Assembly (NCBI GenBank): GCA_948567375.1 | Contig: OX419758.1 | Location: 39,137,473 to 39,201,472, forward strand | From: Lunularia cruciata | Lineage: Eukaryota > Streptophyta > Marchantiopsida > Lunulariales > Lunulariaceae | DNA length: 64,000 nucleotides | Direction of reading: 5' to 3' | Shown: positions 1 through 64,000 of the stretch, piece by piece | Layout of the letters: the number at the start of each line of letters is the position of its first letter | Numbering within the stretch: position 1 is the first letter of the stretch | Notes under the pieces: generated by a model | Database searches by the model: none | Told to the model about the DNA's origin: nothing | What the model saw: only the letters and a program-made list of their open reading frames with translations | Made by a program: the position numbers and the translations under genes

Positions 1-853
1 TGTAAGCGAATTCCACCAACAGAACTAGGGTGTTCCACTTCTCTTGCTCTTCTAAGGTGAAGCCACGTAACATGTCTTCAATCATGCGATCAACTCACTC
101 TGTTTGGCCATCTGTTTGTGGGTGGTAAGTTGTGGACATGGCCAACTTGGTTTTGAAGAAACCAAAGAGTGTTTGCCAAAATAAACTGGTGAATTGGGTG
201 CCTCTATTGATGATGAGTACTCTAGACAAGCCATGGTAAGCAAAGACTACATCTAACTATAATTGAGCTAGTTGTGGAGCGGTCACCTCCTTGGTGGTAG
301 GGCGTACATGAATAATTTTGTTGAGCCGGTCCACAAAGACCACAATGGAGTCAAACCCTGAGGTGGTCTTGGGTAATTCACAAATGAGATCTATACTCAC
401 TTGTTCCCAACGTTGGGTAGGAGTGGGGAGAGGTTGAAGGAGCCATGCAGGAGCTTGATTAGAGGCTTTGTTCTGTTGACAAAGTACGCAGCTATGCATA
501 TAGTCCATCACGTCGTTGCTCATCTTGGGCCAATAGTAATGGCACTTGATTGCATCCAAGGTCTTGTCCACTCCGACATGAGTTGCAATGGTCGAATCAT
601 GACATTCTGCTAGAATGGTGGTGCGTAAATTTGGGATCCATAATCTACCATCCCAAAAGGTGAGTCCTTGGGTGCTTGTGACACCTTTGGATGATTGTGC
701 TTCTACAATTTGTGGATCAGTTTTTGTAGCAGCCAAAATCTCTTGCCAGAATTCAAGGTTAATCTTAAACTCTGCAACCAAGTTGTTTGCCACTGGCATG
801 CGGGTGAATGCATCTGCAAGTTGCTTCTTACCTTCTTCATAGGTGATTGTCAT
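1..853 (-). pseudogene. Integrase of the chromovirus-like relic
   Basis: A 198-codon open stretch (257-853) holds the HHCC zinc-binding part (HVGVDKTLDAIKCHYYWP, then CVLC) and the first catalytic Asp in SIDLI. Below 257 the frame continues past a stop with IINRGTQF, where the second catalytic Asp of the usual SDRGTQF is Asn, and then TTYHPQTDGQTE containing the catalytic Glu. A TGA follows this Glu. The missing Asp and the stops say it is inactive. The C-terminal part lies beyond the window. Confidence 0.88.
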
Positions 854-904
854 GTTGAAGCATTGTCGCCACTCTGCCCACCAAATTTGGCGATGAGATA
901 GATC

Positions 905-2236
905 CTTCTACGTCTCGAGGTAGACTAGAGGTTTGTGGTCTGTCTCTACTACAAATGCCTTCTTGCCTAGGTAGTGCTTCCAATGCTTGGTTGCTAGAAC
1001 AATGGCCAGGTCTTCTCGTACTGTGGTGTGGTAGTTGCGCTCTATCGGTAACAACTTTCGAGAGAAATATGCAATTGGATGCTATCCGTCATGCCACTTT
1101 TGTTGTAGGACTGCTCCTATTGCTACGCCTGATGCATATATAGCCAACTTGATTGGACGTTTTGGGTCATACCACTTCAAGATTGGTGCATGTAGCAAGG
1201 CGGCCTTCAATTCTTGAAAGGCCAACTCTTGTGCAATTCCACATGTCCATTTCTTCCCCTTGCCAAGTAGTACCGTTAAAGGCTGTGCAACCTTGGAGAA
1301 GTCCTTGACAAATCTATGATAGAATCCCGTCAACCCCAAGAAGCTCTTAAGTTGATTTTGATCTTCTGGGGCACTCCATTTTTGAATGACCTCTATTTTA
1401 TCTATCAATACTTGAATGCCCTCTACACTTACTTTATGCCCCAAGTAGTCTACTTCAGACTTGCCAAACTAACACTTTGAGATTTTGGCGTACAATTGAT
1501 TATGTCTTAGAATCTGGAGGACCTCTAGTAGATGTTATTTGTGTTCTGTCATCGTGCTACTATATACTAAGATATCATCCAAGAAGACGATAACAGACTT
1601 ATCCAAGTATGGAAAAAATATGTCATTCATTAGACTCATGAAAGTGGCAGGTGCATTGGTGAGGCCAAAAGGCATCACAAGATACTTAAAGTGGCCATAC
1701 CTGGTTCAAAAGGCAATTTTGTACACATCCTCCTCTGCAATTTGGATTTGATTGTAACCGCTCCACAAGTCTAGTTTGGTGAAGTATCTCACTCCATGGA
1801 GTTGATCAAACAGGTCATCCATGCAAGGTAAGGGGTATTTGTTCTTCACTGTTTGCTGATTGAGACCTCAATAGTCAATGCACATGCACATTGTACCATC
1901 CTTCTTCTTCACAAACAAGACAAGGGCCCCAGATGGTGATACGCTAGGTTGGATGAACCCTTTCTGCAACATCTCCTCAATTTGAGTCTTACACTCCTCC
2001 AACTCATGAGGTGATAGGCGATATGGGGCCTTACAAGGAGGTGTCTTCTCCAAGAGTGTCTCAATTTTGTGATCTACTTGCCTTTTTGGTGGTAATCCTG
2101 AGGGTAGATCATCGGGAAAGAAATCTTGAAACTCATCTACCACATCCTTCTCAGGAATTTGTCTATTGAGTTGTGCACTTTGGACTTCTCTTATTAGACC
2201 CATAAAACACTTGCCGGTCTTATAGACAGTTGCCAT
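905..2236 (-). pseudogene. Reverse transcriptase and RNase H of the chromovirus-like relic
   Basis: The segment from 2236 begins with the pre-RT linker and LEKTPPCKAPYRLSPHE, then the fingers (FVKKKDGTMCMCIDY). It passes a stop and continues in frame through NKYPLPCMDDLFDQLHG and KLDLWSGYNQ to [11 protein letters not shown]. The catalytic Asp-Asp pair lies at 1574-1579. The thumb (LGLTGFYHRFVKDFS, in the 1082-1444 frame) leads into RNase H. RNase H keeps ETDHKPL near 930, but its first catalytic Asp position reads IYASG. At least four stops interrupt the frame. Confidence 0.9.
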
Positions 2237-2260
2237 CTCTATGACATATAGAGGTAGTTT

Positions 2261-2610
2261 CTACCTATGTGATTTTTCTTTAACCCCAATGATTGACCAT
2301 TGGTGGGTTCTCACTACTTTCTTCCTCCAATCCACCATAGGTTTGTATTGCTCCATCCATGGCATGCCTAAAATTGCATCATAACGAGCTAACTGTATCA
2401 CTCGCCACTCAATTCCTTCCTGATATTTTCCTACAAAGAGGGTTACCCATCTAGGTAATGATTCAATCCTCTCTGTTTGCACATTTGGTAACTCTACTTC
2501 TTCACTCCCCTCTCTCTCTAGATCCATTCCCTATCTTATTGCAACAAAGCGAGACAAGAAATTGTTTGTTGCTCCTAGATCTATTAATACTCTTACTTGA
2601 TTACCTTCTA
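2261..2610 (-). pseudogene. Retropepsin-like protease of the chromovirus-like relic
   Basis: The frame upstream of the RT reads VLIDLGATNNF, with the active-site D-S-G-A changed to D-L-G-A (2570-2581). After a stop comes an 88-codon open stretch ending in ARYDAILGMPWM, the ILG(M/R)PW block that closes plant gypsy protease domains. Position between the zinc knuckle and RT supports the call. The Ser-to-Leu change and the stop suggest loss of function. Confidence 0.75.
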
Positions 2611-2829
2611 GGATTCCATTCACGACAATCAATTGTGAGGTTGCCTTTTGGGATCTTTGCGCATTATTCTTCTTCCTTCCCTCACTTCTTTGCTTCCTTA
2701 TTGAGCCAGTAAGGCCGCGAGGTACATTTATTGGTGATCTTCATTTTCCAAAGTGATTTCCACCTCCTCCTCTTCAATGTGCCTCTCCATATTGTTCAAA
2801 GATTGCATGTACAAAGGCCGAGGGCCTCT

Positions 2830-3480
2830 AGGGAAACAAGTGCAACAGTTGGTAGATATATGCCCAATACGGCCACAATTGTAACAACGGCGTTGTTCTC
2901 CTCAAGTCCCTTCTCCTCGTGGGACTCCATCTCTTCGTTCTTCTACCCGTCCCTGCTCCCCTTGAAGCGGTCGTGCTCCTCGATCCTAGAATCGAAGGTT
3001 GCCCAATTCCATTGGTACTAGTCCACCCATGTGTGGCATTTTTGCCCGATAATGTTGAGGTGGAACTACTCCTTCACCTCCACCTAATGCTCTTGCTATT
3101 CTCTGCGCACAAGCAATGGCTTCAAATACCATGCGAGGATTTTGCACCATGACTTGTTGGCAAATCTGCTCTTTCAACCTCCGTTTGAAATTGTCGAGAG
3201 CCTCTGCTAGACTCATGTCGGTAATTGCAACTTGTAGATCCAGAAATGCCTCCACATACTCTTGTATACTATTCTTCTGTCTCGATCCCCATAGTCGGGT
3301 TTGAGTCATCTGCATAGAATCCACCGATTGGAAATTCTTCAGCAATCCTTCTTGCATTGCTGTCCATGTGACCTCCCTTCTCTCTACCAGCATGGATCGT
3401 TCCCAAGCATCATGCCATGTGAGGGCTTTATCGGTCAAATACCCACATGAAAACACACCTACAACATGCTCTATGATCTT
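2830..3480 (-). pseudogene. Gag of the chromovirus-like relic with one CCHC zinc knuckle
   Basis: The 2986-3480 part contains a retrotransposon gag domain: ALTWHDAW, then RREVTWTAMQEGLLKNFQS, SIQEYVEAFLDLQ and DNFKRRLKEQI. A zinc knuckle of pattern C-x2-C-x4-H-x4-C (CYNCGRIGHISTNC) lies at 2845-2886 in another frame. The N-terminus is missing: upstream of about 3480 the translation no longer resembles gag and the DNA looks like a promoter or leader. Confidence 0.85.
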
Positions 3481-3850
3481 TGTACTCCAAGGACAAGAGA
3501 AGAGAAAAAACACAGATTGCACCCTCAAACATTCGATGCTCCAAAGGAGCACCTTCTCTTTATTATATAGACAAAGAGGATCTCCTCCAAGGAAGCTCCA
3601 CCATAGGATTAGGGACACAAATAGGTGACATGTCAGCAAGCTCCACCCTTGGATTAATTACTTGGATGGATGACATGTCCGGTCTAGGTCCTATCTGGTT
3701 GGTCAAACAAGCTTTGACCAGAGGGAATCTTTTAGGAAATCTTCCTGTAGGAATCTCAAAATCATGTGAGTAAGGTACCACTGGAAAGATCTCGACGAGA
3801 CAAAGCAGGGGGAGGGAAGGCCAGCCTTTTCTCCATTGGGGGGGGGGGGG
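3481..3850 (-). other. Promoter/leader-like segment ending in a 13-G run
   Basis: On the minus strand a TATA-like CTATATAATA lies at 3561-3570, followed downstream by a short leader that joins the truncated gag at about 3480. This could be the U3-R-U5 part of an LTR fused to gag by deletion, but no second LTR copy is in the window. At 3838-3850 the plus strand has an uninterrupted run of 13 G. No coding sequence is convincing here. Confidence 0.4.
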
Positions 3851-3930
3851 AATCTGTACATTTTTGAGGCCTAATTCATCGTTTAGGCCTCCGAAATTGC
3901 CTTCAAAGATTTCAGGTATATTTCGATTCC

Positions 3931-4215
3931 TACTCTATTAGTAGAAGTCCCCTTTTGGTGATACCTCTTTTTGATAAGTTTAGTCCATCATGTGTAACAT
4001 CCTTCCATATGTTACCAAACCAATTCTCACCTTTAAATCATATGTCTAGCTATTGGTTCTAAAGTTCTAAAGTCTATTTTGGTTTTTGCCCTATTAGTAG
4101 AAGTACTCTTTTGGTGATACTTCTATCTTATCTATTTTGACCATCATGTATAACATCATTCTAGATGTTACCAAACCTAATTTCACATCTAGATCATATG
4201 GCTAGCTCTTGGTAT
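3931..4215. repeat. Diverged tandem duplication, about 130 bp units offset 156 bp
   Basis: The stretch 3931-4058 and the stretch 4088-4215 share the same succession of words: CTATTAGTAGAAGT, CTTTTGGTGATAC, CCATCATGT, ATGTTACCAAACC, ATCATATG and CTAGCT. Substitutions and small gaps separate them, so the duplication is old. The block lies downstream (minus strand) of the TATA box at 4331-4340 and may be leader sequence of the same element. Confidence 0.75.
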
Positions 4216-4330
4216 TATAGATATCAATGTAAAAGACCAAGACCGAGGAGAAAATTAGGAGAACAGAAGATCACATTGGGACACTTGAATGTGGGAAAAC
4301 TCTAAAAACCTAGCATGAGCTTTGGCTCTC

Positions 4331-4582
4331 TTATTTATAGAGAGAATACAAGACTCTTGAGAAGCTTCTCAAGAAGCTTCCTTGAGTTGCTTTCTTGGAG
4401 TGTTAGCCAAGTTAACTTGGAAGCTTCTCAAGAGGCTTCCTTCTTGAAGCCGCCTACTTGGCGTGTAAGCTAAGCTTGTTGGAAGTTTCTAGAAGCTTCC
4501 TTCTAGAAACTACTTACTTGGAGCGGAAGCTAAGCTAGTGAGAACCTTCCCAAGAAGCTTCCTAGATACTTCTAGAATATTC
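4331..4582 (-). promoter_or_regulatory. TATA box with upstream heat-shock-element array
   Basis: The minus strand carries CTATAAATAA at 4331-4340. Upstream of it, from 4361 to 4582, are repeated inverted GAA/TTC units matching the heat-shock-factor site nGAAnnTTCn. A perfect four-unit array GAAgtTTCtaGAAgcTTC lies at 4482-4499, and a perfect trimer TTCtaGAAtaTTC at 4570-4582. Dimers lie at 4361-4368, 4373-4380, 4420-4427, 4441-4448, 4501-4508, 4542-4549 and 4554-4561. The arrangement resembles heat-responsive LTR promoters such as Arabidopsis ONSEN. The element it served is not identified. Confidence 0.72.
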
Positions 4583-4883
4583 TAGGCTAATTTGGCCTAT
4601 TCACTATTTTGTTAGCCTTGACTAAATTTGTTGCTAAACTCCATATTGTTATAGTTTTGGTGATTGGGCCAACAACTAGGCTCAAATTATAAATGTCAAG
4701 TTACACACAACGTACAAGATGCAAGCTCCAATGTATTCCAAAAGAGAAAAGAAAAGTATAACACCATCATGATAGTTGAGGAGTGACCGAGTGTTGGGAT
4801 CTATAAAAAATTGACCGCACCACACAAGAAGTTAATTTTAACTTGTGTCACTTTTCATTTTCATGATGTGTCACCTTTTATTT

Positions 4884-4972
4884 CCCATTTTACCTATTTT
4901 GTCTCACCCTTTTATGGCTTGATGGGATCTTCCCAATTTTTTGTGTTTTTTACATGGTTGTCCTTTCTTGCT
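4884..4972 (+). repeat. Single arm of the foldback MITE family seen at 22168-22480
   Basis: This stretch shares TTTTGTCTC, CCCTTT, GGCTTGATGGG and TCTTC in the same order and spacing with the left arm of the inverted-repeat element at 22195-22280. The matching opposite arm is not seen nearby, so it is a fragment or half element. Confidence 0.6.
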
Positions 4973-5444
4973 TTTCATTTTTTCTAATGCAATAATTTCT
5001 TGGATTGTCATCCAAGATCCTAGATAGAGTGTAGAGTGTAGAATGCAAGAGTGTAGAAGTTATAAGGGAAGTTAAAACAAGAGACAATAGAGTTGAATAG
5101 TCACAAGCTAACAAAACAAGCAATGGTAGTCAAAATCATGCAAGGTGGTTGAAATTGTATGCAAGCCTCTCAAACTATCAGAATAGGGATTGCATTAAGG
5201 GCCTATGACTTGAAGAGTAGAAATCTAGAATAATTGTTATGGGATGGAGGTTTATAAACATGCCAATGTTAAAACAAAATACAAAAACATGTACTAAATT
5301 GGTATAAGCCAACCCTATACCATGGACAAAAGACCACAAGCAACAAGTCTGAAGAGAAAAGTGTATTCCATTTGGGGAAATTTATATCCATACTCATCAC
5401 AATAGGCCGAGTAAGAATATGAAGGCCAAGATAGACAATGTGTT

Positions 5445-6500
5445 TGTGACAACTCCAACAAGTATCACTTTTGTGGTAATCAACAACAAACAATTTAGAG
5501 ATACAAGTCAAAACTAGTCAAATACAAAGTAAAATGTCATAAATAGTTCTTCTTGTTTGCATCTTTAATCTCTTGGGTACCAATCACACCCAAAAGAGAG
5601 TAACAAACACTCAACCATAATCTTGTCACAAATCATAACATCCATAAACACAATGCATCAAATCTTTCCAAATCAATCTTGATTGTGATGATTATATTCT
5701 TCCCAAAGAAAGCTACTTCACTACAAAAAAAACTTTGCCTCAGAATTGCATTCCATCCTTCCACTAAAGGCACAACTTCCTCAATCAAAATTGCTTCATA
5801 TCAATCCGGATTTGCACTCACCAATGCAAAATACTACCAACACTATGATTCCTCACAAATTGCTTTGATTGCTATCTACTTAGGATCAAACACACAAAAT
5901 GAAATCAGAGATGTAGAATCTAACATCTAACACACTCAGACTTGCACTTCAAACTTCTCCAAACACTCATAAACATATACACAAGATTGATACTCAAAAT
6001 TAAGCTGAAATGATGAGCATTGAGTTACAGCACGTTGCTTTACTCAACTTCAGAAATATGAATATTGAATTGAACTGAATAAAAACAACATTGGGAATAC
6101 TTCCTTTAAATAGGCAGAGCACTATGATAGTTATCTAACTACATATTGTTCCAATTGTTATATTAACAACTTGTAGATTCAAAATGACATTCCACTTCTT
6201 CAGATCTGCCTCTTCAAATCTCAAATTTATTACTAATCCAATCCAATGTCTACTTCAACTTTAGGTTCTACACCCAAATTACCTTCATCACTTCTTCTAC
6301 TTCAAGGTTCAACTACAACTTCTTCTATCTCTATCCTATCTTCATTCAAAACTAAAATTGTAGTCTTGGGTATCCTAACTCTATCCTCTTTTCCTATTTT
6401 AATTTCCTCATATGCCTTTGGTGATTCACCCAAAGTCACTTGTATCCAATGTTTGACTATCTTAGATTGGATCACCTTCACCCTGAGGTGAAGTAACTTC
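5445..6500 (-). mobile_element. Family-B retroelement copy A, 3' part
   Basis: From TGTGACAAC at 5445 the sequence parallels the low-coordinate end of element B (33904 onward): TATCACTTTTG, GAGATACAAGT, GTTCTTCTT, AAGAGAGTAACAA, CTTGTCACAAAT and AATCTTGATTGTGATGATT. Both copies start at the same TGTGACAAC, which supports it as an element end. From about 6180 to 6500 the minus strand resembles the C-terminal coding end of copy C, including the ending EVDIGLD. Numerous stops make it a relic. No upstream (N-terminal) part is attached. Confidence 0.75.
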
Positions 6501-6889
6501 TATATACCCAAAGTACTCAACTACTCTAGAAATTTCCAATGCTTGTAATTTTTGCTACAAACCTCCAACTCTACACTTTTGGTGGCAATAAAAATCCCTA
6601 AAGAAGATGATTCCAATGAGATGTAGCACGCATGATTTGGACATATGGTCATTGAGATACGGGCTCCGTAGTAATCATGACCTCCAACTTTCTTTCCAAT
6701 GCAAAGTAGCCTTACTTTGGTTCTGCCATCCTTCAAGTGCAGTTTGAGTTATTCCTCCTCTGACATCTCCTTGGGTCAGATCAAAACACACCCTTCTCCT
6801 TGTTTCTTCTCCATTTAGGTTTGATTCAGTTTCAACAATGCAATTCTTCTTCAAAACTTAAAAAGAATGAAATAAGTAGGTACCATAGT
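6501..6889. other. Unassigned spacer between two family-B fragments
   Basis: A 71-codon minus-strand open stretch (6521-6736) has no recognisable motif. The stretch may be degraded family-B coding sequence, but I could not align it to the other copies. No RNA gene or repeat stands out. Confidence 0.3.
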
Positions 6890-8690
6890 TTGTAGAAGGA
6901 AGTGCACTAATGGGTATAGAAAAGAGTTGTAATAGAATCAATCATGAAGCTATGTTGATCAAAACCAACTTTGTATATCAACTTCAATCAAGCAATTTTC
7001 TTCCAACTTTTGCACAAAGGAAAATTTGTGAGTTGGGCATGGATGTTTTGTGAACAAGTAAACAAATTGATGTAGGATAAGGAGCAAGAAATGGCCCCAA
7101 TTATAGCACCCTTCATCACGCACTTTTCTATTTGGGAATGGGTTTTCTCACAAACAAGAAGAACAAGAGATTTTTGAATCACTTCCATCATTTTGGCTTA
7201 CTTCAATAGACACCTGATCTGGCCAAGGAAATAACAAAGTATCAAAATGTGGACAAGGATTATGCTTTTATAAAAAAAATGTGCTTTTTGATGAATCATA
7301 CAACAACATCATGATCACCAAAAAGGTACATGCAATGAAGGGCAAAACCTTGGTCTCCAAGAAATGAAAGAGAAACTAAGTCATTGAAGTATCTTCAAAA
7401 TAAAGTGAAAGTAGCTGACCTAGGAGACAAGGTGGAAAAAAGGCCTTTATGACTGAAAATGGTCATTTTGGCTCCAAGAAAGTAACCTCCTAAAACAAGA
7501 AGAAGTCAGGCAACAACAAATTGTTTACATGCATCTTGTCATCGGATGTCAACAACAAAATATCAAAGGAGGCAATGAACAATGATGTGCAGTCATCAAA
7601 AACACATGAAGAAATTGCAAAGGCCAAGAGGAAGGCACCATTGGAGGATGATGACAATGCTCCCATTGTGGTTTTGAATGAGGCATATGCACAAGTACTT
7701 GTTTTTTCATCTGAACCTCATACACCAAATAATTCTATGGTAAACTTGGTCAATATCATTTTTGGGCACAACCTACACAAGGTCACAAAATGGCTGACAA
7801 AGTGCAAAGATAGGAAGAAAAAGCTTATAAACTAAAAAAAGAAGATTCCATTGCAACTCATCCATAAGAAGGTGACAACCACACTAGTATAGCTAACAAA
7901 ACAATGTCAAAACACATTGATATGGAAAGTGCTCCTTACAAAGTACCACCAACTCAATCTCCAACATGAAAGGACAAACCAAAAACAATGGATAATATTT
8001 ACCATCATCTCCAGTTTGACAATAACTTGATGGTGTAGTTAATATCAATTTACTTTATAGACAAAGGAACATCACTGCTGAAACTTATTGGAGGAGATTG
8101 CACCCTTCTACAAAGAATTAGACTCCGCCATTGATGAGCTATTTAAGCTCATAAGGTACTTTGATGACATGATGAGTACAACTGCCAAAGACAAGGCCAT
8201 GCTCAATACCATATTGAGCAATGCCAACAAATGGCTCACCAAGGAAATTGCATCATCAAAGAAGAAAGACCAATTGCTCAAGAAGTTTCAGCAAGAAGAA
8301 TTGGCATTACAAGACCAACATAAAGACATTCTATGATGCCTACAATTTGAGGTAGATGTGGTGTAGATGAGGTAGTTGAACAATAAACCTACCACAAAGA
8401 CCAAATAAAGGTATGAGATGAAAAGCTTACAACTATCCAAACCAAATTGGATGTTGCCATTGTGAAGACAACTACAATGGAGGGATGATATAAGAATCTG
8501 AAGGACCATACAAGGTACAAATGGACTTGAAGTCAAAACTTCAATGAGACCAAAACAACTTGGAAAATAAATGTGTGGGTCTTCTCATGACCATAGAACA
8601 CAAGGCAACTCAACTCCTGAACCAATTGGAATGGATGGACAATGATATGATGAACAAACACAGATTAAGGACTTGAAAACTCAGATATAT
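6890..8690 (+). pseudogene. Family-B coiled-coil protein gene relic (copy E1)
   Basis: Around 6890-7180 the plus strand reads NGYRKEL, then FNQAIFFQLLHKGKFVSW and IIAPFITHF. This matches in order the conserved N-terminal block of element B (NGYKVERYKDP, VVFFHKFFAGERINW, IVPFAAHF). Downstream at 7521-7835 and 8088-8336 are charged, helix-prone stretches, the second rich in Lys, Glu and Gln (SNANKWLTKEIASSKKKDQ), as in the coiled-coil half of B. Stops and frame changes break it throughout. The downstream end is cut by the solo LTR at 8698. The protein's function is unknown. Confidence 0.65.
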
Positions 8691-8697
8691 ATCAACT

Positions 8698-9394
8698 TGT
8701 TGGTGCATGTATGCTTTATTGGGATATTTAGTTTGGTATTGTTAACAGTTGAAAATATTGTTTATATGGAGTTTAACCAAGCTTCTATATTAGTTAGGAT
8801 TAGCTAGAGTTAGTCATAACCAAAATAGAGGTAAGTCTACTTTGGAGAAAGGTGAAAAAGTTAGCACCACTATTTTGCATTCTAGTATATTGATTGGTAT
8901 TATTCTTAGATGTTTGGCTTTGAGGAAAGAGTTCAGAACTCTTGGGCCCACAAGCTTTTTTGGTTCAAATTCTTTTATAGTCCAAAGATAGCACATGTAA
9001 AGGAATCCTTGACTAAGTAGTTAAGTAGTTAGATCAAGATAAGACCACATGCTTAGGGGATTATTCCCATGAGTTTGGATATTCCTTTAGACTTGTGACT
9101 TAATATGACTTTTTGCCTAGTAACAGTTGATATGGTAATTAGTAACATTGTTATGTAACTATTTCATAAGTATATAAGCTAGGGATGAGGAGGTAATCAT
9201 CATCCTTTCACTTGCAATTATTTCTCTCTCATTGAGTTCTCTAGTGAGCAATGGCTTGAATCTTGGAGGTGCTTGGAGTTCTAGCCTTGGAGGAGTGTGG
9301 TGGAGTTTTGGGGTCCTTTTCTTTCTTAGTCCATGGTGTGCTATCTTAATAGCAATCAAAGGTTCATCTTGAGTGAGATATAGGTAGGCTCATA
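8698..9394 (+). mobile_element. Old solo LTR of the Z/X gypsy family
   Basis: About 697 bp align end to end with the LTRs of X and Z: the start TGTTGGTGCATGTATG replaces TGTAACACCC, and the inner blocks TAGATGTTTGGCTTTGAGGA and TCCTTGACTAAGTAG are recognisable. A TATA box TATATAA lies near 9171, followed by TCTCTCATTGAGTTCTC and GGTTCATCTTGAGTGAG. It ends at GCTCATA, equivalent to GCTCACA. There is no internal element and no clear target duplication, and divergence is high. It interrupts family-B copy E1. Confidence 0.85.
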
Positions 9395-10400
9395 GATTGG
9401 GGCTCTTGAGAGAAAGGTCTATATGAGTGATTAGCTAATTGCACTATTACTCAAATTGTAGAGCCACATCATCTCCAAGTTCAAACAAGCTCAAACAAGC
9501 ATCACAAACAAGGTCACCAAGTAAAGGAGGGAGCTTGGTGAGCTCATTCAAATTTGCAAAGGTGCAGATAGTTTGTCACAAGTGCTGCCAAAATGTCTTG
9601 CAAACAAATAACAATCCCAACAATGCAATACATACCAAGCCATGGCAAATTTCATAATGAGTATCACATCATGTAGTAGTTTATGTATTGTAGTCACTTT
9701 CCTCTTGTACTTCATTCACATCTTGTTGTTCATTTACATCTTGTAGTTGTAGTCATAATACTTCATACTTGTAAACAGTTTATAGACCTTAGTGTACTTA
9801 TGGAATCCAAGTAAACCATTATACAACACAAGAAGATACTACAAATTGACTTAGGTGATAGTGCCATGATAGATGTGCCTACTTGAATATTAGATTAAGA
9901 TAAGATTAAGATAATATTAGCAAGGATTATATGTAAGTAGAAGATTTCTAGTCATTTGTAGCCATTCGATCTCTTTGGCAACTAAGAAGGAAATGTATAT
10001 AGGTCTTAGGCCCAATTTTTACTATGATCATTTGGTCAATTCTTTCTATGCAGTAAATAGAGTATCATCATCAAGACTACCAAGTCAGTGTATGTGTATG
10101 TCATTGCTCATTGTATGAATTTTTTCCTACTTAGTCACTTAGTTGTGAGGAATCTTGGAATAGTGGTGTAAGCACTGGAGTGAAGGAATGATTTGTGTGG
10201 AACTAGAGAAAGTACCATTAAGTGCTCTAAGTAGGCTAGGATAAGTATTGTATTGGACTTTTGTAGTTATGGATATTGTTAAGTACCATGAATTGGAGGA
10301 CTAAGTATTAGGAATTATTCTATTCTCCTGTAAAGTAGTGCCTTTTGTGAAGGAAGTACACTAGGTTACAATTGTAGATGATAGAGACATTGGACTCCAA
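9395..10400 (+). mobile_element. Family-B E1 tail with LTR-like segment
   Basis: After the solo LTR the stretch 9395-9860 is a low-complexity tail without a clear frame. From about 9941 to 10210 it matches 28856-29132 beside the other plus-strand family-B copy. Shared words are AGAAGATTTCTAGT, TGTAGCCATT, CTTAGGCCCAAT and GATTTGTGTGGAACTAGAG. A TATA-like GTATATAGG lies at 9994-10002. Co-occurrence with the same gene twice suggests a 3' LTR of that subfamily. Exact ends are not defined. Confidence 0.5.
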
Positions 10401-13399
10401 ATTAGTTTGCATGTTTGAAGCTACTATTGTGAAATCCTTTGAAGTCTGATTATCTTGTACAATCTGATGTTTGTAATGGTGGTGCAAATTGTAGATTACA
10501 GAAGGGTTAGAACAATAATAAATAGGAATTTCATTGGGCTATTTGCAAGGTAAAGAAATTTTGAGGCAAAGTGACCTTTGTTCCAAGTGATCCATCACCT
10601 TCAAGAGTCTTTGGACTTTAGTTACTGTGGAAGTGATTAGTAATCATTTGCATTTTTGTGGTATATGAATAGGGTGAGACCACCATCTTCTAGGAATTAC
10701 TTTGCCCAAGAGGTTAAATATGAACAATAGATTGTAAGTATTGGGATACTTTGTCCTTGATTTTAGTCATATTCAACTTGTGTCCTTGCAAGTTTGACTT
10801 GTTCTTACCACAATATTACAAATTTCAACATATGTTGTTACAATGACCTATATAAATTATGTACAAAATAACACTACAAAAAAAAATCAATTCCTAGACT
10901 TCTCTAGAAGTCCTACTTTTTATTGAAGCTCTTGGATATTATAAACATACTTACGTTCCATGCTCCAATCTCAAATCCATTTAGATTGGAGGAAATATAG
11001 ACATGAGTAAAAAATCAAAAGGATTCCACTTATATTAATTATTGGTAACACTTTATTTTAAATTTAATTATGCAATATAATTATTTTATAATATGTGCTT
11101 ACTACTTCATTACTATTTGAAATGGTTATTTGATGGTTCTTTCTATCAGTTTGCCTATCCAAATGCACTTGAGACCTTTATTGAGAATGTATGCTCAATA
11201 TAGTTACATCAAAACTGTATACTCATATTATCTTACAAAATTCATCTTCATGTTTACTAGATAGGAGGAACCACCATACCCCTCAAGCACTTTTCTACCA
11301 ACTCATCAAATATTATTTATAATGAAGAAATAACTTCTTAGTTTAATCATTAGATTTTTCTTATTTCTTTTTCCTTTTTGTAGTTAAATTTCTCTTAAGT
11401 GCATAAGATTAAATTACCAATAAAGTTCCAGGATTCAAGTAATTCTTATATTCTTATTTGTACTTATCTTCTCATCATATGATACAATATGAGAAGCAAT
11501 GGGATGATCCATCTTGAATTCATAGATATCCATCTCTATCTTGAATTCAAGATCTTCTGGTGAACAACTAATTCTAAAAGGAAACATTTTCTTCTTTATA
11601 TGGATAAAATCTTCCTCTTTAATTTTACTTGAGATATAACTCATTCTATTGCTCTCTTTATGCCATTCTTCACAAATGATTTTTCCCTCTCTATTTTGAT
11701 TAATGAAAGAACAAGTCTTATTTATTCTTTTTTATATTCTTGCTTTAAAGATCAAACTTCCTATTATAATACTCAATTATCAGATCCAAAATAATTTTCT
11801 CTTTACAAATATCATTCATACAAAATTCTATCTCTATTTAGATGAAAGATATTGCAGAAATGTTTTATGGTATTTCTTCCCTTTTATGAATAACTACTCA
11901 AGGAGGTATGGCCTTGATAAAAAAAAAAGCAACATATATATTTTTCTTCTTTATAGATGGAATTTAATTTAAATCAAAAAATAACTTAAATCTAAATTTT
12001 ATGCAAGATAATATTCCATTATTTATAACTTAGCATGTTCATTTTAGGCATTATAAGTATATACATTACTACATAAAACATATCATACTCATCATTATAC
12101 AACATATAGATACAATTTAACTAGAACATCATGCACAAATTCTTAAGTACTATAGTTGAGGTTTAGGGGTGCTCAAGAAGATAATCTCATGGACACTTTC
12201 ATGAAAAGTCTATATTTGTTGATAAGTATTTTATTTTCTAAAAAAGAAAAATAATAAGCTATTAGCCATCTTTATTTCAACTAGTTGCTTAAAGTTATTA
12301 TAAACCTTCTTCAGTCATGATTATTTGTTCTTTTCTTTAACTAGTTAGTTCAAATACATGATTTATATACAACTAAAATACAACTCCAGTCATCTTTTTG
12401 ATATAGTTAAGGAGGTAGATAATATTATACCTTTCTATATATACCCAAATATATATAAGTAGAACGTCTAAGTAAAGAAAGTTTCAACTTTGAAACTATA
12501 GAGGTCTTTTAAATCGTAACCCATGTCAACTGAAGTTGATTGATAGACTTTATTTCATAGATTAACTTCTATACGGAAATCTAATAAAGGAGAAGGTATT
12601 TTACATCTACAACTACTTTTGGACAAAGTTCCGTATGGAACCTGTTCTCTTAATTGCATTGCTCCATTTCTACAAGTTTTTGTTCTTGTTGTAAACCTCT
12701 ACAACTCACGTCTAATATAGTCCACAATGATAACCTTTTTGCTTAAATACTTAGTTTCCTTTTATAGGTTGTTTGAAGCTTTGATAAAATTTAGTAAGAT
12801 TGGATTATTGAATGATTGAGTTGTATGATCAATCTGTCTAGATCATTATTATTTAACTTTAGAACCTTCTTCCCATATGTTTAATAACCATATTGGTTTC
12901 ATCAAGTTAAAGTATGGTGTATCTATACCATTATTATTTAAGTGTTGAACTCTCCTTCCAGTTAACCTAAAAGGAACTAACAGGAAATCAGTTTAACCAA
13001 TTTTAGTCTTGTTTTATTCACATAGTCTTTGTCACAAAAGGAACATAAAAGTGAAAATAAAAGGAAAATAATCAAGAAGAAGAAGCCAAATACTTTCGTA
13101 TGGGCCTAAAATAAAAAAGTGAATATAAAATTTGGGAATGTAAAATATATACTCTTCAAATATAAAGAGATCTCTTTTGCTAGTTTTGTTACCAACATTA
13201 TGCATATGTAAATATCAATTTGAAGGATCATATGTTACATTAGCATTTGGATGTAAAACATATAAATCTTTGATGTGCAAGAAACTGAATGTCTGTACAT
13301 TTAATATATTGGCTATGATATATTTACACAATTCCTTATTACACCACGTAGGCAAAAACAAAGAACTGGATTATTCATATCGGTATTTGAAATTTTGGT
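10401..13399. other. AT-rich spacer without recognisable gene
   Basis: Base composition is clearly AT-rich with many homopolymer runs. Apart from the weak copia-like stretch at 11870-11972, I see no gene, LTR or RNA. Open frames here are short and low in complexity. Confidence 0.5.
11870..11972 (+). pseudogene. Possible copia integrase fragment
   Basis: The plus-strand translation contains YFFPFMNNYSRRYG followed by KKKSNIYIF and YRW. This resembles the copia integrase core, in which YF-x-x-F-(I/M)-D-D-(Y/F)-S-R precedes K-x-K-S and F-x-x-W. Both Asp residues at the catalytic end are Asn. The flanks do not extend the match convincingly, so this is a weak call. Confidence 0.35.
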
Positions 13400-16300
13400 C
13401 CTAGGGCAAGGTCATTAACTATTTTTCTTTATAGGCAATAACCGCTTTGAAATTTACTCTCTACTACCCAAGTATACAACATTGTGTCCTCCTTGACAGA
13501 CTTTTCATTTCTATCATTATGTTTATGAAGGAGACAAATGCAAAATGGAATACCCTAAAGGGAAAAAATGTACAAAAGCACATAGAAGTGCAGATAGAGC
13601 AGCCAAGCCGGGGCCCAAGCCAGGAAGGCATAAAAGCCAAGGTGAAAAAATAGCCAAAGCATGACATGGAAAAAATCCAAAGGAGCACACAAAATAACCA
13701 ACAAAGATGCAAAGTAGCACACTCATAAACTGTATGAAACGGGTATGCAAAGGGAATGTTTGGGAGATGGTGAGGGAGTGGCCTAGACATGTTGCAAGCT
13801 CTTATTTCTATCACCAATCAGTAAATACTCAATCCTTGTGAACATTGTCAGGTGACATATACTCAATACTAGTAGTATAAGGTGAGCGTAGCTGATGAGA
13901 TAGCTAGTGCTTCTCTCTACTATAGGGAACCCCATATTGCATTCCAAAAGAAACCATCAAAAATGGTGATGGAGATGGCCAAAGATCTACACTGCCCATG
14001 GGATTGAAGGTGAGTCACAAAGCATAGTATTACTCCTTCCCCTAGCGGCAATGATTGTTGTAGCTCTTCCTTGTGAACTTGCTCTAACCAAGGACTCTTG
14101 TCAAAGAGGGTTTGCAATCATCATGTCATATAAGGTACGTTGGATGTCCATAAATGTGATTATTTTTGCCCTCACTCTCCAAGGAGGAGGCCTTTGCAGG
14201 TCCAACCAATGCTCAATCTAAAATTGGAAGAAAGAAGATTGTAAGATGTAAGATAAGATTTAAGATATTGCATCCCAGAGGGCATCGTGAACTCTGGTTG
14301 GCTCTACTTCTATAACAAAGTGCAAAAAGTAGATGCACTATATGTCAAATGTAGCTCCACATGCGGATCTGGTCCAATAGCCCTAGAAGTGTTGGATATG
14401 GAAGTTCTATTTGGAAGTATAATGCCATGGTAAACTCCTCTAAAGTGAACCAAAAGTCTTCTATCAAAGGAGAGGCGTAAAGCTATGCATCAAATGCTTT
14501 CCTTCTATAAGAGAGAATTCTAGCTCTATCAAGAACAAGCATCTTAGTGAGGATGCTAGTAAGGAATTGAGTGTGCATATGCACACTAAGATCTGCTTGA
14601 GTCTTCCAAGAGTTTAGGGATACAAAGTCAACAAATTGGAGCAAGACTTTGGATGTGGACCCTAGCAATAGATCACAAGCAAATCAAAGATATGACTGGA
14701 ATGCATGGGAGCCATAGTTTACCATCATGATAGGTATGACTAGAAAAGGATGACCCTCATAAAAGAACCTATCTTTCAATAAGGAGGTTATTAATGCACA
14801 TGCACTTAAATACATTGCCAATGTGATCACCTCTTGCAGTATTGTAGTGTAGCCTCTCATCGCTATGAGGAGAGCAATCTACAAGCAATGTCACTTATCT
14901 GCTAATTGTGGAAGCATGTATGGCCCTAAAAGAGTGGAGAAGATATTATGCATGGTGTTATCAAAGGCTCATAGATTGGGAGGGGTACAATGCAAGAGGG
15001 TATGTATGGGCTAGAATCTACAATCTACGTCACTTTTCTACTAATTGTGAAAGCATGTATGGCCCTAGAAGAGTGGAGAAGATATGATGCATGGTGCTAT
15101 CAAAGGCTCATAAATGCAGAGAGGTATAATGTGGGACGGTATGTATGGGCTAGTTAAGAGGTTTTGGGACATAACATTGTGTGAGGATAGAGTATGCCAC
15201 TTGGATATTCCCCAAGCAAGGAAGGAGAAGAGCATGGGTTGTAGCCTATACCAATATGTTTGAGATAAATGTACTATAAAATCATCCTCTCCTAGGGAAG
15301 AACCTAAGACCACCAATCCTCATGCTAGGAATTAGAAACTAGGTGGGAAGTTTGAGGGAGTGAGAATTGTATGTAGACTTACATTTATGAATCTAGACTT
15401 GTAAACCCAAGGCCTTTAGGTTGAGAGTGGAAGTTGACACAACCTAAACTACATCTAAAAATGAAGGAAAAAGATAGGAGTGGAAAGCGATTGCAACCCC
15501 TTGAAAGTTGTGTTTAAGAGTAACTTTGTGAGAGCTTGAGCTCTTGCAAAGTTGAGAGAAAGAGCACAACTTTGAGCTATGGAAAATAAAAATCCTTCCA
15601 AGGGATCCCTCTTGTGTGTGCCTTAAGTGGATGCCAACTTTATGAAACTCCCTATAGTACCATAGTGGCTATACAATAGAGGAGTCTTGATACCATAAAA
15701 TATATGCACAAAGGAAATCACAAAGTGGATCGGATCCCTACAACACAAAGAGCCCAAAACAAAGTTGGATGGGAGATGATATTGAAAGCATTTGAGACAT
15801 CCACTTAGAATACCACCCAATCAAGATGGATGCCCAAAGAAGCTCTAATGCCTAAAATGACCATCTTGCAACCTCTTGAAATAGCCACCATATACTAATG
15901 TGAGATAAGAAAGATGAAAAGCAATGATGGAGTTATAGACATATTGTGCATGCAACTAAACATAAGAAAACATCCCTAATGGCTATAGGATGAACACCAA
16001 AAATCTCCTTTGAAAGATCAAGGAGGTGAGATGCCCCAAAAAAATAAGTAGCACTTGGGGGCATTAGACCCAAGGCAATATATTGGCAAAAAGCAAAGAG
16101 AAGAGGAAACAAGAATTTGGCATGTAAGAGGAAAGACAATAACATAAATGCTCAAAAACCAAACCCAAAAGCACTTGGCTAAGAAACATGGAGGGTGAAG
16201 TAGAGCATGAAAAAAAATAGACTTGGTAAGCCAGAGCTCCTCATCTAGATGGTAATCTTGGAGAAATGAAAGGAGGTCATATGTGGTCTATGGATGGAGA

Positions 16301-17805
16301 TCCTATAAGGAGAATAATGTAGCCATGGAAAAAGGTGTTGGCTTGGAATGTGATAATGCTTGGGCAGCCTAGTGAGACTCCTTGTCTTGACCTAGCATCA
16401 AGGAAAAATAGAGGCAATGATGCTCTAGAGGTAGAGCATGAGGATATGTACAATCTATGATCTATTTGGATGTTGCTTGGGGTCATATGGTGTACTCCTC
16501 CTATAAAGCTAGCCAATCCTCTCTCAAAAATCAATGAATCTAAGAGGTGGTTGCATGGTACCTCTTGATGTACTCTCGTGAGGCAAGGAGGAGCAAAGTC
16601 CATAAGAGGAATAGGACTAACAGGGTCCAAGTAGAGATATCTTTGGCTTGCTCATCTACCAATATAGCACTTAGAACTAAGGAGAGCATGGAGCCTATAA
16701 GAATCCAAATGTACATATGGGGGCTTGGGAGACCTAAAAGGAAAGCTTGAATGGAGTCTAGAGAATGTAACTAGACATATGAGTCACTTGGTGCATGTAA
16801 AGAAAGGATAAATATACAAATTGGGTTTGGGAGTAGGTAGAGATGTTGCCTTTGCATGCATCCATAAGCATTGAGTATGCTCTTGATGTTATGCAAGACC
16901 AATCTTCATCCATGGACAATTGAGGCAAGATAGTGTGGAGCGATGGCAGGATAATATGTATACATGTGCAAAGGGTACAAGGGAACAAGTTTGGTCTAGG
17001 AGGTCAAGGAGAGGAGGTTGCTCTTGAGGTGGAGGTAGGTCTTATAGTAGGAGTGCGTACTATAGTGGTAGTGAGATTGAAGAGTTGGAAGGGAACATCA
17101 TGGTAGAGAGGTGAGGAAGAGATGTGTCTATATGTATAGGATCCTCCATATGAGAGTCATCCAAGGGAGGGTCCTCCTTTGGAAGAGGTGGAGGTCATGG
17201 AGAGGGTATGGAAGTGAATCTATCATGCTGAACCTTAGCCATAATAAGGGTGTGCTAAAAGAGTTGGCATTGGGACCTTGTTCTTAAGTGCACATAAGGA
17301 GTATGAGGTGTTAGATGAGGAGCATTGCCTATGGTAGTCCCTCTAGAGCTACCAATGCCAAAGACCAAAATGGAGGTATACAAAAAACTTTACCATGAAT
17401 TCATCCTAACCCAAGGAGATGAGAAAGAGAACATAACAAAAACAAGAAAGACCCAAAGTGAGTAGGATACATCCAAGCCAAAAACGAAAAAAAGGAATTG
17501 AAGAATACGTCACAAGAAAAACACAAAAAAAAAGAATTAAAGGGGAGCTTCCACTACTACATGTGTGGTCATGCACAAGAATACGTTGTAAAACATATAA
17601 TAGACAAATTGTACAATGTAAGGAAAGAGAGGAGAGTGTATCTACAACCATTGTGTAATCCTACTCCTCAAAATCCTCTCCACCATCAAGTCTATCTCTT
17701 GTCTATAGGAATAATGTGCACCACCTAACTCCGGTTGCTATGTTAATGAAGACTGCAAAGATGTGTCTCTACTATTGAAATGTTTGCTTTTTTCTTGTTT
17801 AAAAT
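13400..17805. other. Unassigned repetitive-looking spacer
   Basis: Only short open stretches on both strands are seen, none with a motif I recognise. The sequence is less AT-rich than the preceding block and has long purine-rich passages. It contains the tandem duplication at 14890-15155. It may be degraded retroelement DNA, but I cannot assign it. Confidence 0.4.
14890..15155. repeat. Two tandem units of about 127 bp with a 139 bp period
   Basis: Units start at 14890 and 15029 with GTCACTT. They share GCTAATTGTG/ACTAATTGTG, AAGCATGTATGGCCCTA, AGAGTGGAGAAGATAT, ATGCATGGTG, TATCAAAGGCTCATA and GGTATGTATGGGCTAG. Scattered substitutions show an old duplication. Confidence 0.85.
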
Positions 17806-20243
17806 AGAACATTTTAAAATATTCTAAAATGTGTTTTAAAATAATATGATTTCTTATAAAAAATTCCTTTTTATTGTATGGAGAAAGTCTATTTTGTCAA
17901 GGGCAAAAGAATTCTATCTGAAATGTCTTTAGTAGTGTCGGCATCAATCAACAAATGTAGTTGGAGAGCGTCTTGCTCCTCAACTTCTCCCATACTGAGA
18001 AGAAGGTTGATGGCATCAACATCCACATCAGTTGGTTTGTCTCCAAGCATGGCAATCTCTTCTTGAAGCTCAATTGTCACGACCAGAAGCTCATCCGGGC
18101 CATTCTTGACAACACTATCACCCAGGCACAAAATTTGATTTGAGACAACTCAAACCAATGTTGCTTTGTAGACAACTAACAACCCATAATGGCAATTTTG
18201 TGCACAATTTCTCCATGGTGTTTGACTTTGCCTTCAACAACATAATTGTGACATTGAGTATGAACGTGCTTGCCAACCTTGTGATGCCATTCAACTCCAA
18301 CAAATGATTAGGGCCGGTATAGATCTTGATAAGGAAAGTAGTTAGAGTTGCATATTGAGTTGGAACCTAGCTCCACATCTAGCAAGGGTGGTAATCAATT
18401 AATTCCTAGAATATCTCCACAAATTTTACCTCATTTGTGCAAAATATCATGAACTTGAACATAATAGATTCTTGTATGTAGGTCAATGTTGAGTTGTTAT
18501 CATGAAGCCTTGTGATGAGCTGAATGGTCCGCCAACATTGCATCTTCAGATTGCTCTTGCCAAGCTCAATAGCCTTCTTGCTGATGGTTGCAGCCACATT
18601 GATGCATAGATGATAATAGAATGGATTGCAATAGAATGCCAATGTATGCACAAGCAAATACATGTGGTTCCATTGATAGTGCATACATTTAATTGCATGA
18701 TCTAGATCAGCCCTAGACAACATAGATGCCAAATGCACATCAATATAAATGAAGCAGGCATAAGCCATCAACATTGTGGCAATGTTCAATTCTAATACAC
18801 TGAGGTATTTGCATATGAGGTTGAACAAGTCAATGCATGTGTTGAGACTATGCCAAAATGCCAAATTGATGATTATTTTGTTGAGTGACTTAGGAAGATC
18901 ATAATTTGCATCAATGTCGTGCTCCTACTTCTTATTTACAACAATAATATGGAGAGATGAGTAACTACTTCACCTACTTCAATGGGCAAAACATGTAATT
19001 GACACAACTCCACCCAGAACACATAATAAAAAACCATGTAGAGATTCATGCTCAATACCTCATTGCATATCATGTTGTACACCTTGCTGAGAAGAGATTA
19101 ACCTTTAATATTCTTTGATATTAACAAGGCATGCTTTAGCACTAGCTTGAACTAACCCATCTTGAGGATATCTTTGCAAAGATTGTTGAGTGGATGTGCA
19201 CCATAGCTATAAGCATAGCCAACTATATCATTGTCAACCAAGTTTCAAAAAATTACCCTCATGTTGTTGCAAGAATCCAAGAAGAATGCATTAACAAGTG
19301 CCTTCCCAATGAACTTGTGAAGCCTAGAAATGAAATCCTTGATTTTTAATGAGAATTCTTGCTTGGACTCATTCTTCAAGTTGGCATGCAGGTACCCAAC
19401 AAACCACGGCCGCTGATCATGTGCAATGACGTTGGACATACTTTGCGATAGCACATTTGTCGCCCCATCCATGCCGATGATAATTGTGGTAGCAGATGAA
19501 AGCTCTCAACCCATCTTCATTTGAACTCCATTAAAATACTGGTCAAGATCACCAGTGCTGATCATGGTGGGTGGTAGTGTGTGCCAAGTAGGTGACATAA
19601 AATAGAAGAATCGTTGCCATGCAAGGTGATCAAATTGATCAAAGTTGCAATAGGTTTTGTGAATTGCATCATTGAAATGTTTATCAAGAACACCGTGCTC
19701 AACATTGATGTAGCATGCATACACCTTTGCCCCAGTTGATCAGAAATAGATGCACATTGCGTGAAGTCAATGGTGGTGTAGATCCACTAGTCGAAGATAT
19801 AGGACTACATTGACTCGGTTGGATGATGATTGAAACCGGTTCATACGACAATGTTGTCAATACAAGATTATCAAGATATCCAATTGAACAAGGCTTCTTC
19901 AAGCAGTTCGCAAGACGTGCCTCCGATTATTTGATGTAGACAAGACAACTGAGCTGCAGTGCAGACATTTAATATGCATTGATTTGAATGCAACATCTTC
20001 AAATTACTGACCAAAATGCTCTTGGTCGGCCCCTCGCTTTTGACCTTTGCTGGTGATACTCATATTTGACAAAACAAGGAACAATTGAACTGTGGAGTAG
20101 GCACCCTGGTCAGACAAAAGCCACGCAAACCCTAAACTTCCCTGACTTCTGGGACAGTGGGACTACATGGGTACAGCTGACAGATTTGTGTGCACTGAGA
20201 AAAAAGATAAAAAAAGAGATTTTTTAACATTTTAAAATGTTCT
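17806..20243 (-). mobile_element. hAT-type DNA transposon relic
   Basis: The transposase relic at 17889-20063 is flanked by a perfect 15-bp inverted repeat: AGAACATTTTAAAAT at 17806-17820 and its complement at 20229-20243. The repeat is AT-rich and partly palindromic, so it may be fortuitous. No 8-bp target duplication was found. The transposase identity is the stronger evidence, and the ends given are provisional. Confidence 0.55.
17889..20063 (-). pseudogene. BED-finger hAT transposase (DUF659-type) relic
   Basis: Reading down from an ATG at 20061-20063, the N-terminus has a BED-like zinc finger: KCLHC followed by NNRRHVLRT. The central part contains MDGATNVLSQSM, then KALVNAFFLDSCNNMRVIF and GAHPLNNLCKDILK. 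This is the hAT core in which a conserved Asp precedes a Cys-Asn-Met block and the H-x-LN motif. Lower down, the C-terminal dimerisation part appears as ELNGITRLASTF and LLKAKSNTMEKL, then an acidic tail. Many in-frame stops and shifts make it inactive. A domesticated gene is unlikely given this decay. Confidence 0.7.
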
Positions 20244-22167
20244 GTTATCCACAGAAGTAAAAAGAAAGTTTCCATAGTCCATACCCATAGACTCCACAAG
20301 TGATGCTTTACTCTATCTCACCCTCAAGATGCACCTCTATATGCAAGGAAGCCGAATAGTCATCGCAAAAGTGCCAAATGTCACTAGGTGTGACGTCTGT
20401 ACCTAAGTGTCACTAGGTGTAGCCACTGTTGCTAGGTTTCACTAACATCAGAAAATAAAATTGAAGGGGACCTCCTTAATGGATTGGCAAAAGTCCCTTA
20501 TTTCTTGCAGAAGTCACTAATGCTGTGTTGCAATCCCTAATGCCCAAGACTAGTGCTTTTGCAAGTTTCACTCAAATGGATTGCTCTTGAAATATCTGTG
20601 CACACAGAAATATAATTTTGCCTGATCCGGAGGAATGTTTGCCGTAAACTCCCTATCCCCAGCTACTGGGGTAACCATACCACTTCTTGGTAGTAACGGC
20701 CGGATTTGCACCCATGTGTATCCACCCATCACTAATCCGCAATTTTGGCCAATTGAAGTCTTGCTGAGGCCAGATATAGCCAAGGTGACACCTGAGTGAA
20801 GTCTTCTGACGCCATGACCTCCCGATGCTACTGAATAGTAATTCCAAATACACAAGGCTCTGGTAAGTAATCAACCAAACATCAGGCACCGATCCTGGAT
20901 TAATTTCCCCGAGCTAAGTTAATTGGGTTTGATTCGACTTAATTTATTTCCTGAGCTTCCGGTCCCAAATCGCAAATGCTTGAACGGCCCCATCACGAAC
21001 TGTCAACGCGTTTCTGTTGCTGCTGCTGAAATACCCCACCAAATATCCTTCTCCTGCCCGGATATGCTACAACATATCCCACAGAAAACGACCAGAGCTT
21101 GGTACCCCACGGCCAATTTCCTAAATGACAATCGCACGTTTCAAATTCTTCTATTTCTCCACCGTACACTCATTCAACCTTGCCTTCTTTCATTTCATGA
21201 CCCTAGTATAGCGGCGCTTCAATTCCAAGTATTTCAAAAGCCACCGATATTTTGATCACGATAAATGTGTTTATTAAGCTGCCACATGGGGGATGGACAT
21301 AATCTATAAATACGCGAAGGTACTTCATAACTTAAGCATACTTGTTGAAGGAAGTTTTCTGAGAATGCACCATAAAATTCATTAGGAAGCATGCGCGTCC
21401 AGAGATAGACTGCATCGAACCCCATATTTGGCGCTTCGACTTGGCCGATCCTCACGTTGGCAAAAAGACTTAACCACAACCCCTTTGAAGCATTGACGTG
21501 GCGCGACAATCCCATGTGGCAATGGATTTCACAAACTCGAACCAAGATCTGTCCGAGGATGAGCGATGAACATTTAACATGTAGGAATATTGGTTGCCAG
21601 CACGAGCTCGCTCCATGGTAGCTGTTATTCACGGATGCCACGTCGGACCTGTGGCACTTGAGGCTCGGTTTAGTCTTTCTCTTCATGCGCTCCTGTCATG
21701 TTCACCCGTCCAAGTTGAAACTAAAGGACAGATTTATACTTGGTCTGAGATGATAGTAGCGGATATCATGGTTATAGACCCTATGCGAGATACAGTTTCG
21801 GAGGGTGTGATTACCCATCCCCTGGATGTGCAGCGAGTGCAGCAGCAGGTCGCAAGGTCTCCAAGTATAGGAACATGTAGCGAGGTCACCTTTTTGTTCC
21901 TCTAGCCTTGGAGTTATATGGAGAGATGGACACGGTATTCGACACATTTGTCAATGAGTGTGCGAGAGCTTATCATGTAAGACGTTAGGGGTACCACTCT
22001 CACTCTCATACTTTTTAGCATATTTTAGACAACGTGTGTCCATTGCTCTACAAAGGGCAGTGGCTGGTGCAATCCACATTAGGTGATATTTCTTCAGATG
22101 CTCCAATTGTGTGTAGACCGTATGACTTGCATAGTTCAAATATCTTAGGTGCGGTCGGGCAGATTTC
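20244..22167. other. Lower-copy, higher-GC spacer
   Basis: This stretch is richer in GC than its surroundings and shows no similarity to the other repeats in the window. A 150-codon minus-strand open stretch (21234-21686) has no domain I recognise. A 13-bp direct repeat TGTCACTAGGTGT occurs at 20379 and 20408. It could be near-gene or decayed genic DNA, which I cannot decide. Confidence 0.35.
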
Positions 22168-22480
22168 TCATACAGACTCTATTGGGGCTTAGCCCCATGT
22201 TACCTTTTTTGTCTCTCCCTTTCACGGCTTGATGGGGTCTTCTCATCCTTCGTTTTTCCTACACGGTCGCCTTCTTCTCAAACTAAAGGAGGAATGGCGA
22301 TCACGGAGGATAACAAAGAGGATGAAACCCCATCAAGCTTGACAAGGAAAAAATATAAAAGAGAAAAAGACGCTCGCTCAGAAAACACTAAGGAGGGGAA
22401 GACTCCATCAAACCGTACAAGGGTGACATAAAAGAAGCAAAATGCGGCTAAGCTCCAATAGTGTCGGTATGAAAAACTAA
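22168..22480. mobile_element. Foldback MITE with about 100-bp inverted arms
   Basis: The left arm (about 22168-22270) and the reverse complement of the right arm (about 22375-22480) share CTATTGG(G/A)GCTTAGCC, TTTTGTC/TTATGTC, CGG(C/T)TTGATGG(G/A)GTCTTC and CTCCTTAG/CATCCTTCG in order. No coding capacity lies between them. Outer ends are TTTCTCATAC and its near-complement. No target duplication is obvious. A related single arm is at 4884-4972. Confidence 0.65.
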
Positions 22481-24477
22481 AACGCCATGTTAAATGGACT
22501 GATCTTATAAGATCTAACAGGCACCAAAGCTAACTAAGGGAAACGATCCAGTATTTCTAGAGAATTTAGTCAATATACACATCTGTTTGCTAATAGTTGT
22601 GCAACCGTTACGACTCTTAAAGTATGGACGGACTAATCCTTGGATATTGTTTTATACTCCCGCATTTCCAGCACTGCCGAATTCTCTGTGAGTGGGTGGG
22701 TGTATACAGTATTCTAAATGTAGATATAGGAAAGACAATGATAGTTCAATGATTATGGCAATCAATAGGAGAAAGGAAGCCATCGTAGCCAAGGATAATT
22801 GTAGTCAGTCGGTCAGTTCTTTCAAATCATAGAAACTATAGACAAATACATAAGCACCACTTTTCCCATGATGCCTTAGATCCAAGAGCCGGAAAGAGGA
22901 AATAACTTATCACGGGAAAGCTCCAAGGGCTTTCATAAATGCCCTTTCCTTAGCTGAAATAGGCTCGTGGAGCCAGTTGAACGACTTTCTGATGGAGACA
23001 TGAATTCGTTTGCTTCGTATTACCTCATAGGTAAGAAAGAGAGGAAAGTCCAGGGAGGGGCTATCTAGCACATGAGCAGGGTGAGTCCTGATGGCCCGGA
23101 TGAAACATCCTGACAAAAAGATGGACGGCGTGACGGGTATTCAGGGCCTGCCGTCTCTCGGTCGAAGTACGGAGGACCGCGAAGGTCTGGAGTCCAGACC
23201 CGTCCACGATAAGGGACCGAGACGTACTTCCCTCCACTTGCTTGGCAGCTGAGGTTGGCTCCGTTGACGGTCTCATCATTTGATTCCCCGTCGAGTTCGC
23301 AGATGGTCAACTCCCCTTCCGTTAGTCTCCAGATTGTATTCCTCGGGACTACCTCAAACCCACCACATTTGACTCATTCCAAATCGTATGTACCTATCGT
23401 TACTGTATTTGTATTTCAGATGTACTCTTGTCCACCTTTCTGACAGTTGCAGAGAAGTACGCACTTAGAGCATACGTATTTCTCCGATGCTTTTTGAATG
23501 TAGTCTGCATTTGTCAAAGAATTTATCTGTCGCCAACAGTCAGACCAACTCTGACACATCTCCTCGTTGTATCGTTGGGGTCCAATATTCTCGCCTGTTT
23601 TTACATGCCAATATTCTGGGTCTTGCATTCAATAAGTGAATATTCCTGATTATGGAATAGCTTATGGTTTGTCGGATATGCTTTACTTTTATTGGTAAAG
23701 GAGGCAGAGGTTCCTAATATAGTCCCTCATGCCATTTCCTTTTGATTCGATTTGATTCGATTCGATAATAATACGTAAGTCGCATTTTTTGAATTTGAGT
23801 TTGAGTTAAAAAATTAACTTAAAGTAAATTAACTTGATGAAGCATTGTCTAGATTTGTTACTTACAAGGAGCATAGAAGATATCAATAATAGTCATATTA
23901 ATTAAGTTAAAGTAAGATTAAAGGATTGGAAGAGTGCTCTTAACACATGGTAAGCTCAATCCTTGCTATTAATTTTTTGTGGAATCATGGAAATTTATTT
24001 TGTGTTTTTCCAAAATTATGCACTTAGAACATATCCAAACCTTAGAATCATTAAAAACTTCATCGGTAACAGGAAATCAGATCTAATATATCCTACCCAA
24101 ATAAAGAATGCAATATTGCTGTATTTAGTTCTTATACATATGGTAAGAGATTCATGGGAAAATGCATCCACGTGCCCTTTCCCTTGAGAATTGATAAGTC
24201 CCTTGAAAACGAAGTTGAGCAATCTTTGCACAACATGGAGTTCATTCGAGAAATTACTAGACTATTAGGGGAATGGATTGCCTATTGTAAATTAGTAACG
24301 CATATCCAATACAGACCATTTAATAGATTGAGTAAACCAGAAATTTCATTAAAGACATCTCCCAAAAAGGTGAAGTAACAAAGAAACAATCAAATTATAT
24401 TTAAAAAATGAAAACTGAAAAATAATAATTTTAATTCCTGTTATACTTGACACTAGAACACTTTGGTCTTGGTAGAT

Positions 24478-24735
24478 TGTTATAAAATCATACGTAAAAG
24501 ATAGCATATTTTGCTGTCGGAATTCCTTACTTCTCGTATACAATATCGCCGCCCATTGTTATGTGATCATCAGATGTTTGGCCATGAAATTTCCTCCATC
24601 TCGTATATTATATCCCAGCAAATTGTCATAGAATTATCTATAAAACATTTTATGTCTTGCTATGAAACCTCCTTCACGTAGTATTCTAAAATTTTACGGC
24701 ACGACCCATAAATCTCTTTACTGTTTTGCCATATA
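24478..24735. repeat. Three diverged tandem units of 67-78 bp
   Basis: Units beginning at 24519, 24586 and 24664 share a start like GAA(A/T)TTCCT followed by TCTCGTATA or CGTAGTAT, and they end in TTTGCTGTC, CTTGCTAT or TTTTGCCAT. The similarity is patchy, so the repeat is old. Confidence 0.45.
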
Positions 24736-25608
24736 TTTCCGTAACAAACGAATTAGAAGTGTCTCATGCAGTCCCTTCTTGAGATGGGAATTCAAAAAAA
24801 TTTCTTTCCCTTAAAAAGTTTATGAAAAAAGTTGGTTATTTTTTCAATAAAGTAATGAAGTTAGATAGATCACATGAGGTGTTCAAATTTCAAAAGTAAA
24901 TAAGGTCTCTCTTGGTTGTGCATTTGTGGTATGTGGAAAAACATAATATAGACAAAGGTTCTGGACCGTGCCAAGCTCTGTACCAGTGTTGATCATGTGT
25001 GAACTCCCTTTCGTATAAACATACATGATTGAGAAATTCAGTAGGCCATTGGCTTACGTTCCCAATATGTATCCATGTTTGATAAAAAGAAAAAAACTTT
25101 TTTGTAAATACCTGGTACTAAATAGCGGGAGTAATTGATTTGGATGACTTAGATCCACAATATCACCAAGAAGATATACTTCTAACATTTGGTGTAAACA
25201 ACCCAACTTAGCATGATCGGAACAGACCTGGAGAGAGGGGGACGAGGGGAGTCCAACCATTTCTACCTCAACACAAGGCAACACCAGCAATCCAGAATTT
25301 CCTAGCGGTTCATAGCTAGTTTCATGTGGACCTGCTATCATTTGAGATTAGAATTACGAAGACAGAAGCAGTTCGTGGAACGGGGATCCGGAATTCATTA
25401 AATTCAAATGAAATGTAAATGAAATGGCAGTAAAATAAAGGCAAAACTGACTGACGAATACGTGAGTAGGAGATGAAATTTATTTTATATACAACATATG
25501 TTGTCAAGCAACTAACATATATAACTAAATGTAGAGAATTTGGAACCAATGTGTAATGAGGAAACGAAGAGTCATCTCATACCAAGAAATCTCAAATTAA
25601 ACAAATTT

Positions 25609-25648
25609 GAAACAATTGAAAACAAACTGAAACAATTGAGAACAAACT
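25609..25648. repeat. 20-bp direct tandem pair
   Basis: The 20-mers starting at 25609 and 25629 differ at one base (GAAACAATTGAAAACAAACT versus the same with G at base 12). Confidence 0.9.
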
Positions 25649-28539
25649 GATGGAACCCAAACCCATGGTTTCAGTTATGAAAATGTAAAGTGGAAATTCT
25701 TCTTTGAGCAATTTCCACTCTGCTTTACTTCCCCGTGTGTGGGGAATAAAGTAGAGCATGGTGTTAGGGGACTGGATAGAGTATATCATTGACTCATGAG
25801 TCCTAAAACGCTGAAATAGCCAGCTATGTTAAACCTTCAATTCTTACACTCTCATGAGGAAGAGGAGCAATGATCAAACGTAGTGTATAAAGAGCTTGAA
25901 ATTATTGTATTCGAGGAAAACCGGGATCAAAAAGTATGAAGCTGAGGGTTTTTTAACTGGGTGGGTAACTCCTTTCCGCTGAAATGACAATAAATCCCCA
26001 CTCTTCTGCTCTAACATCTGACTGTTGCATACCACCTGATAGGATAAAGGCATCATGAGGTCTGGTTCGATTATTCGTACCCGCAATATTGACTAAAGTT
26101 CGCGTCATGCGCAGCATATTTGTACAGAATTTGTGAGCATTTGTGAGAATGGCGTGCCTTGAAATTGTGTGAAACTGGAAGTCCACTGTTCATATCATCA
26201 TCATCATGATCCTTATGCACTAAAAATGAACGGTTTTAGACTAACATGTGATGTCTGCTTTTCAAAGTCCGTCAATCGTCCGAAATGTACCAGGCCTCGA
26301 TTTACTTACTCGTCCTTAACACACCAGATATGTCTCCTTCAAGTCAAACAACAGAAAAGGAAAAGTCCTTTGATATTCACTCTCATGGAATCGTTTGTCC
26401 AAGTGGATTAAGACGGTGTGAGCATGGAGAACATGGAGGAAGCGAAAACTAAGGAGGATGGAATACCCACAGTTAATACGACAAAGATGGTAGGATAGCC
26501 GGGAAGAGAGGTTGTTTAGGACGAATGCTTCAAGTTTACCGTTGTTTAGAATTTACATTCAAGTTTCAAATCAAGTTATGAAAACCTTACTACTTGACAT
26601 TGTGTGGGTTAAATTTCAGCCAAATCTCTGAAGATCAAAAACAGGATTGATAATGACCAAATGAGGTTAAGCACCATCCATATGGAATCATGTGTAGATG
26701 TGTAAACTACTTTTTATATCCTTTGTATTTGCTTGGTTCGGGTACCTTTTCTGATTACATAATCCGTTCTCTTGATTACATAATATTTGATAACCACAGT
26801 GGAAACTAAACAGACAAGAAAGAAGGTTCTGTATCCACATGAGAAATCTTTTAAACTGGGAAAAGTATCTATTGTGTGTTCTGGAGGTCACCTTCTACAG
26901 TTTCAAGATCCACTTTGGAAGACACTTCCCTACGTATCACGAGACAAGAATGTAGGACGAGCCTCATTGGTAGGAGTTGTAGATTGTGGCATGGAAATTA
27001 AAAGTATATGTCATACGACTTTGAATAATATGCGTAAATTTATTCTCATAATGTCAAAATTTATACCACTTAACGTCACTTTTATAATTGTGATCATGAT
27101 TTGAGAAAAACACTCTTCCACTTTGATAACAAAACTAGAAATAAATTTTTTTAATATAAGATGTCGACTCACAATGTTTGTTCACTAACCACACTTTTCC
27201 TAAACATGGATGTATATTATATTAACCAAAGTTATCTCTGTTGAAAGAAGAGATGCCAAAATTATTATGTAACCATACCACAAGGACTTCACAAGGTATA
27301 TAGATAAACTGGCCTTCTTGGAGGGATATATCAGGTGGTTCTGATGCCAAATATTGGTCAAATGGAGAAGGAAAAATAACATACGAGAGCTTGAGAGTTC
27401 TATCTTCAAAGAAAAGGCAAGTTGTTCAATAGTCCATGTCGGATATCAATATTGAATGATAATAAAGATCTCTTGGAATACAAAAATCTAGACCAAAATA
27501 GACAAGTCCCATTGGAGTTTAGATCATCCTATACAAAGGAAGATTTCAAAAATTATCATGAAATGATAATTGTGGTTAGTGGTACTCAAGTACACACCTT
27601 TGTTTCACTTGAGCAAATTTTTTTTTGTGGCTAGGTTAGTAATTTCAATAAAAAGTAATGCAGAAACCTGGGCACAAAGATAAACCAATGGCATTAGTCT
27701 TTAAACAAATATCTCACAAAGTAAGGAAGACAAGACAAAGTCCAAACAAGGTACACAATGGAGGCATAAATCCCTCCTACAACATCTATGACCTAGTTCA
27801 AGTGGTATGAGAATCAAAAGTTTGTATTGTGACTTGGACTACCCAACAGCACTTCATCCTTACGATCATCGGAAATACAAACAATGCTTGGGAATACAAA
27901 CATGTCAAATGTGGTACAACAAAATTTGTGTTATTAAAAAGTTCCATTTTCAAACAGCGTGCCTCCAAAACTCATGCGCATGCATGAATGTACCACCAAA
28001 GGATGGACTTTTGACCATTTGATGCCAAGTGACACGGGTTTGGGATGCAATTGTGACCTTTCACCAACAGCCATGATGGCTGAAGGATTGACTGGTTTTG
28101 ATAGAATTATAAAATGATGTCCACACCCCACAAGGAAGAACTTGTAGGGATACTTGTAGAGATCATTAGCTAACCTTCCAAAATTCTCTAATGTTGCGTA
28201 TATTGTAAATCTGATTAATAAAAAGTAGGAATCTAGATTTCTTGTTGCGGAAATGAAGTCTATCAAACATATCCTCACTAGAGGAGATTTGTGATAATAC
28301 CCACATGAGTATAAAACTTTGAGGAGAAACCTTATGTTGTAGGCAGAAGACAACTTGCAATAAGTGCTAGGATATGAATGCTCATTCTTTGCCCAAATGT
28401 ACATAGACACTCCAAATGGTCATCTGAGTAAGAGTCTCAAAGCCTCATCTCATCTCATCATTTTCTGATGGGAAATTGGAAAAAGAATACCAAATAGATG
28501 ACTTAAAACAACATACAAGTCATCACCAAAACTATCATG

Positions 28540-28780
28540 AAACTCTTCAAGTCATAAGAAATGGCCTATCTAAACTTGAATCAAGCAATCTTCTTTCAAC
28601 TTCTACACAAAGGGAAACCTGTAAGCTAAGCATGAATGTTTCTAGAACATATGAGTGAGTTGTTGGAAGACATGATAGAAGGAAGAGCTATGATCAAAGC
28701 TCCTTTTGTGTGTTGTATCTTCTTTCTTTACTTTCTACTATTGGGCGTATTGCCACCCAACTTCTCAAATGTTGGAATAA
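28540..28780 (+). pseudogene. Family-B N-terminal block fragment (copy E2)
   Basis: The plus strand reads LNQAIFFQLLHKGKPVS, then after two stops MFLEHMSELLE and IKAPFV. This aligns with copy E1 (FNQAIFFQLLHKGKFVSW, IIAPFITHF) and, more remotely, element B. Only this part of the gene is present, and the coiled-coil half is absent. Confidence 0.65.
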
Positions 28781-28849
28781 ATTGCAGTTGAGCAACCATA
28801 GTATACAAAGTTGAAGGATCTCAAGATGTAGATCAATCTTTTGTGCTTT

Positions 28850-29180
28850 AGATGTAATTAGAAGATTTCTAGTACATTGTAGCCATTGGATTTCTTTAGC
28901 TGTTTGGTAGGACATGTATAAAAGGCTTAGGCCCAATGTTCACCGAGTTTATTCAATGCATCCTTCTTTTGTGATAAATGACTTTTACCATTAAGATAAC
29001 CTCATTGATGTATGTGTATTAGTTTTCCCCTTGCATGAATGATTGCATGCTTAATTCAATAAAAACAAGGAATCTTGATGTAGCAGCAGAAGCACTTGAG
29101 TGAAGGGAATCATTTGTGTGGAACTAGAGTGTTCATCTCTAGGGGCTTTGCAAAAGTCAAGGATAATACATTGATAGACT
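28850..29180 (+). mobile_element. LTR-like segment beside copy E2
   Basis: This segment matches 9935-10215 (AGAAGATTTCTAGT, TGTAGCCATT, GCTTAGGCCCAAT, GATTTGTGTGGAACTAGAG) and has a TATA-like TATAAAA at 28917-28923. It lies directly downstream of a family-B fragment, as does the other copy. LTR status is an inference. Confidence 0.5.
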
Positions 29181-29356
29181 ATCTACCACCTTGAGTATTA
29201 TAACATGAACCTATAGATTAAGCAACATGATTTTTTCATGACTCTTATGATGTTGGGCCTTCTTGGATGATAGGATGCTACTTCACAACTGTAGTTGTTA
29301 AGGTGATTGGACCCTTAGAGGATGCTACTCCATCTTTGTGTGCACATTCTATGATA

Positions 29357-30047
29357 TGTAACACCCATTTGTGCATGTGTGTGGTATTATGATATTTAGC
29401 TTAGTATTACAAATACTTGAGAGATATTATTTATATAGAGATAAAGGATGGTTCTACATTAGTCATGATTAACTAAAGTTAGTCATAGCTAAGATAAAGA
29501 GGACCTTACTTTAGAGGAAGTGGAAAATATGAGCACCACTATTTTGGATTCTAGTGTGTTGACTTGGTATTATTCTTAGATGTTTGGCTTTGAAGAAAGA
29601 ATTGAGAACTCTTGGGCCCGCAAGTCTTTTTGTTTTGGATTCTTCTCTAGTCCAAGGATAGCCCATGTGAAGGAATCCTTGACTTAGTATTTGGGTCAAC
29701 ATAAGATCATGTGCTTAGTGGAATATGCCCATGTGCATAGATATTCCTTTATACTTTTTGACTTTACTTGACTTTTAGCCTAGTTACTTGAGTTACTATG
29801 ATAAATAGTAAATTTGGTGCGTAACTATTTCACAAGTATATAAACTAAGAGTGAGGAAGTACTCATCATTCTTTCATTTGCATCTATCTCTCTCTCATTG
29901 AGTTCTCTAGTGAGCAATGTTTCGAGTCTTGGAGTATTAACTTTGGAGGAGTATGATGTAGTTGGGTTCCTTGCTTTCTTAGTCCATGGTGCATTACCAT
30001 AATAGCCATCAAAGGTTCATCTTGAGTGAGAGGCATGCCAGCTCACA
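29357..30047 (+). repeat. 5' LTR of Z
   Basis: The 691-bp LTR begins TGTAACACCC and ends GCTCACA, with the same layout as the X LTRs. A TATA box (TATATAAAC) lies near 29837, followed by TCTCTCATTGAGTTCTC. The left flank reads TGATA. The 3' partner is truncated, so no target duplication can be tested. Confidence 0.92.
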
Positions 30048-30051
30048 TTTT

Positions 30052-30070
30052 TGGTTCCATTGCCAGGACT
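30052..30070 (+). promoter_or_regulatory. tRNA primer binding site of Z
   Basis: Four bases after the LTR is TGGTTCCATTGCC. In X the same site reads TGGTTCCGTTGCCGGGACC. It is close to the TGGCGCCGTTGCCGGGG type of site that many plant gypsy elements match to tRNA-Asp, so the primer is probably that or a related tRNA (inference). Confidence 0.7.
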
Positions 30071-30884
30071 TCTCTAGAAGGCAAGATAATGTTCCAGATA
30101 CAATTCTATATTAGATTGAAGGAGGCTATGAGAGCTCACTTGGAGAGAACATTAAGGGAAGAGAGTGCTGAACTTATGTTAGAGAACTTGGACCCATTTG
30201 TATCCCCTATAGTTCATTATGATGTCTTTGAGGTGATTTTTTATATCTTGTATAAATGAGAGGATTTGGAGAGATTGTGTGAGGTGGATTGCAAATTTTA
30301 GGCACTAAGGTGATTTTGGGCAAAATCTCAAGTTTGAGATTTGGACTTGAAATTTCTACACATGATAGCTTGGGTTATCCTTCAGTTAGCACATTTGAAA
30401 TTATTGTGAGAGCTACTAGGCACATTGGGCTAATTTTTGAAAGTTCATAGGGTAAATTGCTCACTCAACTGTATGCTCTCTAGAAAAATGTAAAGAGTCT
30501 GCAATTTCTTCAATTTTTAGTGGGTTGTTCTGGAAAGTCCAAGAAAATTTAGTGCATTGTATTCTACCTACTAATTAGAGAGAGATCAATTTTGCGCAAA
30601 GAATTATGAGTTTTTAAAGTGAAGAGGGTGGTTTTCAGACCAAATCTGAAATATTTGTGCTAAATAGAAAGATGTCTAGGTCAAATAGCTCAATGAAAAG
30701 GTCTGAAATTATGCAGGGAGGGATGCCACTAAGTGTGAAAATTTTCAGAGGACTTTTCCATATCAATTGAGAGATTTGAGTGACATTGTGAGGAAGGAGC
30801 AATTTTGTAGAGTTGAGATCTCATGCATGAGGAGTTTGAGAGAAACAAAAAGTATGTTTGAGTGTTTAGATTCATCTTGGGAAC

Positions 30885-31360
30885 ATGGAGTGTCATCAAG
30901 AGTGGAAATTGAGACTATGCAAGGTTCTCCAAGGGTTTGATGTGATTGTAGTGGTGGATTTGAGGAAAAGAGAGTTTAGAATAGAATTTGAAGAGAGTGT
31001 TGAGAGGATCCAAAAACCTACATTACTTGGAGGAAAGAGTGAGTCTAAGTGCTTTCTATGTAGAGAGAAAGGACATAAGGTGACAAGTTCATGTCCATTG
31101 ACCTTTGAGAGCAAGATATTGAGGGAAAGAAGAGGATTACTTGAATTTGGTTTGCATGTTGGACCTTCTTCACCAAGATTGTGAGGAAGAAGATTTAAGA
31201 CCAAGGAGTTGTGTGAGGTTTGTGGAGTGGAAGGACTTCCAAAAGGACATGAGTGTAGTGGAGTAAAAGCACTTTTGGAGACTTTGGTGAAGGATCATGG
31301 AGAGAGTCTTAGTACAGCTATAGAAATACTACCACTTTCATTAGCTAGTTCTCAAGATTA
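30885..31360 (+). pseudogene. Pre-gag ORF with zinc-binding motifs (Z copy)
   Basis: Between the LTR and gag of Z is a 1.5 kb region. Its last part encodes DLRKREFRIEFEE, a C-x2-C-x5-H-like finger (CFLCREKGHKVTSSC, one residue longer than in X) and, after a stop, a second Cys/His cluster CEVCGVEGLPKGHEC. X has the same ORF at 41697-42152. A shorter open stretch at 30026-30259 (REESAELMLENL) begins just inside the LTR end and is also shared with X. The function is unknown; binding of nucleic acid is inferred from the fingers. Confidence 0.55.
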
Positions 31361-31586
31361 GTGATGGAGATAATCTTTCAACTTATGGATAAACTATCCA
31401 TGAGGGGTTGAATAACATGCACTCTAGGATTTGATGTTGCTATAGAAATATTGGAGCAACTTGATCCTTTTGCATTCCCTAGGGTAGATTATTCTCAAAT
31501 GGTGTTAGTCATGTGCATACTCTATTAGTTATAGAGTGAGAGAAAATACAAAATTTGAGAGAAAAGAAAGATAGTGAGGGGTTAAG

Positions 31587-32490
31587 ATGGGGAAACTTCC
31601 AATTTTCTTTAGCAAGGATAGAGAAGATACGGAGGCCTTTGTGAGAGATTTCAAGAGAACCTGCATAGGAAAAAATGAGAGAAAGAATGGGTGGGCCTCA
31701 TAATTACCAGATTTCTTTGAGGGTGCAGCACTTACATGGTATGAGTTAGAATACCAAAAGAGAGAGAGGAGAGATGGGGAAGAAGAGTCTTAGGAAAGTT
31801 TGACTTCAACACTCATTAAGAACTTTCTTCCAGATGAGAGTTATGAGAGATTGATGAGTGAGGTTACCTTTCTCAAGCAAGGAGATGGAGAGAAAGTGAG
31901 AGTCTATGTGGAAAGAGTGAAAAATGTAGAGTCCAAATTTTGCATAGTGTTGAGGAAGGGTGGAGATGATATGGAGACTACTATGATTGGCATAGGAGCT
32001 ATGCTTACCAAGAATTTTGTGGGAGGGTTGAGACCACAAATCAGAAGCAAGGTGAGATATGAAAAACCTTCTTCCAAGGTTGAAGCTATCAAGATCACAA
32101 TTCATATGGAGGAGAGTTTGGAAGGAGATGAGAGTGATTTGGTGGTGAAGGAGGTTGTCCTCCTCATCAAGGCTACAAGTATGGTTGAACCTTTGATACT
32201 TTGGTGGCAAGGGTTGCACAATAAGTAGTATTTGCTCCAGTTCTTGCACCTCCACCAAAGAATCTACTTCAAACCATCATAGAACAACTTGCAGATCTCA
32301 AGATCAATGTGGTGCAACTATGGGAGAAGAGAGAGGTGGATCTGAGTAGTGGGAAGGAATCTAGGAGTTATGGAAGTTATCCATATAGAGGAGGCCAACC
32401 AACCAATAATTTTAGTGAGAGAAATTGTTATGGTTGTGGAGGAAGAGGTCACATCCAAAGGAATTGCCTAAGTTCCACTTAGCATGGAGG
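31587..32490 (+). pseudogene. Gag of Z
   Basis: ATG at 31587 opens MGKLPIFFSKDREDTEAF. The gag domain follows, with LTSTLIKNFLPDESYERLM, YVERVKNVESKFCIVL and GGLRPQIRSKVRYEKPSS. A zinc knuckle CYGCGGRGHIQRNC lies near 32427-32470. Stops and a frame change after position 32228 break it. X carries the same gag at 42389. Confidence 0.85.
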
Positions 32491-33903
32491 AAGGGGTTAT
32501 GAAGGAGCCGATAGAGGGAAAGAGGGAGGGATTGAAACAGAAGTGCCTCCTAATCCAAACAAAGGTAAGGGGATAGCATCTATAGATGTGGTTGAGAGGA
32601 AGTATGAGAAGGGAGACAACGCAAAGTCCAAGGGTCTTAATTTGGATTTTTTGGCATAAGAGAAGAAGAGAGCTTGTTTTGTAGAGGATGTGCACTCTTC
32701 TCAAGGATTTACCCCTAGCCAAGATACTCATATGTCTACTAGTAGCACTCGCACAAGCACTTCAACACCATCAACAACAAAGACTCCAAGGAAGAAGTTG
32801 GAGATAGAAGACTTCTTGATCTCAAAGCAACAATGGAACTACAATGTCTTGGAGGATGTTGGTAATCACAAGGCTAACATCATAGTGGGCCAATTGATTG
32901 CTTTGAGTCCTACTTTGAGAAAGGAGCTTAGAGGTGGTTTGAGTTCTACAAGGAGCAAGAGGAAGAAGGAAAAAGCTCAAGTATCAATGGGGGTGGTGGA
33001 TGCCAAACCAGCACCATGGGAGGCTTGTGAATATGCTTCCAAGATTGATGCAAAGTGAATGGTCATAACATCAAAGATGCATTGGTTGATGGAGGATTGG
33101 TAGTGAATGCCATGCCAAAAAGGTTGATGAAGAATTTTGGTATGATACCCTCTAGACCTTCAACATTTATGGTGAGCATGGCAAACAAGCAACAAGTTTG
33201 ACCAATAGGGGTGATGGATAAGGTGATAGTTTCAATTATGGGAGTTCAAAATCTTATGACTTTCCAAGTCTTGAAAGATTCAAACTATGACTTACTTCTT
33301 GGGAGGCCATGGTTGAGAGCAACATGCACAATTGATTGATGGCACAAAGGGTACTTGAGGATTGGACCATCAAACCATAGAGTCAAAGTTCTTGTGACTA
33401 ACTCTACCAACACTTCACATTCAGATACACCATCTTTTGATTATTAGGAATCAGATTCAGAAGAAGGAGCTTTAGGTGTGGACACAAGCATGGAAGAGGA
33501 GACACCCACGGAGGAGGATGAATCTAAATCTGATTCAGATTTGTATTCCTTGTATGCTATGGATTTTGCACCTAAGCCAAAGGTTTTGAAGGACCTAGAT
33601 AAATCACCATTGACACTTGAGGAGATAGAGAGGAGGTTATCTACCCTCAAGTATGACCCAAATGTTACCAAGGTGGAGAAGGTAAGATTTGCGGAGATTT
33701 TCCCCATGTTCATCCATGTGTTTGCTTTAATTTACAAGGAATTAAAGGAATTCACCTTGGAAGAGCACAAGATAGAGGTGGAGTGACATGATAGACCAAT
33801 CTGCCAAAAGCAACATTGCATTAGCACACCAATATCTTTGGTTGTGAAGGAGGAGATTGATAAGCTCAAGGAGGCTGGATTTACCTTTGTGGTGGAGAAT
33901 TCA
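32491..33903 (+). pseudogene. Protease and RT start of Z
   Basis: Low-complexity linker (SSTRTSTSTPSTTKTPRKK) is followed by the retropepsin site ALVDGGLVVNAM near 33080, with the DGG(S) Ser changed. LLGRPWLRA and an acidic stretch (EEDESKSDSDLY) come next. The RT fingers begin at LVVKEEIDKLKEAGF and stop abruptly at 33903, where element B is inserted. Frame changes occur near 33055 and 33450. Confidence 0.85.
33899..33903. repeat. Target site duplication of B, left copy
   Basis: ATTCA at 33899-33903 is repeated at 37178-37182, immediately outside the TGTGA and TCACA ends of element B. Confidence 0.85.
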
Positions 33904-36900
33904 TGTGACAACTTGGCAAATATCACTTTTGCGGTAATTGGGTAAGTAAAGTTCATTCTCGTAGAGATACAAGTTAGAAATGTCCAAATACAAAGTCAAA
34001 CAATAACATGTAGTTCTTCTTGGTTGCGTCTTTGATCTCTCAGGTAGAAACCACACCCAGAAGAGAGTAACAAGCACTGATTCGCAGTCTTGTCACAAAT
34101 TAACACTCCTTAATCACAACACCAACAAATCTTTGCAAACAATCTTGATTGTGATGATTCAGGCTCTCCCAAAAACGGCACTTCACTGCAAAACGACTTC
34201 ACCTCAGAATTGTGTTCCACCCCTCCACTGAAGGCACAACTTCCTTGATCAAAATTGCTTCACATCAACTTCACACTGCACTCACAAATGCAAAATACTA
34301 CCAACACTACAATTCCTCTCAGATCTATCAAGGCATTGCTTCAATTGCACTTCACTCAAGATCAAACATACAGAATGAAGATCAAGGCTGTGGAATCCAA
34401 CATCCAACAAGCACACTGACTTGCACTTTGAATTTCTTCAAACACTCACAAACACAATCACAAAGTTGATACTCGGAATCAAGCTCAAGCAACGAGTACT
34501 GCTTCACAACACTTTGCTTTATCTATTCTCAAAAATTATGAGCACTGAACAACATCATACTGGGAATGTCTTCACCTCGTCTCCTGCACTAACAACTTCA
34601 ACTCGTGCAGTCTCGTCTCTTCAATTCGAATGCTGGCCTCTGTACTCAACATTGCGTTCATCTTGAGGACTATCTCCTTCACTGGCTCCAATCTCATCTT
34701 TCTCTCTTGCTCTTGATTTGCAAGCCAGTCCTCCCTGTACATTGCCAACTCCTCTTTGAACTCGGCTTTCACCGTCTCCTTCTCCTTCTCCTTCTGAACA
34801 ACCTTCTCCTCTTGACTACAAAGTAACTCTCGTAATTGATCTTCTTCTCTGTATCGTGCCGCCAACTCTCTTTGCCAAAGTTGCTTCTTCTCCTTGACAC
34901 TCTCCATCACCCTATCGAGCTCTTGATCCTTTGCTGCTACTCTTGCCATAACATGGATTACTTCTACTCTTGAATCAGCAAACTACTGCTTCAAGATTTC
35001 ATACTCCGCTACTTGTCTCTCCCTTGCTATGTCACTCTTCTTCACAAGATCCTCTCAATAACTTACTTCTCTCTTCAAGTCTTTGATTACCTGACTTCTC
35101 TCTACTGCCTCCGCTCGCAGTACTTCTCTTTCCTCCTCACCTTGGGTTATACTCTTCTTCAACTCCAAGTTCTCTTCTTCTAATTGCGCTAATACCTGCA
35201 ATATAGTCTTTACCTCTGGACAAGTCGACTGCATCTCCTTCTTCTTGTGCTCCAATTTCACCAACAATGAGCACACTACCTCCCGCAGGTACTCCACTCC
35301 ATCTCTTGCAACTACTTCTTCCTGCATAGAAATCTCCTTCCTTACCTCTTCTTCACCCGATACTTGCCTTCTCCTCTGTAGTCTTTGTATCGCAATTGAA
35401 GCCTCACTTCCCAAGCTTTCTCCTACCTCTTCCTTTGCTTTACTTGGCCCGCTTCACACTTTGCCTTACATCTTGAGCAAACTCCTCGCTGTATTGCGAT
35501 CTTCTTTTCTTCGGGCACAATTACTTCGTCTTCCAATTGTGTGTTGTCTTTGGCTTCCATCTCGGCTTGCACTGCTTCTTCGTAGTCGTCAGCTGCTGGT
35601 GCCGATGTCATGTCTCCCCCTTCATCACTTTTGCTACTCGTATCTCCACTCTGCAGCGTTAGCTCAGGCTCCTCCTCATGTTCCGAGTCTTCAGTTTTTA
35701 GTTTGGCATCTTTTTCTAAGTCTTCGTCCTCCAACTCAATTACCACCATACCTCGCCTCGGGTTGCCTCTCCGCGTCTTCCGAGGTTTCTTGATGTCATC
35801 AGCTTCACCTTGCCGACCCCTCTTCTTCGACTTTGGAGTACTCGCTTCTATCTCAACGCTCTTACCCGTCTTCATGTAGTACTCATCCGTGCTCCGGATT
35901 TGAAGAATGTACTGCTGTTCCTCCATGTCGACTTCTCTTCTCAAGTCGGGATGGAAGTGAGACACCATTAGAAGTGAGACACCATTCTGTTTTGCTCCGC
36001 CAAATTGAGCAAATTCAACCCGAGGTAGAAATGTGCTGCAAACGGCACAATGTAGTGTAGAGGTGACTTATCCCGCAAATTCCACACCATCTGTCTCGTC
36101 CTCCCATGGAAGCACCTCACCCAATTAATACGTTCTCCTGCAAAAAACTTATGGAAGAACACTACTTGGTGTTTCATCACATAAGTTGTTCTCTCCGGCT
36201 TCAAGATTGCCATGAGAGCACTCACGATCCCTCTCTTCATTGGATCCTTGTATCTCTCAACCTTATACCCATTCTTTGTTCTCTTTGAAGAGAAAGCATC
36301 TCTCACCTCCTGAGTCTCCTGAGCTATCTCTCCCTTCCCCAAGAACATGGCTCCTTGCTCCGAGCCTACCTCCTTCTTGAGTACAAGTCTCCAATCCGAC
36401 TCTGTCCATCGAGCCGGATTTCCTCTCTTCCCTTCTTCCTTGGGTCCATCGAGACACTTACTCTCAATAATTTCTGTCATGAACCCTGGAAAGCTTACAT
36501 TCTAGTTCCATGCCAGAAATGTGATCCAAAGTCGGCTCAAGACTTTGATCCTTACTATTAGGTCTAACCTCCGAATTGCATGATTTTTCACTACGAATTT
36601 GGAGTTCTTCTTTCCTCCTCCCATCTCTTCTACTTTCTCACTCTCTCTTGATTTCACTCTTGCAACTTCTCCCTTGTGCACTAACACGATTCCAACTCTA
36701 TTTCCCTTCCCATGATCACCTGCAAGACGACTTTGCAATGGCAAAGGAAAATTACTCAACATTTTGTTGTTGCAAGTTTGATTTTTATAGAGTTGCGCTT
36801 CTTTGTCTTCCGTCACTTTGAGTTTCTACCAAGAAATCACACCTCCTGCATGCAGTTGTCATTGTCAATCACCTTTGCGCGTATGGGCCGCCGGTTTTGA

Positions 36901-37177
36901 ACGGTCCTTTCTTAAATTTCTCACCCCGACGAAAGGTGGTTAGACTGTCTTCACCTCGGGTTGAGCTCCCTCCCCTGATACAAAGACAATTTACTTCGGG
37001 TTGTATGCTGACAAGGCATTTCCGAGTACTTTGCCTTATGACCCAAAGTCATGTTACCTTGGGTTTCATCCCAAAGACTCTTTTCTTTGCCTTCTTTGAC
37101 CATACAGGCGCAATCCGACTTCTCTATACACTTCTTCTCCTTAATTTTGAAAAAAAACAAAAAATGTGGGCATCACA
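33904..37177 (-). mobile_element. Element B, family-B coiled-coil retroelement (3274 bp)
   Basis: B interrupts the RT of Z. Its ends are TGTGACAAC on the left and GGGCATCACA on the right, flanked by the 5-bp duplication ATTCA, and the host sequence rejoins exactly to the X homologue. TG/CA ends and a 5-bp duplication suggest integrase-type insertion, yet I see neither LTR pairs nor RT. It carries one long broken gene on the minus strand (34572-36816). Similar copies are at 5445, 6890, 28540 and 57810-64000. It is probably a non-autonomous element mobilised in trans (inference). Confidence 0.82.
34572..36816 (-). pseudogene. Family-B protein: conserved N-terminal block plus coiled coil
   Basis: From 36816 downward one reading frame is followed across a TAG near 36505. 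Its first half has ARWTESDWRLVLKKE, NGYKVERYKDPMKRG, VVFFHKFFAGERINW and IVPFAAHFYLGLNLL. The middle is acidic and basic low complexity with SKKRGRQGEADD and VCSRCKAKCEAG. The second half is a long coiled coil (IQRLQRRRQ, QLEEENLELKK, EELAMYRED) ending ETRLHELKLLVQET. Breaks are a 17-bp tandem duplication at 35954-35986, a frame change near 35430-35460 and two stops near 34990 and 35055. The first half loosely resembles plant transposon-associated proteins in non-autonomous gypsy elements. The function is unknown. Confidence 0.7.
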
Positions 37178-37182
37178 ATTCA
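37178..37182. repeat. Target site duplication of B, right copy
   Basis: ATTCA here matches 33899-33903. Z resumes immediately after it. Confidence 0.85.
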
Positions 37183-37735
37183 AAATGGAAGTCTCTGATT
37201 GCCTTTGTGAAGAAAAAGAATGGTAAGCTTCATTGATGAGAATGGCAAGCCATTCATTGATGAGATCTTGGAGTAGGTTGCAGGTCATGAGAAGTATAGT
37301 TTTGGAGATGGTTATAATGGATATAGCCAAATCAAGATTGCACCAAAGCATCAACAACTCACCACATTCCCAACACCTTGGGGGACTTATGCTCTCAAGG
37401 TCATGCCCTTTGGGCTTTGCAATGCTCGAGCCACATTCCAACGGTTCATGAACAAGGTATTTGAACCTTTCATTGGGAAATTTATGAGAGACTTCATTGA
37501 TGACTTTTGTGTCTATGGGACCAAGGAGGAGCACTTTGAGCATGTATCAAGGTCTTGCAATGCTTGGATGAGGCAAATGCATCACTCAATGCAAAGAAGT
37601 ATATTTTTGGATGTGAAGAAGGTCTTATTTTGGTGCACATCATCTCCAAGGATGGAATAGCAGTTGATCTTGAGAAGGTGAGGAAAATACCAAACCTTCC
37701 ATTCACTTCAAGCTTGACAAAGTTATGCCAATTAT
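37183..37735 (+). pseudogene. Reverse transcriptase middle part of Z
   Basis: The translation resumes with FIDEILE, then HQQLTTFPTPWGTYALKVMP and FGLCNARATFQRFMNKVFEP, and keeps the catalytic FIDDFCVY. A short deletion relative to X removes the segment before FIDEIL, and there is a frame change near 37540. It ends at 37735, where Y is inserted within the codons for QFLGMVGY. Confidence 0.9.
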
Positions 37736-38390
37736 TGTGCATATATACATTGCTACACAACATACATTGCTATCAACATCATACACAATAGAAGCACAAC
37801 TCACACATAAGTCATACATAAACTCTAAAGTGCCACAATAATCAGATTGTTTACAACTCAAATCAATTAAACTCAGATCAATACTTGATCTGATCCTCAA
37901 CAACTTGCCAACAATTGGGCATTGATTATAGTCAAGCCACACCCACTCTAGCTAAGAGACTCTAGGTGACTCTCATTGAGTTTCTATCTACTCTAGCCAG
38001 GAACTCGAAGACTCAACATCAGAGAAGCGAGCTCCCTGGAGCTGCACTTCCAAGGTATACTCCTGATTTCGACCTAGGTCACATCCTAATGGTCCCACTT
38101 ATGGCTCCCGACGGTGCGGACGGTGCAAGTGATTGTGGCCCTACCATGAAGTCAGTACCTTAAACACAAAATCTGACCATCAGAAAGTAGTTTATGAGTA
38201 ACTACCAAAATACCTCTAACTACTAACACTAGAACTCCAGTGTCTGAGCAATCTAGATGCAACACTACAAATGGCGTGATAGATGTCGTGCATATATACA
38301 TCACTATACAACATACATTGCTGTCAACATCATACACAATAGAAGCACAACTCACACATAAGTCATACATAAACTCTAAAGTGCCACAAT
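37736..38390 (-). repeat. Y terminal repeat, left: units a-b-a
   Basis: A unit of about 100 bp (unit a: ATACATTGC, CATCATACACAATAGAAGC, TCATACATAAACTCTAAAG) occurs twice, at 37736-37840 and 38290-38390. Between them is a 440-bp unit b that matches 55343-55788 at the other end of Y. On the minus strand TTGCTCCCC at 38390-38400 reads as a polypurine tract GGGGAGCAA directly before TGTGGCACTT, which supports unit a as the LTR start. The right end of Y has unit b only. Confidence 0.7.
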
Positions 38391-38560
38391 TGCTCCCCTA
38401 GTTGGCGGTTAGGTCCCTCTAACTCCAAATAGCCATCTACTCCAAGTATATGGTAAACCATATGATGGGCAAAGATCAAGAGGCCGGGTGCTATGGAGCC
38501 CCATCGTTAGTCGCCTGTCTGCAATCTATACCATATAAAGAACAAACTAGCTATGTGTCA

Positions 38561-38702
38561 AGTACATCTAGGACATAACCACTATCCTTGAGGAACCACC
38601 ATGAGGGGAGGAGTCATACATGCCATATGCCATCCTCTCGAATAGCTATCACACACTAACATAGTAGCAGCTCCACTAGAAGAGCCACATAACATACACC
38701 TC
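38561..38702 (-). pseudogene. C-terminal PHD finger of the Y polyprotein
   Basis: Downstream of integrase the minus strand reads CAPCHLPNIDGTMDPS (about 38770), then a Cys4-His-Cys3 arrangement: CMLC, MLVCDSY, GWHMAC, TPPLMVVPQG, a stop, and WLCPRCT before a terminal stop at 38558-38560. Spacing and the Trp before the last Cys pair fit a PHD finger. The fourth zinc ligand is Tyr (CDSY). PHD fingers read histone H3 tails, and in a retroelement this could direct integration in the way chromodomains do (inference). Confidence 0.75.
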
Positions 38703-39052
38703 AAGCTTGCAAGTACAAGTGCAAAGCTTGGGTCCATAGTACCATCAATGTTTGGGAGGTGGCATGGTGCACATGATCCTTCCAAACAACACCATCATGT
38801 CCTTCTAACATAAGGACTCCAGATGGAAAAACCTCATGCACTCTCAAGATAGTGAGGCCTGTCAAAACATCAAGTGTCATTGGTGTTGTCTGTTGTAGAT
38901 ATACATAGTCTCTTGGATGAAATTGACGGATTGAGGGTCTTTAACCTCCTCCTTAAATGGTAGCATAGCGTAAAGTATCTCTATGCTAGCAATTGCCAAG
39001 TTCTCAAAGGCTATTGGCCTCACTCTTTGAAAGATCTCTACCCGCTGAGAAC

Positions 39053-39744
39053 TGTGAGCCGTCCTGTCTCTCACTCAGGATGAACCTCTGATGGCTATTA
39101 TGGTAGCGCACCATGGACTAAGAAGGCAAGGAACCCCAACTCCATCATACTCCTCCAAGGCTAACACTCCAATACTCAAGACATTGCTCACTAGAGAACT
39201 CAATGAGAGAGAGATAGTTGCAAATGAAAGGATCCTGAGTACCTCCTCACCCCTTGTTTATATACTTGTGAAATAGCTACGTACCAAAGTTACTAATTAC
39301 CATAGTAACTCAAGTTACTAGACTAAAAGTCAAGTAAAGTTAAAAAGTAGAAAGGAATATCCATTCACATGGGCATATTCCCCTAAGCATGTGGTCTTAT
39401 CTTGACCCAACCACTAAGTCAAGGATTCTTTCACATGGGTTATCCTTGGACTAAAGAAGAATCCAAAACAAAAAGGCTTGCAGGCCCAAGAGTTCTCAAC
39501 TCTTTCCTCAAAGCCAAACACCTAGGAATAATACCAAGTGAACACACTAAAATCCAAAATAGTGGTGTTCATCTTTTCTACTTCCTCTAAAGTAAGGTCT
39601 CCTCTATCTTAGCTATGACTAACTTTAGCTAACCATGAGTAATATAGAACCATCCTTTATCTCTATATAAATAATATCTCTTAAGTACTTGTAATACCAA
39701 GCTAAATATCACAATATCACACACATGCACAAATGGGTGTTATA
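39053..39744 (-). mobile_element. Solo LTR of the Z/X family in Y
   Basis: The reverse complement runs TATAACACCC to GCTCACA over 692 bp and is very similar to the X LTRs, including the block encoding the shadow frame over the TATA region. No internal sequence is attached. Flanks are GAAC (39049-39052) and GAAT (39745-39748), compatible with a 4-bp target duplication with one change. It separates the Y integrase core from its C-terminus. Confidence 0.9.
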
Positions 39745-40141
39745 GAATATGCACTCATCCATACATCTGGGTCATCCAAGTCCAAAACTACAATAGCATC
39801 TTGACAAATGGCTGTAGGTAAATCTGGATCTCATCCATAGTGTAGAAAGTACAAAGAGAAGGATGCTAAGGAAGCTTGCTAGCTGAACCAATAGCCCATG
39901 GGCAACCAAGGTAATTGGAGATCCCAATCTCCCAAGTGGACTCTTTGCAAACCATACTTTTGCAATCCTCTCTTCACTGTCTGAATCACTCTCTCTAGTA
40001 AGCCATTTGCCTCAAGGTGATATTGGGAGGTAGTATGGTGATCAATCAAAGCCTTGTCACACAAGACTTTAAACTCCTCCAAGAGCTCTGTACCATGATC
40101 AGTCAAAACCTCAGTTGGTGTACCAAAATGACTAAGAACTT

Positions 40142-40145
40142 GATC
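40142..40145. repeat. Target site duplication of X, left copy (GATC)
   Basis: GATC directly precedes the X 5' LTR and is repeated directly after the 3' LTR at 47940-47943. Confidence 0.75.
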
Positions 40146-40837
40146 TGTAACACCCGTTCGTGCATGTGTGTGATATTGTGATATTTAGCTTGGTATTACA
40201 AGTACTTAAGATATATTATTTATATAGAGATAAAGGATGGTTCTATATTATTCATGGTTAGCTAAAGTTAGTCATAGCTAAGATAGAGGGGACTTTACTT
40301 TAGAGGAAGTAGAAAAGATGAACACCACTATTTTGGATTTTAGTGTGTTGACTTGGTATTATTCCTATGTGTTTGGCTTTGAGGAAAGAGTTGAGAACTC
40401 TTGGGCCTGCAAGCCTTTTTGTTTTGGATTCTTCTTTAGTCCAAGGATAGCCCATGTGAATGAATCCTTGCTTTAGTGGTTGGGTCAAGATAAGACCACA
40501 TGCTTAGGGGAATATGCCCATGTGAATGGATATTCCTTTCTACTTTTTAACTTTACTTGACTTTTAGTCTAGTAACTTGAGTTACTATGGTAATTAGTAA
40601 CTTTGGTACGTAGCTATTTCACAAGTATATAAACAAGGGGTGAGGAGGTACTCAGGATCCTTTCATTTGCAACTATCTTTCTCTCATTGAGTTCTCTAGT
40701 GAGTAATGTCTTGAGTATTGGAGTGTTAGCCTTGGAGGAGTATGATGGAGTTGGGGTTCCTTGCCTTCTTAGTCCATGGTGTGCTACCATAATAGCCATC
40801 AGAGGTTCATCCTGAGTGAGAGACAGGCCGGCTCACA
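40146..40837 (+). repeat. 5' LTR of X
   Basis: It begins TGTAACACCC and ends GCTCACA. The TATA box TATATAAA is at 40626-40633. It is nearly identical to 47248-47939. Minus-strand open stretches inside it (40300-40488, 40614-40799) recur in every LTR copy and are shadows. Confidence 0.97.
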
Positions 40838-40841
40838 TTTT

Positions 40842-40860
40842 TGGTTCCGTTGCCGGGACC
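40842..40860 (+). promoter_or_regulatory. tRNA primer binding site of X
   Basis: TGGTTCCGTTGCCGGGACC starts four bases after the LTR. It resembles the tRNA-Asp-type sites of plant gypsy elements, with differences at positions 4-6. Confidence 0.8.
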
Positions 40861-41536
40861 TCTCTAGAAGGCAAGATAATGTTCCACGTCCAATTCTACA
40901 TTAGGCAGAAGGAGGCTATGAGAGCTCACCTGGAGAGGACATTAGGAGAGGAGAGGGCTGAACTTATGTTAGAGAACCAAGATCCATTTGTATACCCTGT
41001 AGTTCATTATGATGTCTTTGAGGTGATTTTGTATATCTTGTACACATGAGAGGAATTGGACAGATTGTGTGAGGTGGATTACAGATTTTGGGGATTAAGG
41101 TGATTTTGGGCAAAATCTCAAGTTTGAGATCTGGACTTGAAATTTCTACACATGATATCTTGGGTTATCTTTCAGTTAGCACACTTAAAATTATTGTGAG
41201 TGCTTTTATGCGCACTGGGCTAGAATTTTTGAAAGTTGATAGGGTAAAGTGCTCTCGCAACTGCATGCTCTCTGGAAAATTGTACAGAGTCTGAAATTTC
41301 TTCAATTTTCAGTGGATTGTCCTGAAAATTTCCAAGAAACTTGAGTGCATTGTATCCTACCTGCTGCCACAAAAATTAGAGAGAGATCATTCTTGCGGAG
41401 GAAGTTATGAGTTTTTGAAGTGAGGGGGGTGGTTTTCAGACCAAATTTGAAATATGTGTGCTCAATAGAAAGGTGTCTAGGTCAAATGGCTTGATTAAAA
41501 GATCTGAAATTTTGCAGGGATGGAGGCCCTAGAGTT

Positions 41537-42152
41537 TTGATTAAGTGTGAAAAATTTCAGAGGACTATGACGTATAGGTTGGGAGATTTGAGTGACATTG
41601 TGAGGAAGGGTCAATTCTGCAGAGTGGAGATCTCATGCATGAGGAGTTTGAGATCAACAAAAAGCATGTTTGAGTGTTTAGATTCATCTTGGGAGCATGG
41701 AGGGTCATCAAGAGTGGAAATTGAGATTATGCAAGGTTCCCCAAGGGTTTGAGGTGATTTTAGGGGTTGATTTGAGGAAAAGAGAGTTTACAATAGAATT
41801 TGAAGAGAGTATTGAGAGGATCCAAAAACCTACACCACTTGGAGGAAAGAGTGAGTCTAAGTGCTTTCTATGTAGAGCGAAGGGACATAAGGAAAGTTCA
41901 TGTCCATTGACCTTTGAGAGCAAGAGATTGAGGGACTTGGGTTTGCATGTTGGACCTTCTTCACCAAGATTGGGAGGGAGAAGATCTAAGACCAAGGAGT
42001 TGTGTGAGGTTTGTGGAGTTGAAGGACTTCCAAAAGGACATGAGTGTAGTGGAGTAAAATCACTTTTGGAGACTTTGGTGAAGGATCTTGGAGAGAGTCT
42101 TAGTACAGCTACAGAAATACTAACACCTTCATCAGCTAGTTCTCAAGATTAG
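41537..42152 (+). pseudogene. Pre-gag ORF with CCHC finger (X copy)
   Basis: The stretch 41697-42152 encodes 151 residues. They include DLRKREFTIEFEESIERIQK, a knuckle CFLCRAKGHKESSC of pattern C-x2-C-x4-H-x4-C at 41862-41903, and a second cluster CEVCGVEGLPKGHEC. The preceding part lies in another frame (41537-41752, RLGDLSDIVRKGQF and MFECLDSSWEH), with the shift near 41740. The Z copy has the same shift, so it predates both insertions or reflects an intron or recoding site. This region lies before the true gag ATG at 42389. Confidence 0.6.
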
Positions 42153-42388
42153 TGATGGAGATAATCTTTCAACATATGGATAAACTATCCATGAGAGTTA
42201 GATTAATATGCACTCTAGGATTTGATGTTGCTATAGAAATCTTGGAGCAACTTGAACCTTTTGTGTTCCCTAGAGTGGATTATTCTCGGATGGTGTTAGT
42301 CATGTATATACTCTATTAGTAATAGAGTGAAAGAAAAGAAAAGAGGAAAAAAAAATTTGAGAGAAAAGAAAGATAGTGAGGGGTTAAG
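42153..42388. other. Spacer between pre-gag ORF and gag of X
   Basis: It contains purine-rich leader sequence (AGAAAAGAAAGATAGTGAGG just before the gag ATG) that is conserved in Z. No separate feature is recognised. Confidence 0.5.
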
Positions 42389-43833
42389 ATGGGGAAACTT
42401 CCGGTTTTCTTTGGCAAGGATGGAGAAGATGTGGAGGCCTTTGTGAGATTCTTCAAGAGAGCTTGCATAGGAAACAATGAGAGGAGGAAGAATGAGTGGG
42501 TCTCATTATTACCAGATTTCTTTGAGGATGCAACACTTACATGATATGAGTCAGAATACCAAAAGAGAGAGAGGAGAGATGGGGAAGAAAAGTCTTGGGA
42601 GACTTTGACTTCAGCGCTCATTGAGAACTTTCTTCCTGATTAGAGTTATGAGAGATTAATGAGTGAGGTTACATTTCTCAAGCAAGGAGATGGAGAGAAA
42701 GTGAGAGTCTATGTGGAAAGAGTGGAAAAGTTAGAGTCCAGATTTCGCATAGTGTTGAGGAAGGGTGGGGATGATGTGGAGACTACAATGATTGGCATAG
42801 GGGCCATGCTCACCAAGAATTTTATGGGAGGGTTGAGACCACAAATTAGAAGCAAGGTGAGATATGAGAAACCTTCTTCCAAGGTTGAAGCTATCAAGAT
42901 CGCAATTCGTATGGAGGAGTGTTTGGAAGGGGATGAGAGTGATTTGGTGGTGAAGGAGGTTGTGCATCCTCCTCAAGGCTACAAGTATGGTGGAACTTCT
43001 GATACTTTGGTGACAAGGGCTGCACCACAAGTAGTAGTTGCTCCAGTCCTTGCACCTTTACGAAAAGATCCACTCCAAACCATCATAGAACAACTTGCGG
43101 ATCTCAAGATCAATGTGGTGCAACTATGGGAGAAGAGAGAGGTGGATCAGAATGTAGGGAGAGGGCCTAGGAGTTATGTAAACTATCCATATAGAGGAGG
43201 CCAACCAGCCAACCAGCCAACCAGCCAACAATTTCAATGATAGAAATTGTTTTGGTTGTGGAGGAAGAGGCCATATCCAAAGGAATTGCCCAAATTCCAC
43301 TTACCATGGAGGAAGGGGTTATGAGGGAGCCAATAGAGGGAAAGAGGGAGGTAGTGAAACCCAAGTGGCTCCTAATCCCAACAAAGGTAAGGGGATAGCA
43401 TCCATAGATGTGGTTGAGAGCAAGTATGAGAAGGGAGAGTGCTCAAACTCCAAGGGTCTTAATTTGGAGCTTTTGGCACAAGAGAAGAAAAGAGCTCGTT
43501 TTGTAGAGGATGTTCACTCTTCTCAAGGATTTAATTCAAGCAAGGATACTCCTATGTCTACTAGGAGCAGTCGCACCTCAACACCATCAACAACAAAGAC
43601 TCCAAGGAAGAATTTGGGGATGGAGGACTTCTTGATCTCAAAGCAACAATAGAACTACAATGTGTTGGAGGATGTTGGTAGTCACAAGGCTAACATCACA
43701 ATGGGCCAATTAATTGCTTTGAACCCTACCTTGAGAAAGGAGCTTAGAGGTGGTTTGAGTTCTACAAGGAGCAAGAAGAAGAAGAAGGCAAAAGTTCCAA
43801 TATCAATGGGGGTGGTGGATGCCAAGCCAGCCT
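42389..43833 (+). pseudogene. Gag of X with CCHC zinc knuckle
   Basis: ATG at 42389-42391 begins MGKLPVFFGKDGEDVEAFV. The retrotransposon gag domain follows (VSLLPDFFEDATLT, FLKQGDGEKVRVYVERVEK, GGLRPQIRSKVRYEKPSS). Stops replace Trp near 42542 (present as TGG in Z) and Glu near 42640. An 8-bp unit CAACCAGC repeated three times at 43202-43225 puts the zinc knuckle CFGCGGRGHIQRNC (43248-43289) in another frame; with a single unit it would be in frame. A Ser/Thr-rich linker with TPSTTKTPRKN leads to the protease. Confidence 0.88.
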
Positions 43834-45582
43834 GATGTGAGAGTGAATGGTCACAACATCAACGATGCATTGGTTGATGGAGGATCAGCAGTGAATGCCA
43901 TGTTAGAAAGGTTGATGAAGAAGTTGGGTATGATACCCTCAAGACCTTCAACATTTGTGGTGAGCATGGCAAACAAGCAACAAGTTCGACCAGTAGGGGT
44001 GATGGATAAGGTGGTAGTTTCAGTTATGGGAGTTCAAAATCTCATGAATTTCCAAGTCTTGAAGGATTCAAGTTATGACTTACTTCTTGGGAGGCCATGG
44101 TTGAGAGCAGCACGCACAACTGATCGATGGCACAAAGGGTACTTGAGGATTGGGCCATCAAACCATAGAGTCACAGTTCCTGTGACTAACACCACCAACA
44201 CTTCATATTCAGATACACCATCTTCTGATTATTGGGAATCAGATTCTGAAGAAGGAGCTTCAGGTGTGGACACAAGCATGGAGGAAGAGACTTCCACGGA
44301 GGAGGATGAATCTAAATCTGATTCAGATGTGTATCCCTTGTGTGCTATGGATTTTGCACCTAAGCCAGAGGTTTTGAAGGACCCAGACAAATCACCATTG
44401 ACACTTGAGGAGGTAGAGAGAAGGTTAGCTACCCTCAAGTATGGCCTAAATGTTACCAAGGAGGAGAAGGTGAGATTTGAGGAGATTTTCCGCAAGTTCA
44501 TCCATGTGTTTGCTTTTAGTTACAAGGATTTGAAGGAAGTCACCTTAGAGGAGCACAAGATAGAGGTGGAGTCACATGCAAGACCAATCCGCCAAAAGCA
44601 ACGTCGCATTAGCCCACCAATATCTTTGGTTGTGAAGGAGGAGATTGATAAGCTCAAGGAGGCTGGATTTATCTTTGAGGTGAAGAATTCAGAATGGGTG
44701 TCTCCAATTGTCATTGTGGAGAAAAAGAATGACAAGCTTCGGGTATGTGTGGATTACAAGAAGCTTAATGCTGTTAAGAAGAAGGACTACTACCCATTGC
44801 CATTCATTGATGAGATCTTGGAGGAGGTTGCAGGTCATGAGAGGTACAGTTTTAGAGATGGTTATAGTGGATACAACCATATGAAGATTGCACCAGAGCA
44901 TCAACAACTCACCACATTCACCACACCTTGGGGAACTTACGCTTTCAAGGTCATGCCTTTTGGGCTTTGCAATGCTCCAGCCACATTCCACCGGTTCATG
45001 AACAAGGTATTTGAACCTTTCATTGGGAAATTTGTGAGAGACTTCATTGATGACTTTTGTGTCTATGGGAGCAAGGAGGAGCACTTTGAGCACCTAATCA
45101 AAGTCTTGCAACGCTTGGATGAGGGAAATGCATCACTCAACCCAGAGAAGTGCATTTTTGGATGTGAAGAAGGTCTACTTTTGGGGCACATCATCTCCAA
45201 GGATGGAATAGCAGTTGTTCTTGAGAAGGTGAGGAAAATCTTAGACCTTCCATTCCCTTCAAGCTTGACAAAGTTACGCCAATTCTTGGGGATGGTTGGG
45301 TACTATAGGAGGTTCATCTTCTCATTTTCCAACAAGGCTTATGCATTGACCATCTACATGAAGAAGGGTGTAGATTACATGGTGATTTTGGAAGACAAGG
45401 AGGCTCTCAAAGCTTTTGAGGAGCTCAAGCAATCCCTTGTTGTAGCTCCAATTCTTGCTAAACCTGATTGGAGTAAGCCTTTCATCCTCTACACTGATGC
45501 TTCTAATGTAGCTATAGGATGCACTCTTAGTCAATTAGACCAAGATGGGCATGATCATCCAATAGCTTATGCTAATAGGTAG
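43819..45582 (+). pseudogene. Protease, RT and RNase H start of X (587 codons open)
   Basis: The longest open frame of the window. Protease: ALVDGGSAVNAM with active-site D-G-G-S at 43876-43887, and LLLGRPWLRA. An acidic linker (EEDESKSDSDVYPL) follows. RT: LVVKEEIDKLKEAGF, KKLNAVKKKDYYPLPFIDE, VMPFGLCNAPATFHRF and the catalytic FIDDFCVY with Asp-Asp at 45049-45054. The thumb reads LRQFLGMVGYYRRFI. RNase H begins ILYTDASNVAIGCTLSQ. It ends in TAG at 45580-45582 where Z has CAG. The 5' end lies beyond a frame change relative to gag. Confidence 0.93.
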
Positions 45583-47199
45583 ATGGTTTCAGCAGAGAAG
45601 AACTACTCTGTCACGGAGAGAGAAATATTGGTAGTGATCTTTGGTCTCAAGAAGTTTAGACACTACTTGATTGGAGGGAAAGCCACAATTGTCACGGATC
45701 ACAAGGCTTTGAAGTACATCTTCAACAAGCCTAATGTTGAAGGGAGACTAGCAAGGTGGATGATACTCATGTCTGAGTATGACTACACAATTGAAGATAG
45801 GCCAGGAAAGAAACATGCAAATGCTGATTTGTTATCTAGAGCCTATGATCATGATGGAGATGAACCAATGGATGATTCCTTCCCGGATGAGGAGCTCATG
45901 ACAATCTCAGTCACTCAAGAGATTCCAATGGAGTACAAGGAGATTATGGATTTTGTGACAAGAGGTAACTATCCAGAAGGGATGCATGCTAGGGAGAGGA
46001 ATGCCCTTGCAGCAAGATCTAGACCTTACCCAATGGTGGAGGATATTCTTTTTCACCAAGGAGCAGATGGTCTACTTCGAAGAGTAGTGGGTAAGGAAGA
46101 GTCTATCCTACTCATAAAGGAGTTTTATGAAGGTTTAGTATGTGGAGGACACTTTGCAGGAAAGGTGACTGCTTTCAAGATTCTAGATGCAGGTTACCAT
46201 TGGAGAGGGATTTTCAAGGATTGTCTTGATTATTGCAAAAGTTGTCATGTTTGTCAAGCTTTTGCTAGAAAGTCTACATTCACTCCACCACTTAGATCAA
46301 TTCCATTGCTAGGACCTTTTGAGAAGTGGGGATTTGATTTTGTAGGTCCTCTCAATAGAACCCCAAGGAACAATGGGTACATTGTGGTAGTTACTGATTA
46401 CCTTACCAAGTGGGTTGAGGCTAGACCATTGAGGGACAAGAATGAAGATGAAGTGGGTAAATTTCTTTATGAACGCATTATCACTAGGTTTGGATGCCCT
46501 TTGGAGTTGGTTTCTGATAGAGGAGGAGAGTTTACAGGAAACATTACTACAACCATGCTACAACATTTATCTATCACACATAGAGTAACTACATCCTATA
46601 AGCCAAATTACAATGGCTTGGCAAAGGGAACCAATCAGACCTTGTGCATGATGTTGGCCAAAGATGCAGAAATGGAGGGGGCTAAACATCATTGAGACAA
46701 GAGGATTCATGCAGTTTTGTGGGAGTATAGGACAACCATGAAGATTTCCACCGGATATTCTCCATTTCAATTGGTGTATGGTATTGAGTCTACCCTACCT
46801 ATTCACTTTGATCTTCCTACCTTCCAAAGCATTCATAGGAGATTGAAGAAAGCACAAGGAGGTGATGCAGAGAAGTCAAGGAAGGATCAACTCATGGAGT
46901 TGGAAGAGGCAAGAGCAGTTGCTATGGTTTGAGTGGAGCAAGCCCAAAGGAAACAAAAGGAGAGCTATGACAAGATGCAAGGCAAGAAGAAGGTGGAGAC
47001 TTTCAAAGAAGGTGATTGGGTAATGTTGTTTGAATCCATTGTATTCAAGAGAGTGCAAAAGAAGTTTTTGCCTAAGTACTTTGGACCTTTCATAGTGGAG
47101 AAGGTGTGGGGAAATTACACCTATGATCTCAAGGAGTTGGGAGGAAGACACTTTGATAGGATTAACCATGATAAGTTGAAGATGTACCATAGAAGGTAG
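45583..47199 (+). pseudogene. RNase H and integrase of X
   Basis: After the TAG the same frame continues: YSVTEREILVVIFGLKKFRH and HANADLLSRA close RNase H. The integrase HHCC finger (CGGHFAGKV, AGYHW, CKSCHVC) lies at about 46144-46260. The core has Asp in WGFDFVG (46336-46338) and SDRGGEF (46516-46518), but NGLAKGTN puts Lys at 46624-46626, where the D,D-35-E Glu belongs; Z keeps Glu. Stops lie at 46693-46695 and 46930-46932. The end has FLPKYFGPFIVEKV, a GPY/F-like module, and no chromodomain. The final stop is at 47197-47199. Confidence 0.93.
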
Positions 47200-47232
47200 A
47201 GAGAACTTCACTTTGAGGACAAAGTGAAAACT

Positions 47233-47247
47233 TAGTCTGGGGGTAAA
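47233..47247 (+). promoter_or_regulatory. Polypurine tract of X
   Basis: TAGTCTGGGGGTAAA directly precedes the 3' LTR, the usual place for plus-strand priming. Z has AGTTCAGGGGTAAA at the same place (near 57742). Confidence 0.8.
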
Positions 47248-47939
47248 TGTAACACCCATTTGTGCATGTGTGTGGTATTGTGATATTTAACTTGGTATTA
47301 CAAGTACTTAAGAGAGATTATTTATATAGAGATAAAGGATAGTTCTATATTACTCATGGTTAGCTAAAGTTAGTTATAGCTAAGATAGAGGGGACTTTAC
47401 TTTAGAGGAAGTAGAAAAGATGAGCACCACTATTTTGGATTTTAGTGTGTTGACTTGGTATTATTCCTATGTGTTTGGCTTTGAGGAAAGAGTTGAGAAC
47501 TCTTAGGCCTACAAGCCTTTTTGTTTTGGATTCTTCTTTAGTCCAAGGATAGCCCATGTGAAGGAATCCTTGCTTTAGTGGTTGGGTCAAGATAAGACTA
47601 CATGCTTAGGGGAATATGCCCATGTGAATGGATATTCCTTTCTACTTTTTAACTTTACTTGACTTTTAGTCTAGTAACTTGAGTTACTACGGTAATTAGT
47701 AACTTTGGTACGTAACTATTTCACAAGTATATAAACAAGGGGTGAGGAGGTACTCAAGATCCTTTCATTTGCAACTATCTCTCTCTCATTGAGTTCTCTA
47801 GTGAGCAATATCTTGAGTCTTGGAGTGTTAGCCTTGGAGGAGTATGATGGAGTTGGGGTTCCTTGCCTTCTTAGTCCATGGTGCGCTACCATAATAGCCA
47901 TCAGAGGTTCATTCTGAGTGAGAGACATGCCTGCTCACA
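47248..47939 (+). repeat. 3' LTR of X
   Basis: TGTAACACCC to GCTCACA, 692 bp, pairs with 40146-40837. The TATA box is at 47728-47735. GATC follows. Confidence 0.97.
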
Positions 47940-47943
47940 GATC
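47940..47943. repeat. Target site duplication of X, right copy (GATC)
   Basis: It matches 40142-40145. The Y integrase resumes here. Confidence 0.75.
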
Positions 47944-48530
47944 CAAGAATGAGTAAGTTGTCCCTTCACTAGACTTGTCAGGAAGTGCCACCAACTCAAT
48001 CCACTTGGAGAAGTGCTCCACCATCACCAAGACATATCGATGAGGTCTCACAGTCAGTGGTAAAGGTCAAGCAAAGTCCAAACTCCAATGGTAACCCAAT
48101 CCCATGATAGGTAATAGGTGTTATTGTGGTGTAGGAGCATTGAATGATGCTCTAACTTAAGCACAAACCACACATCTGGCAACAAACTACTTTACCTTGA
48201 TCTGCATACCGCACCACCAATAATGACTATGGAGTAAGCTATATGTACTCTTTACTCCAAAATGTCCTAGCTCCTCATGAGCATGACGGACCAACTATGG
48301 TCTTTGAGATGGAAGTGGTACTACTCACACTCTACCATCCTCCCATACATGCAAAAGGTGTTTGCACTCCAATCTGAATTGTCTGGCTTGATGAAGAACA
48401 CTGTCTCTCTCCTTGGCCCCAATTGTGCTACCCACAACACGAGTGCAAAGATAGTGCATCATCATGAATGTCTTGCTGAAATGTACCAATATCTTCACTC
48501 TCTGGATCTATGACCTCAATAACTCCTCCT
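47944..48530 (-). pseudogene. Y integrase zinc finger and first half of core
   Basis: The minus strand reads HAHEELGHFGVKST, SHYWWCGMQ and CVVCA, which is the HHCC finger (about 48150-48290). YHWSLDFA follows with the first catalytic Asp at 48076-48078, then RYVLVMVEHFSKWIELVALP. It is broken by several TGA/TAA codons and then by the X insertion. Joined with 39879-40145 the D, D and E residues are all present. Confidence 0.85.
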
Positions 48531-48753
48531 ATATACATTGAGAGAGATACCACCAAAGCTTTAGCAAATAAAAGAGAAAGGCAGATGCATGCCAACTTGG
48601 CACCATCTCCTCATCTATCTCACCATGCCAATGTGCTCCGGTCTGATCTTGCTCGCTAGGACATGGGTTTCTACTCAGCCTATCTGCATCAAGGTTCACC
48701 ACTCTAGGTTTGTGAACAACCGTGAAATCATACTCCTATAAAATCAAAGTCCA

Positions 48754-50130
48754 TCATGCAAGCTTCCTTGAAAGCTTGTTGGACTCCATCAACCACTTCA
48801 GCGGCTGATGATCAATGATGAGAGTGAAGGGGTTACCAAAAAGGTAACATCCAAAATGTGCTACTGCCCAAATTGCTGCCAAGCACTCTCCCTCATATGA
48901 ACTATACTTTGCCTCTGCTGAATTGTTGGAGCAACTAGCATAGGCCACCACAAATTCCTTCCCCTCATCATCATGTTGGGTGAGCACTGCTCCAAGCCCC
49001 AACATACTCCAATCAGTATGAACCTAAAATGGTTGTCCTCTGATCGGTCTCTTCAAAATAGGAGTAGATGTCAACCTCTCCTTGAGCTCTACAAAAGCTC
49101 TCTCCTGCTCATCTCCCCAACACCACTCTTTTGTTAGCTTGGTCAGCTTTGTCAAGGCCTTGGCAATAGCACTAAATCCTCTAACATAGCGTCAATAGAA
49201 GTTTGCCAACCTAAGAAATGCTCGCACTCTGCTCATCCATAGGCCACGCAATACTTGCAATAGTTTCCACCTTGGTCTACTAAACACCAAGTCCTCCGGG
49301 GTAGATAGTGTGACCCAAATACTCAACCTGCTTGTGGAAGAACCTACACTTCCCAAGATGTAATTTGAGGTCATGAGATCTCAACCTCTCAAAAACCTCC
49401 AACAACTATTTCTCATGCTACTCCACAGTAATGTTATAGATCAAAATGTCATCAATATAGCACCGAGCAAAATCTATTCCAGCTAGGATCTTATCCATGA
49501 CCCTCTGGAACTCAATAGGAGTGTTCTTTAACCCAAATAGTAAGAACCTCCATTGATATAACACATCCTTGCCATGAGGATCAATAACATAGAATGTTTT
49601 TTTAGACTTATCCTCCTCTATGATTGGCAACTGATGATATCCCGCTCAAAGATCCAAAGTACTAAAGACCTTTGCATGCCCAATTGCATCAAAAATCTCC
49701 TTTGATGTAGGTATGGCATACGAATCAGCCCTGGTCTATTGGTTGATAAGATGGTAATCTCCACACATCTGCCTATCTGTGTAGTTGCCATGCATATCCT
49801 TCTTGGCTGGCATCATTGTTGTTGATGCATACTCTCCATGTGAGATCTCCACCAAACCAGCCTCAAAAAGGTCACTACTCCAGCTTTGAATCAATGTCCT
49901 CTCCATATCACTATATTGATAATGACATCAAAAAACTAGTGTATTGTTAGTCAGCTCAATCCGTATACCAGGTCCCTTCAGAGTACCCAAATCCTTCATA
50001 CTCAAGGCAAAACAACTCGTGTGACTCTTCAAGAACCTCCAAACCCCCAGTCTTTCCTCTCGAGTACGCTTGGGTCCAAGATCTGGTTCCCAAGTATCCT
50101 TTGTAATTATAGTCAAAGTGGAAGACATAC
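48754..50130 (-). pseudogene. Reverse transcriptase and RNase H of Y
   Basis: From 50128 the pre-RT linker has FALSMKDLGTLKG and IRIELTNNTLVF. The RT palm at 49418-49630 has FYVIDPHGKDVLYQW, FGLKNTPIEFQRVMDKIL and CYIDDILIY with the Asp pair at 49448-49453. The thumb part lies near 49192-49374 in a shifted frame. RNase H (48754-49005) reads GLGAVLTQHD, AYASCSNN, YEGECLAAIWAVAHF and LIIDHQPLKWLM. Catalytic RT residues are retained while stops and shifts divide the gene. Confidence 0.88.
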
Positions 50131-50484
50131 TGACTGGCTGCTACATTGGGCCCTTGGGAGCAATAGTGTCATGCCTCCGACCACTAGAGATCCCAGCCTC
50201 TATGTGAAAAACTCCCTCTACTCTGGCTGCAAGCTCCACACGTCCTCTAGTTGCATCCCAAGTAGACCAAGGGTGTATTCCAAGTAGCCCATGCTCACAT
50301 GGATGGACTCCAAGTAGACTACTCTCCCTAGTAGCTATTGGATGTATCCCAAGAATACTATGTCCACTCGGTCCATCGCCCCCAACATGCCTAAATTGTC
50401 TCAATAGGCACAGGGCTCACAAGTGTCCAAGTGGTGATGCCTATCAAGTACATCCTACACTGCTCTACCAAGCCAAGGCTCATA

Positions 50485-51500
50485 ATCTAGGTCAAACAGT
50501 TCAGGTCCATAGCTTGACCTAACATCTAATGCTTGGATGCCTCTGACACTATTGGAATAGCGGTAATACCGGTGCAAAAACCCATCGCCTGCTCTCTCTC
50601 ATTGGCATTAGGCTCCACCAACTATTGTAATTGTGAGTCCCAAACAAGTCCAAGTGCTCCCTCTCAAAAAGCATGAGAGCTTGGGAAACTCATGAGTGTG
50701 GGAAATGCAGCTCTAGGCTGTCCGACTAGGTTCACCACTGCTATAGGTGACCTATTAGCCACTACCACTATCTGAGACTGATGCCCAACATCCAAGATAT
50801 CATCAACAAGGATGTGGTCAAGTTGCTGAATCCCATCATAAGCACGCTGTAAAACCTCTTTGGGTAGGAGGTTTGTCCACCAAAGACAAAGACGATGAGC
50901 CTGTGATCACACTCTAGCTGCATCTAACAATATAGTAGGTCCCATCCAAGAATGGACCTGATAAGTACTTGCCACCACTCTGGTGCAAGAATCACCCATC
51001 AGAGGAACATTCAACAAAAGGTAAGCTGGAGAAATGGACTAATGAACCTAGAGATGTTGTAGTGTTCGTAACATCTCCCAAAACACACCAGAATGAGGAT
51101 CTTGAAGACCCAAACCTTGGCTCACATGTGCATGTCACTGACATGGCCATCCAGAAATCACCAAGTGAATAGGCCCATGTCTCTCTAGATCACGCGCTCC
51201 AAGTAAAGAAATGTCTACTTACCAGTAGGGCCTTCTGGTAATCTTTGATTGCTGACATCGGTAATAACTCCGAGTACCAATAGGCCAAGTGTGCCACATG
51301 ATGTAAAGAGACTTGCCTAGCAGTCTCATCTCTCTCTACATACAAGTACCTTTGTACTCGTATACTTGCCTGTAATACTATAGCTAGTCCGGTGCTAATC
51401 TCACCAAACAACTCCAATAAACATATCCCCTCTACTGGATACTGCCAAGCAATGAGTGTGGTATCCAAAGGTGTCAAAGTGATCAACTCTAGAGGCTCAA
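50485..51500 (-). pseudogene. C5 cytosine methyltransferase-like domain in Y polyprotein
   Basis: Motifs appear in the order of a C5 DNA methyltransferase, reading down. Motif I (SAM binding) is LLELFGEISTGLA (51385-51429), then RVQRYLYVERDETARQV. Motif IV is PIHLVISGWPCQ with the catalytic Cys codon at 51141-51143, then GLGLQDPHSGVFWEMLRTLQ. Motif VI is PAYLLLNVP (51009-51011), with Leu for the Glu of ENV. The later part has ILLDAA, AHRLCLWWTNL (50869-50900), RAAFPTLMSF, NEREQAMGF (50581-50605) and LGQAMDLNCLT. The F-x-x-I-x-T-G-L and AHR...TNL wording recalls DNMT3-type enzymes. Frame changes occur between motifs I and IV, and stops occur after PCQ and later. It lies between protease and RT. 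Confidence 0.82.
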
Positions 51501-51810
51501 CCTCAAACTCATCTCTTGATGGTACAAAAGCTCCACTCCAAACCTGTTGCACCAATTGATCTGTATGTTGCTGCAATGCCTCCTCTGAACTCCATAATGA
51601 AACATCCAAGGTGGATGGAACAATCCCACTTGTGCTCCAAATTTGAGTGATCTCCTTTGGTACTGGAGTATCCTCTGTATGGGCGTTCTCCTCTAACAAG
51701 TCACCAAACCAAGTAACTGCACCATTGAAAGCTAAAATTGATGCAGTTATGCTCTCGGACTGTAGTGAGCCAAGACTGCCACTACTGAAGCATATTGGTA
51801 GGTAACATAC
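51501..51810 (-). pseudogene. Linker between Y protease and methyltransferase domain
   Basis: The upper part of the 169-codon open stretch 51190-51699 (LEENAHTEDTPVPKEITQIW, VPSRDEFEVEPLEL) is acidic and without a known fold. It joins directly to motif I of the methyltransferase in one frame, which shows the domain is fused to the polyprotein and is not a separate insertion. Confidence 0.6.
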
Positions 51811-52190
51811 TCATCCCTCACCAGACTGCCAACCTGGTCTATAGGAGGTTGTCTCCTCCCAATAGTCAGTACTGAAACCCATGGGGTATACCACTGCTCT
51901 CCCAACTAGCACATCATATGACTCAACTATTGTTGTAATAGCTTGAGCTCTCACCACCGAGCTATCCGTCGGATAACTAGGCTGAACTTGGACAACAAGA
52001 CAACAACTCCCCATGTGTGATGTATTGTGTCAAACCACCACCTAGAGATGTCTGGATTTGAAATGGACACCTCTCCACATCGGTCTTCCATAACTCCAAA
52101 TCGACTACTACTGCCTTCCCCAACATAAGGGGCTATGCACCAGAGTCTAACAAGACTTTCTATGCTGTATAGACCTTCCTTGAAGGTCAC
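51811..52190 (-). pseudogene. Retropepsin-like protease of Y
   Basis: The active site reads KVLLDSGA with D-S-G-A at 52136-52147, then PLMLGKAVVVDLELW after a stop. ESYDVLVGRAVVYPMGFSTD and YRPGWQSGEG near 51811-51930 resemble the end of the protease domain of such elements. Two or more stops and a frame change are present. Confidence 0.8.
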
Positions 52191-52990
52191 ACCAAATAGA
52201 AAATCCCCCTTTGGTTATCCAATAGTACAACACCAAGTGTGAACCGCGCTCTCTCAAAGACCAATCTAGGTGTCAACTCCTCTAGTCTAGCCATTGTTGC
52301 TTGCCATAAGCCATTGGTTGCTGAACATATCCCATGCTCCTCAACCAAGTCAACTCCACTATCAACCACTTCTGCTCTAGTAGTAGGAACCGCATCATCC
52401 CTACTCTCACAAAGTGCGGCAGCCGATCGGAACACTAGGGTTGGGTCAACTTCCAATATAAACATGTCACTGGCTAAAAACAAAGGGCAATGCATAATCA
52501 GCTGAGCCGCTCCCAACATCATGCTAGACTCAGTTTGTGTAGTACCAAGTGGTTGACTAGCAAGTAGTCTATCATGTATTCCATCACCACCTACCACACC
52601 TGCACTAGGACATCTAGGAACCATGGACGTTGTCTGCAATGCCTCAGATAGTGTGAAAGACTGGGGGAGTCTAACCTGTCTCCCAACCTCTCCTCTCTAT
52701 GAGTCCAACTCCACCAATGCTCTTCTAGGCTCCTCTAGCACGTACTGCACTCCTAGTCACTACTATAGATCCATCTACTTGTGCTGCTCTACACATGAAG
52801 TCCAAAGCATCTCTATCACCAGCATATGAGGTGGAAGCCTTAACACCCAAATTTGATCTCCTCTAAGCAATAGCCATACTAGCCAATCTTTGCTCCAACT
52901 GCTCAATCCGAGTAGCCATAGCTGTATCAAAAGTAAGGGCAAGTATTGCACCCCTACTAGGTGCAGATCCTCTACCACCACTCTACCACC
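52191..52990 (-). pseudogene. Region between Y gag and protease
   Basis: A 150-codon open stretch (52187-52639) and a preceding part with TRIEQLEQRLASMAI (about 52890-52940, a short coiled-coil-like segment) are seen. No catalytic motif is visible. It is most likely the C-terminal gag extension or linker. Confidence 0.5.
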
Positions 52991-54235
52991 TCGTCCTCCA
53001 TGAACTTGAGCTCCTCTACTACCTACCATAGCAGCCCTACCACTCCGTAACTCCGGGTGTAGGTCAAAGCACTGGTCACTAGTGTGACCAAATCTATGGC
53101 AATGCTCACATTGCCTCTATGTTGGTTGTGATGTACCTGAGTTAATAGGTCCACTACCCTGAGTACACTCTCTCTAATGGTGAGGTCCACCACAAGTCCA
53201 ACAAGCAACACTACTACTCACTGGTTGCTGCTGACCCAAAAATGAAGGTAAGGGTCTAACTCCACTAGGCCCTCCACTTGCCCCATAAGATTTGGGCTGT
53301 CCACCCTATCCTCAAAAACCAACTGGGCATGGTGCACTCTGGAAGAAGTAACAGTTGTGGATGAGGTCTCCCTACCAAATCTAGATGTCACCACTCTCTC
53401 CTCCACCATGTTGAGCTCAATACGCTTAGCCAAACCAAAGACCACTGCCAAAGTAGCCTATAACAATGTAGCATCACAAACTCTACGTCACAACTCCCTA
53501 TCCAGTATCCCATACCAAAATTGGACTGCTTGGGCCTCAGTAACTCCCTGAGTGAAACTAATCAACCGCCTCATGCAAGTGTATGCCTCGTGTAGGCTCT
53601 CTCCAGCCTTTCATTGGAACTCATGCAAGCTTCTCAACTTGTTAGTCCGCACTCCTTGGTAGTTTTGCCTCAAACACTAGAAGAAGTCCACCATGGGGTT
53701 AAACCTTGGTACCACACTACCTCATGTAGTGGAACCTCCACTCGTGGTAACACTATCTCCAGCTAGTGCATCTCCACTAGCTCCACCAACACTTCTCGAG
53801 CTAGAACTCGTGATACAGCAAATCTACTCTTGGCAACCAAGCCTGAAGTGATAGAGATATAGTTCGGAGACCAATATTGTCTCCCTAACTCAATCTCCTC
53901 CAAATGAGCTCTCCTGAACTCATGGTAGTCATCCATTGGTGGATCCTCCAAATGCTGAAACAACCCTTCTATGCTATGAAAGGTGTGAACAAAGTCGGGT
54001 TCTGCATCTGCTATAGATCACACCAACTATCAAACTCTTGGATGAAGTCATCCAACTCAATGGTACCCACTATAATAGAGTAAGGCCTAGGGCTTTTGGA
54101 GGCCCCATAAATCTTGTCCATGTCCCACAACAATAGTGCAGACAATTGCAAGACAAGTGCACTCTTAATTGGATCAACTTTTGTGTCAAACTCCAACTCA
54201 GAGTCAATCTCCTCCCTCACTGGGACCTAGGATAT
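52991..54235 (-). pseudogene. Gag of Y with two zinc knuckles
   Basis: The gag domain starts near 54220 (LDDFIQEFDSWCDL) and continues QHLEDPPMDDYHEFRRAHLE (53763-53963). Two knuckles follow: CWTCGGPHH, a stop, then REC at 53165-53203, and CEHCHRFGHTSDQC at 53069-53110. Gly/Arg-rich sequence (VHGGRGG) follows at about 52985-53010. Frame changes and stops are frequent. Confidence 0.8.
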
Positions 54236-54342
54236 AGGTTGATATTGAGTGCCAATCCAAGTTAATCCACTGCATACTATAGGGCTATCTCCTCTAGAAT
54301 CCCCAAAGAACTCCTTCATGACAAAGTAACCGCAACTACAAT

Positions 54343-54365
54343 CGCAACCGCAAATTGCGGTTGCG
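54343..54365. repeat. Perfect short inverted repeat
   Basis: CGCAACCGCAA (54343-54353) and its complement TTGCGGTTGCG (54355-54365) face each other around one base and lie in a longer imperfect palindrome. It could form a hairpin or cruciform in the Y leader. A role in RNA packaging or dimerisation is speculation. Confidence 0.8.
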
Positions 54366-54394
54366 GTTGTGGGTACTTGCAACAACAAGTACCC

Positions 54395-54530
54395 CACCAA
54401 GTGCCAACACTAACCAAGCACCACCAAGTGCCAACACCAACCGAGCACCACCAAGTGCCAATACCAACCAAGCACCACCAAGTGCCAATACCAACCAAGC
54501 ACCACCAAGTGCCAAAACTAACGGAACATT
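54395..54530. repeat. 27-bp minisatellite, five units
   Basis: Units start at 54395, 54422, 54449, 54476 and 54503, each CACCAAGTGCCAA followed by a variable ACCAACCAAG-like part. The 27-bp period keeps frames open on both strands, and the resulting open stretches are shadows. It lies between the Y 5' terminal repeat and gag. Confidence 0.95.
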
Positions 54531-55342
54531 ATCCACTAATGTAACTCTAACCGAGACAACTACACTAGGGGCAAGGGTGACCTGTAATCTGCCATCACAA
54601 CATGTATTCTCACGGTCTGTAGGTCATCACTTCCTGCCTCACCGGAGAGAAACTAAGATAGTCTGACTAGTCATCACTCTAGCCTCACTATCGAGAGCAC
54701 CCTAGAGCACCAATGCTCAAAATTCAAGGCACCTCACACAAACATGGAGCAAAGAATGGAGGGAGTCCAATCACAAGAATGCTAAACAACAACCCCCATC
54801 TCATAAATCAACATAAGACTAACTTTGCCACCATTTGGTATTTGACATAATTGGAGTACCTATCTACTTCCTGAGCTACAAGGATCACCAAGGATCGGAT
54901 TCAAGTTCTTCTCGCCAAAATTTGACATAACTCCTTCACAAAATCTGACATAAAATTTGATGTAAATCTGACGTAAAATCTGACATAAATCCTTAAAAAT
55001 GGCTGACCACTAAATCCTCAATTCACTATTCACTCGAGCTAAATTGGAAAAATGGGTTTAGTCCAATCTTTCAATTTGTGAAGATCTACTCCCAACTCCA
55101 CCTTCAATTTTAGTTTATGAGGTCAACTCATAACAAATTGATCCTAAGCTCAAAATCATAACTACCTCTTGAAAATTGCTTCTTCCTTGGCTCCAAATTT
55201 TGCCAGCACTTTTGCACACACACACTCTCTTAGGGAAATCTAAACTACTCGATCAAGACACCATGATCCACCGAGCTTGGAGATACCACCAACACTCGTA
55301 ATTCCTACACCCAATTTCCCCCTGACTCATTTCTTTGATGTA
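54531..55342 (-). other. Y leader between terminal repeat and gag
   Basis: No open frame of note. The repeated word TCTGACATAAA/TTTGACATAA near 54845-54990 is locally abundant. A TGGTATCTCC on the minus strand near 55280 begins like the common plant initiator-Met primer site TGGTATCAGAGC but diverges after seven bases, so I do not call a primer site. Confidence 0.4.
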
Positions 55343-55788
55343 ATCAAATCATTTACAACTCCAATCAATTGAACTCAGATCAATACTTAATTTGATCCTC
55401 AACAACTTGCCAACAATAGGGCATTGATGACAGTCAAACCACACCCACTCTAGCTAAGAGACTCTAGGTGATGCTCGACGGCTTTCTGTCCACTCTAGCC
55501 AAGAACTCAAAGGCTCAACATCAGAGAAGTGAGCTCTCTGGAGATGCACTTCCAAAGTATACTCCTAATTTCAACCTAGGTCTCATCCGAACGGTCCCAC
55601 TAACGGCACACCCAATAGCGTGGATGGTGCAAGTGACGGTGGGACCCACCATGAAGTCAATACTCTAAACACAAAATCTGACCATTAGAAAATAGTCTAT
55701 GAGTAACTGCCAAAATGCCTCTAACTACTAATACTAGAACTCTTGTGTCCAAGCAATCTAGATGCGACACTACAAATGGCATGACACA
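55343..55788 (-). repeat. Y terminal repeat, right: unit b only
   Basis: It matches 37841-38281: CTCAGATCAATACTT, GATCCTCAACAACTTGCCAA, CACCCACTCTAGCTAAGAGA, CAAAATCTGACCAT and CACTACAAATGGC. The copies differ at many positions, so Y is older than X. Unit a is missing on this side. Confidence 0.85.
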
Positions 55789-56345
55789 ATTTTTGGAGAT
55801 GGTTGGGTACCAAAGGAGGTTCACCTTCTCATTTTCTAACAAGACTTATGCATTGACCATCTACATGAAGAAAGGTGTAGATTATATGGTGATTTTGGAG
55901 AACAAGGAGGATCTCAAAGTTTTTGAGGAGTTCAAGTAATCTCTTGTTGTAGCTCCAATTCTTGCTAAACCTGATTGGAGTTAGCCTTTTATCCTCTACA
56001 CTGATGCTTTCAATGTTGCTATGGGATGCACTCTTAGTCAATTAGACCAAGCTGGGCATGATCATCCAATAACTTATGCTAGTAGGCAGATGGTTTTAGC
56101 AAAAAAGAACTACTCTGTCATGGAGAGAGAAGGGTTGGCAGTGATCTTTGGTCTCAAGAAGTTTAGACACTACTAGATTGGAGGGAAAGCCACCATTTGT
56201 CACGGATCACAAGGCCTTGAAGTACATCTTTAACAAGCCTAACAAGACTTGCAAAGTGGATGATACTCTTGTCTGAGTATGACTACACCATTGAGGATAG
56301 GCTAGGAAAGAAACATGCAAATGCTGATTTGTTATCTAGGGCCTA
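55789..56345 (+). pseudogene. RT end and RNase H of Z
   Basis: Z resumes after the target copy ATTTT with GMVGYQRRFTFSFSNKTYAL. It continues through MKKGVDYMVILENKEDLK to RNase H (LYTDAFNVAMGCTLSQL, HANADLLSRA). Stops at about 55939, 55983 and 56175 and a frame change near 56205 break it. It corresponds to 45283-45842 of X. Confidence 0.88.
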
Positions 56346-57720
56346 TGATCATGATGGAGATGAGCCAATGGATAATTCCTTCCTGGATGAGGAGCTCATG
56401 ACAATCTCAGTCACTCAAGAGGTTCCAATAAAGTATAAGGAGATTGTGGATTTTGTGAGAAGTGGTAACTATCCAAAAGGGATGCATGCTAGGAAGAGAA
56501 GTGCACTTGCAGCAAGGTCTAGACCTTACACAATGGTGGAGGATATTCCTTTTCACCAAGGACAGATGGTCTACTTTGAAGAGAAGTGGGTAAGGAAGAG
56601 TCTATCCTACTCGTAAAGGAGTTTCATGAAGGTTTAGTGTGTGGAGGACACTTTGCAGGAAAGGTGACTACTTTCAAGATTCTAGATGCAGGTTATCATT
56701 GGAGAGTGATTTTCAAGGATTGTCTTGATTATTGCAAAACTTGTCATGTTTGTCAAGCTTTTGCTAGAAAGTCTACTTCCACTCCACCACTTAGATCAAT
56801 TCCATTGCTAGGACCTTTTGAGAAGTTGGGAATTGATTTTATAACTCCTCTCAATAGAACCCCAAGGGACAATTGATATATTGCGGTAGTTAATGACTAT
56901 CTTACCAAGCGGGTGAGGCTAGACCATTGAGGGACAAGAATGAAGATGAAGTTGGGAGATTTCTTTGAATGCATTATCACTTGGTTTGGATGCTCTTGGA
57001 GTTGGTTCCTTATAGAGGAGGAGAGTTTAGAGGAGCATCACTATAGCCATGCTACGCTATTTCTCTATCACACATAGAGTGACTACTTCCTATAAGCCAA
57101 ATTCTAATGGCTTGGCAGAAAGAACCAATCAGACCTTGTGCATGATGTTGGCCAAAGATGCAAAAATGGAGGGGGCTAAACATCATTGGGACAAGAGGAT
57201 TCATGCAGTTTTGTGGGAGTATAGGACAACCATGAGGACTGCCACCGGGTATTCTCCATTTCAATTGGTATATGGTATTGAGTCTACCTTACCTACTCAC
57301 TTTGATCTTCCTTCCTTCCAAAGCATTCATAAGAGATTGAAGAAACCACAAGGAGGTGATGCAGAGAAGTCAAGGAAGGAACAACTCATGGAGTTGGAAG
57401 AGGCAAGAGCAGTTGCTATGGTTTGAGTGGAGCAAGCCCAAAGAAACAAAAGGAGAGTTATGACAAGAGGCAAGGCAAGAAGAAGGTGGAACCTTTCAAA
57501 GAAGGTGATTGGTTAATGTTGTTTGATTTTATTTGATTCAAGAGAGTGCAAAAGAAGTTTTTGCCTAAGTACTTTGGACCTTTCATAGTGGAGAAGGTGT
57601 GAAGCAATTACACCTATGATCTCAAGGAGTTGGGGAGGAAGACACTTTGATAGGATTAACCATGATAAATTGAAAATGTATTATAGAAGGTAGAGAGACC
57701 TTCACTTTGAGGACAAAAAT
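56346..57720 (+). pseudogene. Integrase of Z
   Basis: The HHCC finger (CGGHFAGKV, AGYHW, CKTCHVC) is near 56640-56760. The core has LGIDFITPL and, after frame changes, SYKPNSNGLAERTNQTL with the catalytic Glu at 57117-57119. The stretch around the second Asp is damaged (TCCTTATAGAGG replaces TCTGATAGAGG). The C-terminal part matches X, including the TGA at 57424-57426 that X also has at 46930-46932. Confidence 0.88.
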
Positions 57721-57742
57721 GAAAACTTAGTTCAGGGGTAAA

Positions 57743-57808
57743 TGTAACACCCATTTGTGCATGTGTGTGGTATTGTGATATTTAGCTAGGTATTACAAGT
57801 ACTTGAGA
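57743..57808 (+). repeat. Truncated 3' LTR of Z
   Basis: TGTAACACCC follows a polypurine tract (CAGGGGTAAA), but the LTR stops after about 66 bp at TACTTGAGAG. The next base starts family-B sequence lacking its own first 330 bp or so. The joint is therefore a deletion or recombination point and not a clean insertion. Confidence 0.9.
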
Positions 57809-58919
57809 GTACACAAATTCCTCAATCAAAATTGCTTCACATCAACTTTGCACTACACTCACAAATGCAGAATACTACCAACACTACAATTCCTCTCAGA
57901 TCTATCAAGGCATTGCTGCAATTGCACTTCATTCAAGATCAAACACACAAAATGAAGATCAAGGTTGCAGAATCCAACATCCAACAAGCTTGACTTGCAC
58001 TTCAAATTTCTCCACACACTCACAAACACAAACACAATGTTGATACTTAGAATTAAGCTTAAGCAATGAGCACTGCTCCACAGCACTTCACTTTATCTAT
58101 CTTCAAAAAAATGAATACCAAACAACATATGACTGCAAATGCCACTCTTAAATAGTGAAGCAAACGACAATTCTAACAAAAATACCGTTCTATAACAACT
58201 CTTCTAACCTGTAGATCCGAATTGACAATGCAACCCTTCATATCTACCTCTTCAAATCTCAAATTTGTTTCTACCCTAATCCGATGTCTACCTCCTCATC
58301 AGCTTTCAAACCCGATGATCTTCCTATTACTTCTCCTTCTTTGGGTATATCTACCACTACCAAGTCCTTCACTATTTCTACTACTTCTACACTAGGAACT
58401 ACAATTAAGCTCATGGGTAATCTATCTACTTCCTTATCTCCCGGCCCACTCTTCTCTAATGTCTCAAATAACAAGTCCGAAGACACTTGAATTCCTACTT
58501 TTGCAACATCAGACTTCCTCTCCTCTGTCACACTACTCCTAGTTCTCTCTAACTCAAACTTGACTAAATCTAATCTGAGACTGACATTGTCTCCTACTTC
58601 TAACATCTTCCAATCTATTCGCTCCCTTAATTGGATCAGTAAAGTGTTCATATCCACATCTTTGGCTTTCCTCTTCCAAGTTTCTTGCACAAGCAACTTT
58701 AACTCGTGTAGACGTGCTTCTTCCAACCTTCCTTTAGCCTCCATGCTCAAGATTGCTTGCAACTTTCTTGCAATTTCTCCTACTGATTCCGACTCACAAC
58801 CTCAAGATCACTCTGCCTTCAACTCTTTGTGGTACATCTTCAACTCATCTTTGTACTTAGCAGCAAGCATCTTCTTCTCCTCCGTTGTCGTCGGGAAAAT
58901 AGCCCACGTGTACACTTGA
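57809..58919 (-). pseudogene. Family-B copy C: coiled-coil C-terminus and 3' part
   Basis: The first 350 bp match the B and A 3' parts (CAAAATTGCTTCACATCAAC, ATACTACCAACACTA, TCTATCAAGGCATTGCT). The minus-strand frame 58271-58919 reads KKMLAAKYKDELKMYHKEL, a stop, EARLHELKLLVQETWKRKAK and RIDWKMLEVGDNVSLRLDL, ending EEVDIGLG. It extends about 120 residues past the point where B terminates, so B carries an internal deletion. The N-terminal half continues at 62587 after the intervening block. Confidence 0.75.
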
Positions 58920-59498
58920 GGCTTTTGGTGTGATAAATTTTCTTTTTCTCTTTTAGTTGTTGTAAGGAACATGGATTTATGTCGATATGTCTCGGGTGTG
59001 GATTTATGCTACCTTGCCGCGGGAGATATTTCCTATATTATTGTGAAGCCCGGAAAAAGTTATGGTATTATTAGCTCAAGGAGTCTTTTAATCTGGCTTG
59101 AGCCAAGAAATGATGTTGGGTTACACTAGCTCAGGTTCGTTTTATGTTATTGGAGTGAAAGAGTGTTTTCCTTAGTGGAGGAGCAAAAAAGAGTCTTTTG
59201 AGTTGGAAATACTTTGGGAGGCTTTAGAGGAGTTTTGACAATGAAAGGTTTGGGGAATAACAACATGAAAAAAGTTAGAGGACAAGGAAGGAACTCAGCT
59301 TGGGAGGAGAGGTTCTTCGGGGAGGACAGGACTGGGAGAGGGGAACAGGTTTTGGGCAGGGGGGAAGGTTTGGGAGGTGAAGGAGAGAAATTTTTGAGTG
59401 GAAAGGGTTCTGGATAGAGGAGGCTAGGGGAGAGAACTCTTGAGAAAAGAGAGCTATTGGAAACGGACCAGAAAAGGAGTTTTGGCAGAGGACAAAAG

Positions 59499-60235
59499 GT
59501 GGACAGAAAAGGAAGAATGAGAGGAGGGATTTTGGAATTTGGCAGAGAGCAGTAAGGATCAATGGGAGAAGAAGGACAGTAAGGTGGACATTGAATGGAA
59601 AAAGATGAGAGGGTTTTGAGTTTTGGTAGAGGACAGAAGGTGGACAGAAAAGGAAGAATGAGAGGAGGGTTTTTGGAAATTGGCAGAGAGCAGTAAGGAT
59701 CAATGGGAGAGGAAGGACAGTAAGGTGGACATTGAATGGAAAAAGGTGAGAGGGTTTTGAGTTTTGGCAGAGGACAGAAGGTGGACAGAAAAGGAAGAAT
59801 GAGAGGAGGGTTTTTGGAATTTTGGCAGAGAGCAGTAAGGATTGACGTGAGAAGAAGGACAGTAAGGAGGACATTGAATGGTAAAAGGTGAGAGGGTTTT
59901 GAGTTTTGGCAGAGGACAGAAGGTGGACAAAAAAGGAAGAATGAGAGGAGGGTTTTCGGAATTTGGCAGAGAGCAGTAAGGATCGACGGGAGAAGAAGGA
60001 CAGTAAGGTAGACATTGAATGGAAAAAGGTGAGAGGGTTTTGAGTTTTGGCAGAGGACAAAAGGTGGACAGAAAAGGAAGAATGAGAGGAGGGTTTTTGG
60101 AATTTGGCAGAGAGCAGTAAGGATTGACGAGAGAAGAAGGACAGTAAGGTGGACATTGAATGGTAAAAGGTGAGGGTTTCAAGTTTTGGCAGAGGACAAT
60201 AAGGTGGACAGGAAGGAAGTGAATCAAAAGGAATT
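59499..60235. repeat. 141-bp tandem repeat, five units
   Basis: Units begin with GGTGGACA at 59499, 59639, 59780, 59922 and 60063, with a sixth start at 60203 (periods 140-142). Each contains GGAAGAATGAGAGGAGGG, TTGGCAGAGAGCAGTAAGGA, GAAGGACAGTAAGG and GTTTTGAGTTTTGG. A period near 47 codons keeps a 382-codon minus frame open (59275-60423), giving a repeated Ser/Leu/Pro-rich peptide. Confidence 0.95.
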
Positions 60236-60439
60236 AGAATGATCGTGAAGGAGTAGTCAGGAAGGCTCTTGAGGGATGGAGTGAAGGAATTGACAAGGAA
60301 GGGAAGGATCAAGAGAGTGTAAACAGGAAAAAGAGAGGTTGAAGGGAGATAGGTGACTATGGATTTGAGGGATCCAAAATATAGAAAGGAGAAAAGGAAT
60401 TGGAATGACAAGGGAATAATCAAAGGGTTTTAGAGAGGA

Positions 60440-60640
60440 AGGAGTGAAGGATCGTGGAGACAGGAAGGAGTGAAGTATCATGGAGTCAGAAAAAGGAGAA
60501 GTACAAAAAAATACAGAAGGAAGTGAAGGATTGTGGAGACGGGAAGGAGTGATGTATCGTGGAGCAAAAAAAAAAGAAAAAAGGAGAAGTACAGAAAATA
60601 TAGAAAGAAGTGAAGGATTGTGGAGACAAGAAAGGCAAAG
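60440..60640. repeat. Tandem repeat of about 80-87 bp, three units
   Basis: The word GAAGGAT(C/T)GTGGAGAC recurs at 60446, 60525 and 60612. The units also share GGAAGGAGTGA and AAGGAGAAGTAC. Unit length varies through A-run differences. Confidence 0.85.
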
Positions 60641-60819
60641 AATCAAGAGAAGGCAGGGGTTTCTGAAAAATCGCAGGAAGAGAGAACATGGTTTTGTTTT
60701 GAGAATCAAAAGGAGGGAATTGGCAAAAAAGAAAGACAGGACCAGAAATCAAAAGAAGGATAGGGAAATGAAAGGAAGGAGATGAAGGAGAGATAGGAGT
60801 GATCAAAGGGGTTTCCAGG

Positions 60820-61350
60820 GAAGGCAGTAAGATTTGAGGTTGGAAGAAGGCAGAAGAGAATACATTTTGAGTTCTCAAAGAAGTAGTAAGTTTGAATTTC
60901 AAAGGGAGAAGTAGGATTCACGTGAAGAGAAGTTGGTTGACAATTGAGAGAACAATGTGGGATCTTCAGAGAAGGCATTTTGAGTTTGACAAAGTGCAGT
61001 AAGGTTCAAGTTGGGAGGAAGCAGTAAGTCTTGAGTTTCACAAAAAGAGTAGGGTTCACGAGAAAGAGGTTTTGTTGATGATCGAGAGAACAGTGTGGGA
61101 TTTTAGAGAATGCATTTTTTTGAGTTTCGCAAAGAAGCAGCAAGTTTCATTTTCAAAGGGAGAAGTAGGATTCACGGGAAGAGAAGTTGGCTGACGATTG
61201 AGAGAACAGTGTGGAATTTTAGAGAACGGTGTTGAGTTTTCTCAAAGAAGCAAGAATGCAGAATGGTTTGAGTTTGACAAAAGGCAATAAGGTTCAATGA
61301 CAAAGGAAGGAGCAGGGTTCAGGGGAAGGGAATCTGGCTGACAAATTGAC
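60820..61350. repeat. Tandem repeat of about 120-145 bp, four diverged units
   Basis: The word G(T/C)AGG(A/G)TTCA recurs near 60912, 61047, 61166 and 61310. Around it recur GAAGAGAAGTTGG, GAGAGAACAGTGTGG and AGTTT-x-AAAG. The plus strand is purine-rich throughout. Confidence 0.75.
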
Positions 61351-62586
61351 AGAGCAGCGTTGAGTGAGAAGCTCAAGAGGAGAACTTCCTAATGACAAGA
61401 CAAAGGACTGTGAAGCATGGAGAGGGTTTAGCCATGATCAAAAGCAGAAACCAAGAGAAGGATCTTCTGAGAGGACAAGTAGTCTCAAAAGGAGAAGAAG
61501 AGAAGAAATCGCAGGGGAAAAATAGAGAAGGTATTTGGGAGAACAAAAATCAGCAAAAAGGTTAGCAGGCAGAGGTGTCCCTAAGGGCTTGGCAGGAATA
61601 GAAAAATCTCAAAGGGTTTTGGAGGACAGAAAAATCTTGAAAGGTTGGTTGGACAGAGAATCTGTTACTAGTTGAAGGTTTCATCCGAAACTTACTCAAA
61701 GAGCAGAGAGGAAAGGCCAAACTAGCTTTGCAAAGGAAAGGTGGACAGGAACAAAAGAAGAGAGAAGTCATGTTCAGCTCAAGATAATACGAGGACTGGA
61801 TATAGAAACTCGATACGAGATTAGCCAGGAGCTTCTACAAGGCGTAGAGTCCTATGGCAAGAGCAATGCAGAGCGTTTGGGAAGATCTAACATACCCGAA
61901 TATTGAAGAGAAAGGAGAATCCCGAGGAAGGACCTATTGGACAGTGGAGACTTGGAAAGAACGACAATTGGAGATGCTGCAGAACAGGGAGATGACAAGT
62001 TGTAAGGAATAGGAAATAGGACCTGCTCGATTCCTTTTCTTTCTTCATGTGCTTGGCTAGTCAGTGTGCTTTGGTTTGGTCACTGTTTGGTTAGGAGCCG
62101 TGTGTCGTGGCTCAAAGGATTATAAACTGTGAAACTTGGAACTGAGATGGAAATGAGATTCTTAGTGATTGAGTGTGTGTACTTGATGTGCGAACAGCGG
62201 TAGAGAAAATAATAATAAAATTTTTTTTATATTTTCTTTTTTACACTCAGTCCAGCTTATGTAGATGGGTCAGCACATTTAACTAATTGCCCGGGATTGA
62301 GTCCGGTCGCATAACTTGTGGACAACTCCACAAAACTCCACCAGATCATTCTTTATGGGAGATCAGTCTAGACCAGAACTGCAAAACCCACCAAACCCAG
62401 AACATACTAAAGTCGAGGATAATAGACCAAACAAGAGGTCAAGAATAATGAGCCGGGACTAATAATAGACGGTACAAGAAGGACAAAACACTCCAAAAGC
62501 CTAAGCACAAGCAGCCAGGTGCCCAATGCAATCTCGAGACCATACAATCCCCACGACACCGCATACTAAGAACTCTATAACTCAGC

Positions 62587-64000
62587 ACTTCATACCAGCT
62601 CATGCAATCTTTCTTCTTCTTGATGGCTGACTGCCAACTTCTCTTTGCCACTCTTCTTCAAGCTTTCTAACTCCTGCTCCATTATTGCGGCCATCGTCTT
62701 CACATGAATACTCTTGATGCACACATCATTGACCTCCTCTTTCATCTTGGTCAGCAACATTGCCTGCTCTTTCAGTTCTTTGGCTTGCTTTTGCATTTCC
62801 TTACCTCTTGACTCAAAACTCTCTTGCAACTTCTTGAAAGTCTTCTTCTTCAAGACTGCATCCACCTGAAGTTCTTCAACTCCTTGTCTCTTTGGGTTAC
62901 ATGCTCTTGCAAACCCTTCACTTCAACCAGCAGATACTTCACCACTTGCAACTCATTCATCACCTTCATACGATTTTGGGGAATTACCTTCTGGTGCTCC
63001 TTCAACAATTCCAACAATGGAGTGACAACCTTTGATAGATAATGTATTCCGCCAAATTTCTCTTCATCTTTGGCCCCATCTTTGTACTTTGCCTCTTCCA
63101 TTGGCTCCTTTTGCCAAAGTCACAATCTTTGTATCTTCAAATACATTACTTCTGAGCTTCCTTCTTCCTTACCTACTGAACTCAGCTCCGCAGGATACTC
63201 CTTCTGTTTTTCAGCCCCCTTCTCTTCCACAACCAGGGCTACGCAATGATTTGTCTTTCCTAGTACATTGTCAATCATTGCATGAAAAGCTTCATCCACT
63301 CCAACCGATTGCTGAACCTCATGTTCATCCTCACTTTGTAAAGTGAGTTTGTCTTCTTCTGAGTCCTCTCCTTTAGACTGTATCTCCCCTTCAGAATCAG
63401 TTTCTGATGGTGCTTCTTTCACCATCTTCTTACTCTACAAAACCAATCTTTGGGTCTTCCTTTGTGCTAGAGGTGACTTTGCTTCTTTGGGTTTATTGTG
63501 CTTCTTCTTCTTCTTTGGGCTTGTGCCTTCTTCCATCTTCTATTGTCCCGTCTTCAAGAAGTGATCATCACTGGCTTGTAGGTGTGCCATATATTGTTGC
63601 TCTTCTTCATCTGCTTCCCATCTCAAATCAGGATAGAAATGTGACACCATGCAACGCCTCTCCTCTGCTATCAGCAAGTTCAACCTAAAGTAGAAGTGTG
63701 TTGCAAACGGTGCAAAATAATGTGGAGGCAAACCTGTCCTCCAATTGACCACCATCTGCCTCTTTTGTTGGTGAAAACACTTTGCCCAGTTCACCTTCAC
63801 TCTTGCAAACATCTAGTGGAAAAAGACTGTCTGCTGCATATTCATGTAAGTCATTTGTTCTAGTTTGAACATGGCTATTATCGTCCCCATGATACTTTGT
63901 TTAATAGGGTCCCGATAGGACTCCACCTTGTAACCGTTCATTGTGTGTAGAGCAAAGAATGAATTTTGTATGTCCATTGTCTCCGCTGTAGCATCACACT
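62587..64000 (-). pseudogene. Family-B copy D: N-terminal block and first coiled coil
   Basis: At the window edge the minus strand reads NGYKVESYRDPIKQS and QQTVFFH, a stop, then VKVNWAKCFHQQKRQMVVNW and YFAPFATHFYFRLNLL. This is the same block as B (NGYKVERYKDP, VVFFHK, INWVRCFHGRTRQMVWN, IVPFAAHFYLGLNLL). Then come SHFYPDLRWEADEEEQQYM, an acidic segment (GEIQSKGEDSEEDKLTLQSE) and coiled coil (62590-63101, KELKEQAMLLTKMKEEVND). Frame changes occur near 63530 and 63110. It joins copy C at 58919 once the 3.7 kb block is removed. Confidence 0.75.

Follow-up and report, generated by a model that had tools for sequence, protein, structure and literature searches.

The closest described system is KnitGypsy-Dnmt3 of the charophyte Klebsormidium nitens (de Mendoza et al. 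2018, PMC5890265). According to the text of that paper, it has the domains of a Gypsy element with a DNMT3-type methyltransferase (MTase) in the Pol frame; a figure legend gives its repeat layout as DIRS-like, and its MTase is reported to be under purifying selection. The element described here, which we have called Y, is alike in all three respects, with an A-coding-B-A-B layout and a family under purifying selection. Compared by description, Y differs in its land-plant (liverwort) host, its PHD finger and its 5-bp target duplications; the words PHD and target site duplication are absent from the main text of PMC5890265, figures and supplement aside. Sequences of K. nitens were not among the matches of our protein searches, one of which scored the best 8000 candidates.

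The same paper describes SymbioDIRS-Dnmt3 and SymbioLINE-Dnmt of Symbiodinium, which are retroelements with a C5-MTase, the DIRS type having split repeats. These have tyrosine recombinase or LINE machinery and a dinoflagellate host, whereas Y is a Gypsy element with a DDE integrase (PMC5890265). DIRS/PAT elements share with Y the split-repeat layout A-coding-B-A-B, but they have a tyrosine recombinase and no target duplication, whereas Y has DDE integrase domains and 5-bp duplications. Chromoviruses are described as having a histone-binding module at the integrase C-terminus, as is predicted for Y; theirs is a chromodomain, whereas Y carries a PHD finger, an MTase and split repeats. A PHD is also reported for the DNA transposon Ginger1 (Ginger paper). 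An orchid Gypsy element likewise took an enzyme acting on nucleic-acid marks, but the text describes it as an m6A demethylase of the AlkB kind, acting on RNA and placed in an additional frame (PMC9289625), unlike the MTase of Y.

DNMT3 in retrotransposons of streptophytes and dinoflagellates is mentioned as previously reported in the text of PMC12344493, and such transposons are stated in PMC6338049 not to be present in land plants such as tracheophytes. The main text of a survey of plant LTR elements mentions neither methyltransferase nor PHD. Our literature search (text only, without bioRxiv and most subscription journals) returned no report of Gypsy MTases in land plants or of PHD in Gypsy integrases. 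Here we describe an MTase-bearing Gypsy present in many copies in a liverwort, Lunularia cruciata, for which Ty3/Gypsy bursts have been reported (PMC9985172); its relatives occur in Marchantia, Riccia, Sphagnum and Chlamydomonas eustigma, and the family has a predicted histone reader.

Domain order and ends of element Y

We have analysed a 64,000-nucleotide stretch of the L. cruciata assembly (the window; Table 1). The first-pass annotation had found the right locus of Y, and the C5-MTase motifs were where it had put them on the minus strand, with correct coordinates; the PHD finger, the split repeats and the stretch past element X to 37734 had escaped it.

The MTase motifs are split between two minus-strand frames, with motif I in one and GWPCQ, the ENV-like LLNVP, AHRLCLWWTNL, EREQAMGF and LGQAMDLN in the other. 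The frame changes near 51220 (tblastn), and eight in-frame stops were counted in the part after 51218. Pfam searches of the single open frames of the window returned no methylase. When the catalytic half was translated in a single frame, with stops replaced by X, DNA_methylase scored E 0.29, below the cut-off, and a phmmer search of the broken copy against the PDB returned one antibody only (E 1.3). Thus, the profile search that the annotation had proposed as a check spoke, taken alone, against the domain, whereas the homologue search spoke for it. Of 179 candidates, 51 proteins matched the catalytic half at E<=1; the strongest match (E 4.8e-90) covered the entire query at 62% identity. Sphagnum troendelagicum, Marchantia paleacea and Riccia sorocarpa proteins were among these matches, and several of the matched proteins contain PF00145. 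Fifteen longer proteins (nine of Marchantia polymorpha, one of Sphagnum fallax and five others) matched the MTase region with E 1.8e-79 to 4.6e-24; in one of the relatives, P0056, PF00145 was found at E 2.5e-10. Since the homologue matches settle what the weak Pfam score left, we have accepted the identity of the region as an MTase.

The longer relatives that were scanned or compared carry gag, protease (PR), MTase, reverse transcriptase (RT) and RNase H (RH) in parts of a single polyprotein, and P0054 and P0055 align along the window in the order gag, PR, MTase, RT, RH (tblastn). This bore out the proposed position of the MTase inside a Gypsy Pol, between PR and RT. The layout of Y was drawn from tblastn with ten of the longer relatives as queries. 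Residues 1-450 of Marchantia P0054 matched the gag of Y with 48-71% identity, and the PR assignment is based also on motif positions in relatives and on Asp_protease_2 in P0090 and P0092. The PR-RT-RH-integrase (IN) order, the Gypsy-type RT, the RNase H and the H2C2/rve integrase identify Y as a Ty3/Gypsy element. The integrase match of P0063 ends at 47941 and picks up at 40145, showing that X, another Gypsy with GATC at both edges (by sight), interrupts the integrase of Y. The window copy of Y is dead, with X inside its integrase and with eight stops and a frame change in its MTase.

Table 1. Features of element Y and of its neighbours in the window
Feature	Position	Strand	Basis
Whole element Y, outer limits, with two later insertions inside	37734..55786	-	CAATT duplication; like ends of two copies; X2 on both sides
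Repeat A1, 5' end of Y	55341..55786	-	444-bp direct repeat, 85.8% identical to 37839-38279
Gag region with zinc knuckle, pieces in several frames	52737..54121	-	tblastn P0054
Aspartic protease region	51900..52288	-	tblastn P0054; limits inferred from LLDSGA motif of P0054
DNMT3-class cytosine-5 methyltransferase domain, broken	50452..51426	-	Motifs, homologues, tblastn; class via relatives' profile
Reverse transcriptase	49235..50074	-	PF00078 E 2.9e-24; tblastn
RNase H	48634..49236	-	PF17917 E 2e-30; PF17919 E 1.9e-29
Integrase first part, H2C2 zinc finger and core start	47944..48462	-	PF17921 E 2.7e-14; P0063, P0066 tblastn
Integrase core, second part	39762..40145	-	P0063 71% identity, P0066 39%
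Integrase C-terminal part	38758..38985	-	P0066 42% identity
PHD finger and lead-in, C-terminal to integrase	38561..38782	-	PF00628 E 7.6e-08 at 38698-38563; tblastn
Repeat B1	38288..38390	-	96% identical to 37737-37839
Repeat A2	37839..38285	-	Direct-repeat comparison with A1
Repeat B2, 3' end of Y	37734..37838	-	Repeat comparison; like ends in two copies; CAATT duplication
Element X, another Gypsy, inserted in Y integrase	40144..47943	+	LTRs 40144-40840 / 47248-47943, 96% identical
Solo LTR of X family, inserted in Y	39049..39746	-	96-97% complementary to X LTRs
X2 left part, older element hosting Y	37249..37733	+	91% identical to X 44799-45288
X2 right part	55787..57809	+	92% identical to X 45280-47314

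The complete layout of Y is A-gag-PR-MTase-RT-RH-IN-PHD finger-B-A-B. The 103-bp repeat B stands on both sides of the 3' A and is absent at the 5' end, in the window as in two whole copies from the same genome. The B-A-B array was found at 13 of 13 three-prime ends (the window, the two whole copies and 10 further 3' ends), with the outer B partial in L055 and a B that is 90% alike in L061; the L051/L052 pair, in which the second A is truncated and B occurs once, was left out of this count. Locus L056 has one B-A-B array followed by a second, perhaps representing two elements or end arrays in tandem. At the 5' end, A stands alone in 3/3. The ends are therefore not the identical terminal repeats of ordinary LTR elements, the 5' end being A only and the 3' end B-A-B. 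Compared with A repeats from three further copies, the A1 repeat of the window copy is 76.6-78.7% identical. In the two full copies, the A at one end matches the A at the other at 97.3 and 98.0%, and these copies are therefore younger than that of the window.

Outside A1 and B2 we have found target duplications of 5 bp, within the 4-5 bp of Ty3/Gypsy elements, in 3/3, namely CAATT in the window (37729-37733 and 55787-55791) and CACTT and GAGTT in the two copies, where they were assigned by eye and where the longest shared strings found by script were ACCAAG and AGAGTTG. At the B1-A2 junction, also in 3/3, the 3' end is followed by three spacer bases and then by the 5' end. Pfam scans of 34001-40143 and of 47001-56000 (minus strand) did not find a tyrosine recombinase in Y.

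Other features were also seen in the window. Between A1 and the gag of Y, at 54336-54623, there are short tandem repeats reading VLALGGAWL in one minus frame. A Gypsy relic separate from X and Y lies at about 98-2068 (minus strand), and 59389-60219 is taken up by a tandem array whose unit measures about 141 bases. Rfam and tRNA scans of the window found nothing.

A multi-copy family under purifying selection

The assembly that was searched comprises 565,766,749 bases in 74 contigs, of which eight large ones (60.2-84.9 Mb) account for about 558 Mb. The PF00145 search scored 123 matches among 2161 first-look candidates, at least four of them being host genes. We have read 41 putative element copies, namely 40 retrieved sequences and one further locus; the copies were picked by hand, mostly from the upper part of the list. 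The MTase domain was present in 41/41, all of which had been located via that domain. Over at least 280 of the 325 residues of the MTase alignment, 35 of the 40 copies were ungapped, and the remaining five were dropped. The MTase had no introns in any of the 35. The domain order of Y, free of X, was also seen in another two copies from this genome, and the PHD finger stood upstream of B1 in 10/10 further 3' ends as well as in the two full copies. Y is thus one member of a multi-copy Ty3/Gypsy family coding for gag-PR-MTase-RT-RH-IN-PHD.

These copies also bear on whether the MTase reading could be a chance likeness, or a stray fragment of a host gene inserted in one copy. The weak Pfam score of the window copy would be compatible with either. 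They are contradicted by the E 4.8e-90 match to a separate protein, by the placement of the retroelement MTases in a clade of their own (see below), and by the intron-free domain in the 35 ungapped copies and its presence in all 41 copies read. We have rejected a stray insertion on these grounds, and consider both explanations extremely improbable. The MTase belongs to the element, as had been proposed, with the proviso that every copy was found through it.

The MTase was free of stops in 12/35 ungapped copies, and 23/35 carry a stop. For the MTase (35 copies, 595 pairs) dN/dS was 0.41, as compared with 0.29 for RT (37 copies, 3 dropped) and 0.46 for gag-PR (29 copies, 11 dropped). Variants shared between copies had relatively fewer amino-acid changes and stops than singletons, and this was alike for MTase, RT and gag-PR (Fisher p 0.019, 0.020 and 0.003, respectively; odds ratios 2.0-2.2). 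The MTase of the Y family is under purifying selection, with a constraint about equal to that of gag-PR and less strict than that of RT. The MTase has 7 stop variants that recur in three or more copies, RT has 4 and gag-PR 3; some copies may thus have spread although their MTase was broken.

The Cys and Pro of PCQ and the Glu of ENV were retained in 35/35 ungapped copies, a count biased by the use of this stretch in finding the copies and by a profile that favours intact motifs. In the wider set of key positions, Cys, Glu, motif I and two Arg positions were retained in 35, 35, 34, 32 and 28 of the 35 copies, respectively.

Relatives of the methyltransferase

With a profile built from 18 relatives, the PDB search placed DNMT3A, DNMT3B or DNMT3C in the first 29 of 55 rows (E 1.3e-11 to 3.2e-07). 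HhaI followed at 3.4e-05, and HaeIII, DNMT2 and DRM2 (0.12) were weaker. The canonical motif order together with this best likeness places the Y enzyme in the DNMT3 class, in agreement with the DNMT3-type wording of the first-pass annotation.

In the tree, the MTase of Y falls in a clade of 17 rows (SH-aLRT 99) made of 12 liverwort or moss rows, four others and the window; rows of short coverage, Riccia among them, were omitted. The annotation had taken the host for a seed plant, which we have rejected, as the nearest named relatives of the Y MTase are liverwort and moss elements and the source is Lunularia cruciata. The genome holds two intron-split DNMT3 genes (L001 and L004), a DRM gene (L002) and a CMT-like exon (L003), identified by their motifs by sight. 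According to the text of PMC6453930, gymnosperms and non-seed plants have DNMT3 and flowering plants lack it; because gymnosperms have it, the presence of a host DNMT3 alone does not exclude a gymnosperm, but the size of the assembly effectively does.

Host DNMT3 and DRM belong to the same enzyme class as the retroelement MTases and differ from them at the catalytic motif. This reads FPCQD in both host DNMT3 genes and SPCNN in the DRM, which has the rearranged motif order, whereas the retroelement rows have mostly GWPCQ and form their own clade. We have compared 29 retroelement MTases (26 of the 126 proteins found, the window and two copies of the same genome) with five cellular rows (the two host DNMT3, the host DRM, the host CMT exon and human DNMT3A). 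All 29 lie on one side of a branch with support 99/100, recovered in 98% of 200 bootstraps, in a 34-row tree with long branches (CMT exon 4.64, DRM 2.13), three cellular rows under half filled, and a cellular sample without host DNMT3 of algae or mosses. The proposed comparison with DNMT3, DRM and CMT thus separates the retroelement MTases as a clade of their own. The Y enzyme appears not to be a recent copy of a host DNMT3, lying outside the five cellular rows compared.

A further protein search, in which the best 8000 candidates were scored, added 60 proteins, four of them from Chlamydomonas eustigma. These four (P0104, P0112, P0113 and P0122), together with P0062, P0064-P0066 and most of P0067-P0126, belong to the MTase clade of Y and to an RT sister group, and they represent a second, algal kind of element in which the MTase lies between RNase H and integrase, whereas in Y it lies between PR and RT. 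The domain thus sits at two places in Pol within one MTase clade. In P0062 and P0066 the catalytic motif has WECQ instead of WPCQ, a substitution that may alter or abolish activity. An IMG/VR scan gave 10 pattern matches, of which none was confirmed.

The two positions of the MTase, and the C. eustigma elements without a PHD, would be expected if bryophyte and algal elements had each acquired a similar DNMT3-type gene. Such independent captures are made rather unlikely by the single branch (99/100; 98% of 200 bootstraps) that holds all 29 retroelement MTases. They are disfavoured also by the RT tree (22 rows, 11 omitted for coverage), in which the 19 RTs of MTase-bearing elements group apart from those of X, of another Gypsy in the window and of Ty3 with support 100/98, algal Gypsy elements lacking an MTase being outside the sample. 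The PHD after the integrase in elements of the second kind (20/126 proteins) points in the same direction.

It could also be that the domain is no longer an active methylase and serves as a nucleic-acid-binding or structural part of the polyprotein, in particle assembly or RNA binding. The GWPCQ of the window corresponds to GSPCN in human DNMT3A, WECQ stands in two of the algal-type relatives, several copies share MTase stop variants, and the K. nitens enzyme gave a negative result in yeast (PMC5890265). The retention of Cys, Glu, motif I and the two Arg in 35, 35, 34, 32 and 28 of 35 copies, and the presence of most of these residues in bryophyte relatives as well, argue against a loss of activity, and we regard it as unlikely.

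The PHD finger and a possible life cycle

Pfam did not find a chromodomain in the window frames or in the relatives scanned; a PHD finger was found instead. The PHD of the window aligns with that of five relatives, although one zinc-ligand position looks decayed in the window. Among the 126 proteins collected, 20 have a PHD finger, which the algal-type relatives share with Y in its place after the integrase. The named bryophyte and C. eustigma proteins are not among the 20: the bryophyte proteins that were checked stop short of the PHD place, and in the four C. eustigma proteins, two of which run past the integrase core, no PHD was found. Within bryophytes, the PHD is shown only in the genome of the window.

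Among the best 60 of 100 matches, the solved structures nearest to the PHD of P0066 were those of CHD4, BAZ2A/B, ATXR5, DPF2 and KDM5B, with UHRF1, PHF21A and AIRE lower. Several of these PHD fingers are readers of unmodified H3. By this likeness, the PHD of Y is predicted to bind unmodified histone H3 tails.

We propose a life cycle that joins the two domains and the ends of the element. The MTase, whether freed together with RT in the particle or left fused to RT, would methylate the cDNA of the element itself before or at integration, such that new insertions would be born methylated. The PHD finger, standing where chromoviruses have their chromodomain, would tether the integrase to nucleosomes with unmodified H3 tails and so steer insertions to silent chromatin, where a methylated copy would harm little and be kept. 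The inner B1-A2 junction would serve as the template for restoring the unequal ends every time the element replicates, much as DIRS/PAT elements do with their split direct repeats, the insertion step being carried out by the DDE integrase, unlike in those elements. We infer cDNA methylation, the chromatin tether and end restoration through the B-A junction from domains and repeats, and we give this joint reading a probability of roughly 60%.

The text of PMC5890265 reports that the SymbioDIRS-Dnmt3 enzymes methylate CG in yeast, whereas the K. nitens Gypsy enzyme produced no methylation there, a result that its authors call inconclusive. We have sought a CpG-depletion signature of self-methylation and found none special to the MTase element. 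Over their central 2 kb, 40 copies had an observed/expected CpG ratio of 0.42 (0.32-0.47); the ratio was 0.24 in the window copy of Y and 0.14 in X, in which tblastn found no MTase. As CpG is lowest in the MTase-free X, ordinary host silencing suffices for the depletion. The higher dN/dS of the MTase (0.41) as compared with that of RT (0.29) counts against the proposed cycle, as do the MTase stops in 23/35 copies, some of them shared, and the C. eustigma proteins, in which no PHD was found.

A different use of the enzyme would be an action on the host, through diffuse de novo methylation or competition with host silencing, the domain being kept for a trans effect, for example against competing elements or DNA viruses. 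The many copies in one genome (123 scored PF00145 matches, at least four being host genes) could be read in this way, and a role against viruses has been suggested in PMC6338049. Genome-wide methylation would, however, bring the element little in cis, and the methylome of K. nitens is described in the text of PMC5890265 as not unusual despite such elements. We find such a trans effect improbable.

More tentatively, the bryophyte and algal elements may form one green-plant Gypsy lineage predating the chlorophyte-streptophyte split. This lineage would carry a write-and-read module (a DNMT3-class MTase and a PHD on the integrase, the PHD being lost in some) and replicate in a mixed mode, with split-repeat ends restored from the internal circle-junction copy and with DDE integrase insertion accompanied by target duplication. 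Its copies would be born methylated and aimed at silent chromatin, and its MTase would have moved once within Pol. We hold this wider scheme to be doubtful as a whole.

If the proposed cycle of cDNA methylation, tethering and end restoration is true, a parasite may write and read the very chromatin marks by which it is usually silenced. Methylome work exists for the model plant Marchantia (PMC5784723), and so the question of why a transposon carries a silencing enzyme becomes testable. In public records, the retroelement proteins P0002 and P0053 bear the name DNA (cytosine-5-)-methyltransferase, P0053 as far as the name shows; such naming may inflate DNMT gene counts in bryophytes.
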